Part shown: positions 1-46,121 of the stretch, in pieces
How positions within the stretch are numbered: the stretch's first letter is position 1
Layout: each line of letters starts with the position of its first letter
Source of the DNA: Methylobacter sp.
GTDB taxonomy: Bacteria > Pseudomonadota > Gammaproteobacteria > Methylococcales > Methylomonadaceae
Assembly: GCF_004322395.1 (NCBI RefSeq)
Contig: NZ_SCTW01000033.1
Coordinates: forward strand, 1 to 46,121
Direction: 5' to 3'
Length of the DNA: 46,121 nt
The notes under the pieces: generated by a model
Told to the model about the DNA's origin: nothing
Database searches by the model: none
What the model saw: only the letters and a program-made list of their open reading frames with translations
Program-made: the position numbers and the translations under genes

Positions 1-37
1 AAGGCGACCCGGTTGCCGCTTGCTTCCTGCGCTCCTC

Positions 38-131
38 GCTTTCGACGGGGGTTGCCAGAAGGGCCATCCTTGGCCCTCTGGCAACGCGCTGCATCCATGC
101 AGCGCCCCTGCGGGCTATTCTCGTCGAAAGC
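38..131. repeat. GC-rich multi-hairpin palindromic element
   Basis: Perfect 10-bp outer arms, GCTTTCGACG at 38-47 and CGTCGAAAGC at 122-131, close a region holding two adjacent hairpins. The first, 51-85, pairs GTTGCCAGA..GGGCCA with TGGCCCTCTGGCAAC with one bulge. The second, 86-105, is GCGCTGCAT-CC-ATGCAGCGC and is perfect. The whole can fold as a closed multibranch structure. Related pieces (CAT-CC-ATG apex, GCAGTCGTCGG) recur at 10830-10853 and 22518-22549, which points to a dispersed element family. Its function is unknown. No gene is seen in 1-332. Confidence 0.6.
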
Positions 132-241
132 TCCGGTGCTCGGCGCGGCATACGGGACAAAAACCATCCATGCGTAACATCAGTTAGTCATAAAAGAAGC
201 TAAAAATTTTTTACACTGCATTTACTTTCGAATCGATACTA

Positions 242-247
242 TATAAT
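242..247 (+). promoter_or_regulatory. Possible -10 box upstream of the small secreted protein
   Basis: A perfect TATAAT lies in an AT-rich stretch about 85 bases before the start at 333. No convincing -35 box sits 16-18 bases upstream, so this is tentative. Confidence 0.3.
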
Positions 248-332
248 ATATCTAAGCGTTTTATTTGGCTGTCTACCTACAAGACTATTTATCAGGTAGC
301 GCCTTCCATAGTTAAGTAAGGGAAAAAAATAT

Positions 333-659
333 ATGTTTAGATTAACAACCTTTAAATTTAACCGTGACAATCTGATCCAAAGTTTAGCGGCTATTTTTCT
401 ATTATTCAGCATTTCAACTGCTACTCTAGGGCAGCCTCAAGAGGCGTCGGCCTCCAATATGCAAAACTGCCATTATATGGATAGGGTTGAAGGCTCATCA
501 GGATATGGAAAGAAATCCGATTGGCAAAGTCAGGCCAAATATTCAGTATTAGCTCAGGCTGAAGAATTAGGCGCAAGCCATATTGTTTGGGAACGGTTCA
601 CTCCTATTGGTGCCTTCAATGGGATTGCCGTTGCCAAAGCATATAACTGCAATTCATAG
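333..659 (+). CDS. Small exported protein, two cysteines, DUF4156/RcsF-like pattern
   Basis: This 108-residue protein has a hydrophobic N-terminal segment (about residues 15-32) and a likely signal-peptidase site after Ala40. That leaves a mature domain of about 68 residues. The mature part has one Cys near each end (C46 and C106), suggesting a disulfide that closes a small alpha/beta fold. A central GxSGYGKK and a GASHIVW motif resemble the small lipoprotein-like DUF4156/RcsF group, but there is no lipobox, so periplasmic rather than lipid-anchored is likely. The start is ATG with a rather distant AAGGGA. It stands alone and faces the end of the cobalamin operon. The family assignment is from pattern only and the function is unknown. 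Confidence 0.6.
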   Translation: MFRLTTFKFNRDNLIQSLAAIFLLFSISTATLGQPQEASASNMQNCHYMDRVEGSSGYGKKSDWQSQAKYSVLAQAEELGASHIVWERFTPIGAFNGIAVAKAYNCNS

Positions 660-768
660 CAAAATATTGGTAGATTCATCGATACGTAGTCATACAAATT
701 ATTGGCAGAAAAAGGCTGCAATGGGCGCAGAAACAGAAGAACAACTTGCCATAGGATTATTTTACAAA

Positions 769-2073
769 TTAGCAAAACAATTGTGCGGCAGCAGTGGGAT
801 TTGAAGCAAAATAACAGTGCAGGTAACTGGCCGTTAATCGGTTTAGCCGATAAATAGCTTCGCCTTCCGAAGTATTATGCAGGCGTTCGCCAAATGCGGC
901 AGGGACAAGCGGTGTTTCTATCAGGGAGTGGTGAAAAGTATGACTGCGCAATACGCCGCCGGGCATTGGTGCGAATTGATAGCCTAAGCCTTTTAGCCTA
1001 TTTTGCATGATGGCGTGTCCTGGTAATAGCCCCACCATTTCTCCGCGATTTCCGGTTTTATCCAGAATCGATTCCAACAAATACAACATTCCTCCACATT
1101 CGGCATAAATGGGTTTGCCCAGCTGAAAATGCGTTTGCAATGCGGCTTTCATTGCCAGATTATCTTGTAGCGTTTGCAAATGCAGTTCGGGGTACCCGCC
1201 CGGCAGATAAATACTGTCGACATCAGGCAGCGTTCTATCTGTAAGCGGCGAAAAGAACTTTAGCTTAGCGCCCATAGCCCGCAGCAAATCCAGGTTCGCG
1301 GCGTAAATAAATGAAAACGCGGTATCGCGGGCAACGCCGATGCAGATGCCTGGCAACAGTTGAGGCGGCGTTTCCTGTTCCGATGATGCAAATTCCACCG
1401 CTTTCGGCAAGTTTGCCAAATCGGTCGAACCAATGGCGGTTGCTGCGGCTAGCATCCGGGGTTCGAGGTCAGGTACTTCTTCAGCCTGAACCAAACCCAA
1501 ATGCCGTTCCGGCAATACAAACCGGCTATCGCGTGGTATCCCGCCTAAATAATGTAGACCGGATGGCATGCCTTGCATGATCATTTCATTATGCCGAGGG
1601 CTGGCGACATTATTGGCTAAAACACCGGCGAATTTTATCCCAGGGCGATAGTTGGCAAGCCCATAGGCGATTGCTCCTAGGGTTTGAGCGCTGCCTGTTG
1701 CATCAATCACCGCCAGCGCCGGCACTGAGAATAGTTTCGCAACATCGGCGCTGCAAGGCTCACCATCGAACAAGCCCATGACGCCCTCGATCAAAATCAA
1801 ATCAGCTTCCAGCGCGGCTTCGTATAACAGCCGCCTGCATTCAGCCTCGCCGATCATCCAAAGATCGAGCTGGTGCACCGGATAGCCGCAAGCGCGTTCG
1901 AGTATCATCGGGTCGAGAAAATCCGGGCCGGATTTGAATACCCGGACTTTTCGGCCTTGTTCGGCATGATAACGCGCAAGTGCGGCGGTAATTGTGGTCT
2001 TGCCGTGATTGGAACCGGGCGCGCTGATGAACAGGGCGGGGCAAGGCTGTGGTCGCGAACTGGAGAATTTCAT
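769..2073 (-). CDS. cbiA: Cobyrinate a,c-diamide synthase
   Basis: This enzyme amidates the a and c side chains of (cobalt-)cobyrinate using glutamine and ATP. It has 434 residues. The N-terminal half is a dethiobiotin-synthetase-like ATPase with the P-loop variant SAPGSNHGKTT near residue 20, followed by KSGPDFLDP. The C-terminal half is a class I glutamine amidotransferase with nucleophile C326 in AECGGMLYL, and a late H-x-x-F..HCYFASNP segment. The frame stays open upstream to a TTG at 2145, but that stretch covers a palindromic CCCACGCGCCGCGTGGG element, so the ATG at 2073 is chosen. It is the last gene of the operon. Family size and motifs fit well. Confidence 0.93.
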   Translation of the reverse strand: MKFSSSRPQPCPALFISAPGSNHGKTTITAALARYHAEQGRKVRVFKSGPDFLDPMILERACGYPVHQLDLWMIGEAECRRLLYEAALEADLILIEGVMGLFDGEPCSADVAKLFSVPALAVIDATGSAQTLGAIAYGLANYRPGIKFAGVLANNVASPRHNEMIMQGMPSGLHYLGGIPRDSRFVLPERHLGLVQAEEVPDLEPRMLAAATAIGSTDLANLPKAVEFASSEQETPPQLLPGICIGVARDTAFSFIYAANLDLLRAMGAKLKFFSPLTDRTLPDVDSIYLPGGYPELHLQTLQDNLAMKAALQTHFQLGKPIYAECGGMLYLLESILDKTGNRGEMVGLLPGHAIMQNRLKGLGYQFAPMPGGVLRSHTFHHSLIETPLVPAAFGERLHNTSEGEAIYRLNRLTASYLHCYFASNPTAAAQLFC

Positions 2074-2085
2074 TGTAGTCTCATT

Positions 2086-2102
2086 CCCACGCGCCGCGTG
2101 GG
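2086..2102. repeat. Palindrome CCCACGCGCCGCGTGGG between cobW and cbiA
   Basis: A short perfect palindromic stem (CCCACGCG/CGCGTGGG) lies in the 99-bp gap between cobW and cbiA. It resembles dispersed extragenic palindromes and could also form a hairpin in the operon mRNA. Confidence 0.55.
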
Positions 2103-2172
2103 AGCGAGAGGAAGCTTGCAGGCGAAGCCAGCACTCCAAAGGCAAAATTAGTGGCGGCTAAGTAGTTGTGGT

Positions 2173-3279
2173 TCATTTCCAATTAGTTCCTGTCAATTTG
2201 GATAACAGCGTCGCCACGGTATTGCGGTTCAGGTGATAGCCGATAAAAACCAGTTCCGATTCCTTTGCAGATAAATTGGTTGTATCGGCAGTTATCGCCA
2301 CGCGAGCGCGTACGCCTTGCACCAAAACCGATTTATCGGGGTCAACAAGTATAAAACCTTTGCTGCGCAACAACGGTTCTGTTTTAGCCACCTCGATTAA
2401 CGCGTGTTTGAGCGTTTCTATATGCTGTGGTTCTTGGCTGCGCAGTACGAACGATAGCCAGCCAGGGTCCTGTTCATGAAAATGTTTGTGCGTTGCCAGT
2501 CCGTGACTGTGGCCTGCCAGACCGGAATGGGCGTGACCGTTCAATTTTACATGGTTGCCCAAGGTCGGCGTATCTGAACCGGGTATCGGCATAAACCGGT
2601 GGTTGTGCGCGGTAAAGGTAGGCTGGTGCAAGCGCAGACCGAGGGCTAGCCGGATATCCAGTCGCGCGTTGTACGCAAGTTCCAGAAAGCGCACGTTCGG
2701 CGCACGGTCGCGAACGCGTTGTTCCGCTTGTAACAATGCATCCTCATCCAGCGTGTCGATTTTGTTCAACACTACCACATCGGCATATTCGAGTTGCTGT
2801 TCAAACAGGGTTGCGACTGAATCCTGAACGGCTGCATGCGAGCTGTCAGAGTTCAGGTCACGGTCAAACTGGTCGGATAACAGCAACGGCGTATCCACCA
2901 CTGCCAGCGTGGCATCAAGGATAAAATCCTCGGCCAGTTCGGGCGATTGCAATAGCTCCATGACCGCAGTAGGCAACGCAAGGCCCGAGGTTTCTATCAA
3001 CACATGGTCGACATTGGCCCGGCGCGCGGCGATAGCCTGCATAGTCGGGATAAAGTGCTCGTCATCGCCGTAGGCAATCAGGCCGTAAGGGAAATCATGA
3101 ATCCGCACATGCTCGTCACCGGCAACGCTATCGTTAATCAATGCATCGTCGATGGAAACCTCGCCGAACTCATTGATCAATAATGCAAGGCGGCGGGTTT
3201 GCCGGCTTTTAACCAGACTGCTCAGTAACGTGGTTTTACCGGAACCGAGAAAGCCGGTAACGATGGTGACCGGAATCAT
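2173..3279 (-). CDS. cobW: CobW-family G3E GTPase lacking the CxCC motif
   Basis: A COG0523/G3E P-loop GTPase, proposed metallochaperone for the cobaltochelatase route. Seen with this start: Walker A GFLGSGKT (9-16), LLINEFGEV, IETSGLALP, NKID (172-175), a His-rich stretch (249-268, HAHSGLAGHSHGLATHKHFH) and a CobW C-terminal domain. The family GCxCC metal site, expected after the INEFG switch region, is replaced by FPYGLIAYGDD (63-73). The whole protein contains no cysteine. The ATG at 3279 overlaps the upstream stop as ATGA with a GGAA 5' of it; an ATG at 3294 is possible and adds five residues. Metal binding, if any, would rely on the His-rich loop (inference). Confidence 0.9.
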   Translation of the reverse strand: MIPVTIVTGFLGSGKTTLLSSLVKSRQTRRLALLINEFGEVSIDDALINDSVAGDEHVRIHDFPYGLIAYGDDEHFIPTMQAIAARRANVDHVLIETSGLALPTAVMELLQSPELAEDFILDATLAVVDTPLLLSDQFDRDLNSDSSHAAVQDSVATLFEQQLEYADVVVLNKIDTLDEDALLQAEQRVRDRAPNVRFLELAYNARLDIRLALGLRLHQPTFTAHNHRFMPIPGSDTPTLGNHVKLNGHAHSGLAGHSHGLATHKHFHEQDPGWLSFVLRSQEPQHIETLKHALIEVAKTEPLLRSKGFILVDPDKSVLVQGVRARVAITADTTNLSAKESELVFIGYHLNRNTVATLLSKLTGTNWK

Positions 3280-4832
3280 GCGTTGATATTCCATGCCTGT
3301 AATTGCTGCAATACCGCATCGAAAGTTGATGTGGTAAACGGATAGTCAAGTTTCGGGCGTTTGATGACCAGCAATGGAATGCCCAATGCCTGAGCCGCAG
3401 CTACTTTAGCTTGATAACCGCCTGCATCGCCGGAGTCCTTAGTGATGACGCAATCGATTTTCAAATCCCGCCACAAGGCTTCATTGAAAGCCTGTGAAAA
3501 TGGCCCTTGCATCGCACAAATGCGGCTGCGCGGAACGCCCAGGTCGATGGCTCGTTGGATGAATTCAGGCTCAGGCGTTACCCGCACAAACCATTCGCGT
3601 TTGGCGGCTCCTGGCGCATTGAGAAAGGTAGCCAAGTCCTTGGAGCCGGTAGTCAGGAAAATACGCTGGCCGAGTGTAATGGCCTGCTCGGCTGCCTGTT
3701 CAGTGGAGTCACATTCCACACCGGCATCAGCAACAAAAGAGCTGGGCCTTTCAAAACGCAGATAGGGGATATTCAGACTTTTCGACAAGCCCATCAGTTG
3801 TTCCGATATCAGGCTGGCATAAGGATGCGTCGCGTCAACGATTGCCCGCGCCTGATTTCGGTTTAGCGCCTGTTTTCGCGCTTCAACGCCCTGATGCCCG
3901 GCCCAGATCGACACACCGGAGCAATGTTGGCTTGCAACCTCGCCGCCGTATTCCGTCGCGGCGGATATTACGACCGGATAGCCTCGCCGCGCCAGTTCAT
4001 TAGCCAATGCGTTTCCGTCGCTGGTGCCGGAAAAAATCCATAGCGCATGAACGGGCAGTTCAGGACAACCGCAAGGGATTGCCCCTACGTCGGGGTTATC
4101 CCAGTTATTGTAACCGCGCGGCGTAAAAATAAAGCCGCGTTTACGCTGGGTAAAACGATTGCCGATCACGATCGTGGTTAGCATATCGAACTGCAAAGAC
4201 GGCAGGTCTTCCAGGTGATGGATACTGACTTTCTGGCCCGGACGATAGGCATTATGGATTACGCCGCACAAGGTCTTCGGCGATTTTGATTCGAGCATGA
4301 TATTCAGTATGCGGTACACGCCTTCCTGACGACCGGCGCTCTGCACGTTATACAAAACGCAAGCGAGATCGGCCTGGGCGATATGCCTCCCGCGTTGTTC
4401 AATCCAGTCCCAAGGGCATAGTAAATCGGACAAGCTCAGCGTGGCGAAGTCGTGTGACAACGGCGAGCCCAATAACGAGGCGCAGGCGTTGGCGGAAGTG
4501 ATGCCGGGTATCACGTTGACGTCATAGTCGTCATCTTCGCGCATTTCATCGAAAGCCAGCGCCGCCATCGCATAAATGCCGATATCGCCGCTGGAAATCA
4601 GCGCAACTTTAGCGCGGCTACGGGCTTTTTCAATCGCTAGTAAAGCGCGCTCGCGCTCCTGAGTCAACGGCGGGGTGTGGATTTCCTTGCCGGCTACCCA
4701 CGGCTCAATCCATCGTAAATACAGGTCATAAGCCACGATCACATCGCTATCCCGCAACGCCGCTTCGGCGCGCGGAACGATCAGATCGCTAAATCCCGGC
4801 CCGACCGAAACCAAATTCAATACACCTTTCAT
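3276..4832 (-). CDS. cobJ-cobK: CobJ-CobK fusion: precorrin-3B C17-methyltransferase / precorrin-6A reductase
   Basis: Two corrin-ring enzymes in one chain of 518 residues. Residues about 1-240 are a tetrapyrrole methylase of the CobJ/CbiH type (LVSVGPGFSDLIVPRA, SSGDIGIYAMA, VIPGITSANACAS, VIHNAYRPGQ), which does C17 methylation and ring contraction. Residues about 262-518 are CobK/CbiJ (WIFSGTSDGNALA, VDATHPYA, TTGSKDLA, ITKDSGDAGG), the NADPH-dependent (cobalt-)precorrin-6A reductase. A Gly/Asn/Pro-rich linker joins them. The start is the ATG at 4832; a GTG at 4844 is in frame but less likely. The stop overlaps the cobW start as ATGA. Confidence 0.93.
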   Translation of the reverse strand: MKGVLNLVSVGPGFSDLIVPRAEAALRDSDVIVAYDLYLRWIEPWVAGKEIHTPPLTQERERALLAIEKARSRAKVALISSGDIGIYAMAALAFDEMREDDDYDVNVIPGITSANACASLLGSPLSHDFATLSLSDLLCPWDWIEQRGRHIAQADLACVLYNVQSAGRQEGVYRILNIMLESKSPKTLCGVIHNAYRPGQKVSIHHLEDLPSLQFDMLTTIVIGNRFTQRKRGFIFTPRGYNNWDNPDVGAIPCGCPELPVHALWIFSGTSDGNALANELARRGYPVVISAATEYGGEVASQHCSGVSIWAGHQGVEARKQALNRNQARAIVDATHPYASLISEQLMGLSKSLNIPYLRFERPSSFVADAGVECDSTEQAAEQAITLGQRIFLTTGSKDLATFLNAPGAAKREWFVRVTPEPEFIQRAIDLGVPRSRICAMQGPFSQAFNEALWRDLKIDCVITKDSGDAGGYQAKVAAAQALGIPLLVIKRPKLDYPFTTSTFDAVLQQLQAWNINA

Positions 4833-4874
4833 TCTTCTATCCACTGATTGTTAATCTGTAATATTACGCAAAAC

Positions 4875-4970
4875 GTAGAGACGCGATTTATCGCGTCTCA
4901 GATTTATCGCGTCTGGATTATCTAGCGCCTCTGAGACGCGCCTCTGAGACGCGATAAATCGCGTCTCTAC
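4875..4970. repeat. GAGACGCGAT palindromic repeat pair
   Basis: Two copies of a palindrome built on GAGACGCGATTTATCGCGTC lie at 4875-4899 and, inverted, at 4946-4970. Partial copies (TTTATCGCGTCT) lie between them. They fill the gap between cbiG and the cobJ-cobK fusion. Each copy is self-complementary and the pair is also mutually inverted, so strong alternative hairpins are possible in the operon mRNA. Confidence 0.75.
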
Positions 4971-4972
4971 CA

Positions 4973-5719
4973 TCACATTAAAGTATCTTCAACGACGGCC
5001 ACAGCCACCCCGTTTAATGTTATTTTGGGTACGATCAATTTGCCGCGGGTGCCGGCAATCAACGCGCAAGGCTCGCATACGCCCGGCAAGCCTACATTCT
5101 GTTGCACCCAGTCCGACGGCTTGGTTACCCAAGGCCGCGCCGCCACTGTTGCGCTTGCCAATATGCGCAACGGCAAATCATGTTGCCCGCAAAATTCCAC
5201 TAAACCCGGTTCGTTTGCCTTTAAATCTATAGTCGCTACTTCGCGCACTTCATTTAACTGCCGCTTGCCCAATGCTTGCTGTACAGCGGCGGTGATTTGT
5301 TCGGCAGCGACGCCTTTGCGGCAACCTATGCCGATAACCAGCGGTTTCAAGGCTTCGGTTGCGGTAGTGATGACCGGTACCGCACCGATTGCATTGGCGA
5401 CGCGGTAAGCCAAACGATTAGCCCCGCCTTCATGCCCAGCCAACAATGAAACCGCAAATCTTCCTGCTTCATCCAGCACCACAACGGCCGGATCGCTATG
5501 TTTGTCTTGCGCCAAACCGTCGAGAAAGCGCACGGCGATGCCGCTGGCGGCTATAATGATCCATTGCGAATGCAGCCGGTAAGCGGCGGCAAACTGTTGT
5601 TTCTGAGCTGTGGCAATATCAAGCCAAGGCCGATACAGCACTCCGCCCAACTGCTCTTGCAGGATTAAAGCCAAGGCTTCGCTTTCTTGCCGTACTAGCC
5701 AGATGCCGCAATCAGCCAT
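4973..5719 (-). CDS. cbiG: Cobalt-precorrin-5A hydrolase CbiG, short form
   Basis: CbiG opens the ring-A lactone and removes the C2 unit of cobalt-precorrin-5A in the early-cobalt (anaerobic-type) route. Seen: an N-terminal CbiG_N domain (ASGIAVRFLDGLAQDKHSDP, VVVLDEAGRF, LLAGHEGGANRLAYRVA, ITTATEA) directly followed by a CbiG_C/CobE domain (IGIGCRKG near residue 130, ATIDLKANEPGL). At 248 residues it is about 100 shorter than enterobacterial CbiG, because the middle segment is absent. It starts at an ATG. A repeat element separates it from the gene before it (cobM) and the gene after it (the cobJ-cobK fusion). Confidence 0.9.
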   Translation of the reverse strand: MADCGIWLVRQESEALALILQEQLGGVLYRPWLDIATAQKQQFAAAYRLHSQWIIIAASGIAVRFLDGLAQDKHSDPAVVVLDEAGRFAVSLLAGHEGGANRLAYRVANAIGAVPVITTATEALKPLVIGIGCRKGVAAEQITAAVQQALGKRQLNEVREVATIDLKANEPGLVEFCGQHDLPLRILASATVAARPWVTKPSDWVQQNVGLPGVCEPCALIAGTRGKLIVPKITLNGVAVAVVEDTLM

Positions 5720-5781
5720 GCCGTAGCCTTCTTTTATCTAACATACATATCAACTTCAGCAGAGAACTTATAAAAATTGTT

Positions 5782-5850
5782 CACGAAAGCCACGAAAAAC
5801 TCGAAAAGTCCAACAATATGTTTTTTTCGTGCCTTTCGTGTTTTTCGTGG
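5782..5850. repeat. Inverted CACGAAA-type 9-bp repeat array
   Basis: Left arm CACGAAAGCCACGAAAAAC and onwards (5782-5807) and right arm TTTCGTGCCTTTCGTGTTTT (5825-5850) are runs of a degenerate 9-bp unit CACGAAANN in opposite orientation. They form a hairpin just after the cobM stop. The same family occurs at 6640-6777, 11460-11487 and 13676-14040. Confidence 0.8.
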
Positions 5851-5851
5851 A

Positions 5852-6622
5852 TCATGCTTTTTTCTTCTTCACAACCCGGAATATATGCGTGAAGTCCTTC
5901 GAGTACAGGCTGGATTCGATTTGCTCACCACGCCCCAAAGCCGCGCCCACCAGCAACATCGTAGTGAGGTTCCATTCGCTGCTCTTGGTTTCTTTAAGTA
6001 TATTGCCCAGAGTGCCTTGATAAGAGCGCTGTTCCGGCCAAGTTGCCCGGTAGACCAGCGCGACCGGCGTGTCATCGGGATAATGCAGACGCAGGTCGGC
6101 GACTATTTTTTTCAAATGCGGTCCGGACAGGAAGATGCACATCGTCGATTGGTGCTCTGCCAACCGCGCAATCGATTCCAGTTCCGGCACGGCGGAGGCT
6201 CGGCCGGAAACGCGGGTCAGGATCACGGTTTGCGATACTTCCGGCTTGGTTAATTCCGCTTTAATCGATGCCGCCGCCGAAGTGAATGAAGACACGCCCG
6301 GTACGATTTCGTAGTCGATACCCAGCGCGTCAAGCCGCCGCATTTGCTCTGCCGTTGCGCCGTAAATTGCCGGGTCGCCGGAATGCAGGCGCGCCACATC
6401 ATAATCGGCTTCCTGAGCGCGGCGGTAACAAGCTTCCTGTTGCTCAAGGTCGAGCTTTGCGGTATCGATCAATTCGGCGTCAGTACGGCAATGTTGCAAC
6501 ATGTCCGTAGGCACCAGCGATCCTGCGTACAGCACCATGCTGACCCGGCCAAGAATATTCGCGCCGCGCAATGTGATCAGGTCGGAAGCGCCGGGGCCTG
6601 CGCCGATAAAATATACTTTCAT
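5852..6622 (-). CDS. cobM: (Cobalt-)precorrin-4 C11-methyltransferase
   Basis: SAM-dependent C11 methylation of (cobalt-)precorrin-4 (CobM/CbiF). It has 256 residues, the usual size. Motifs of the tetrapyrrole methylase superfamily are VYFIGAGPGASDLITLRGA at the N terminus, LYAGSLVP, ARLHSGDPAIYGA (about 78-90), YEIVPGVSSFTSAAA (about 104-118), and a C-terminal YRATWPEQ...GTL. The start is the ATG at 6622 with GAGG about 8 bases upstream. It is distinguished from CobI and CobJ by LYAGSLVP and the late ATWPEQ segment. The extreme C terminus (VVKKKKA) runs up to the CACGAAA repeat. Confidence 0.94.
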   Translation of the reverse strand: MKVYFIGAGPGASDLITLRGANILGRVSMVLYAGSLVPTDMLQHCRTDAELIDTAKLDLEQQEACYRRAQEADYDVARLHSGDPAIYGATAEQMRRLDALGIDYEIVPGVSSFTSAAASIKAELTKPEVSQTVILTRVSGRASAVPELESIARLAEHQSTMCIFLSGPHLKKIVADLRLHYPDDTPVALVYRATWPEQRSYQGTLGNILKETKSSEWNLTTMLLVGAALGRGEQIESSLYSKDFTHIFRVVKKKKA

Positions 6623-6639
6623 TCTAAACCTCTATTGAT

Positions 6640-6777
6640 CCACGAAAAGCACGAAAGACACGAACAAAACGAAATAAATCAGTAAGTCTGTGTTGAATTA
6701 GCCGCACACCCTTTGGATTATGACCAATAATTTGATGTGTTCCTGAAAATTTTCGTGCTTTTCGTGTCTTTCGTGGA
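6640..6777. repeat. Inverted CACGAAA-type 9-bp repeat pair
   Basis: CCACGAAAAGCACGAAAGAC at 6640 onwards and its inverted counterpart TTTTCGTGCTTTTCGTGTCT at 6750 onwards bracket about 80 unique bases between cobI and cobM. The arms are runs of the 9-bp unit seen elsewhere in this operon. Confidence 0.8.
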
Positions 6778-6796
6778 CAAAACGATTTTTCTAAGT

Positions 6797-7531
6797 TCAT
6801 GAATGTCTTCTTTCTCTGGGTGTTTTGCGTATCAATAAAGTGGCGAGATAGCCCATCGCCGAAGTTGCGCATAAATCGCCGACACCGTCGGCCAGCATTT
6901 CGTCTTCCAAGCCGATGCGGCGGGCAAACGCGCAGTGCTCGGCGATGCCCATGTCGCGGAGTAGGGTCAGAACCCAAGGTAGGCGCGGCCCTATCTTCAT
7001 CAGCACGACAATATCATGGCTTTCGATGTCTTGTCGTAATGCACCAGCATCTTCGGGGCAGGGCAGGATCAATGTACGCTCCTTGCCTACGCCCAGCGGC
7101 CAGCCCATAGCTGCGGCCGCAGCCGCGTAGCTGGTAATGCCGGGAAAAGTGCAGTGCGACAAATCCGGCAGATACTCGCGCAAGGCCGCCAATATATAGC
7201 CGTAAGTGGAGTAAGTTAGGCTGTCGCCGATGGTCAGGTAGGCGACGTCAAAGCCTTTGCGTAGATCGGCCGCGATGGTCTCGGCCAATTGGGCGTAATG
7301 CTCGCTCAGTACGGAGCGGTCGGGGTCCATGTTGAATTCGATTTCGCGTATCCGTTGTTGAGCGATGTTAATGTCGGCCAAACATTGCAAGGCCACCGAT
7401 GATTCCGAACTACGCGCGCGGGGCGCATAAATGATGTCGGCCTGCCGCAATGCCTCGACCGCAGCCAGCGGAATATAGCCCGCGGGCCCAGGGCCAACGC
7501 CGATGCCCCAGAATGTACCTAAACGACTCAT
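6797..7531 (-). CDS. cobI: (Cobalt-)precorrin-2 C20-methyltransferase
   Basis: The first ring methylation after precorrin-2 (CobI/CbiL). It has 244 residues. N-terminal FWGIGVGPGPAGYIPLAAVEA, IIYAPR, then IEFNMDPDR, YLTIGDSLTYSTYGY, FPGITSYAAAAAAMGWPL and VLMKIGPRL all match the CobI/CbiL group. The ATG at 7531 is chosen because AGGAG lies about 5 bases upstream (AGGAGCAGC-ATG). The frame remains open 72 bases further, but without family similarity. It is separated from upstream cbiD by a 348-bp gap filled with repeat sequence. Confidence 0.94.
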   Translation of the reverse strand: MSRLGTFWGIGVGPGPAGYIPLAAVEALRQADIIYAPRARSSESSVALQCLADINIAQQRIREIEFNMDPDRSVLSEHYAQLAETIAADLRKGFDVAYLTIGDSLTYSTYGYILAALREYLPDLSHCTFPGITSYAAAAAAMGWPLGVGKERTLILPCPEDAGALRQDIESHDIVVLMKIGPRLPWVLTLLRDMGIAEHCAFARRIGLEDEMLADGVGDLCATSAMGYLATLLIRKTPRERRHS

Positions 7532-7699
7532 GCTGCTCCTGAGAAAGTTATAATGAAAAGTACTCGTATTTTGTACGATGTTATTTGTTTTGGCATAAAA
7601 CAATGTTGATTAACTGTGTCCTACTCAGCGCGTTCGTTGTTATACACAACTCTGTCCAGGAGTCGTCATCCCGGAAATAGTTATTCAGCGCCCTGTCAG

Positions 7700-7754
7700 A
7701 ACGTTGCAAGTTAGACCTTCCAGGTTTTAAAAACCTGGAAGGTCTGCATATCGG
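7700..7754. repeat. 55-bp palindromic repeat, copy 1
   Basis: A near-perfect palindrome (AGACCTTCCAGGTTTTAAAA and its complement, 7713-7745) with conserved flanks AACGTTGCAAG on the left and TATCGG on the right. A second copy at 11611-11665 agrees at 52 of 55 positions by eye. Both lie in gaps of the cobalamin operon. Beyond this element, 7532-7879 shows no gene, only AT-rich sequence and a GGTGCGCAC..GCCCTAC half-element near 7858. Confidence 0.85.
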
Positions 7755-7879
7755 TTTCTCGCCTAACGCCGGAGCGCTCGTCTTTATATATCTCGAAGGC
7801 CGGAATAAACCGGTCCGTGCGTTAAGCGCGGGATAGGCGTTTTCGGCCAACATCCCAAGGTGCGCACGGCGCGCCCTAC

Positions 7880-9010
7880 TTAGGCTTCACCCAAGCTATC
7901 GCCTTGTAAATTAAATAACCGTACTTCAACTTTTTTCACAGCGGGCACTTGAGCATGAACAAGTGCGGCAATACGTTGTTCAATATCTGTCCACAAAGTC
8001 TGTGCACCGGGCTCGTTTCTTAATCTTTCGGTTGCTGCTTCCACGGTGTTCGCTTGTTCCAGTTCCTGTACCAGATGGCTGTCAAGCCCTCGTTCCGCGG
8101 CTATGCGAGCAACGATACGCATCGCCATGTCGCTCTTGCCGGAGTGCGTATCCCATACCCCATCCAGCACTTTGGCAATTTTGCCCGGATGTCCCAACAG
8201 CCACAACACATCCAATTCTCGCTGTTGTTCAGCCAAGGACTGCTGCACAAAGCCGAGCGTATCGCCAAGAAAATTGGCGATCTGCACTGAGCGTTGTTCG
8301 GGCAAACCCAGTGTTTGTTTAGCATAACTGCGGCCGATTTTGCCCGGCAGCAAAGCGATGCTGTTTACGTCGTTGCCCAAAGCGACACGGACATAAACCT
8401 CAATCGAAGCAATCCATGACGCCAGCGACAACGGTTCGACTATGCCTGAAGTGCCGAGTATCGATATGCCGCCGACTATGCCGAGTTTCGGGTTAAAAGT
8501 TTTTTTAGCGATAACCTCGCCGTTGACACAACCTATGGTCAGGTCGAGGCCTTGATCACTATTACCGGCCGCTTCAACAACTGCCTGCCGCATCATCTCG
8601 CGCGGCGTCGGGTTGATTGCAGGTTCCCCTACTGCTACGCGCAAGCCCGGTTGGGTCGTAATGCCGACGCCGGCTCCTGCGAAGAAGCGTATTTTCCCTT
8701 TGTTGTTTTTTCTTACCTCGGCAAAGATGGTTGCTCCGTGCGTGTTATCCGGGTCATCGCCGCCGTCCTTGAGTACCTCGGCTCGAACCGTTTGCTCGTT
8801 TAGCCAACGACAATCCTGAATCGGTACGGTCAGGTAATGCGCATTGTCAGGCAATGTTATTTGCACCTGAATGCGATGTTCACCGTACAACAGCAGGTAG
8901 AGCGCGGCTTTAACTGCCGCCGTAGCGCAGCTTCCTGTAGTGCGTCCGCGCCGTAAACCGTTCGGTGCAAGAACATTGAGATCGAATTCTCTAAGCCCCG
9001 TCTGAGCCAT
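7880..9010 (-). CDS. cbiD: Cobalt-precorrin-5B (C1)-methyltransferase
   Basis: CbiD methylates C1 of cobalt-precorrin-5B and is a marker of the early-cobalt route; the aerobic route uses CobF. It has 376 residues, the normal size. Seen: RRGRTTGSCATAAVKAAL near the N terminus (the CbiD signature), GGDDPDNTHGATI, FAGAGVGITTQPGL, AINPTPREMM, GISILGTSGIVEPLS and a late LLGHPGKIAKVLDG. The ATG at 9010 is chosen; the frame is open to a TTG at 9070 but that part runs into a palindromic repeat. No strong ribosome binding site is visible, so its expression may depend on translation of the genes before it. Confidence 0.95.
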   Translation of the reverse strand: MAQTGLREFDLNVLAPNGLRRGRTTGSCATAAVKAALYLLLYGEHRIQVQITLPDNAHYLTVPIQDCRWLNEQTVRAEVLKDGGDDPDNTHGATIFAEVRKNNKGKIRFFAGAGVGITTQPGLRVAVGEPAINPTPREMMRQAVVEAAGNSDQGLDLTIGCVNGEVIAKKTFNPKLGIVGGISILGTSGIVEPLSLASWIASIEVYVRVALGNDVNSIALLPGKIGRSYAKQTLGLPEQRSVQIANFLGDTLGFVQQSLAEQQRELDVLWLLGHPGKIAKVLDGVWDTHSGKSDMAMRIVARIAAERGLDSHLVQELEQANTVEAATERLRNEPGAQTLWTDIEQRIAALVHAQVPAVKKVEVRLFNLQGDSLGEA

Positions 9011-9030
9011 ACTTTTAGGTCTAAAAGCCC

Positions 9031-9102
9031 TGTAGGGTACGCTGTGCGTACCTCGTTTGCCCTGAGGCAACCGTCATTGAAGTACGCAGAGCGTACCCTA
9101 CA
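9031..9102. repeat. TGTAGGGTACGC inverted repeat
   Basis: TGTAGGGTACGCTGTGCGTA (9031 onwards) is inverted as GTACGCAGAGCGTACCCTAC (9082 onwards), with a 30-bp loop containing a smaller inverted pair (TTTGCCTGAGGCAA). The same element appears at 11489-11550. It fills most of the gap between the cbiX-cbiC fusion and cbiD. Confidence 0.8.
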
Positions 9103-9112
9103 AGGATGACTA

Positions 9113-10675
9113 TCATTCCGTATTTAAGCGATCTGAAAGCTGGTTTACCGCATCGATCATTAACCCATTGACGACCGTTGCCGCCCACGGTGAACCGCCA
9201 CGCGTACCGCTGTTGGTGATGCGCGGCACTTGCAGGCAACGTTTCAACTCAGCCTTGGATTCGCAAGTGCCGACAAAGCCGACCGGTAGCCCGATCACCA
9301 GTTGCGGCCGCCAGCCGTGTTCGCGGATCAAGCGCACCGCTTCCATAATCGCAGTCGGCGCATCGCCTATCGACAACACGATATCGTTACCGAATTTTTC
9401 GAACGCGCGCCGAATGCCTGCTGCGGAACGAGTGATGCCTTGCGTTTGCGCCATCAGCGCCGTCTCGTGATCATGCACCCCGCACCAGGTTTCGATGCCG
9501 AGCTGTTCGAGCAAAGCGCGCTTTAAGCCGGTCTGTACCATAGTTACGTCGGTTACCACGCGCTTGCAGCGGAGCAGCGCACGGATGCCGGTTTCGATCG
9601 CACCTGCCGAGAAATAAATGTCATCGACTGCATTAAAATCGCCGCTGGTATGCACCAGTCGTTGCAACACAGTTAAATGCGCCTCGGGAAAAACCGACCA
9701 GTCGCGCCCTGCATTGATAATGCGGAAACTTTCGGCCTCTATCGGATGCGGCACATAAGGCGCAAATTCCGTTGCGGCTTCTGTTGTTTTCTCGAACAAG
9801 CCGCGCACTTGAAGATGATGAGGGCGTTGCGGCTCGCCGACCTGCTGTTCGAAACCGACGATTTGCACCCGGTATTTGCATAGCGAGCAGTTCATCTCAG
9901 CACGGCCTTCTATCGCTTCTTGCGCCCTGGCGATTAGCACATCGGCCACATTCGGATGTACGCCGAGGTAACCTGATTTAAGCACTTCCAATTCGGGTTC
10001 ACGTTGCTGCAACGCATCGGCCGCGTCATAAATGCGCTTGACCAGTATGCCGTCGAACAGGAAAAACGGCACGACGATCAGTCGCGCATAGCCCAGCTTT
10101 GCAACGGTACGCAAACCGTCGGCGACCAGCGGTTTGGCCGTGCCTGAATAACACACGTAGGACGCGCCAAAGCCCATGCCTTCTTCTATCATCCGCGCGA
10201 ATTTGGCGACTTCGCCATTTGCATCGGGATCGGTGGTGCCGCGGCCGACCAACACTAGGCAAGTGTCGTCGCGGCGCACTGTTTTAGTCGATGTTGCTTC
10301 GGCCTCGACGATGCGCTCTTGCACTACTTGCAGCAATAACGGATGCAAGCCCATCGGCGCGCCGAAATGAAAGTCGATCTCGGGATGTTCGTATGCAAAG
10401 GTCAGCAGCTCGCTGGGCATGTCGTTTTTGGCATGAGTCGCTGCCAGTAAAATGCCGGGCACCATGACCACTTGTTTGGCATCAGCGTTTAGTTGATCTG
10501 CAATCGCCTGATCGATAGTCGGGGCGGCGAATTCCAGATAACCGTGGCTGACCGTATGCTGCGGTGCGCGCTCCTTGACCAGTTCAATCAGTTGCTCGAA
10601 TTCCCGAATGCCGTCGGCATCGCGGCTGCCGTGGCCTGCGATAACGATGCCGAATTGTTGTGTTCCGTCCTGCAT
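9113..10675 (-). CDS. cbiX-cbiC: CbiX-CbiC fusion: sirohydrochlorin cobaltochelatase / (cobalt-)precorrin-8 methylmutase
   Basis: A 520-residue bifunctional protein. Residues 1-260 hold two CbiX-type chelatase halves. The first has likely catalytic histidines H15 (AGHGSRD) and H81 (PGILLAATHAKND); the second has lost the matching His (VGRGTTD). Next comes MNCSLC (261-266), a MxCxxC motif known to hold a [4Fe-4S] centre in the long CbiX of Bacillus megaterium. Residues about 309-520 are CbiC/CobH (PHPIEAESFRII, LVHTSGDF with H342, FSAGAIETG, GDAPTAIMEA, GLPVGFVGTCESK, TNSGTRGGS). It thus joins early cobalt insertion with the late C11-to-C12 methyl shift. Its ATG overlaps the cbiE stop as TGATG. 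Confidence 0.94.
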   Translation of the reverse strand: MQDGTQQFGIVIAGHGSRDADGIREFEQLIELVKERAPQHTVSHGYLEFAAPTIDQAIADQLNADAKQVVMVPGILLAATHAKNDMPSELLTFAYEHPEIDFHFGAPMGLHPLLLQVVQERIVEAEATSTKTVRRDDTCLVLVGRGTTDPDANGEVAKFARMIEEGMGFGASYVCYSGTAKPLVADGLRTVAKLGYARLIVVPFFLFDGILVKRIYDAADALQQREPELEVLKSGYLGVHPNVADVLIARAQEAIEGRAEMNCSLCKYRVQIVGFEQQVGEPQRPHHLQVRGLFEKTTEAATEFAPYVPHPIEAESFRIINAGRDWSVFPEAHLTVLQRLVHTSGDFNAVDDIYFSAGAIETGIRALLRCKRVVTDVTMVQTGLKRALLEQLGIETWCGVHDHETALMAQTQGITRSAAGIRRAFEKFGNDIVLSIGDAPTAIMEAVRLIREHGWRPQLVIGLPVGFVGTCESKAELKRCLQVPRITNSGTRGGSPWAATVVNGLMIDAVNQLSDRLNTE

Positions 10676-11430
10676 CAGCTAGCTGCTCCCGACGGTTCGA
10701 TCTGGCTGGACATAGGGTTGCGGGTGCGGATCAGCATGATACTCATGTCGCTAAATTCCTGTGTCGCACAGTCGGCGAGCGTGCCGTGCCACTCCGCTTC
10801 GGCAATTGCTCCTTGCATTGCTCTACCTCCTGCATCCATGCAGTCGTCGGAACGCGTCAGATTCTCCCAAACTTCAGTCGGATGATCCGGCGATATGCCT
10901 TGTTCCAATAGATATGCAGCAATATGGCGTGGCATGAATGAGCGGGCTTCATCCCACGGACAAGGAATCACGATTGCATTGCGCTGGTCTTGCAGCACAT
11001 GCACCAGATGTTGTTTAAACGGGGTTAAATCGCCGCGGCGGTGAAAAGTGATAAATGTCGTTTCGTCGAAACAGACTTTTGCGCGCGATGCGAGTATTTG
11101 CGCCGAAGAAATGCCAGGCACGGTTTCGACCGGATGGCCGCAAGCCCGCTCGACTCGTTCCAGGTACTGGAAGCCGCTGAAATGGATGTCGCCCATGAAC
11201 ACTACCACGCAATTTTTGCCGGCATGGTGTTCGGCCGCGACTTGCGCCAATTGTTCGGTTTGGTCGCGGTAATTCATTAGAACGACTTGCGCGGTAGCGG
11301 GAATCAGGCTTTGCACGACGTTAACGACGGCATCGAATCCGGCGACCACGTCGGCGTTGCGAATCAATTCAGCGCCTCGCTGGGTCAAATAGCCAACATC
11401 GCCGGGGCCTGCGCCTATGCAGATAATCAT
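10675..11430 (-). CDS. cbiE: (Cobalt-)precorrin-7 C5-methyltransferase, CbiE
   Basis: A SAM-dependent tetrapyrrole methylase of the CbiE branch (N-terminal half of CobL). It has 251 residues. Seen: [67 protein letters not shown] and ENLTRSDD. The start is ATG with AAGGA 6 bases upstream. The segment [18 protein letters not shown] after TRSDD is longer than the usual ENLTxPDExxxxGTL and is encoded over a CTGCATCCATGCAG palindrome (10830-10843), probably a small in-frame repeat insertion. There is no CbiT (C15 methylation and decarboxylation) domain here or next door. Confidence 0.92.
10830..10853. repeat. CTGCATCCATGCAG palindrome inside cbiE
   Basis: A perfect palindrome with a CC loop (10830-10843) runs on into CAGTCGTCGG. 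The CAT-CC-ATG apex also occurs at 88-103, and GCAGTCGTCGG recurs at 22520-22530 near another CAT-CC-ATG palindrome. It appears to be a fragment of a dispersed element within the reading frame. Confidence 0.55.
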
Positions 11431-11459
11431 AATTGTTCCTTGTTAATTAGTGTTTCTGT

Positions 11460-11550
11460 CCACGAAAAACACGAAAAGCACGAAAAATTGTAGGGTGCGC
11501 TGTGCGTACCTTTAGGCTTAATCTTAATGGTACGCACAGCGTACCCTACA
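11460..11550. repeat. CACGAAA array joined to TGTAGGGTGCGC inverted repeat
   Basis: Three units of the 9-bp CACGAAANN repeat (11460-11487) run straight into the inverted repeat TGTAGGGTGCGCTGTGCGTA (11489 onwards) and its partner at 11529-11550. This is the same element as at 9031-9102. No gene is seen in 11431-11763. Confidence 0.8.
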
Positions 11551-11610
11551 GGACTAAAAAATGTGGTGAATAAGCGTAGTGCCTCCACCAATTTAAAGTT
11601 TTGCTTCGAT

Positions 11611-11665
11611 AACGTTGCGAGTTAGACCTTCCAGGTTTTAAAAACCTGGAAGGTCTGTGTATCGG
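11611..11665. repeat. 55-bp palindromic repeat, copy 2
   Basis: A second copy of the element at 7700-7754 in the same orientation: AACGTTGCGAG flank, a 33-bp palindrome (11624-11656), then TATCGG. There are three differences in 55 positions. Confidence 0.85.
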
Positions 11666-11763
11666 AAGCTGGACGGGGCATGTTATTTCGTCTTGTCTGC
11701 TCACGCAAAGTGCGAAAAAGTTGACTTGAGGCACTGCGCGTGGAAACGAGGTGAATTTCAAGT

Positions 11764-13656
11764 TCATTTAAGACATCCACGTATCGTAAGAGCCAAGTTT
11801 TCTGCTGACAACTCTTCCAGTGTCAGGCATTCGGCACCTAGGGCTTGCGCGAGTTGCCGGGCACGGCCTAAGCGCAAATAGCCGGTTTCGGTATCGAGCA
11901 CCAGCGCTGGTACACCACATTCTGCAAGTAATCCTGCAAACCTTAGCGACTCCTGCCAAGGGTCGTTGCCATCGTTCAACGCAACATTAGCCTTACCGTC
12001 GCTAAGCAGTACCAGCAACGGAGGCATGGTGGTTTTTTCCAGTGTTTCCAGTGCCACAGACAGCGCATGAGGCAACGGTGTACGGCCGCCTGTAGGCAGT
12101 TCGCGGAGGTTCTGTTCGGCAAGATCGACGCTACGAGTAGGCGACAGTAATAACTGTGCTGATTCGCCGCGAAAGCTGATTACGGCCACTTCATCACGCT
12201 GCTGGTAGGCATCGGTCAACAACGATAAAACCGCACCTTTCACCGCTTCCATGCGCCGTTGCGCAGCCATCGAACCGGAGGCATCGACGACGAACAAGAT
12301 CAGGTTAGCGTTTTTGCCTGAGCGGATTTGTTGGTGTAAGTCGTCTTTTGTCACCTGGAATTCGTTTGAACCGCGAAGTGCCGCGCTACGCAATGTCGCG
12401 CCGACGGCAAGACTGTTTGGGTTCTGGTCCGGCACTGCGCGAACGACGCGGCCGCGTGGTGCATCTTTCGCGGTACTGCGCTTGCCTGCGTTGAAACGTT
12501 TGGAAGCGGTATCCACTTCTAAGCGTCGTACATTATTGGCGGACGCGGCGGCGAAAACCTGTTGCTGGTCTTGTGCTTCACCGTTACTTTCAGAGTTTTC
12601 CTGCCCGGTATATTCATCGCCGGATTCGCTTTCATCAGGCGGCTGCAATGCTTGTTGCATCAGATCGTCAAGTTGCTCCTGATCCAGTCCGGGCTGTTCG
12701 AACGGTTTACGTCTGCGCCGATGCGGTAGCACCAGTTCCGCCGCGCTACGCACATCTTGCGGTGTTACTTGCGACCGGCCGTCGAGCGCCGCCAATGCCC
12801 GCGCCGCTTTATGCATGACGATATCGGCGCGAAGGCTGGCTACTTCGAATTCGCAGCATAAATGACTGATCAAATCGAGCAACGCGTCATCCAGCGTTAC
12901 TTCGGCTAATAACTGCTGCGCTGTTGCGAGTTGATGGCGCAAAGCTTGTTGCTCTTGCATCCAGGCCGCAGCGTAAACCGTAGGATTGGCTTCGAACGCG
13001 ATGCGCCGGCGCACGACTTCGGAACGCATGGCTTTGTCGCGCGGCGCGGTCACTTCGACCATCAGGCCGAAGCGATCCAACAATTGCGGGCGCAAATCGC
13101 CTTCCTCCAGATTCATCGTGCCGATCAGCGTGAAGCGGGCAGGGTGGCTGATCGATAGACCTTCGCGCTGCACGGCATTGACGCCCATCGCCGCGGCATC
13201 CAACAGCACATCGACTAGATGATCGGGGAGCAGGTTGACTTCATCGATATACAGTATGCCCCGGTGCGCCGAAGCCAGCAGGCCGGGCTTGAATACGCGC
13301 TGTCCGCCTTTGAGCGCTTGTTCTAAATCCAGCGTGCCGATAACGCGGTCTTCGGTTGCGCCGAGCGGCAAGGTGACGAAAGGTACGCTGTCCGCTTGCG
13401 CCGTTGCATGTTCGGCATTGCAGGTTTCGCAATGTTGATACGGTGCGCCGGGCAAGCAGTTGTAAGCGCAACCTACAACCCTATCGATCAGCGGCAGGAT
13501 GTCGGTCAGCGCCCGCGCCGCAGTGCTTTTTGCTGTGCCTTTATCGCCGCGTATCAGTACGCCGCCCAGCGACGGATCGACCGCGCATAGTAGCAATGCA
13601 GTCTTGAGCTGGGTTTGTTCGACAATCGCGGAAAAAGGGAAAGTGGCTTGGTTCAT
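11764..13656 (-). CDS. Fused ChlI/ChlD-type AAA+ and VWA protein, partner of CobN
   Basis: Magnesium-chelatase-like ATPase and integrin-I-like subunits in one chain of 630 residues. N-terminal AAA+ domain: Walker A RGDKGTAKST near 36-44, a four-cysteine cluster CAYNCLPGAPYQHCETC, Walker B ILYIDEVNLL, sensor TMNLEEGDLRPQLLDRFGL. An acidic linker (PPDESESGDEYTGQENSES) leads to a VWA domain with MIDAS DASGSMAAQ and TGGRTPLP. Beside cobN, and with no CobS/CobT in sight, it most likely powers cobalt insertion by CobN. No bacteriochlorophyll genes are near to suggest magnesium chelation. The ATG at 13656 is chosen; the 24 codons upstream read through a CACGAAA repeat. Confidence 0.9.
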   Translation of the reverse strand: MNQATFPFSAIVEQTQLKTALLLCAVDPSLGGVLIRGDKGTAKSTAARALTDILPLIDRVVGCAYNCLPGAPYQHCETCNAEHATAQADSVPFVTLPLGATEDRVIGTLDLEQALKGGQRVFKPGLLASAHRGILYIDEVNLLPDHLVDVLLDAAAMGVNAVQREGLSISHPARFTLIGTMNLEEGDLRPQLLDRFGLMVEVTAPRDKAMRSEVVRRRIAFEANPTVYAAAWMQEQQALRHQLATAQQLLAEVTLDDALLDLISHLCCEFEVASLRADIVMHKAARALAALDGRSQVTPQDVRSAAELVLPHRRRRKPFEQPGLDQEQLDDLMQQALQPPDESESGDEYTGQENSESNGEAQDQQQVFAAASANNVRRLEVDTASKRFNAGKRSTAKDAPRGRVVRAVPDQNPNSLAVGATLRSAALRGSNEFQVTKDDLHQQIRSGKNANLILFVVDASGSMAAQRRMEAVKGAVLSLLTDAYQQRDEVAVISFRGESAQLLLSPTRSVDLAEQNLRELPTGGRTPLPHALSVALETLEKTTMPPLLVLLSDGKANVALNDGNDPWQESLRFAGLLAECGVPALVLDTETGYLRLGRARQLAQALGAECLTLEELSAENLALTIRGCLK

Positions 13657-13675
13657 TTTAAAAATGGATATTTGT

Positions 13676-14040
13676 CCACGAAAGGCACGAAAAACACGAA
13701 AGAAATCAATAATGTTGTCTGCAAGCAATTTGACCCTAATATTACGCTCGTTCCCAAGCTCCAGCTTGGGAATGCAGTCTTGGAAGCTCTAGCTTCCTGT
13801 CCGGCACGCGAAGCCAGAGCTTCGTGTACTGGGTTCCCAAGCTGGAGCTTGGGAACCAGCTTAAATGATAAATACTGTTTACAGTTTAAAATTCGGTTTT
13901 TAAATCTCCTCACCCCAGCCCCCTCCAGCAGAAGAGGGCGTTTAGGTGCCAAATTTTGATACATGAGGAATTGATCAAGTTTATTTGGACAGTAATCTGA
14001 GTATTTTCGTGCTTTTCGTGCTTTTCGTGTTTTTCGTGGA
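13676..14040. repeat. Nested repeat block between cobN and the chlI/D-type gene
   Basis: CACGAAA 9-bp arrays in opposite orientation form the ends (13676-13702 and 14004-14040). Inside lie an inverted pair of GTTCCCAAGC..GCTTGGGAA palindromes (13750-13772 and 13833-13856) and, at about 13907-13942, a CTCACCCCAGCCCCCTCC..GAGGGCG piece akin to the element inside cobN. No gene is seen in 13657-14062. Confidence 0.75.
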
Positions 14041-14062
14041 TAAAACAAATTTTCCATAGGCA

Positions 14063-17000
14063 TTATGCCCCGCGCGGTGTTTCGCCGCGCGCCTCCAGCA
14101 GGGTTTCGCTATGCAGGTATAAAGTCTGCAATGCGTCCAGCGTTTGTTGCTTCGGTTCTGCCCACATGCCGCGGCTGGCGGCCTCCAGCAGACGTTCGGC
14201 TATCGCGTTTTGCGCCCAAGGGTTAGCTTGTTCCAGAAAGCGCTGCATTTCCGGGTCCATCGCATAAGTCTCAGCGACTTGTTCGTACATCCAGTCGTCC
14301 ATCACTTGTGCGGTGGCGTCGTAGCCGAATAAATAATCGACGGTCGCGGTCAGTTCCAGTCCGCCTTTGTAGCCGTGACGGCGGATGCTGTCCAGCCATT
14401 TTGGGTTGACGACGCGGGAGCGGAACACACGCAGGGTTTCTTCCTTTAAGTCACGGACTTGCGCTCGCGACGGATCGTGGCTGTCACCGAAATACTTGCG
14501 CGGCTGCTGGCCGGTTAAGGCTCTGATTGTCGCGATCATGCCGCCGTGGAATTGCAGGTAATCGTCGCTGTCGAAAATATCGTGCTCGCGGTTATCCTGG
14601 TTGTGCAATGCGACCTGGACGCCTGACAACCGGGTTCTAAAAGCATCGCGCTGGTCGTTGCCCTGCTGGCTGCGACCGTAGGCATAGCCGCCCCAGTTGA
14701 CGTAGGCTTCGGCGAAATCGGCATCGGCTTGCCAATTTTTTTCCTGAATCAGCGGCAATATGCCCGCGCCGTAACTGCCGGGTTTGGCTCCAAAGATGCG
14801 TAAGGCTGAGCGTTGCGAAGCTTCATCTTCGCTCAGGCCTTTGCCAATCCATTCGCCCAGTTCGGCTAAATAATGCTTGCGGACAAAGTTTTGCGACAGC
14901 GGTTCGTCCAGCGCGATCACGGCGTTGACTGCGTCGTCGATCAGGTCGATCAGTTGCGGGAACGCGTCGCGGAAAAAGCCGCTGATGCGCGTCGTCACAT
15001 CAATGCGCGGGCGTTTCAGTTCCTCCAAAGGAATCACTTCGATTCCGGTCAAACGGCGGTTTTCGTGCTGCCAGACCGGACGCACGCCGAGCAATGCTAA
15101 AATCTGCGCGACGTCATCGCCGTGGGTGCGCATTGCGCTGGTACCCCAGATGCTGATCGCGACGCTCTCGGGGTAATCGCCGGTTTCGCGGACGTAGCGC
15201 GATAAAACTTCATTGGCAAGTTGCTGACCGACTCGCCAGGCTGATTGGGAAGGTACGCTACGCGGATCGACCGAGTAAAAATTGCGTCCGGTCGGCAGGA
15301 TGCTTGCCATGCCGCGTGTCGGCGAGCCGCTAGGGCCGGCCGGGACATAGCCGCCGGACAGGCCGTGCAGCAGGTTATCGATTTCGTCGGTGGCTCGGGC
15401 GAGGTTGGGTGCTAATTCGCGGCAAGCAAAGTTCAGTATGCGTTTTACGGCAGTGAAATCGGCAGGGCTGTTTCCGATTTCACAGATAGCTAGATCTATA
15501 GGTAACACTGTTGGCTTAAGAGCAGGTGCCCCTTCTCCCTGAGGGACAAATCCGCCGGGAGCGGATTTGCACTCGCCCGCAGGGTGGCGGACAGGACAGT
15601 CCGACATGATTAGGCTGGGATGAGGGGATTTAAATAAGTTTTCTTCCTTATTTTGATTTCCCCTCACCCCACCCTCTCCCTCTGGAGAGGGCTTTGTACT
15701 GTATAAGTCGGCTGTACTGATACCAAAGATTCCATTGATGGCTAAGTCTATGGCGGATTCGGCGTAAGCATTCGCCTGTAATTCGCTGAATAATCGTTTG
15801 CATAAGGCTTCGATGGTTTCCAATACATCGGCATGAGTAGGCAAAGGCCGTTCGGCCAGTTTTTCTAGCTCGGCATTTGTTTGATTCAAGCGATGGCCCT
15901 GATGTTCCAGCAGCGAGTCCATGCTCAGGCCGAATAACCGGGCAATTTCAATAGGCAGTCCGGGGATGTCCTGATTCGGCAAGCGGGTCAGCGAGACCAG
16001 CATGTCTGTTAGTTGCTCGTTTTCGGGCGTCTGTCCGAGTATATGCAAACCGTCGCGGATTTGCGCCGCGCCCAGTTCGCACAAGTAGCCGTCCAGATCC
16101 TCAATCAAATGCGCGACATCGGCACCGGCCATTTTGGTCAGCAGTTCGGGCAGCCCGTCTTCGTCGTGATCATGGTCATGCTCGTGATGATGTTCGCCAT
16201 GTTCATGGTGATAATCATGGCCGTGATGCCCATGATCGTGGTCATGATGATCTGCATGGTCATGAGCGTGTTCGTCATAATCCTGATGCCGATGTTCATG
16301 TGCATGGCAGTGCTCATGATGGTGATGGTCGTGCTCATGGCTGTGATCGTGATGTCCATGATGATCATGGTCGTGATGGTCATCGTGATCATGGTCGTGG
16401 TGCAACAGCCGCGCCTGCAAATCGGCGTCCAGGTTGGTTTCTTTGACCAAATCCCAGATTTGTTGTTGCAACAGCGGCAGCTTGGCCGGATCGAGCACTT
16501 CCACTTGGTAATATTCATCGACCAGTTGGGTCAGTTGGGCCAACGCGCCGTAAGTGTCTGCGGTGGTCATCGGTGGCGTCAGGTGATCGACGACGACGGC
16601 ATGAGCGCGGCGCTTGGCCTGCGCGCCTTCGCCGGGATCGTTGATAATAAATGGGTAGAACAACGGCATGTCGCCCAACAGCGCATCGGGGAAACAGTTT
16701 TCCGATAAGCCCACGCCTTTACCCGGCAACCATTCGAGCGTACCGTGCTTACCGACATGCACTATCGCATCGGCCTTCCATTCGTCGCGCAGCCAGCGAT
16801 ACAGCGCATAGTAATGATGAGTGGGTGGTAAGTCGGGCTGGTGGTAGATCGCGTCGGGGTCCATGCCGTAACCGCGCGGCGGCTGCAATGCCACGAAAGT
16901 GTTGCCAAGTTCTATGCCTGCCAGCGCAAGATGATCGTCATGCAAATAAGCCTCGCCGGGTGCGGCTCCCCATTGTGCGGTCATTTTCTGCTGCATCTCG

Positions 17001-18370
17001 ACCGGCAGGTCGTCAAACCATGCTTGGTATTGCGCTGCCGATACGCGGCCAACGGTATTAGCTAGCTGTTCGGTCGTCAGATAGGTATTGTCGTAAGCGC
17101 AACGGTCGATCAGCTCGTGGATTAACGCTGTGCCGCTTTCCGGCAGATTGCCAATGTTGTAACCGGCTATTTGCATGGCTTGCAGAATCCGCATCAGCGA
17201 TGCCGGTGCATCCAAACCGACCGCGTTGCCGATTTGCGAGGCTTTGCTATTGGAGTTCGTGAACACAAAGGCGATGCGCTTATCGACATTGTCCAGGCGT
17301 TTAAGCCGCGCAAAGCGCGAGGCGATTTGGGCGATGCGCGCGACCCTATCCTGCACGGGTTCGTATTCGATCAGTTCATTCGATAGGCCGGAAGCTTTCG
17401 CCTTGAACGATAGCGGCACGGTGATGATGCGGCCGTCGAATTCCGGTAATACGACACTCATCGCTGCATCCAATGGATTCAAGCCGCGCGCCGATTGCTC
17501 CCACTGATGCTGCATCATGCCGCTGGTGATGGCTTGCAGCACCGGTACATCGAGTTGCTCAAGTACATCCACAGACCAACCAGCGGGTGTGGCGCCGCCT
17601 GGAGTGATTTCACCCATCGCAAACGCGGTGGTGTTGATCAGTACGTCGATATGCGCGCCTTGTCCGCTGGTGAAATAGCGTAGCGCTGTAGGAATGGCGT
17701 CATCGCTGCGACCTGCGCGTAACGACGAGGTGAATACGGGCAGCACATTCAATCCGTGTTTTTCCAGCTGTTCAATTAAAGCGTCGACAAAACGCGTGTT
17801 GCCGCTGATCCAATGGGCGCGGTAAAACACAATGCCGATGCTGGCCCGTTCCGGCACTCGCAGAGCAAGCCAGTCGTCTATGCTTGCATCTTGAGATAAA
17901 TCGGGGTGATAAATGCCGTGTTCGGGCAAATCGACAGCCGGTTCAAAGCCAAAACCGGTCAACAGAAAATGATCGGAAAGGTAGCGCAGCAGTTGCGCCA
18001 TATTGAGGCTGCCGCCCGCCTGAAAATAGGCTTGTACCTGATGCAGTACGTCGGATGATACCGTGGATGCGGCGGCTAATTCCGGGTCAGGCTCGCCGGT
18101 GCCGCTGATCGCGATTAAGTGCCGCCCCCGGCAGTGGCGCACTAAGTCGGCAAAGCCGGGCACGCTGCCGAGACGGCCCAGCACGCGCAGCACGATGATA
18201 CGCGCCGAAGCAAGCTGGTGCAGCAACAGCTCGGCCATTTGCGCATCATTTTCCAATGCCTGTAGGTTAACGCCGGTCACCTCCGGAAAACCTTCCGGCA
18301 TTTGCGCCATTGCGCTTTGCAGCACCATCAAGTCGTTGGGCGCATGGGTCAGCAACGCTATATTAGACAT
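14063..18370 (-). CDS. cobN: Cobaltochelatase large subunit CobN with a His-rich insertion
   Basis: CobN is the porphyrin-binding subunit of the ATP-dependent cobaltochelatase, homologous to ChlH/BchH. At 1435 residues it exceeds the roughly 1250-1300 usual for the family. Family segments seen include GIVFYRAHWISGNTRFVDAL (about 180-200), HVGKHGTLEWLPGKGVGLS (about 540-560), GGYVPAGPSGSPTRG, LPTGRNFYSVDPR, ISIWGTSAMRTHGDD and LLEAASRGMW. Two stretches explain the extra length. Residues 657-735 contain 42 histidines with Asp/Glu (16166-16402). Residues about 892-948 are translated from a dispersed repeat (15526-15696). The start is ATG, overlapping the ferredoxin stop by 8 bases. The His-rich part may hold cobalt or another divalent metal (inference). 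Confidence 0.95.
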   Translation of the reverse strand: MSNIALLTHAPNDLMVLQSAMAQMPEGFPEVTGVNLQALENDAQMAELLLHQLASARIIVLRVLGRLGSVPGFADLVRHCRGRHLIAISGTGEPDPELAAASTVSSDVLHQVQAYFQAGGSLNMAQLLRYLSDHFLLTGFGFEPAVDLPEHGIYHPDLSQDASIDDWLALRVPERASIGIVFYRAHWISGNTRFVDALIEQLEKHGLNVLPVFTSSLRAGRSDDAIPTALRYFTSGQGAHIDVLINTTAFAMGEITPGGATPAGWSVDVLEQLDVPVLQAITSGMMQHQWEQSARGLNPLDAAMSVVLPEFDGRIITVPLSFKAKASGLSNELIEYEPVQDRVARIAQIASRFARLKRLDNVDKRIAFVFTNSNSKASQIGNAVGLDAPASLMRILQAMQIAGYNIGNLPESGTALIHELIDRCAYDNTYLTTEQLANTVGRVSAAQYQAWFDDLPVEMQQKMTAQWGAAPGEAYLHDDHLALAGIELGNTFVALQPPRGYGMDPDAIYHQPDLPPTHHYYALYRWLRDEWKADAIVHVGKHGTLEWLPGKGVGLSENCFPDALLGDMPLFYPFIINDPGEGAQAKRRAHAVVVDHLTPPMTTADTYGALAQLTQLVDEYYQVEVLDPAKLPLLQQQIWDLVKETNLDADLQARLLHHDHDHDDHHDHDHHGHHDHSHEHDHHHHEHCHAHEHRHQDYDEHAHDHADHHDHDHGHHGHDYHHEHGEHHHEHDHDHDEDGLPELLTKMAGADVAHLIEDLDGYLCELGAAQIRDGLHILGQTPENEQLTDMLVSLTRLPNQDIPGLPIEIARLFGLSMDSLLEHQGHRLNQTNAELEKLAERPLPTHADVLETIEALCKRLFSELQANAYAESAIDLAINGIFGISTADLYSTKPSPEGEGGVRGNQNKEENLFKSPHPSLIMSDCPVRHPAGECKSAPGGFVPQGEGAPALKPTVLPIDLAICEIGNSPADFTAVKRILNFACRELAPNLARATDEIDNLLHGLSGGYVPAGPSGSPTRGMASILPTGRNFYSVDPRSVPSQSAWRVGQQLANEVLSRYVRETGDYPESVAISIWGTSAMRTHGDDVAQILALLGVRPVWQHENRRLTGIEVIPLEELKRPRIDVTTRISGFFRDAFPQLIDLIDDAVNAVIALDEPLSQNFVRKHYLAELGEWIGKGLSEDEASQRSALRIFGAKPGSYGAGILPLIQEKNWQADADFAEAYVNWGGYAYGRSQQGNDQRDAFRTRLSGVQVALHNQDNREHDIFDSDDYLQFHGGMIATIRALTGQQPRKYFGDSHDPSRAQVRDLKEETLRVFRSRVVNPKWLDSIRRHGYKGGLELTATVDYLFGYDATAQVMDDWMYEQVAETYAMDPEMQRFLEQANPWAQNAIAERLLEAASRGMWAEPKQQTLDALQTLYLHSETLLEARGETPRGA
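15526..15696. repeat. Dispersed CCCTCTCCCT..AGAGGG-type repeat in frame inside cobN
   Basis: About 171 bp bounded by GTGCCCCTTCTCCCTGAGGG and, at 15658-15691, CCCTCACCCCACCCTCTCCC followed by TCTGGAGAGGGC. It also holds the inner hairpin AATCCGCC..GGCGGATT-like (TCCGCCGGGAGCGGA). It has no stop in the cobN frame and adds about 57 residues rich in Pro, Gly, Glu and Ser. A related piece lies at about 13907-13942. Exact ends are by eye. Confidence 0.7.
16166..16402 (-). repeat. His/Asp codon-rich low-complexity tract in cobN
   Basis: Seventy-nine codons (residues 657-735 of CobN) with 42 His plus Asp, Glu, Gly and one Cys. Both CAT and CAC are used and the order is irregular, so it is a selected low-complexity tract rather than a perfect microsatellite. 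Confidence 0.9.
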
Positions 18371-18665
18371 CGCCGGTACCTAAACGGTGGAAAACGTGTT
18401 CGCTTATTTCGGTGCCATGTTCCAGGTGTTCGCTGACAATCCGCTCCAGCACCGCTTCATCCGTACAAGAATACCAAATGCCTTCAGGATAAACGACCAG
18501 GATCGGGCCGTTTTTGCAGACTGCAAAACAGTTTGAGCGGGTACGCTTTATTTTAAGGTGAGGGCGGGCATCGATTTTTTGGCCCAGTCGTTGAAACGCG
18601 TCTGTATTGTTCCCTGAGCATCGTTGGCCTGTACACATCAATACGTGTTTGTCGTGGGTTCTCAT
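18363..18665 (-). CDS. Thioredoxin-like [2Fe-2S] ferredoxin
   Basis: A 100-residue protein of the thioredoxin-like 2Fe-2S ferredoxin family often met beside cobalamin genes. Cysteines C11 and C16 (CTGQRC) and C46 and C50 (CFAVC) are placed as cluster ligands; C67 is extra. NGPILVVYPEGIWY and a late ERIVSEHLEHG are typical of the family. The ATG at 18665 overlaps the cbtA stop (ATGA), and its own stop overlaps the cobN start by 8 bases, so translation is probably coupled on both sides. It may supply electrons for a cobalt or corrin reduction step (inference). Confidence 0.9.
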   Translation of the reverse strand: MRTHDKHVLMCTGQRCSGNNTDAFQRLGQKIDARPHLKIKRTRSNCFAVCKNGPILVVYPEGIWYSCTDEAVLERIVSEHLEHGTEISEHVFHRLGTGDV

Positions 18666-19348
18666 GACTGTTTTTTGTAAAACTGTCCCATCAGACCGCC
18701 GATAGCCAGCCAAAAGACTGCGTTGGCAAGAACGGTGGCGGTTATAAAAGATTGAGCCAATTCTGCTGGTGCAGCACTGCTATGAACTTCCGGCTGCGGC
18801 GCACTGATTAAATGAGGTGCTGCGAGTAACACTGCGCCGAAAAACTTGTTGGTCCTGGTTTTGGCAAAAGCCAGCAGCGATAGGCCGAAGCCGGTATCAA
18901 GCACTGTGATCAGCCACCAATTTTGCCGGTCTGCCAGTTTGGCAGCTGTTGTGCCGGGAACTTCCGGCGGCAATCCCAAAGACGGCGAAACGAAAAAGGT
19001 TATGTAGCCCGCCAGTCCCCACAACAGGCCCATGCGCCAGTTGCCGGGGCGGCCGCGCAAACACATGACTGAACCAATCAACAGGGAAAAACCCACACCC
19101 AGACTGATATTGGCTACTGCGGTAAAAAACGTCCGCTCCCAGCCGTTTTCAGGCTGCCATTCATGGTGTTCGTGACTATTTTCCGCATTGGCAACGACTG
19201 GTGCTGAGGCATTTTCCTCGTACACTTCGGCCCGGAGCAAAGTCGGGATGACTTGAATTTGTTGGATGGCAGTTAATAACAGACCCGCCAGTAAGCCTGT
19301 CCAGAGAGCCGCAACAACAAGCTCTCTGAATGTGGTCAGGTTAAACAT
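18662..19348 (-). CDS. cbtA: Cobalt transporter subunit CbtA
   Basis: An integral membrane protein of 228 residues with about five hydrophobic segments. It is the larger part of the CbtAB cobalt uptake system predicted from B12-riboswitch regulons. Seen: an N-terminal TM with LWTGLLAGLLLTAIQQ, an acidic loop with SHEHHEWQPENGWERT (candidate metal ligands), FVSPSLGLPPEVPGT, and a last TM ANAVFWLAIGGLMGQFY. The ATG at 19348 overlaps the cbtB stop (TAATG); a GTG at 19357 is possible. Confidence 0.92.
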   Translation of the reverse strand: MFNLTTFRELVVAALWTGLLAGLLLTAIQQIQVIPTLLRAEVYEENASAPVVANAENSHEHHEWQPENGWERTFFTAVANISLGVGFSLLIGSVMCLRGRPGNWRMGLLWGLAGYITFFVSPSLGLPPEVPGTTAAKLADRQNWWLITVLDTGFGLSLLAFAKTRTNKFFGAVLLAAPHLISAPQPEVHSSAAPAELAQSFITATVLANAVFWLAIGGLMGQFYKKQS

Positions 19349-19575
19349 TAATGGCACGGAAAGCTGGCGGAATGTCGTCCATCATGAGCAGCGTTATGCA
19401 ATTGTGCAGTATCTGCGAAACCAGCGGCATACAGCAGCGCCAAGCCAAGCATACTAGCCAGCAGTGCGGGTAGGATTCTGTCTGAAATCCCTCTATCTTC
19501 GGCTTCCCCCTTTGATAAAGGAGGATTGAGGGGGATTTTTTGAGCGTTATCAAGTAAAACGGGTGTTGATGGCAT
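19348..19575 (-). CDS. cbtB: Cobalt transporter subunit CbtB with repeat-derived N-terminal insert
   Basis: A 75-residue protein with one TM segment (about 34-52, ILPALLASMLGLALLYAAG) and the CbtB C-terminal metal-binding tail HNAAHDGRHSASFPCH. It is the small partner of CbtA. The start is ATG with AGGAG 7 bases upstream (AGGAGAAAACAC-ATG), the best Shine-Dalgarno of the operon. It is the first gene after the cobalamin riboswitch. Residues 13-30 (KIPLNPPLSKGEAEDRGI) are the translation of a widespread CCCCCTTTGATAAAGGAGG-type repeat. This makes the N-terminal region longer than the family's usual one. Confidence 0.92.
   Translation of the reverse strand: MPSTPVLLDNAQKIPLNPPLSKGEAEDRGISDRILPALLASMLGLALLYAAGFADTAQLHNAAHDGRHSASFPCH
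19493..19542. repeat. NPPLSKG-coding dispersed repeat inside cbtB
   Basis: The sequence CCCCCTTTGATAAAGGAGGA followed by TTGAGGGGGATTTTTT, preceded by TCTATCTTCGGCTT, is the well-known type of bacterial repeat that reads LNPPLSKG when translated. It sits in frame within codons 12-30 of cbtB. Confidence 0.75.
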
Positions 19576-19720
19576 GTGTTTTCTCCTGAGTAAAGAGACA
19601 GCAAAACCAGTAACGGATAATGTTACCAGTGGAAATAATCTGTACGGGGAAGAAAAGCAGGACGGACGCGAAGGAGAGCAATCCATCTGAGCGCCCTCCG
19701 CGCACAAATTTGATTATCGC

Positions 19721-19893
19721 TTCAGGCCGGTCTCCGGGCTCACGAGTTGAAAGCAATGCTTGAGCTTCCAAGGTTAGCGCCTTCCCATGCATGGCACAGT
19801 GGCGGTTGCAAACCTTTTACTTGTTTACCGTTGCGGGGGCAGCGTGGGCTTTGTTTGCATCTTAAGCGAACTTACCTACTTCCCGTTTCAATT
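19721..19893 (-). promoter_or_regulatory. Cobalamin (B12) riboswitch
   Basis: Read on the minus strand, all core elements appear in order: GCTGCCCCCGCAACGGTA (19826-19843), GCCACTG (19797-19803), GGGAAGG (19780-19786) and the 3' box AGCCCGGAGACCGGCCTGAA (19721-19740). The aptamer ends about 145 bases before the cbtB start. No clear U-tract terminator follows, so translational control through the cbtB ribosome binding site or a longer refolding region is possible. It should repress the transport and synthesis operon when adenosylcobalamin is plentiful. Confidence 0.95.
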
Positions 19894-19939
19894 CTGCGGA
19901 CGATAGTCCATGAATACCTAAAGCAAATTGTACGAACCT

Positions 19940-19968
19940 AGTATATTCACTCAAGAAAGAACTAGCAA
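19940..19968 (-). promoter_or_regulatory. Sigma70-like promoter of the cobalamin operon
   Basis: On the minus strand TTGCTA (19963-19968), a 17-base spacer and TATACT (19940-19945) match 4 of 6 and 5 of 6 consensus positions. Transcription would start near 19932, about 40 bases before the riboswitch. Position and spacing fit well. Confidence 0.6.
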
Positions 19969-20490
19969 GCATGAGCTTTATTTACTATAGGTAGTTAATT
20001 TAACCGCACAAACATTAACTTAAGTAGAAAGTTTGTATATAAAGGATTGGTTGAATTATCAAATTTTTTAATAACCTGGGAAAAGCCGCTAGCTTTAGGC
20101 GGCCGCAACTAATGCACTGCATCCATCGAACAAGTGCCATAAGGTTATGACAGGAATTGCTGAGTTTCAGAGATTTTTGCTACAAAATTTGTCAATATAG
20201 GCGATAATTAAAAAGATTTAACGTTTCTACAAGTTTACATCACTTACTACGGGTAGATGGCTCAACTTAGAATTCGTCTTATCTGTGTATACGCAGACCC
20301 ATAGATGTTCTCATCATAAATTATGCATTTGGATTCGCTTCGTGTTTAAGTTTTTCATCTGTTCGTAGTTAGATGTTATGCAGAGATGACTGTTTGGTAA
20401 GACTAAAATACTTTAATCGCCTGAGTAGTTACGGTTCCGGTTTTTAGCTTATTGAATAGTTAATTGTATTGACCGATAAATTTAAATTGC
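19969..20490. other. Intergenic region between cobalamin promoter and tolC
   Basis: About 520 AT-rich bases without a supported gene. A small hairpin (GCCGC..GGCGGC) lies at about 20084-20106, next to GCACTGCATCCATCGAA, which recalls the CAT-CC-ATG repeat. The promoter of the tolC-like gene must lie here but no convincing -35/-10 pair was found. Confidence 0.5.
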
Positions 20491-21858
20491 ATGTTTTTCA
20501 ATATGATCAAGCAAGTCGCGGCAAGTTATTTATCCGGCTTTATTATTGTTTTTCTAACAGGTATTTCACCTATCGTATCTGCCCAGGATTTGCTGGAAAT
20601 CTATGAGCTGGCGCTACAAAATGATCCTGTCTTAAAGCAAGCGTATGCCGGCCAGCTTGCTGTTGGCGAATCAAAAAACCAAAGTATTGCAAATTTTCTA
20701 CCTAATGTTTCGGCAACAGGTGTTAGCAATATGAATCGCTTAGATAATAAAGGTGCAACTTTTCAAGGTAGCGGCTTACAAAATTACGTTGACAATAATT
20801 TTACGGTGAACTTAACCCAGCCTTTGATTCATTGGGAACATTGGATACAGCTAAGTCAATCCGATAATCAGATCGCTCAAGCCGAAGCGGATTACCAATC
20901 TGAACTACAAAAACTAATGGTTAAAATCACCGAAGCTTATTTCAATGTATTATCTGCTGAAGATAATCTTGAATTTAGCCGTGCAGAAAAACAGGCAATT
21001 GCACGACAGCTTGAACAGGCCAAGCAACAGTTTGCAATCGGCCTTATTGGTATTACCGAAAGCCATCAAGCTCAAGCTGCTTTTGATAGAGCCGTTGCCG
21101 ATGAAATTGAAGCAACCAACAATGTGGATAACCAAAAAGAAGCGCTAACGGCGATTATTGGCGAGCAAAACATCGTGCTAAGCAATCTGGGCGGTATTAT
21201 TCCGCTAGTCAGGCCGGAGCCGGATGATATAATGGCGTGGAGTGACTCTGCTGAAATTGGTAACTTCAGCATCATTTCGGCCTTCAATCAAATGGAGTTT
21301 TCTCGAAAAGCGATTGATCTACAACGCAATGGGCATTTACCCAAAATAGATATGATTGCTTCTGTCGGTCAATATGATACCACCAGTACATTTGGCTTAC
21401 AGGGATCTCAAGAAACTGTAGGTTTACGCTTAAATGTCCCTTTGTTTGAGGGCGGTGCGGTAAATTCCAGAGTCGATCAGGCGAGTTATAAATACGAACA
21501 AGCCAAAGAAAATTTAACCGCTACAAAAAGAACAGTAAAGCGTCAGGTAAAAGACGCTTATCGGGGAGTCACTACTAGCATTAGCCGTGTAGAAGCGCTG
21601 AAAGTTGCAGTTAGCTCCGCCGAAATCGCCTTGCAGGCGACTGAGGCAGGTTTTGAAGTCGGTGTCCGAACACTGGTTGAGGTGTTGGATGAGCAAAGAA
21701 ATTTATACCGGGCTAAACGAGATTACTCACGTTCTCGTTATGACTATTTGTTGAATACCGTCAAGCTGAAACAAGCATCTAGCAGTCTTGCGCAAGAGGA
21801 TCTTCAGCAAATAAATCGATTATTGGTGGCAAGTTCCGCATCAAGACATGAAAAGTGA
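20491..21858 (+). CDS. tolC: TolC-family outer membrane efflux channel protein
   Basis: 455 residues with a signal peptide (cleavage likely after A31, VSA|QDLLEIY). The body is two repeats of the outer membrane efflux protein fold with long heptad-rich helices (QSDNQIAQAEADYQSELQKL near 130; RVDQASYKYEQAKENL near 325). LLEIYELALQNDPVLKQA at the N terminus and TLVEVLDEQRNLYRAKRDY near the C terminus are typical of TolC proper. It would be the outer-membrane exit duct for type I secretion or tripartite efflux. No inner-membrane partner is adjacent, as is common for TolC. The start is ATG at 20491 or, four codons later, 20503. Confidence 0.92.
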   Translation: MFFNMIKQVAASYLSGFIIVFLTGISPIVSAQDLLEIYELALQNDPVLKQAYAGQLAVGESKNQSIANFLPNVSATGVSNMNRLDNKGATFQGSGLQNYVDNNFTVNLTQPLIHWEHWIQLSQSDNQIAQAEADYQSELQKLMVKITEAYFNVLSAEDNLEFSRAEKQAIARQLEQAKQQFAIGLIGITESHQAQAAFDRAVADEIEATNNVDNQKEALTAIIGEQNIVLSNLGGIIPLVRPEPDDIMAWSDSAEIGNFSIISAFNQMEFSRKAIDLQRNGHLPKIDMIASVGQYDTTSTFGLQGSQETVGLRLNVPLFEGGAVNSRVDQASYKYEQAKENLTATKRTVKRQVKDAYRGVTTSISRVEALKVAVSSAEIALQATEAGFEVGVRTLVEVLDEQRNLYRAKRDYSRSRYDYLLNTVKLKQASSSLAQEDLQQINRLLVASSASRHEK

Positions 21859-21987
21859 GTTTATCAATAGCAAGTTTACTATTCCTATTTTCGCTAGTCG
21901 TCCATGATGGTTGCCAACTAAAATGAGTCCTTGATTTCTTAGTGAATCAGCTGTGTTGTTTTGTTTGCTTTATGCAACTAATTTTAA

Positions 21988-22317
21988 TCAGTGTAAATGA
22001 ACTGCCAGCCAGATGGTATTAAGGTCGGGCTGAGTCCATTCGACTCGATGTCTGGTATGGCTAGGAATCAGCAAATAGTCGCCGGTACTTAAATGAAAGG
22101 TTTGATTGTCTTTTTCATAAAGGATGGTTGCCTGTCCCTGAAGTAAAATTACCCATTCATTCCAGTCTTGATCATACCATTGTCCTGCCGGTGTGATATG
22201 GCCTTTGGATATAATGCGCTCAATTTGAATATTATTCCGCTTGAAGATACATTCAATCAGTTCTTCCGGTAACCGATCCGGTATGTTTTTAAAAATATTG
22301 GAGTTAACAGAATTCAT
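21988..22317 (-). CDS. Small cupin-domain protein
   Basis: A single-domain cupin of 109 residues. Motif 1 is degenerate (GQWYDQDWNEWVILLQGQA) and motif 2 is TGDYLLIPSHTRHRV with HTRH as potential metal ligands. A closing IWLAVHLH strand follows. Proteins like this occur as stand-alone cupins of unknown substrate. It is convergent with tolC and divergent from the flavoprotein gene. It starts at an ATG with a weak ribosome binding site. Substrate and metal cannot be told. Confidence 0.8.
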   Translation of the reverse strand: MNSVNSNIFKNIPDRLPEELIECIFKRNNIQIERIISKGHITPAGQWYDQDWNEWVILLQGQATILYEKDNQTFHLSTGDYLLIPSHTRHRVEWTQPDLNTIWLAVHLH

Positions 22318-22497
22318 ATGATTTCGGAGTCGATAGTGAATTTGATTTTATCGGTTCAGGGTCTAAACCTTATAATGACTATTATTGGGCAGACAGATAC
22401 TCTGCAAGTAATCGAAAAATAAATCATTTAATTGTAGAGAGCAAGATAATCAATAACGCATGATAAGTTTAACAGGCGTAATTTGCGCTTACCGAAG

Positions 22498-23814
22498 ATG
22501 GCGGCCGCGACTGCTCCCGGCAGTCGTCGGCATTTCTTCCATCCATGGAGGCCGGAAGTGCCGCAGCCGGTAGATAGCTGGGGCAATCATAGAACCGTTG
22601 TGATTGTTGGCGGCGGCCCCGCAGGGTTGATGGCAGCGGAAGTTTTAAGCCAGGCAGGAGTCAAGGTTGACCTTTATGATGCTATGCCTTCTGTGGGGCG
22701 AAAATTCCTAATGGCTGGAAAAGGAGGAATGAATATTACGCACTCCGAGTCATTTGATAAGCTTCTTTCTCACTACGGTTCTCGTCAAGTCTATATCAAA
22801 CCGATGCTGGATGCTTTTGGACCTGAGGCTTTGCGAACATGGGTACGGGATTTAGGCATTGAAACTTTCGTAGGTTCGTCAGGAAAGGTGTTTCCAGTTG
22901 ATATGAAGGCCGCGCCTCTGCTGCGTAGATGGTTGCATAAACTACGTGTAAATGGCGTCAGTTTTTATATGCGCCATAAATGGTTGGGCTGGGATGATGG
23001 GATGCTGCTGTTTCAAACACCTGAGGGAGAGAAGAAAATCAGCGCTAATACGGTGATCTTGGCTTTGGGCGGAGGCAGTTGGAGTCGGCTCGGTTCTACA
23101 GGCTCCTGGGTGCCTCTGTTGGTCCAACAAGGGGTTCCGGTTGAACCGCTACAGCCGTCGAACTGTGGGTTTGACGTAGGCTGGAGTGAATTTTTTCAGA
23201 GCCGTTTTGCCGGACAACCTTTAAAATCTGTGCAAGTGTCTTTTACTGATTTGGCAGGCTTTAAATTTTGTGAGCAAGGCGAATTGCTTGTGACAGCGGA
23301 TGGTGTTGAAGGTAATTTGATTTACAAAATGTCCGCATTGCTGCGCGATCAAATTGTAGCAGCCGGTAAGGCGTTGATTTACCTTGATCTTGCTCCCGGC
23401 AAGAATAAACAGTTCTTGCTCGACAGAATTTTGCAGCCGCGAGGCAAGCAAACAATGGCAAATCATCTTCGCAAGCGAGTCGGTATTGATGGCGTTAAGG
23501 CTGGCTTGCTGAGGGAGATTTTATTAAAAGAGGATTTTGATGATCCGATTCGTCTTTGCAATGCTATTAAAGCATTGCCGATTGCACTTATTGCTGCAAG
23601 ACCGATTGATGAGGCGATTAGCAGTGCGGGCGGCGTTACCTTTGAGGCTCTTGATGAGCATTTGATGGTACGTTCCATGCCGGGCGTGTTCTGTGTAGGC
23701 GAAATGCTGGATTGGGAGGCGCCGACGGGCGGCTACTTATTAACGGCCTGTTTTGCCAGTGGGCGTGTTGCAGGATCGGGCGTATTGGCTTGGTTGCAGG
23801 CTGAACACAAATGA
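22498..23814 (+). CDS. TIGR03862-type flavoprotein (HI0933-like NAD(P)/FAD oxidoreductase)
   Basis: A FAD-binding protein of the HI0933/BaiN superfamily, TIGR03862 branch, 438 residues. Rossmann motif VVIVGGGPAGLMAAEVL (about residues 36-52), VGRKFLMAGKGGMNITHSE, VILALGGGSWSRLGSTG, and C-terminal SSAGGVTFEALDEHLMVRSMPGVFCVGEML with DWEAPTGGYLL are diagnostic. The reaction is not known for this branch. The N-terminal 35 residues precede the FAD fold and are encoded by a GC-rich palindromic repeat (22510-22549). The ATG at 22498 is the first good codon, but the native start is uncertain. An upstream TTG at 22483 is in frame. Confidence 0.85.
   Translation: MAAATAPGSRRHFFHPWRPEVPQPVDSWGNHRTVVIVGGGPAGLMAAEVLSQAGVKVDLYDAMPSVGRKFLMAGKGGMNITHSESFDKLLSHYGSRQVYIKPMLDAFGPEALRTWVRDLGIETFVGSSGKVFPVDMKAAPLLRRWLHKLRVNGVSFYMRHKWLGWDDGMLLFQTPEGEKKISANTVILALGGGSWSRLGSTGSWVPLLVQQGVPVEPLQPSNCGFDVGWSEFFQSRFAGQPLKSVQVSFTDLAGFKFCEQGELLVTADGVEGNLIYKMSALLRDQIVAAGKALIYLDLAPGKNKQFLLDRILQPRGKQTMANHLRKRVGIDGVKAGLLREILLKEDFDDPIRLCNAIKALPIALIAARPIDEAISSAGGVTFEALDEHLMVRSMPGVFCVGEMLDWEAPTGGYLLTACFASGRVAGSGVLAWLQAEHK
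22510..22549. repeat. GC-rich palindromic repeat under the flavoprotein N terminus
   Basis: The hairpin GACTGC..GCAGTC and the palindrome TCCAT-CC-ATGGA (22538-22549) enclose GCAGTCGTCGG. This resembles the elements at 38-131 and 10830-10853. It lies between the start codon and the FAD-binding motif. Confidence 0.5.
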
Positions 23815-24094
23815 CTTAAGTTTAAACATCAACCCTGTTGATATATACATCATAAAATAGAGTAATTATTCATTATCTAGAAAAAAGAACATGAATTACT
23901 CTAAATAAACACATGAACGAATAAATTAAAATCCGCCTAAAGTGTGATTCGTGTTTTATTGTAAAATTAGCATCGGTTGAGTGGTTGTAAATAAAGTAAA
24001 ATATAAGCGAAAGAATTATCGGATCAAAGTCTATGTCGAAGAAAAAGGCCGCAAATGTTTTTAACTTTTACCAAGGTAGCGTATAAGGGCGGCT

Positions 24095-24937
24095 ATGAAA
24101 ACTCCAAAAAGTATTGAACCGCTGGTGCAGGATGGCCTCGTAGACGAAGTTATTCGTCCGCTAAAAAGCGGCAAAGAGGCTGCTGTTTATGTTGTTCTCT
24201 CTGAGGGAGAGATACGTTGCGCTAAAGTTTATAAAGATGTAAATAAACGCGGCTTTCACAAGCAGGCCCAATATCAGGAAGGACGCAAAGTGCGAAACAG
24301 CCGTCAGGCTCGCGCTATGGAGAAAAACACCCGGTTTGGACGGCAGCAGCAGGAAGAAGTATGGCAAAATGCCGAAGTCGATGCTTTATACCGCCTTGCC
24401 GCCGCCGGTGTGCGTGTTCCGCAGCCCTATAACTTTGTCGAAGGCGTATTGTTAATGGAGCTGGTAACCGATGAGCATGGCAGCGCCGCGCCTCGGCTTA
24501 ACGATCTTGAATTGAGCCGAGAGCAAGCCCTTGAATACCATGGGGTGTTGATTAAGGAAGTGGTCAGAATGCTTTGCGCCGGACTTGTGCATGGTGATCT
24601 TTCTGAATATAACATATTGGTTGATGCGAACGGCCCGGTCATTATCGATCTGCCTCAGGCGGTTGATGCAGCAGCGAATAATAATGCCGCTAAGATGCTG
24701 GAACGCGATGTTAACAATTTGGCCGATTATTTTGGTCGTTTTGCCCCCGAGTTGCTCGTTACCGAGTATGGTAAAGAGATCTGGAAGCTTTATGAGAGCG
24801 GTGATTTGACTCCACATGTTACGTTGACCGGCCGATTTCAGGCCAGTAACAAATTGGCGGACGTCGGCAGTGTTCTGCGAGAAATTAAAGACGCCCGAGA
24901 AGAAGCAATACGCCGTCGCTATGAACATGAAGATTAA
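24095..24937 (+). CDS. RIO1-type serine protein kinase
   Basis: An atypical protein kinase of the RIO family, 280 residues. Seen: a P-loop-like SGKEAAVY (25-32), ATP-anchoring Lys in CAKVYKD (K44), hinge region VLLMELVTDEHG, catalytic loop HGDLSEYNIL (D168), and metal-binding IDLPQAVD (about 188). The catalytic residues are all intact. Bacterial RIO proteins are widespread but poorly understood; a ribosome-related role is suggested by archaeal and eukaryotic homologues. It is followed after 13 bases by a VF530-family gene and probably co-transcribed with it. Confidence 0.92.
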   Translation: MKTPKSIEPLVQDGLVDEVIRPLKSGKEAAVYVVLSEGEIRCAKVYKDVNKRGFHKQAQYQEGRKVRNSRQARAMEKNTRFGRQQQEEVWQNAEVDALYRLAAAGVRVPQPYNFVEGVLLMELVTDEHGSAAPRLNDLELSREQALEYHGVLIKEVVRMLCAGLVHGDLSEYNILVDANGPVIIDLPQAVDAAANNNAAKMLERDVNNLADYFGRFAPELLVTEYGKEIWKLYESGDLTPHVTLTGRFQASNKLADVGSVLREIKDAREEAIRRRYEHED

Positions 24938-24950
24938 CTCAGGCTGATTT

Positions 24951-25172
24951 ATGAGTGAAAAACAATCGGGAAATCCACTGCATGGCGTTACTTTGGAAAT
25001 GATTCTCGAAGAACTGGTAGCCGATTATGGCTGGGCCGAGATGGGCAGGATAGTTGACATTAAATGCTTTAATAATGACCCAACCATTAAATCAAGTTTG
25101 AAGTTTTTAAGAAAGACATTGTGGGCTAGAAAGCAAGTTGAAAAGCTGTATTTGATGAAAAAAGCCAAGTGA
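24951..25172 (+). CDS. VF530-family (DUF2132) small DNA-binding protein
   Basis: 73 residues matching the VF530/DUF2132 family along its full length: [20 protein letters not shown], a central [20 protein letters not shown] and the ending [16 protein letters not shown]530 of Vibrio fischeri is an all-helical protein reported to bind DNA. The gene starts 13 bases after the RIO kinase stop, which suggests an operon. No other domain is present. Confidence 0.92.
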
Positions 25173-25885
25173 TTTTTGGAGTATAGCGCTTTCTTTGATC
25201 GTTCAAAGTCGGCTTGTGGTTTTGGCCGAATGTTACTAATGTCTGGTATGAGCTCCTACTTGGCAATTGCTTTTTGCATTACTTACCTCTATTAGTCATA
25301 AGCGAGGGGAAGTAGCCTAATGTAGTACAGAATAAACTAACAGCATCCGATACAGCTTTTGTCAACATCAGTAAGCAGTAAGTCAGGCTAAATAAGCTTT
25401 TTTGGGGCAGGGTGTTGCTCATCCCATTTTGATATTGTCCTATGTGACCAAAGTTGCAGAGGCGGAAGAATGATGAGGAATGCTAGTATTAATACGTATG
25501 CTTTGAGCTTTATAAATTGTAAGTTATTGAAATTTAATGTCTTATAGTGATGAGAAATTACATTATTTACTGTTATTAACTTATTGTTTTAGCGGGTATT
25601 TTGCTTGTAAAATGTCAAGAATTTGGTTGTATGCTAAAATTATATTTTTATTGATCATATGCCACCTAATAGCAGGTCAGAAAATGACCAAGGACTTTCA
25701 ATGTTTGCCGAAAATCTATTAGAAGAAACGAAAGCCAGCTTCTTCGATGGGCGCTACAAGTTATTTTTTGGAGGGAATGTTTCCTTAGGTAGTGGTCATG
25801 ATCAGCGAAGCAATCAAGTCATCAAGGGCGGAGATCTGATAAATGTCCAGTGTTTTAAGTGCTCATTACCTGTAGTGTGTAGATA
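25173..25885. other. Gene-poor AT-rich region before the epsL-like gene
   Basis: About 710 bases with no recognisable gene. One frame (25659-25886, + strand, 75 codons) ends in TAATG overlapping the next start and could encode a small protein, but it matches no family and has no clear ribosome binding site. On the minus strand a roughly 65-codon open stretch (about 25385-25590) ends with a hydrophobic segment YVLILAFLIILPP but has no usual start codon. It may be remnant sequence. Confidence 0.4.
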
Positions 25886-27148
25886 ATGGCGCCGTTATAT
25901 TTGGACTACATGCAGCCCTATAGCCGCAGAAATAATGCGACAAGAAACCGTTACTTATTATCGTGTTTCATAATGCTGATAGGCTGCATGCCAACCAAAA
26001 GCTATGCTATGGCATCGCCAGACGATACCATCAGACCCTACGTTGCTTCCAGCCTGTTATACGACAGCAATTTTTTACGGCTGTCGGACAACGTCGATCC
26101 AGTGCTGGTTAGCGGTAAAAGCGACAAAAGCGAATTTGTTAAACAAGTTGCAGCCGGGATTGACATGGACTGGAAAATCAGCAGGCAGCATATCATCGTT
26201 AAAGCCAATGTTAACCAGAACTGGTTTGGAAATTATACCAGCCTGGATTACACCGGCTGGGACACACTGGCTCAATGGAATTGGCAATTAGGAAACGATC
26301 TGGATGGCGAAATCGGTTACTCTAACGCTCAGGTATTGGGTAGTTTTGTCCAACTAAATAGTCTAGTAAACAACTTGCAAAACAACCAACGTTCTTTTGT
26401 TAACGCCGGCTATTTGTTTCACCCTAACGGTAAGATCAAGTTTGGTCTATTTAGGACAGAGAATACAATTGAAGGCACGGGTCGGCAATTCAGCAATAAC
26501 ATTGAAAACAATGCAGAGCTCAACCTGCAATACCTAAGCCCCACCGGCAGCATTTTGGGGCTACGGGTACTCGGAACCGACGGTGAATATCCGGAACGCC
26601 AATTAACTCCCGGCAGCACCCAGGATAACGCTTATACGCGAATGAACTATGCAGTTACCTGGGATTGGCAGGCTAGTATTAAAACTCGGGTTAGTGGGCT
26701 TCTAGGTTATACTCAGCAGCGCTACGATCATTTTGGCGTCCGCGATTTTTCCGACATCGTTGCGCATCTTAATCTGAACTGGCAAGCCACCGATAAGACA
26801 TTGCTGGAGCTGTCCGCCAGACGCGATATCTACCAGGCCGACACCCTGTTTGCGAGTTTCGTACTAACCGAGGGCGTGTGGTTTGACCTTACTTGGCAGC
26901 CTAGCTCAAAAATTGCTCTTAGATTGCCTATATCCTATCAAGAGCAGCAATATCTGGGCGGTGGTACTGGTGTTGGCTTTGACCAACAAAAAGACCAGGT
27001 TGGCAATATCGGTATTAATTTGATGTATCACCCAGTGGAAAGCATTAGCATCGGCCCTGTCCTGAACTACGAAAAGCGCGATTCAAACAATCCGTTAAGA
27101 TCCTACGAAACTGAGTCGGCTGGGCTTAATTTACAGGCGGCTTTTTAA
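25886..27148 (+). CDS. EpsL-like outer membrane beta-barrel protein
   Basis: 420 residues resembling EpsL of exopolysaccharide operons (beta-barrel porin 2 family): IRPYVASSLLYDSNFLRLSD after the signal region, GWDTLAQWNWQLGNDLDGEIGYS, then alternating strands to a C-terminal aromatic residue (LNLQAAF), as in outer-membrane barrels. The signal region is YLLSCFIMLIGCMPTKSYA|MASP. The ATG at 25886 gives a long basic lead; the ATG at 25910 would be more usual for a signal peptide. No other exopolysaccharide gene is near, so it is an orphan. A role in polymer export is inference from the family. Confidence 0.8.
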   Translation: MAPLYLDYMQPYSRRNNATRNRYLLSCFIMLIGCMPTKSYAMASPDDTIRPYVASSLLYDSNFLRLSDNVDPVLVSGKSDKSEFVKQVAAGIDMDWKISRQHIIVKANVNQNWFGNYTSLDYTGWDTLAQWNWQLGNDLDGEIGYSNAQVLGSFVQLNSLVNNLQNNQRSFVNAGYLFHPNGKIKFGLFRTENTIEGTGRQFSNNIENNAELNLQYLSPTGSILGLRVLGTDGEYPERQLTPGSTQDNAYTRMNYAVTWDWQASIKTRVSGLLGYTQQRYDHFGVRDFSDIVAHLNLNWQATDKTLLELSARRDIYQADTLFASFVLTEGVWFDLTWQPSSKIALRLPISYQEQQYLGGGTGVGFDQQKDQVGNIGINLMYHPVESISIGPVLNYEKRDSNNPLRSYETESAGLNLQAAF

Positions 27149-27449
27149 GAGCTTATGGAGGCGGGCATAACAGAAACTAATGCTGATTTCGCCATCATCC
27201 ACTACTTAAAATAAAGGAATTCTCGATCCTATAACGGGCGGTCCTTGTTGTATTTAGGTGTCAGATTCTCAATATATGAAATTTAGGAATAATCGACAGA
27301 CATCCTGATTTTGATTATTAGGCCGATTATTTAGCAATGTCTTTTTGTTGAGGAAATAAAGAGTGTTTTTAACTGTAACTAAAATAGTAGTCGGTATATA
27401 ATCCCATAGTTTTATTCAATCATTTACTAAATTCAAACCGGAAAAAAAC
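27149..27449. other. secA upstream region with possible -10 box
   Basis: About 300 AT-rich bases. A perfect TATAAT at 27397-27402 lies 48 bases before the secA start, but the -35 region is weak. No secM-like upstream gene is seen. Confidence 0.4.
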
Positions 27450-30173
27450 ATGCTGGGTAAGTTGGTTAGATTTGTTATAGGAAGCCGTAATGACAGGCTG
27501 ATAAAGAAGAAAAAGTCATTGGTCAAAAAGATCAATGCTCTGGCTTCTGATTACGAAAAATTATCTGACGATGCGTTAAAAGCAAAAACGCAAGAGTTTC
27601 GTAATCGCCTGGCGCAGGGTGAAAAACTGGACAATCTGCTTCCGGAAGCGTTTGCGACAGTCAGGGAAGCGTCGACCAGGGTTTTCGGTATGCGTCATTT
27701 CGATGTGCAGTTGATTGGCGGGATGATACTTCATGACGGCAAAATTGCCGAAATGAAAACCGGTGAGGGCAAGACTCTGATGGCAACCTTGGCTGCTTAT
27801 TTGAATGCACTGCCGGGACGCGGCGTACATGTTGTTACTGTTAATGACTATCTGGCCAAGCGCGACTCCGAATGGATGGGCAGGCTATACAGCTTTCTGG
27901 GCTTGACTACCGGCGTGATTATTAGCCAGATGGAAAGCGACGCACGGCGAGAAGCTTATGCGTCGGACATTACTTATGGAACCAACAATGAATTCGGTTT
28001 CGATTATCTGCGCGACAATATGGCTTTTAGCCTAGAGCAGAAAGTCCAGCGCGACCTAACTTTTGCTATTGTCGATGAGGTGGATTCTATCCTTATCGAT
28101 GAGGCGAGAACACCGTTGATTATCTCCGGACCTACCGAAGAAAGCACCGAAATATATATCAAAGTCAATAAGATCATCCCCTTTCTGACCAAACAGGAAA
28201 AAGAAAATGGGCCGGGCGATTATTCGGTCGATGAAAAAGTACGTCAATTATACCTGACCGAAGAAGGCCACGAACGGGTTGAGCATTTAATGGTCGAACA
28301 TGGCTTAATGGCGGAAGGAAGCAGCTTGTATGATGCAAGCAATATTCGCTTGATGCACTATTTGAATGCGTCATTGCGTGGTCATGTTTTATTTAAAAAA
28401 GACGTTGATTATATTGTCGCCAATAATGAAGTGATTATCGTCGATGAATTCACCGGCCGAGTTATGCCGGGACGCCGCTGGTCCGAGGGCTTGCATCAAG
28501 CGATTGAAGCGAAAGAACATGTTGCTATTCAAAATGAAAACCAGACGCTAGCCTCTATCACTTTCCAGAATTATTTCCGCTTGTTTGAAAAACTTTCCGG
28601 CATGACCGGTACGGCGGACACTGAAGCGTTCGAGCTGAACAAGATTTACGGCCTTGAGGTTGTGGTCATTCCTACGCATCGGCCCATGATTCGCAGAGAT
28701 TTGGGCGACGTTGTATTCCTGACTGCCGACGAGAAATACACTGCCGTTGCTGAAGATATTAAAGAATGCGTTAGCCGTGGGCAACCGGTGTTGGTGGGAA
28801 CCACGTCGATTGAAAATTCGGAACGGCTGTCTGCGTTGTTACAAAAGCAGGGCATTAAACACGAAGTGCTTAATGCCAAACAACACGAACGCGAAGCCCA
28901 TATTATTGAACAAGCCGGTATGCCGGGAGCGGTTACTATCGCCACCAATATGGCCGGACGAGGTACCGATATTGTACTTGGCGGTAATCTGGAAGCAGAA
29001 CTTGCGGCACTGGGAGAAGATGCCAGTGAGGCCGATAAGGATCAAGTCCGTGGAGTTTGGCTAGATAGACACGAGCAAGTTATAGCTACCGGCGGTTTAC
29101 ATGTTATTGGTTCGGAGCGGCATGAATCGCGTCGTATCGATAATCAGTTAAGAGGACGTTCAGGTCGTCAGGGCGATCCGGGTTCAACTCGTTTCTACTT
29201 ATCGTTGCAAGATGATTTGATGCGTATTTTTGCATCGGATCGTGTTGCAGGCTTAATGCAGAAGTTAGGTATGGGCAATGGTGAAGCCATTGAACATCCT
29301 TGGGTAACCCGCTCTATCGAAAGCGCCCAGCGCAAGGTTGAAAGCCGCAACTTCGATGTCCGTAAAGAAATTCTAGCTTATGACGATGTCGCCAACGATC
29401 AACGTAAGGTTGTCTACGCGCAACGTAATGAGCTAATGGCGGCTGAAGAAATATCCGGCATTATCACCGCGATACGTGAAGATGTGGTTAATAATGTGAT
29501 TACCCAGTATATCCCGCCAAAAACCATGGTCGAGCAGTGGGATACTAAAGGCTTAGAAGAACATTTGCATCAGGAATTTAACGTTGAAATTCCAGTGCGT
29601 AAAATGTTGGCTGAAGATCACTCGCTGCAGGAAGAATCTTTGCGCAAGCGCATTATCGCTATTCTGGAACAAAACCATAAAGACAAAGAACAACAGATGT
29701 CTAAGGAAGTGTTACAGCATTTTGAGAAGTCAGTGATGCTGCAAGTGTTGGACAATAGCTGGAAAGAGCATCTGGCGGCGATGGATTATTTGCGTCAGGG
29801 CATACACTTTAGAGGTTATGCTCAAAAAGATCCCAAGCAGGAATATAAGCGTGAAGCATTTGAAATGTTTACTAACCTGCTTGAACATATTAAGTATGAA
29901 GTGATAGGAATTCTGTTTAAAGTTCAGGTCAGACAGGAAGAAGACGTTCACGCTATTGACGAGCAAATGCAAGCGCCCAGAGAAATGCATTTTGAGCACG
30001 CTCAGGCGCCAACTTTGGAAGCTTATGAGGAATCGTTACAGGTGCCTGAACAGGAAGCTGCTACTTCTACAGAACAGCCGTTTGTCAGGGAGGGCCATAA
30101 AGTGGGTCGTAATGATCCTTGCCCTTGCGGTTCAGGCAAGAAGTTTAAGCAGTGCCATGGACGGTTAAGTTAA
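27450..30173 (+). CDS. secA: Protein translocase ATPase SecA
   Basis: The motor of the Sec export pathway, 907 residues, full length. Seen: Walker A TGEGKT (about 104-109), DEVD box [20 protein letters not shown] (about 208-227), [55 protein letters not shown] (helicase motif VI region), the helical scaffold and, at the C terminus, the zinc-binding [13 protein letters not shown] (about 890-902) that contacts SecB and phospholipid. Start ATG with GGA upstream. It is a single gene convergent with mrcA. Confidence 0.98.
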
Positions 30174-30215
30174 TTTAGAAATAGTTCGCTGCATATCGAC
30201 TTGATGTCATAATTT

Positions 30216-30260
30216 TATTAAGACATGACAAAGCACGAAGATAACGTTCATGTCTTAATA
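30216..30260. terminator. 13-bp inverted repeat between convergent secA and mrcA
   Basis: TATTAAGACATGA (30216-30228) and TCATGTCTTAATA (30248-30260) are perfectly complementary with a 19-base loop, located between two genes that end toward each other. It may end transcription from both sides, but there is no clear T-run, so terminator is tentative. Confidence 0.4.
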
Positions 30261-30281
30261 GAGTTCCTTCTAAGTTAATTC

Positions 30282-32582
30282 TTAAAATAGGTTTTCTGTA
30301 GGTTTTTCGTCAGGTCTGTCGAAATCATTCGCCGAATTATCGGATGTGGAACTCGTTGGTACACGATCCTCTTGAAAGAACTCCCATATCCCGCTTTTAT
30401 TTGAGGCCGATTCTAAAAGACCGGTCTCAGGGTTTATAAACGCTTTGACTATTCCTTCAGGCATTTCAAGAGGTGCTTCCGGGATGTCTTTCAAGGCTAT
30501 CCGCATAAACTCTATCCACATCGGCAATGCAGCTACGCCCCCCGTTTCAGAATCTCCAAGCGGCGCAAAGTCATCAAACCCGATCCATGCGGAGGCGACA
30601 TTGGATTGAGTATATCCATTGAACCAGGCGTCCCGGTGTTCGTTTGTGGTTCCTGTTTTTCCGGCAAGATCTTGTCTACCTAATATTTTTGCACCTGTCG
30701 CTGTGCCGTGTTGCACAACATCCCTTAATAATGAATTCATAAGAAAACAAATTTGCGGCGTAATAATTCGGGGTGCGTAGTTGCGTTTTAATTCCTCAGT
30801 ACTATCGCAGGTAGGGCAGGCAATTTTAGGCTTGGCTTGATAAATAATTTCGCCTTCGTTGGATTCAATACGTTCAATAAAATAGGGTTTGACGAGGAAG
30901 CCGCCGTTGGCAAATGTGGCATAAACTTGTGCCATTTGCAGCGGGGAAGCATAGCCGCTACCCAATGCCAAAGAGAGGGTCTTTGGTATTTGATCTTCGG
31001 TAAAACCAAAGCGTAGTGCTGTTGCAACGGCTTTTTCAATGCCCATTTCCTTCAATAAGCGAATGGAAATAATATTTCTTGAGTGAGTTATAGCCGACCT
31101 GATGCTGGTTGGTCCGTAGAATTTTTTGTTGTAATTCTCCGGTCGCCACTCGTTTTCCTGGCCTGGAATGTCTATGACGATCGGTGCATCGTTAATAAGA
31201 CTGGCGGGGGTATAGCCTTGCTCCAGAGCAGTCGTGTAAATGATGGGCTTAAAGCCTGATCCCGGCTGTCTTTTTGATTGGGTCGCTCGATTATATTTGT
31301 TGCGAAAAAAGTCGAAACCGCCCGTTAACGCTAAAATGGCGCCATTGGCAGGATTTAATGAAACAAACGCCCCTTCAACTTCGGGTACTTGCGTTAAAGC
31401 CCAGGTATTATTCGGCAGTTGACGAACACGAATAATATCGCCGGTTTTTAGCAGGGTTCCGATAGAGCTGCCGGTCCATTTAATATTTTCCGATGGTATT
31501 TCAATAACAGTGCGGTCTTGAAGGAGGGCCGTTGCGAGATTGTTTTTTACCTGTAGAACAGTGGCGGGCAATGTATCGCCGATGATGGGGGGCTCGTTGA
31601 AATCGTTGGTTTTGTTAATACGTGAGTGACGGTATCCGTGGCGCTCATCGTAGGCATGCAAGGTATCGGTAAGCGCCTGATTTGCAGTTGTTTGTAGTAT
31701 CCCATTTATTGTTGTATAGACCTTGAATCCGGAGGTATAAGCTTGCTCGCCGTAGAGTTCGAAAAGTTTCTGCCGCACCATTTCAGCTAAATAAAGCGCT
31801 GAAATCTCAGGTGTGACCGATTGCAGCTTTGCAGTAGAGGGTTGCCGGGATGCATCCTCATAGTCCTGCTGAGTAATGTGGTTAAGCTCAAGCATGCGGT
31901 GCAAGACATAATTACGTCTTTCAATTGCCCGTTTCTCATTAGTAATTGGATTATATATAGAAGGTGCTTTTGGCAAACCGGCAATCATCGCGTGCTCGGC
32001 CAAGCTCAGCTCGGTTAAGGGTTTTCCGTAATAAACCTGAGCGGCTGCAGAAATGCCATAGGCTCTATGTCCCATGAAAATCTGGTTTAAATAGAGTTCC
32101 ATAATTTTATTTTTCGGGTATTCGTGCTCTATTTTTAACGCCAACATAATTTCTTTTAACTTACGGGTGTAAGTTTTTTCGCTGCTAAGCAGGAAGTTGC
32201 GGGTAACCTGCATGGTGATAGTACTGCCGCCCTGTTTTTTCTTGCCGGTTAATGCAAGTTGCAGCCCGGCACGAAGCAGGCCTTTAAAGTCGACGCCAGT
32301 GTGTTCATAAAAACTGTCATCTTCAGCGGCAATGAAGGCATTAATGAGTTGTTGGGGGACTTCTTCTATATTAACCGGTGTACATTTTTTTTCGCCAAAT
32401 TGAGCAATTAGCAGGCTATCTTTACTGTAAATAGTTAAAGGTGTCTGGTATTGAACATTATGCAGGGTCTTAATATCAGGTAGGTCGGCTGAAAGCTTGT
32501 TGTATAAAAAATAGCCGAAGATTGCTGTGCCCAAAGTTATGGCCGTAAAAAAAAAAGCAAACCATTTTAAAATTCTAACCAC
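30282..32582 (-). CDS. mrcA: Penicillin-binding protein 1A, class A
   Basis: A bifunctional peptidoglycan synthase of 766 residues in the inner membrane. One N-terminal TM (about 7-26) is followed by glycosyltransferase family 51 motifs (AAEDDSFYEHTGVDFKG, KQGGSTITMQV, KIMELYLNQIFMGHRAYG), an OB-like insert typical of PBP1A, and the transpeptidase with SGFK (SxxK), SRN (SxN) and KTGTT. The tail is rich in Asp and Pro. The start is GTG with AGGA 8 bases upstream. It is divergent from pilM, the usual arrangement in gammaproteobacteria. Confidence 0.96.
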   Translation of the reverse strand: MVRILKWFAFFFTAITLGTAIFGYFLYNKLSADLPDIKTLHNVQYQTPLTIYSKDSLLIAQFGEKKCTPVNIEEVPQQLINAFIAAEDDSFYEHTGVDFKGLLRAGLQLALTGKKKQGGSTITMQVTRNFLLSSEKTYTRKLKEIMLALKIEHEYPKNKIMELYLNQIFMGHRAYGISAAAQVYYGKPLTELSLAEHAMIAGLPKAPSIYNPITNEKRAIERRNYVLHRMLELNHITQQDYEDASRQPSTAKLQSVTPEISALYLAEMVRQKLFELYGEQAYTSGFKVYTTINGILQTTANQALTDTLHAYDERHGYRHSRINKTNDFNEPPIIGDTLPATVLQVKNNLATALLQDRTVIEIPSENIKWTGSSIGTLLKTGDIIRVRQLPNNTWALTQVPEVEGAFVSLNPANGAILALTGGFDFFRNKYNRATQSKRQPGSGFKPIIYTTALEQGYTPASLINDAPIVIDIPGQENEWRPENYNKKFYGPTSIRSAITHSRNIISIRLLKEMGIEKAVATALRFGFTEDQIPKTLSLALGSGYASPLQMAQVYATFANGGFLVKPYFIERIESNEGEIIYQAKPKIACPTCDSTEELKRNYAPRIITPQICFLMNSLLRDVVQHGTATGAKILGRQDLAGKTGTTNEHRDAWFNGYTQSNVASAWIGFDDFAPLGDSETGGVAALPMWIEFMRIALKDIPEAPLEMPEGIVKAFINPETGLLESASNKSGIWEFFQEDRVPTSSTSDNSANDFDRPDEKPTENLF

Positions 32583-32889
32583 AAGTGATCCTGGGAAACG
32601 ATATGGAAATCATAAAAATATAGATGAATCGTTCTCAACAATGTTTTTGTTGGAGAAAAAGCAACAGGTCGAACAAATAAATTGAACATTTTAAGCATCA
32701 AAATAAAAAAGACTACTATACTTTCGCCAGTAAATAAGTTTTTGTAATGGTTGACTGTGGTTGGCGACTGTATAAGTGCAGGAGATAGAGCACCAAAAGC
32801 AGATACTTTAGGCGATGCAGGAGTTATTGTCGAAAGATCTATTGCAACTGATCAATCAAAAATTCATCAAGTTTTTCAAGGGTTAGTCC
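32583..32889. other. Divergent mrcA/pilM intergenic region
   Basis: 307 AT-rich bases that must hold promoters for both directions. A small hairpin CAACA..TGTTG lies at about 32637-32653. GCAGATACTTTAGGCGATGC at about 32801 resembles GCGCTTTAGGCGACGC at about 42955, a possible repeat remnant. No convincing full promoter was found. Confidence 0.4.
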
Positions 32890-33951
32890 ATGAGTTGGTT
32901 TAGTCAGAAACAGAGCGCTGTTCTTGGTATTGATATCAGTACTGCGGCTATAAAATTACTCGAATTGAGTAAGGTTGGTGCTCGTTATCGGGTTGAGAGT
33001 TACGCGGTAGCGCCTTTGCCGCAAGACGCTGTGATTGACAAGAATATAGCGAACATTGATGTAATAGCCGATGCCATAAAAATTGCGTTAAAACAATCGG
33101 GGACAAAGCTAAAGCAAGCGTCTGTGGCTGTTGCAGGCTCTTCAGTGATGACTAAAGTTATACCGATGCCGGCGTCATTAACCGATGATGAAATGGAAGA
33201 GCAAATCATGGTTGAGGCGGACCAGTATGTGCCTTATTCGCTTGATGAGGTTAATTTTGATTTTGAAGTGCAGGGCGAAAATGAAAATAACCCTGAAATG
33301 GTCAATGTGCTTCTGGCTGCGTCAAGAAAAGAAATTATTGAGGATCGTATTGAAGTGCTGGCAAAGGCGGGCTTAAAGGCCAAAATTGTCGATGTTGAGG
33401 CCTTTGCAATTGAAAATGCATTCGCTTTGTTGATTGACCAATTGCCTGATGCGGTAGAAGGCCAAACAGTTGCTATCGTGGATATTGGGGCAACCATGAC
33501 TTCTTTAAGTGTTTTATATAATTCTCATACCGTATATACAAGGGAACAAGGCTTTGGCGGCAAACAGCTGACTGAAGAGATTCAGCGCCGCTACGGATTA
33601 ACTTACGAAGAGGCCGGCTTGGCAAAAAAATTGGGCGGACTGCCGGATAACTATACAGTCGATGTGCTTGAGCCGTTTAAGAGAGCAATGGTTCAGCAAA
33701 TTCAGCGATCGATACAGTTTTTTGTTTCCTCAAGCGCGAATAGACATATCGATAATCTTATTCTTGCTGGCGGCTGTGCATCGATACCGGGCATCGATAA
33801 ATTGGTTCAGCAAACTATAGGCGTGCCTACTGCTATAGCCAATCCTTTTATCAATATGGCTTTATCCAATAAGGTAAAACCTCAGTCTTTAAGCAACGAT
33901 GCTTCGGCAATGATGATTGCATGCGGGTTAGCATTGAGGAGCTTTGACTAA
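32890..33951 (+). CDS. pilM: Type IV pilus assembly protein PilM
   Basis: A cytoplasmic actin-like ATPase fold protein of 353 residues that binds the PilN N terminus and links the alignment complex to the motor. Seen: VLGIDISTAAIKLLELS (phosphate 1-type loop), VPYSLDEVNFDFEV, VDIGATMTSLSV (phosphate 2), GFGGKQLTEEIQRRYGL and LAGGCASIPGIDKLV. First gene of pilMNOPQ; its stop overlaps the pilN start as TAATG. Confidence 0.96.
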   Translation: MSWFSQKQSAVLGIDISTAAIKLLELSKVGARYRVESYAVAPLPQDAVIDKNIANIDVIADAIKIALKQSGTKLKQASVAVAGSSVMTKVIPMPASLTDDEMEEQIMVEADQYVPYSLDEVNFDFEVQGENENNPEMVNVLLAASRKEIIEDRIEVLAKAGLKAKIVDVEAFAIENAFALLIDQLPDAVEGQTVAIVDIGATMTSLSVLYNSHTVYTREQGFGGKQLTEEIQRRYGLTYEEAGLAKKLGGLPDNYTVDVLEPFKRAMVQQIQRSIQFFVSSSANRHIDNLILAGGCASIPGIDKLVQQTIGVPTAIANPFINMALSNKVKPQSLSNDASAMMIACGLALRSFD

Positions 33952-34523
33952 TGGCAAAAATCAATTTACTTCCCTGGCGTGAAGAACTGCGGGCGCAAAA
34001 AAAGCAGGATTTTATAAATGCAATTGGTGTGGCTGTTTTGTTTACAGCGATTATTTTTGCCGGAGTTCATATGTATATTGAAGGATTAAAGGCGTATCAG
34101 GAACAAAGAAACAAAATAATACAGGACGAAATAGCGTTATTGGATAAAAAAATTGAGCAAATTAAAACGATTGAGGAGCAAAAAAGTAAGTTGCTAACCA
34201 AGATAGAACTGATTCAGAAATTGCAGGAAAGCCGTCCGGAGATTGTGCATTTATTTGATGAACTTCCCAAAGTTACGCCTGACGGGGTTTTTCTATCGAA
34301 ATTTACTCAAGCGGGTGCGGAACTGACTTTTGAGGGCAAGTCACAATCCAATGCCCGCGTTTCCGCCTTCATGAGAGCTATCGAAGCCTCCTCCTGGCTG
34401 AAAGCACCGACACTTAATGTCATTCAGTCAACAAGCAAAGTTACTCCTGAGAAGTTAAGTGATTTCACTCTGCATGCCAAACAAGGTAATCAAAATGCAC
34501 AAGCTGCGGCTGGAGGGAAATAA
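33951..34523 (+). CDS. pilN: Type IV pilus assembly protein PilN
   Basis: An inner-membrane protein of 190 residues. The conserved PilM-binding start INLLPWREELR is followed by one TM (about 24-43), a coiled coil (about 45-90) and a periplasmic ferredoxin-like domain. It dimerises with PilO in the alignment subcomplex. Start and stop both overlap neighbours as TAATG, so the operon is translationally coupled. Confidence 0.95.
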   Translation: MAKINLLPWREELRAQKKQDFINAIGVAVLFTAIIFAGVHMYIEGLKAYQEQRNKIIQDEIALLDKKIEQIKTIEEQKSKLLTKIELIQKLQESRPEIVHLFDELPKVTPDGVFLSKFTQAGAELTFEGKSQSNARVSAFMRAIEASSWLKAPTLNVIQSTSKVTPEKLSDFTLHAKQGNQNAQAAAGGK

Positions 34524-35140
34524 TGAATCTGTCAGAAATTAATTGGGATCCTAATGAGGCAGGGACTTGGCCATTACCCATTAAAGTAGCAACAATTTCA
34601 GTGATATGCGCTATGGTTTTCGGCGCTGGTGTTTACTATGACACACTCGACCAGTTAGCGGCGCTTGATGCTTCCGAGAAGAAAGAACTGGAATTAAAAC
34701 AGTCATTTGAGACGAAACAAAAGAAATCAATCAATCTTCCGGATTATCAGGAACAGTTGGCGCAAATTGAAACACAGCTGGAAGATATGATTCGTCAAAT
34801 GCCTACCAAAGAAGAAGTTGCAAGCCTGTTAATTGATATTTCTCAGACAGGATTGGCGAGCGGTTTGGAGTTCAGGTTATTTAAACCCGGAGCGCCGGTT
34901 CGTAAAGATTTTTACTCGGAGCTGCCAATCAGTATTGAGGTTGTTGGGAAATATGAAGAGCTGGGTTTGTTTGTAAGTGGTTTAGCTTCGTTGCCCAGAA
35001 TTGTTACCGTACACGACGTAAACATTATTCCCGAAGGTAAGGAAGGGGAAATGAAGATGACTGCAATGGTAAAGACCTATAACGAAGGTGATGATGGAAC
35101 CGTAACTACCACAGCTAAAAAGAAAAGGGGGCAAAAGTAA
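34523..35140 (+). CDS. pilO: Type IV pilus assembly protein PilO
   Basis: 205 residues: cytoplasmic start WDPNEAGTWPLPIK, one TM (about 21-38), a coiled coil (about 45-85) and a periplasmic domain with LLIDISQTGLASGLEFRLFKPG and PISIEVVGKYEELGLFVSGLASLPRIV. It partners PilN. Lys/Thr-rich C-terminal tail. TAATG overlaps at both ends. Confidence 0.95.
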   Translation: MNLSEINWDPNEAGTWPLPIKVATISVICAMVFGAGVYYDTLDQLAALDASEKKELELKQSFETKQKKSINLPDYQEQLAQIETQLEDMIRQMPTKEEVASLLIDISQTGLASGLEFRLFKPGAPVRKDFYSELPISIEVVGKYEELGLFVSGLASLPRIVTVHDVNIIPEGKEGEMKMTAMVKTYNEGDDGTVTTTAKKKRGQK

Positions 35141-35748
35141 TGGAATACCGTAAATTACCGGCGCCCAGTATTACGCGGACGGGGTTACAGCGTCACACTG
35201 GTTTCCTGCAGATTGCGACACTTTCACCATCTCTAGCTGTCATAACTTGCTTAGTTGTTACAACTTTATTAACAGGTTGCAGCGATGATTTTTCGGATTT
35301 AAATCGCTATATTTCGGAAGTTAAGGCCAGACCTAAAGAACCTATTAAACCCTTGCCTGAAATCAAGGTGATTGAGCCTTTTATGTTTAAACCTGAAGGA
35401 CTGCGCGACCCATTTAAACCACTGGAGCAGCCTGAACAGGCCGAGGATGTAGATGCTTCAAAGGGTAGTGGCATAAAACCGGATACCACACGGCGCAAAG
35501 AAGAACTGGAAGCGTTTCCTTTGGATGGGCTAAGAATGGTGGGTACTGTAAATATGAAGTCGAGTTTATGGGGATTGGTAAAAGCGAGCGACGGTACAAT
35601 TTATCGCGTCAAGGTTGGGAACTATATGGGCAAAAATTACGGAAAAATCATACGGATAGTCAGCGATAAAATTGAATTGATGGAAATAGTCCCTGACAAA
35701 CCGGGAACATGGCGTGAACAACCAGTTTCGATAGCGTTGACAGAGTAA
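35140..35748 (+). CDS. pilP: Type IV pilus lipoprotein PilP
   Basis: 202 residues with a lipobox LLTGC (lipidated C47). A flexible Pro/Lys-rich segment contains the FKPEGLRDPFKP motif that binds PilNO. A C-terminal beta-sandwich (LRMVGTVNMKSSLWGLVKASDGTIYRV, GNYMGKNYGKIIRI) contacts PilQ. The N terminus before the lipobox is long, so an internal start is possible, but the TAATG overlap with pilO supports this one. Confidence 0.94.
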   Translation: MEYRKLPAPSITRTGLQRHTGFLQIATLSPSLAVITCLVVTTLLTGCSDDFSDLNRYISEVKARPKEPIKPLPEIKVIEPFMFKPEGLRDPFKPLEQPEQAEDVDASKGSGIKPDTTRRKEELEAFPLDGLRMVGTVNMKSSLWGLVKASDGTIYRVKVGNYMGKNYGKIIRIVSDKIELMEIVPDKPGTWREQPVSIALTE

Positions 35749-35764
35749 TTTTGAGGATAAAAAA

Positions 35765-38122
35765 ATGAATAATAAACAAGGCGGCATTATGGCTAACACC
35801 CACAGGGTACTAGATAATACGTGGAGATCATTATGCATGCGCATTGGCTTAGGTCTATTTTTATTTATATTTCAAATTGCATCTGTTAGAGCCGATGAGC
35901 TGGCGTTATCGGGTATAGACTTCGCGACACAGGCCGGAGATAAGCTCCAAATTGAAATGGAAATGACGGGGGCTGCCGTTACACCCAAAATATTTAAAAC
36001 AGATAATCCCGCACGTATTGCTCTTGACTTTCCCGGTGTGAAAAGTGCCTTGGCAAAAAAAATGTACCCTATAAATCAGGGAACAGCGAGCAGTATCTAT
36101 GTGGTAGAAGCAGCCGGCAGGGTTCGTGTCGTTGTTAATCTGATTGAGGCGACACCTTTTGAAACTAAGGTGGTCGGCAATAAAGTGCTGTTGACCTTGA
36201 CTCAAGCAAAAGCAGTGATGCCTGCTCAATTGAAACCGGCTATTACAAAATCTGCACCGCCCGTTGCAACAAAATCAACTAATGCAGTGGTTGCAGCATT
36301 AATACCCGCACAAAATATTAGCGGCTTTGACTTTAAACGCGGCGATAAAGGCGAAGGGCGCATATTGGTTTCCCTCGCAAATCCCAATACTATCGTTAAC
36401 TCCAAAAAAGAAGGGGGAAAAGTCATTATAAGCTTTTTGAACACCAGTTTGCCTGAAAGCTTGGCTAAAAGGCTGGATGTTTCCGAGTTTGCAACGCCCG
36501 TTAAGTTTATTGATACGGCCTCGTCCGGACAGCAAACTACCATTACAGTCGCAATGCAGAATGAACTCTACGATTATTCCGTATTTCAAGCAGACGGGTT
36601 ATTGACAGTTGAGTTTCGTCCTTTAAGCAATGAAGAGAAAGATGCTCTGGATAAATCGCGCACTAAATATACCGGTGACAGATTATCTTTAAATTTTCAG
36701 GAAATTGAAATAAGGAGCGTTATTGCGATTTTGGCCGAGTTTACCGGACAGAATGTGGTCGCCGGTGATGATGTAACAGGTACGATTACTTTAAAGCTGG
36801 ACGATGTGCCCTGGGATGAAGCATTGGACTTTATTATGATGACCAAGGATCTGGGTAAGTATGAGACCGGCAATGTCACGTTGATTTCACCGTTGGACAA
36901 AATTAAGGAGTACAAGAAGAAACAACAGGAAACAGATAAAGTCGTTGAACAATTAGACCCGCTGGTGACTGAATATATTAAAATCAATTACGCTAAGGCT
37001 GAGAACTTTAGAAATCTATTGAATGGTTTTGATACCGGTGCCTTTGGCAGTTGCGGGGTGACCGGTACCACTGGAGCTGCTTCATCCGGCGGCTCATCGT
37101 CAGCTTCCGCTGCTGGTGCTGGTGCTGGAGGTTCTTCAGCTGCAGGGCAATCAAATCAAGGGGCAGGGGCAAACGGCTCAGGGGCGAATAATGACAAGTT
37201 TGGCTTGCTTTCGCCCCGTGGGTCGGCCATTGTCGATGCCAGAACCAATACTTTGATTGTGCGCGAAACGACAAAACGGCTGGATGAAGTAAAGAAACTG
37301 ATACGTAAGCTTGATGTCCCTGTGCGGCAGGTGATGGTTGAGGCGCGGGTTGTTATTGCAAATGATAATTTCATTGAAACCTTAGGAGTTAAGTTTGGTG
37401 CGGCAAAAGAGGCGGCTGTTGGTTCTGGTAAGACATTTGCTGTAGGTGGAACTCAGGTTCCTGGAGATGCCGGTGCAGACCCTACTACTGTAGCAGGGAT
37501 GAGAAAACCAACCGATTTGCTGGTTGATTTGGGTGCGGCAGCGTTAACTTCTACCCCGCCAGGCGCTTTAGGAATGACTCTCGCTAGAGGAGCCGATTAT
37601 GTGTTGAATCTTGAGCTGCAAGCATTACAAACTGAAGGGAAGGGTGAAATAGTATCGAACCCTAGAGTTATGACTATGGATCGCTGTACAGCGGTAATGA
37701 CTCAAGGTGTGCAAATTCCGGTTACTACGCCTCCTTCGGCAAATCAGCCTGCAACGACCACTTATATTGATGCGGTTCTTGAGTTAGATGCAACTCCGCA
37801 GATTACCCCCAGTGGATCGGTTGTTATGAATCTATTGGTTAAGAAGGACAATGCGAATACAACAAGTAACCCTGTATCAGGTAATCCCGGCATTGATAAA
37901 AGACAGATTAAAACATCGGTTCTTGTCGAGGATGGGGAGACGGTCGTTTTAGGTGGGGTTTATGAAGGTACTGAAACATATGGCAAGAATAAAATTCCGT
38001 TTTTTGCCGATATACCCGGCATAGGGTTTTTATTTACAAATTCAACAGCTCAGAAAGAGAAGCGGGAATTGTTGATTTTTGTCACACCAAAAATAATGAA
38101 AGATAATATGGCCAGCGATTGA
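35765..38122 (+). CDS. pilQ: Type IV pilus secretin PilQ
   Basis: The outer-membrane secretin pore, 785 residues. The ATG at 35765 has GAGGA 7 bases upstream. A signal region ends near VRADELAL. Two AMIN domains (about 48-140 and 178-280) bind peptidoglycan. N0/N1 domains follow (RLSLNFQEIEIRSVIAILAEFTGQNVV). A Gly/Ser/Ala-rich linker (about 426-476) leads into the secretin core (VRQVMVEARVVIANDNF, VEDGETVVLGGVYEG, PGIGFLFTNS, ELLIFVTPKI). Last gene of pilMNOPQ; a terminator follows. Confidence 0.97.
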   Translation: MNNKQGGIMANTHRVLDNTWRSLCMRIGLGLFLFIFQIASVRADELALSGIDFATQAGDKLQIEMEMTGAAVTPKIFKTDNPARIALDFPGVKSALAKKMYPINQGTASSIYVVEAAGRVRVVVNLIEATPFETKVVGNKVLLTLTQAKAVMPAQLKPAITKSAPPVATKSTNAVVAALIPAQNISGFDFKRGDKGEGRILVSLANPNTIVNSKKEGGKVIISFLNTSLPESLAKRLDVSEFATPVKFIDTASSGQQTTITVAMQNELYDYSVFQADGLLTVEFRPLSNEEKDALDKSRTKYTGDRLSLNFQEIEIRSVIAILAEFTGQNVVAGDDVTGTITLKLDDVPWDEALDFIMMTKDLGKYETGNVTLISPLDKIKEYKKKQQETDKVVEQLDPLVTEYIKINYAKAENFRNLLNGFDTGAFGSCGVTGTTGAASSGGSSSASAAGAGAGGSSAAGQSNQGAGANGSGANNDKFGLLSPRGSAIVDARTNTLIVRETTKRLDEVKKLIRKLDVPVRQVMVEARVVIANDNFIETLGVKFGAAKEAAVGSGKTFAVGGTQVPGDAGADPTTVAGMRKPTDLLVDLGAAALTSTPPGALGMTLARGADYVLNLELQALQTEGKGEIVSNPRVMTMDRCTAVMTQGVQIPVTTPPSANQPATTTYIDAVLELDATPQITPSGSVVMNLLVKKDNANTTSNPVSGNPGIDKRQIKTSVLVEDGETVVLGGVYEGTETYGKNKIPFFADIPGIGFLFTNSTAQKEKRELLIFVTPKIMKDNMASD

Positions 38123-38140
38123 TTACTTCTACTTGGAGCG

Positions 38141-38168
38141 AAAAGGGGGCATAATGCCCCCTTTTTTA
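38141..38168 (+). terminator. Rho-independent terminator after pilQ
   Basis: AAAAGGGGGCATAATGCCCC continuing CTTTTTT forms a GGGGGCAT/ATGCCCCC stem with a T-run. It separates the pil operon from aroK, although read-through is possible since the aroK start is only 27 bases on. Confidence 0.85.
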
Positions 38169-38194
38169 ATGGTTTACCCCATATAAGGCAGGTC

Positions 38195-38719
38195 ATGACG
38201 CGATCAGAGAATATATATTTAGTTGGCCTCATGGGTGCAGGAAAAACTACGATAGGACGGCAGTTGGCCAGAGCGCTTAAATTGCCTTTTTATGACAGTG
38301 ACAAGGCAATTGAGGAAAGAACTGGCGTAGATATTCCGACCATATTCGAGTTTGAGGGAGAAGAAGGGTTCAGGGACAGGGAGCAGAAAATGATTCAGCA
38401 ATTGACGCAAATGGATGGTATCGTACTGGCTACCGGCGGCGGTGCTATTTTACGTGAAGAAAATCGCAAAATGTTGAAGGAAAATGGTTTTATTGTATAT
38501 CTACAATGTTCGGTGGAAAGAATTTTGGAGCGGACGCGCAGAGATACGCAACGCCCATTACTGAAAACGGACAATCCTAGAGAGAGAATAGAAACTCTAT
38601 TCGCACAGCGTGAGCCGCTGTATTTATCATGCGCCGACTTTAAAATTGATACAGGCATTATGCAAAGCAAGGAAGTAGTCAGTCGCATTTTAGAAGAATA
38701 TAACTCGGTTAATCGGTAG
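38195..38719 (+). CDS. aroK: Shikimate kinase I
   Basis: Phosphorylates shikimate in aromatic amino-acid synthesis. 174 residues. Walker A GAGKTT (14-19), substrate-binding FYDSDKAIEERTG, EEGFRDREQ, ATGGGAILREENR, and the lid with RPLLKTDNPRERI. The location after pilQ and before aroB is standard in gammaproteobacteria. The start is ATG. Confidence 0.97.
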   Translation: MTRSENIYLVGLMGAGKTTIGRQLARALKLPFYDSDKAIEERTGVDIPTIFEFEGEEGFRDREQKMIQQLTQMDGIVLATGGGAILREENRKMLKENGFIVYLQCSVERILERTRRDTQRPLLKTDNPRERIETLFAQREPLYLSCADFKIDTGIMQSKEVVSRILEEYNSVNR

Positions 38720-38792
38720 GTCGGGTTAGCGTAGCGTAACCTGACTCTTTGCGGCAGAGATTGCCGGTTCACGCTACGCTAACCTGATCTAC
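38719..38792. repeat. GTTAGCGTAGCGTAACCTGA inverted repeat between aroK and aroB
   Basis: GGTTAGCGTAGCGTAACCTGA (38726 onwards) is inverted as TCACGCTACGCTAACCTGAT (38769 onwards), with a loop of about 25 bases that also contains a small GGCAGAGATTGCC hairpin. It is similar in style to the TGTAGGGTACGC elements of the cobalamin operon. Confidence 0.7.
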
Positions 38793-38813
38793 AAGCACCA
38801 AAACTTAATAAAT

Positions 38814-39896
38814 ATGAAAAAATTACTGGTTGAATTAGGTGACCGTAGTTACCCGATCTATATAGGCTCTGATTTATTGAGCCGGTCTGAGCTGTTCATC
38901 AATCATATAAAATCCAAACAGGTTGTTGTGGTTACCAATGAGACCATTGCTCCCCTGTATCTGGATAATGTTCTAAAAAATTTGCAAGGCTATAGCGTCG
39001 AAACAGTAATACTGCCCGATGGCGAACAGTTCAAGACTTTAGAATTTGTAATTCAAATTTTTGATAAGCTATTGGCTTGCAAATTTAGCCGTAACGCCAC
39101 GTTGATTGCTCTAGGTGGCGGTGTTATTGGCGATATGGGCGGTTTTGCTGCGGCTTGTTATCAGAGGGGCATTGCTTTTTTGCAAATACCCACCACATTG
39201 CTGGCGCAGGTCGATTCTTCGGTAGGGGGCAAAACCGGGGTTAATCATCCGTTGGGCAAAAACATGATTGGCGCCTTTTATCAACCGCAATGCGTTATTG
39301 CCGACGCCAATGTTTTAGACACACTGGATGACCGCCAATTATCAGCTGGTCTGGCTGAAGTGATTAAGTACGGCCTGATCAGGGATGCTGGATTTTTTGA
39401 GTGGCTGGAAGACAGTATTGACGCGCTATTAGCCAGAGATAAGCAAGCATTGGCTTACGCTATAGAGCGCTCATGCATTAATAAAGCTGAAATTGTCTCC
39501 GAAGACGAAACCGAAACCGGTATCAGGGCGACGTTAAACTTAGGCCATACTTTTGGCCACGCGATAGAAACCGGCGCCGGTTACGGTACATATCTTCATG
39601 GTGAGGCAGTAGCCATTGGTACCTGCCAAGCTGCCGATCTTTCCAGAAGAAAAGGCTGGCTAAGCGAGGAAGATGTCGCAAGAATTATTGCACTATTTAT
39701 AAAAGCCAAACTGCCCGTACAACCGCCGGAACAAATTGATTCAGACCGGTTTCTGGAATTAATGGCAGTAGACAAAAAGAATGTAGACGGTCAAATCAGG
39801 CTGATTCTGTTACAAAAAATCGGCATCGCGACATTGCCCGTTGACGTAGATCGAGAACTATTGGAGATGACGCTTAAAACCTATGGTAGAAGATGA
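38814..39896 (+). CDS. aroB: 3-dehydroquinate synthase
   Basis: The second step of the shikimate pathway, NAD and Zn dependent. 360 residues. Seen: [31 protein letters not shown] (NAD loop), [22 protein letters not shown], zinc ligands in [24 protein letters not shown] and HGEAVAIG. Its end overlaps the next start by 14 bases, so the downstream gene is coupled. Confidence 0.97.
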
Positions 39897-41613
39897 TACT
39901 TTTACTTATCATGTGAAACGGCAATTCGCTGGGCAGACAAATACAGCGGCTAATTCCTTGATAACAAAAGAGCGAATGCAGAAGCTTGATTTATTGATTC
40001 ATCTGCTTTCAAACCTGACACAAGCACTTGTCGTTTGCGGTCCGGAAGGCATCGGCAAAACGACTTTGCTTAACGTTCTGCAGGCGCGCAAGACTGAATC
40101 ATGGCGGTATTGTCTTATACAAGGTCATGCCGACTTAAGTTTTGAAGCGATTTATGACCAATTAGCTCAGTGCATAAAGCAGGATAAGACTGATGCGCCG
40201 GTTAAGTCGCTATCTATGGCTTTTAAGCAATACGAAAACCAACATAAACAAATAATAGTAATTGTTGATAATGCCGGAGAATTAGTGCCCGGCTTAGCCA
40301 CGGCAATCATTCAATATGCAGCGGCAAACCCCGTTTTAAGGTTGATCTTCGCTTTAACGCATGACGAATTGCAGGTGAAACGCGGATCGGATCGTGCTGT
40401 TGATGATTGCCATATCATTGAAATTCCCCCCTTGTTTGAAAAACAGTGCGGTGATTTTTTACAGCATCTGTCAACAAAGCCCTATGCGAACCTGTCGTTT
40501 AAAGCCATCGACGAAAATATGGTAGCGCACATCTATCGTGAAACGCATGGCGTTCCGGGAAGAATTATCGCCGAAATATCCGGTTTGTCCTCTGCCAAGC
40601 AAAGTGGAAAACTGAAATGGATACTTGTTCTTGCTATTGCAGCAGCGATTGCTATAGCAATTGGTGTTCAGTTGCTAACATTATCGAACAATAGTAAAGA
40701 AGAAATAACGCCTAATGAACAAAAGAAAGCAAGCAATATCGAAGCTATTCCGCAACGGCCGGAGTCCCAGATAGTGCTGCCGCTGCCGCCTGCTCAGCCG
40801 GTTATTCCGCAACAGCAATCACTACCGGCAAGTGAGGGGAATGAAGCGTTAAAGCCTCCTCCGGTCGATGATCAGCAGTCTGTTAATTCCATAGCAACAC
40901 CTGAACCGGTGAGTGCGATGGAAACTGCTCAGAAGCAGGACAATAAGCAAGCTGGTGCCGTACAGCAAAAAATTGCCGAACCGCTGGCGGAAGCATCGCC
41001 AGAAAAGCCGAGACAGCTGGAGATATCCAAAACGGTTAATAATGTTGAGCAGCCCAACTCTGAAAAATTGGAAAATAAAGTCCAATCTGCGCCTGCCAGT
41101 GCCATTGCTCCGAAGCCAGACAATGGGCTATCTGTTGTTGCGCAGCAGAAAATTGCCGAGCCGCCTGTAGTAGCCAGACAAGAAGAACCGAAACAGGCGG
41201 AGATCAGTAAAACGGTTAACAATGTAGAGCCTGTTATGTTCAATGCTTTGGAAACAATCCAGCTACCGCAAAAGCCCGTAGAAGTTGCGCCAGTTCCTGA
41301 ACAGCCAGTTTTAGAAGCGGCTGCGCCTCAACAAGTAGAGTCTGATGGATCGTGGGCATCGCCAACAAACAGCTTCACCCTGCAGCTTATGGTTTTATCA
41401 AAACAATCATCAACTGACGACATGCTCAAAAAATATCCTGCTATGGGACCGGATATTAGAGTCATTAATACGTTCGCCAATGGCAAAGAGAAGTTTATTT
41501 TAGAGTATGGTTCATATCCCGACGCCGCTTCAGCCAATAGAGCCAGACAGTCCTTACCTTTTGAATTCCACAAAGCACTGGTAAGAAAAATAAACTCGAA
41601 AACGCAAAGGTAG
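39883..41613 (+). CDS. damX: DamX-like protein: AAA ATPase domain, TM segment, SPOR domain
   Basis: 576 residues. N-terminal ExeA-type AAA domain with Walker [10 protein letters not shown] (53-61) and [13 protein letters not shown] at about 245-266 ([20 protein letters not shown]); a long Pro/Gln/Glu-rich periplasmic linker; and a C-terminal SPOR domain (about 498-570, [36 protein letters not shown]) that binds denuded septal glycan. The linker contains two copies of a 60-residue unit ([17 protein letters not shown] at 361 and 421). It sits where damX lies in gammaproteobacteria. A cell-division role is inferred from SPOR and context. Confidence 0.9.
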
Positions 41614-41685
41614 TACACACAGGGGTGGCCGGATTGTCGCCTATAAGCTAACACCATAAAATTTTAAACCTTAATAATCAAATTC

Positions 41686-42753
41686 ATGACCGTATTAAAA
41701 AACGATACTTTTATCAGAGCACTGTTAAAACAACCTGTGGACTACACGCCGATTTGGATGATGCGTCAAGCGGGGCGGTATTTGCCGGAATACAGAAAAG
41801 TCAGGGAGCAGGCGGGCAGTTTCTTAGAACTATGCACCAACCCTGAGTTGGCTTGCGAAGTCACCTTACAGCCCTTACGTCGTTTTGATTTTGATGCGGC
41901 CATTTTGTTTTCGGACATTTTGACCGTTCCCGATGCGATGGGTTTAGGGCTTTATTTTACCGAAGGCGAAGGCCCTAAATTTACCCATCCGGTAAGAACA
42001 TCGGCGGATGTGAATAAATTGCCTATTCCTGATCCTGAAACTGATTTGCGTTACGTAGTGGACGCAGTCCGGCTGATAAGAAAAAACCTGCAAGGCAGTG
42101 TTCCCCTGATCGGCTTTTCAGGAAGCCCTTGGACCTTGGCGACCTATATGGTCGAAGGCGGCAGCAGCAAGAGCTTCCAAAAAGTTAAAGGCATGATGTA
42201 TGAGCAGCCCAAGTTGATGCATATCATGTTAGATAAACTGGCGCAATCGGTTGCAGCCTATTTGAATGCCCAGATTGAAGCGGGCGCTCAGGCGGTCATG
42301 TTGTTCGATACCTGGGGCGGTATGTTAACGACTGAAGATTATGCCGAATTTTCCTTATACTATGCCAAGCAGGTCAGGGCACTGCTTAAAACAAATATCG
42401 ATGGGCAGCAGATCCCAACCATCCTGTTCACTAAAGGCGGTGGGCTTTGGCTGGAAGCCATGGCCGATTCAGGCTATGATGCGTTGGGACTGGATTGGCA
42501 GACCGATATACAGCAAGCTCGTGCCAGAGTGGGTCAAAAGGTTGCCTTGCAAGGCAATATGGATCCGGTTTCGCTTTACGCCAGACCTGAAGTTATTACC
42601 GAAAAAGTAAAAACCATTTTGCATAAATACGGTTCGGGCTCCGGCCATGTGTTCAATTTGGGCCACGGTATTTTGCCAGATATGAACCCCGATCATGTTA
42701 AGGCGATGGTTGATGCCGTGCATGAGCACAGCCGGGCTTATCATCAGGCTTAA
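41686..42753 (+). CDS. hemE: Uroporphyrinogen decarboxylase
   Basis: Decarboxylates uroporphyrinogen III to coproporphyrinogen III, committing the shared precursor to heme. 355 residues, full length. Seen: [16 protein letters not shown] at the N terminus, [40 protein letters not shown] and a late [19 protein letters not shown]. The start is the ATG at 41686. It competes with the cobalamin operon for the same tetrapyrrole pool. Confidence 0.97.
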
Positions 42754-42770
42754 GCAGATAAAAAACCAAT

Positions 42771-43088
42771 AGAACACGGATGACGCTGATTGGACGAATT
42801 TAAACGGATTTTAAAAGTCAAAAACCAGTTCCGTATATATTAATTTAAAGTGCCTTGACTTGTTATCGGCAACATCTTTATGAAAGGCTAAACATTGTTT
42901 AAGTACGAATGGAGTGCAGGCTTTGCCTGCAAGCGTAAGCACTAAAAGTAAGGCGCTTTAGGCGACGCAGGGAGCAGTTGCCGAGGCGAAGCTTGCACAC
43001 CCGTTGCAATGAGTTGTCAGAACATGGCTTTGGTGAAGCTCCAATTGATCCGTGCTTATCAGTCAAATCCGTGTCATCTGCGTGCTAT
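42771..43088. repeat. Nested repeat block between hemE and the DUF411 gene
   Basis: AACACGGATGACGCTGATTG (42773 onwards) and its inverted relative AATCCGTGTCATCTGCGTGC (about 43066 onwards) form outer arms. Inside lies a GC-richer stretch (about 42908-43010) with GCAGGCTTTGCCTGC hairpin and CTTTAGGCGACGCAGGGAGC, partly resembling about 32811-32835. No gene is seen in 42754-43137. Confidence 0.65.
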
Positions 43089-43137
43089 TTTTCTAGTTGT
43101 TGAATAGTTACAATTAACTAATAAAGGAGTTGCAATC

Positions 43138-43599
43138 ATGAAAATAATGAAAGTTTTGTTGGCAATTGGTCTGTTCGTTGTCAATTCGGGCGTTAAAGCC
43201 GAGAGCTCAGGCAAGCCGATTGACATCGTCGTTCATAGAAGCCCGACCTGCATGTGTTGCGGCAAGTGGGTGGCGCATTTAAAAGAAAACAACTTCAATG
43301 TAAAAGACATCGTTACCGATAATGTACAAGCTATAAAAGATAAATACGGCATCACCAAAGAACTAGCTTCCTGTCACACAGCCATCGTCGATGGTTATGC
43401 CATAGAAGGCCATGTGCCTGCCAACGATATTAAAACACTTTTAAAAACCAAGCCTAAAGTTGTCGGCTTGGCGGTTCCCGGCATGGTTAATGGCAGTCCC
43501 GGTATGGAAATGGGCGATAAAAAAGACCCGTATAAAGTGGTCAGTTTCGATCATAAAAAACATACCAAAGTATTTAACAGTTACGAAGGCACACAATGA
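43138..43599 (+). CDS. DUF411 metal-binding protein
   Basis: 153 residues with a signal peptide (cleavage near A21, VKA|ESSG). A thioredoxin-like DUF411 domain carries a CxCC motif (C38, C40, C41; TCMCCGKW), then ELASCHTAIVDGYAIEGHVP and GLAVPGMVNGSPGMEMG with metal-type Met residues. DUF411 proteins are commonly linked to copper handling. AAGGAG lies 7 bases before the ATG. Its stop overlaps the glucokinase start (ATGA), so the three genes form a coupled unit. Copper binding is inference from the family. Confidence 0.9.
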   Translation: MKIMKVLLAIGLFVVNSGVKAESSGKPIDIVVHRSPTCMCCGKWVAHLKENNFNVKDIVTDNVQAIKDKYGITKELASCHTAIVDGYAIEGHVPANDIKTLLKTKPKVVGLAVPGMVNGSPGMEMGDKKDPYKVVSFDHKKHTKVFNSYEGTQ

Positions 43600-44588
43600 T
43601 TCTGGCTGGTGACGTAGGCGGAACAAAAACCATCCTGGCGCTATTTGAAACCGAGAATGGAGATGTTAAGTGTCTAAGGAAAGAGCAGTTTTCCAGTGCG
43701 CACTATCCAACCTTTACCGAACTACTTACCTCATTTTTGACGGATGCCGATTGCCCCATGATAACGGCAGTTTGCATTGGCGTAGCGGGCATCGTTGTAG
43801 ATGGACGTTGCGAAACCACTAACTTGCCGTGGGTGCTCAGCAGTAAAGAAATCGGCGAGCGCGTCAATAGCCAAAATGTCTGGCTGTTGAATGACCTGGA
43901 GGCCACGGCATGGGGCTTGCTCGATTTGCCGGAGCATAACTTTGTAGAATTAAATCCCGATGCCCAATACCAGCAAGGCAACATTGCCGTAGTTGCAGCC
44001 GGAACCGGCTTGGGTGAGGCAATCATTGCATGGGATGGCGATTCTTACCATGTTCTCGCCAGTGAAGGCGGGCATGCGGATTTTGCTCCGACTAATGAGC
44101 ATGAAATAGCCTTGCTCAGGCACATGTTGGAAAAATACCCTGAACATATCAGCTGTGAACGATTGATATCCGGTGAAGGCTTGGTCAATATCTATCAATT
44201 TCTCAAACAAATCGGCTATGCGCCAGCCAGCCCGGAAACCGAACAGCAAATGGCAGAGCGGGACCATGCCGCCGTCATCGGCGAAGCAGGCGTTGCCGGT
44301 AACGATGCGCTATGCGTTGAAGCGTTAAACATGTTTTGCAGGCTCTATGGCGCTGAATCAGGAAACTTGGCGCTCAAGTGTCTGCCTTACGGCGGCGTAT
44401 ATTTGGCCGGAGGCATAGGCGCAAAAATCCTGCCCGTGCTGCAGCAAGGCGAATTCATGCGCGGCTTTTTAACAAAAGGCCGCTGTAGGCCGGTCTTGCA
44501 GAGAATATCGGTTAAAGTCTGCATCAATCCCGAAGTCGCCTTGTTGGGAGCATTAAGCTATGCAAAGAACGTCAGGTTAACGCAATGA
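43596..44588 (+). CDS. glk: Glucokinase
   Basis: ATP-dependent glucose kinase of the bacterial Glk family, 330 residues. N-terminal phosphate loop LAGDVGGTKT (3-12), substrate region VWLLNDLEATAWGL, VVAAGTGLGEA, EGGHADFAPTNEHE and late GGVYLAGGIGAKILP. Overlaps of ATGA at both ends with the DUF411 gene and the alanine dehydrogenase gene imply translational coupling. Confidence 0.95.
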   Translation: MILAGDVGGTKTILALFETENGDVKCLRKEQFSSAHYPTFTELLTSFLTDADCPMITAVCIGVAGIVVDGRCETTNLPWVLSSKEIGERVNSQNVWLLNDLEATAWGLLDLPEHNFVELNPDAQYQQGNIAVVAAGTGLGEAIIAWDGDSYHVLASEGGHADFAPTNEHEIALLRHMLEKYPEHISCERLISGEGLVNIYQFLKQIGYAPASPETEQQMAERDHAAVIGEAGVAGNDALCVEALNMFCRLYGAESGNLALKCLPYGGVYLAGGIGAKILPVLQQGEFMRGFLTKGRCRPVLQRISVKVCINPEVALLGALSYAKNVRLTQ

Positions 44589-45694
44589 GAATTGGTGTCC
44601 CCAAAGAAACAAAAGACCAGGAAGGCCGGGTTGCAATCACACCTGACGGCGCGCATTTTCTAATTCAACAAGGGCATCAAGTTTTTATTGAGGTTGATGC
44701 CGGATTAGGCTCGGGCTTTAGCAACGAGCAATATCAACAGGTGGGTGCGCAGATGGTTTCCACTGCTGCTGCCTGGGCTGTCGATCTAGTTGTCAAAGTA
44801 AAAGAACCGTTGGAGTCCGAATATCAATATTTGGAACAGCAGATAATTTTCACTTTTTTTCATCTGGCGGGTGTAACGCCCAGCTTGACGCAAGAACTGT
44901 TAAAAAAAGGCACAACAGCGATAGCTTACGAAACGCTGGAAGATGAACAGGGGCGCTTACCCCTGCTTGCTCCAATGAGCGCTATTGCAGGTAACATGGC
45001 GACCCTAATGGGAAGTTACTACCTTGCCGAATTCAATCAGGGCAGTGGAGTGCAGCTAGGCAAAGTACTAGGCAAGAGGCATGGTAAGGTCGTGATCATT
45101 GGCGACGGCGTGGTGGGTCAGCATGCCGCTCAAGTAGCCATGGGGATGGGAGCCAATGTATTTATCTCAGGCATCGATCCAGCGAATATGCAGAAAATCA
45201 AAAACACATTATTACCTGAAGCGGAGTTCTTTTTATCGAGCCCTGAAAATATAGGCAAATATATAAAAGATGCCGATTTGGTCGTCGGAGCCGTGCTCAT
45301 TCATGGCGCCAAAGCGCCTAAAATAATTACTGAAGAAATGATAAAGTCGATGGCTAAAGGCTCGGTTGTTGTTGACGTTAGCATAGACCAAGGCGGCTGC
45401 ATGGAGACCTCAAAGCCGACCTCGCACACTAATCCTGTATTCATCAAACACGGCGTCATCCATTATTGTGTGACCAACATGCCTGGAGCGTATCCCAGAA
45501 CATCAACCATTGCCTTGTCCGATGCGACATTACCCTATGTCCTTAGAATAGCCGATGCTGGGAAAGCGTCTTTAATAACCGATAAAACGCTGGTCAAAGC
45601 GATTAACACTTACGAGGGCAAAATCACCTGCAAAGCCGTAGCCGAAGGGCTGGGCATGCTGGACAACTATCAGCCAATAGCCAATTTTAAATAG
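44585..45694 (+). CDS. ald: Alanine dehydrogenase
   Basis: NAD-dependent interconversion of L-alanine and pyruvate plus ammonia, 369 residues. Seen: MRIGVPKETKDQEGRVAITP, VKVKEPLESEY (catalytic Lys region), FTFFHLAG (catalytic His), NAD loop IGDGVVGQHAAQVAMGMGA, VVDVSIDQGGCMETSKPT, and YCVTNMPGAYPRTST. In bacteria with little free alanine it often works in ammonium assimilation; which direction is used here cannot be told. The start overlaps the glk stop as ATGA. Confidence 0.96.
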   Translation: MRIGVPKETKDQEGRVAITPDGAHFLIQQGHQVFIEVDAGLGSGFSNEQYQQVGAQMVSTAAAWAVDLVVKVKEPLESEYQYLEQQIIFTFFHLAGVTPSLTQELLKKGTTAIAYETLEDEQGRLPLLAPMSAIAGNMATLMGSYYLAEFNQGSGVQLGKVLGKRHGKVVIIGDGVVGQHAAQVAMGMGANVFISGIDPANMQKIKNTLLPEAEFFLSSPENIGKYIKDADLVVGAVLIHGAKAPKIITEEMIKSMAKGSVVVDVSIDQGGCMETSKPTSHTNPVFIKHGVIHYCVTNMPGAYPRTSTIALSDATLPYVLRIADAGKASLITDKTLVKAINTYEGKITCKAVAEGLGMLDNYQPIANFK

Positions 45695-45731
45695 TTTTGC
45701 AATGGCAGTTTAAGGTACGATAAGCGCCAAG

Positions 45732-45807
<76 letters not shown>

Positions 45808-45954
45808 TAGGACTAAAGATACATAAAAATTCTTTAGCGATCGCAAAATGATTTGTCTATAAATTGGCCACTTTAAGATTTAAAAGTGTCTGAAAACATT
45901 GATAATTTAGATTTGCGGCATATTCGTAGCAAGGTTGATCAAATAGGGAATGGT

Positions 45955-45972
45955 ATGCTTAATTTTAAGCAT
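45955..45972. repeat. Short palindrome ATGCTTAATTTTAAGCAT
   Basis: An 8-bp perfect stem with a 2-base centre lies between the tRNA and the putative minus-strand gene end. It has no T-run on either side. Confidence 0.3.
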
Positions 45973-45999
45973 TGTAAGTCTATCTCCATGCTTTCTTTG

Positions 46000-46121
46000 T
46001 CAGGTTTGAGCAACAAGACTCTTCGATGTTGTATCCGTCTCCGATAGCGTTACGGCTAATGCGCAATTGGCCTGGACATTAAGTACGGTAATAATGGGAT
46101 CAACCACGGGGTCAATAGCGA
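46000..46121 (-). CDS. Possible 3' end of a minus-strand gene, cut by the window edge
   Basis: A minus-strand frame is open from the window edge for about 40 codons to a TGA (46000-46002), reading ..DPVVDPIITVLNVQANCALA and on to SKSLVAQT. Composition is protein-like, but no family is recognised and the stretch is short. On the + strand a GTG frame (45886-46047, 53 codons) exists, also unrecognised. Apart from these, 45808-46121 shows nothing definite. Confidence 0.25.
   Translation of the reverse strand, partial: AIDPVVDPIITVLNVQANCALAVTLSETDTTSKSLVAQT

Follow-up and report, generated by a model that had tools for sequence, protein, structure and literature searches.

Delivery of Co(II) to the cobaltochelatase CobNST runs against an unfavourable gradient, which CobW would overcome by GTP hydrolysis (PMC7895991, PMC10206600). 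CobW is thought to take up Co(II) with MgGTP via thiols that are likely those of a CxCC motif (PMC7895991, PMC10206600), and all COG0523 proteins are said to keep this motif (PMC2770081, PMC7895991). For early cobalt insertion, no chaperone is reportedly required (PMC10206600). These statements, and those of the next paragraph, follow excerpts of the papers cited.

The class II chelatase CbiX-L carries a C-terminal His-rich region, for which storage or delivery of metal has been proposed (PMC7689651, PMC5816740), and whose removal leaves cobalt insertion unaffected (PMC7689651). The idea that a His-rich region of a chelatase is a metal store is therefore already published for CbiX-L. The heme de-chelatase HmuS, which has a CobN-superfamily body, contains a long, disordered and length-variable Met-rich insertion in domain IV (residues 780-898; PMC12583661). 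In genomes without UreE, a His stretch on the GTPase UreG has been proposed to compensate for the missing metal carrier (PMC2770081).

In the locus described here, a His-rich tract lies inside CobN itself and the CobW-like GTPase of the same operon lacks CxCC. The tract is a long-maintained, position-fixed, composition-conserved and disordered insert of one CobN lineage. The window, that is the whole stretch of DNA analysed, comprises 46,121 nucleotides of a Methylobacter sp. contig (NZ_SCTW01000033.1). The excerpts seen of the open-licence literature on CobN and on His-rich regions of cobaltochelatases (PMC4070679, PMC7689651, PMC2770081, PMC4542158, PMC5816740, PMC7895991) contain no description of a His tract inside CobN, and those on CxCC-less CobW contain none of a CobW lineage without the motif.

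An operon with an early and a late cobaltochelatase

The features of the operon that bear on cobalt and its insertion are the following.

19708 to 19936, minus strand: cobalamin riboswitch ahead of cbtB-cbtA-cobN (RF00174, 101.2 bits)
19348 to 19707, minus strand: cbtB, probable cobalt transporter subunit (PF09489, 64.3 bits)
18662 to 19357, minus strand: cbtA, probable cobalt transporter subunit (PF09490, 173.5 bits)
18363 to 18713, minus strand: small Cys-containing protein between cbtA and cobN (no Pfam match)
14063 to 18370, minus strand: cobN, class I cobaltochelatase large subunit, 1435 aa (TIGR02257, PF02514, phmmer, Foldseek)
11764 to 13728, minus strand: fused ChlI-ChlD-type ATPase/VWA subunit, putative cobaltochelatase partner (TIGR02442, 801.6 bits, cut-off 779.45)
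9113 to 10675, minus strand: CbiX-CbiC fusion, a class II (early) chelatase with MxCxxC joined to precorrin-8X methylmutase (PF01903, PF02570)
7880 to 9070, minus strand: CbiD (TIGR00312, 387 bits, cut-off 200)
4973 to 5719, minus strand: CbiG, N- and C-terminal parts (PF11760, PF01890; NF005440, 409.7 bits, over its cut-off)

The complete gene order, cbtB-cbtA-small protein-cobN-chlID-cbiE-cbiX/C-cbiD-cobI-cobM-cbiG-cobJ/K-cobW-cobB, is common to those lineage members from the Gamma- and Betaproteobacteria whose loci are long enough to show it. The small Cys-containing protein, which we take to be ferredoxin-like, has a homologue in each of the 17 His-lineage loci that were counted. Two open reading frames on the minus strand (13653-14063 and 6624-6977) resemble dispersed intergenic repeats of the PRKTRKARK and VPKLQLGN types, and a 9-bp array (14004-14038) lies inside the first of them.

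CobN reaches 1287.3 bits with TIGR02257, well over the curated cut-off of 822.05, and the original prediction of an otherwise normal chelatase subunit is borne out by this score. The protein scores 1398.4 bits with PF02514 and 1057.9 bits with 7c6o in phmmer. Its homology to the CobN-type class I cobaltochelatases (CobNST and CobN-ChlID; TIGR02257; 7c6o, 9uk9) extends over the full length, and the fold is the same. The active-site His-Gly motif KHG (aa 541-543) is invariant in 25 aligned rows; the His-Gly motif of HmuS contains an essential His, according to an excerpt of PMC12583661.

A single riboswitch-led operon encodes two cobaltochelatases, CbiX of class II (early) and CobN-ChlID of class I (late), an arrangement conserved across the Methylococcaceae and Betaproteobacteria. 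The operon is an early-insertion gene set adjoining a late-type chelatase. Among 28 distinct CbiX-CbiC fusions, the two catalytic-His motifs of the N-terminal half are present in 28 and 27 proteins, respectively, and MxCxxC in 27. None of the 28 has a C-terminal His-rich tail, the maximum being seven His in 30 residues. CobG was found over its cut-off in none of 37 genomes; matches under the cut-off, such as 561-residue frames at about 110 bits, are presumably sulfite or nitrite reductases.

The role of CobN is uncertain because the operon encodes CbiX, CbiG and CbiD, because no CobG scores over its cut-off and because early insertion is reportedly chaperone-free. Possible roles of the enzyme in this lineage are late cobalt insertion as a second route, the repair of corrinoids that lack metal, and action on another metal or tetrapyrrole. 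For the same reason, the presence of the early chelatase CbiX in the operon, the earlier suggestion that the tract concentrates cobalt where it is used rests on an assumption.

The histidine-rich tract of CobN

CobN contains two inserts.

16166 to 16402, minus strand: His-rich tract, aa 657-735 (42 of 79 residues are His; low-confidence coil in the model)
15500 to 15715, minus strand: second insert, aa about 886-957, a dispersed genomic repeat in frame, not His-rich (genome matches)

The tract had been predicted to span 79 residues with 42 His, and both its extent and its count are exact to the base. It also contains 17 Asp, 7 Glu and 4 Gly, and the other 1356 residues of CobN contain 39 His. 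Given the His rate of the remaining protein, the binomial probability of 42 or more His in 79 residues is 3e-43, and the richest 79-residue window in 2000 shuffles of the whole of CobN had 17 His, which rules out a chance origin. The His codons are mixed (27 CAT, 15 CAC) and Tandem Repeats Finder reports only rows of 64-86% matches, on which grounds a simple tandem repeat was rejected. Independent assemblies, including those of the named isolates Methylobacter tundripaludum SV96, Methylovulum psychrotolerans Sph1 and Herbaspirillum strains, contain similar tracts, which makes an assembly artefact unlikely. A Met/Val-rich open reading frame of 231 residues on the plus strand (16013-16708) results from reading the strand opposite to the tract and is most probably not a gene. 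His-rich metal-binding tracts are found in HypB, SlyD and Hpn, with which the CobN tract is compared by composition.

An AlphaFold2 model of CobN residues 236-1435 was computed from an alignment of 25 rows (mean pLDDT 73, pTM 0.74). Fragment residues 418-515 (aa 653-750) and 653-735 (aa 888-970) have a pLDDT below 50 and, except for a few residues at the edges, no secondary structure. A Foldseek search with the model returned 7c6o, the CobN of M. tuberculosis, first (E 2.7e-78), followed by ChlH and HmuS. The TM-scores are 0.55-0.62 with an rmsd near 13 Å, so the placement of domains in the model is loose. Whether the tract loops out had been left to such a model, and as modelled it is a disordered loop that leaves the chain between two helices of the class I chelatase fold. 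At this site 7c6o has a connector of only ~10 residues (aligned residues 672 and 682), whereas the Methylobacter CobN has the tract.

The second insert matches 26 places in its own genome, itself included. Several relatives carry a different repeat-like insert (SRTAERFSLHSHAERGN type) at this site, and others have little or nothing there. As a dispersed repeat that is variable or absent in relatives, it was rejected as a part of any mechanism. Counted from an alignment of CobN residue 990 with HmuS residue 928, the Met-rich insertion of HmuS would correspond to about aa 860-960, the second insert site and not the tract. HmuS further differs in using Met instead of His and in catalysing the opposite reaction; the tract of the window contains no Met.

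CobN-like matches were found in 59 of 201 Methylococcaceae-level genomes, some being repeat-insert hits or distant paralogues only. Identical proteins being counted once, 34 distinct CobNs of the lineage were collected from Methylococcaceae-level and other genomes, and six more from Burkholderiales; a partial CobN without the region (L081) and all distant paralogues were left out. A His-rich insert with 10-52 His is present at the same junction in 40 of the 40, which belong to Methylococcaceae, Herbaspirillum, Duganella and other Betaproteobacteria. The junction lies between the end of the NLDxDL helix and the DG(Y)LCE segment, and the insert has 21-102 residues in the 34 proteins; the six additional Burkholderiales CobNs have 21-45 His in the tract. 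Far from being absent in close relatives, which include contigs of M. tundripaludum SV96 and of other Methylobacter, the tract is thus conserved in position and composition in all lineage CobNs read, but not in sequence. Among 300 Burkholderiales genomes, 13 have a CobN at E ≤ 1e-100, of which eight carry the tract (11-45 His) and five are canonical (1-2 His).

For comparison, 60 control loci were taken from Pseudomonadota, mainly from the top of a ranked listing (134 of 398 genomes with a match) and not as a random draw, and the His count of a connector is that of the richest 30-residue window in the 130 residues preceding the anchor. No connector with more than three His per 30 residues was found in the 46 of 60 loci that could be read. 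Of the 14 loci without the anchor, 13 have at most four His in any 30 residues and one, L267, has ten. L267 is a distant CobN-like reading frame with an apparent signal peptide and a His/Glu/Asp-rich insert of DEHS repeats (residues about 768-805), which a four-row alignment places after the tract site and near the second insert site; it is possibly an independent gain. Cyanobacterial connectors have 0-2 His (27 of 29 loci readable). The actinobacterial and Dialister CobNs lack a tract, and the search of their surroundings yielded no CobW.

A quick, midpoint-rooted tree was computed from 86 of 137 CobN rows, with the controls halved and the six added Burkholderiales CobNs outside. The tract-bearing CobNs form one clade in it (33 rows, SH-aLRT 100). 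The nearest row is from Obscuribacterales (L085, two His in a 59-residue connector) and the next from Ktedonobacter (L110, three His, DHGDHTHEW at the tract junction). The whole operon was likely transferred between Gamma- and Betaproteobacteria.

The His run is broken by a recurring basic linker, LKPxIxKPLxxGxxxFK, in a set of Methylococcaceae tracts (L043-L046, L050, L051, L082), and by a K-rich YRP/FRP linker in some from Burkholderiales (L283, L285-L288). These linkers might be docking motifs.

Close pairs of CobNs differ more in the tract than in its flanks, both by gaps and by non-synonymous changes; between the window and genome G042, 16 of 65 tract codons differ non-synonymously compared to 29 of 380 flank codons. 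The pooled tracts (1899 residues) nevertheless consist of 46% His, 19% Asp, 7% Glu and 5.5% Gly. In 12 pairs, 73 replacements involve His, and the other residue is Asp in 28, Glu in 16, Gly in 10, Asn in 5, Tyr in 1, and Arg or Pro in none. Arg and Tyr are one transition away from His yet are nearly absent among the replacements, and the composition therefore looks selected. The order of residues in the tract, like its length, is free.

The tract could also have grown nearly neutrally, by low-complexity expansion, from a short ancestral stretch of His and Asp in a loop that tolerates inserts. The short DHGDHTHEW stretch of Ktedonobacter, the free variation in length among the 34 proteins and the tolerance of another CobN site for random repeat inserts are all consistent with such an origin. 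However, all 40 proteins, from Gamma- and Betaproteobacteria alike, retain the His fraction, the replacements are biased to Asp and Glu and against Arg and Tyr, and drift at the second site looks different, the inserts there being unrelated or absent. A near-neutral origin is improbable and, by a narrow margin, the least probable of the explanations considered here.

A CobW-like GTPase without CxCC

The CobW-like protein of the operon, called operon CobW below, has the following features.

2173 to 3294, minus strand: CobW-like G3E GTPase without CxCC (PF02492, 140.3 bits; TIGR02475, 188.3 bits)
3070 to 3084, minus strand: GLIAY, aa 71-75, at the canonical GC(I/L/M)CC place (alignments)
2467 to 2535, minus strand: conserved His motif, aa 254-276, HAHSGLAGHSHGLATHKHFHEQD (His columns 97% conserved in 33 distinct proteins)

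Like the COG0523 cobalt chaperone CobW, as described in excerpts of PMC7895991 and PMC2770081, the protein has the G3E GTPase motifs, a place in a B12 operon and a C-terminal His motif. It differs in that the canonical GCICC at the switch-region site is replaced by GLIAY, and its TIGR02475 score is under the curated CobW cut-off of 332.1 bits. Walker A, NEFG, ETSG and NKxD are retained; among 33 distinct operon CobWs, conservation is 100% for Walker A, ETSG and the N column, and 97% for K and D. The C-terminal motif has seven His. Such a protein was detected in 33 of 35 His-tract genomes, the exceptions being G006, where the operon reaches the end of its contig, and G192, which is 80% complete.

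CxCC is present at the switch site in none of 39 distinct lineage CobWs (the 33 and six from Burkholderiales), whereas all 56 CobWs beside control CobNs have GCxCC (a CobW is present in 56 of the 60 control loci). In another locus set, 29 of 30 CobWs from non-lineage loci have GCxCC; the exception, L111, reads X there. Within the Burkholderiales, the motif is missing in six of six newly read His-tract genomes and kept in five of five canonical ones. The CobWs without CxCC form one clade with a support of 100/100 (39 rows, Obscuribacterales included). Since the Obscuribacterales sister shares the loss and has only two His in its CobN connector, parsimony suggests that CxCC was lost before the tract arose or together with it.

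At least one further match to the operon CobW is encoded in 21 of the 33 His-lineage genomes that have this protein, and the genome of the window also encodes a GCLCC protein, so that a conventional chaperone may act in trans. In nine of ten His-lineage genomes, however, no second PF02492 match above 100 bits was found in a frame of 300-400 residues, a result that takes only length and score into account.

The operon CobW has at most eight His per 30 residues, within the range of 3-19 for control CobWs of the 60-locus set, and the idea that a His stretch moved from CobW to CobN was rejected on this count. Long His runs do occur in Rhodobacteraceae CobWs, in a locus set fetched partly with the tract-derived pattern HHDHDHDD. 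The only difference in CobW that stands between the lineage and the controls is CxCC.

The conserved His motif of the operon CobW also bears on the possibility that the tract is a docking surface, which would bind this GTPase, CbiX-CbiC or the ChlID motor by metal bridges or electrostatically and might pass cobalt to CbiX instead of CobN. The CbiX-CbiC fusions, which have the catalytic-His motifs and MxCxxC but no His-rich tail of their own, would suit this arrangement, as would the basic and Pro-containing linkers that recur inside several tracts. Low-complexity divergence would, however, be unusual for a specific interface, and the interaction is a candidate one proposed from sequence. Docking is regarded as improbable.

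The tract and a possible capture of cobalt

The tract might also be a general buffer or store, which would sequester excess Co, Ni or Zn brought in by CbtAB, without any dedicated hand-over to the chelatase site. Its composition is metal-generic, its length and order are very variable, and CbtAB is encoded in the same riboswitch-led operon; the deletion of the His region of CbiX-L without effect on cobalt insertion fits as well. On the other hand, a pure buffer would have no need of attachment to CobN, yet all 40 proteins carry the tract on the chelatase and at the same junction. Furthermore, the tract coincides with the loss of CxCC from CobW. A buffer is considered unlikely, although less so than docking.

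The explanation that ranks first, at somewhat under an even chance, is that the tract is a flexible, length-tolerant metal-capture arm tethered to CobN, which has assumed a part of the cobalt acquisition of CobW. The arm would loosely bind divalent ions of several kinds, not only Co but unavoidably Ni and Zn too, and would raise the local metal concentration at the chelatase, taking over a part of the capture step that is done elsewhere by CobW. The operon CobW, with its intact GTPase and its conserved C-terminal His motif, would then be a nucleotide-driven hand-over or gating factor and not the primary cobalt binder. The position and composition of the tract, its disorder in the model, the operon context and the loss of CxCC are observed; metal binding, the preference for cobalt, hand-over and the compensation for CobW are all inferred steps. 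Of the probability that the capture arm leaves, the largest share goes to the buffer, then come docking and near-neutral expansion, with a small rest for readings not listed here.

Several lines of evidence point to a capture arm. The insert sits at one junction in all 40 proteins and the control connectors are His-poor; composition is kept under sequence drift, with His replaced mostly by Asp, Glu or Gly; and the tract is modelled as a low-confidence coil between helices of a CobN fold whose KHG motif is invariant. CxCC is lacking in all 39 lineage CobWs and present in all 56 of the controls. The cobalamin riboswitch, CbtAB and the conserved operon provide a cobalt context, and there are precedents in the His-rich region of CbiX-L and in the His stretch of UreG where UreE is missing. 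The precedents are not exact. CbiX-L, like the lineage CobN, is a cobaltochelatase of the B12 pathway with a His-rich region, but it belongs to an unrelated enzyme class and its region is a tail, whereas the CobN tract is an internal loop and the CbiX of the operon has no such tail. The UreG stretch is on the GTPase, whereas that of the lineage is on the client enzyme.

Other observations argue against the arm. The loss of CxCC and the tract are each confined to one clade, so that their association may be a single coincidence, and the Obscuribacterales sister indicates that the loss does not require a tract. The additional matches to the operon CobW and the GCLCC protein of the genome leave room for a chaperone in trans, and the eight His per 30 residues of the operon CobW do not mark it as the donor of the stretch. 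The actinobacterial and Dialister CobNs have neither a tract nor a CobW detected nearby. The CbiX, CbiG and CbiD set makes the role of CobN itself uncertain, and gaps and non-synonymous changes are commoner in the tract than in its flanks.

A stronger form of the capture-arm reading is that of a self-loading class I cobaltochelatase, in which acquisition has shifted from the thiolate switch site of CobW to the His arm of CobN, and the operon CobW drives or gates the hand-over without a CxCC-bound metal. This is a tentative proposal and probably goes too far. If it were true, then together with the Met-rich insert of HmuS and the apparently independent His-rich insert of L267 it would make the class I body a platform that has repeatedly gained ligand-rich disordered arms.

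How Co(II) reaches CobNST against its gradient is an active question, to which the answer so far is CobW with GTP hydrolysis (PMC10206600). The lineage offers a natural test case of whether tethering can raise the effective cobalt supply enough to stand in for a chaperone, or to work with one, and its CobW would be a COG0523 protein in which nature has separated the GTPase function from metal binding at CxCC. The His arm, next to a CobW without the known metal-binding motif, suggests that in methane-eating and related bacteria the capture of cobalt may have moved onto CobN itself.
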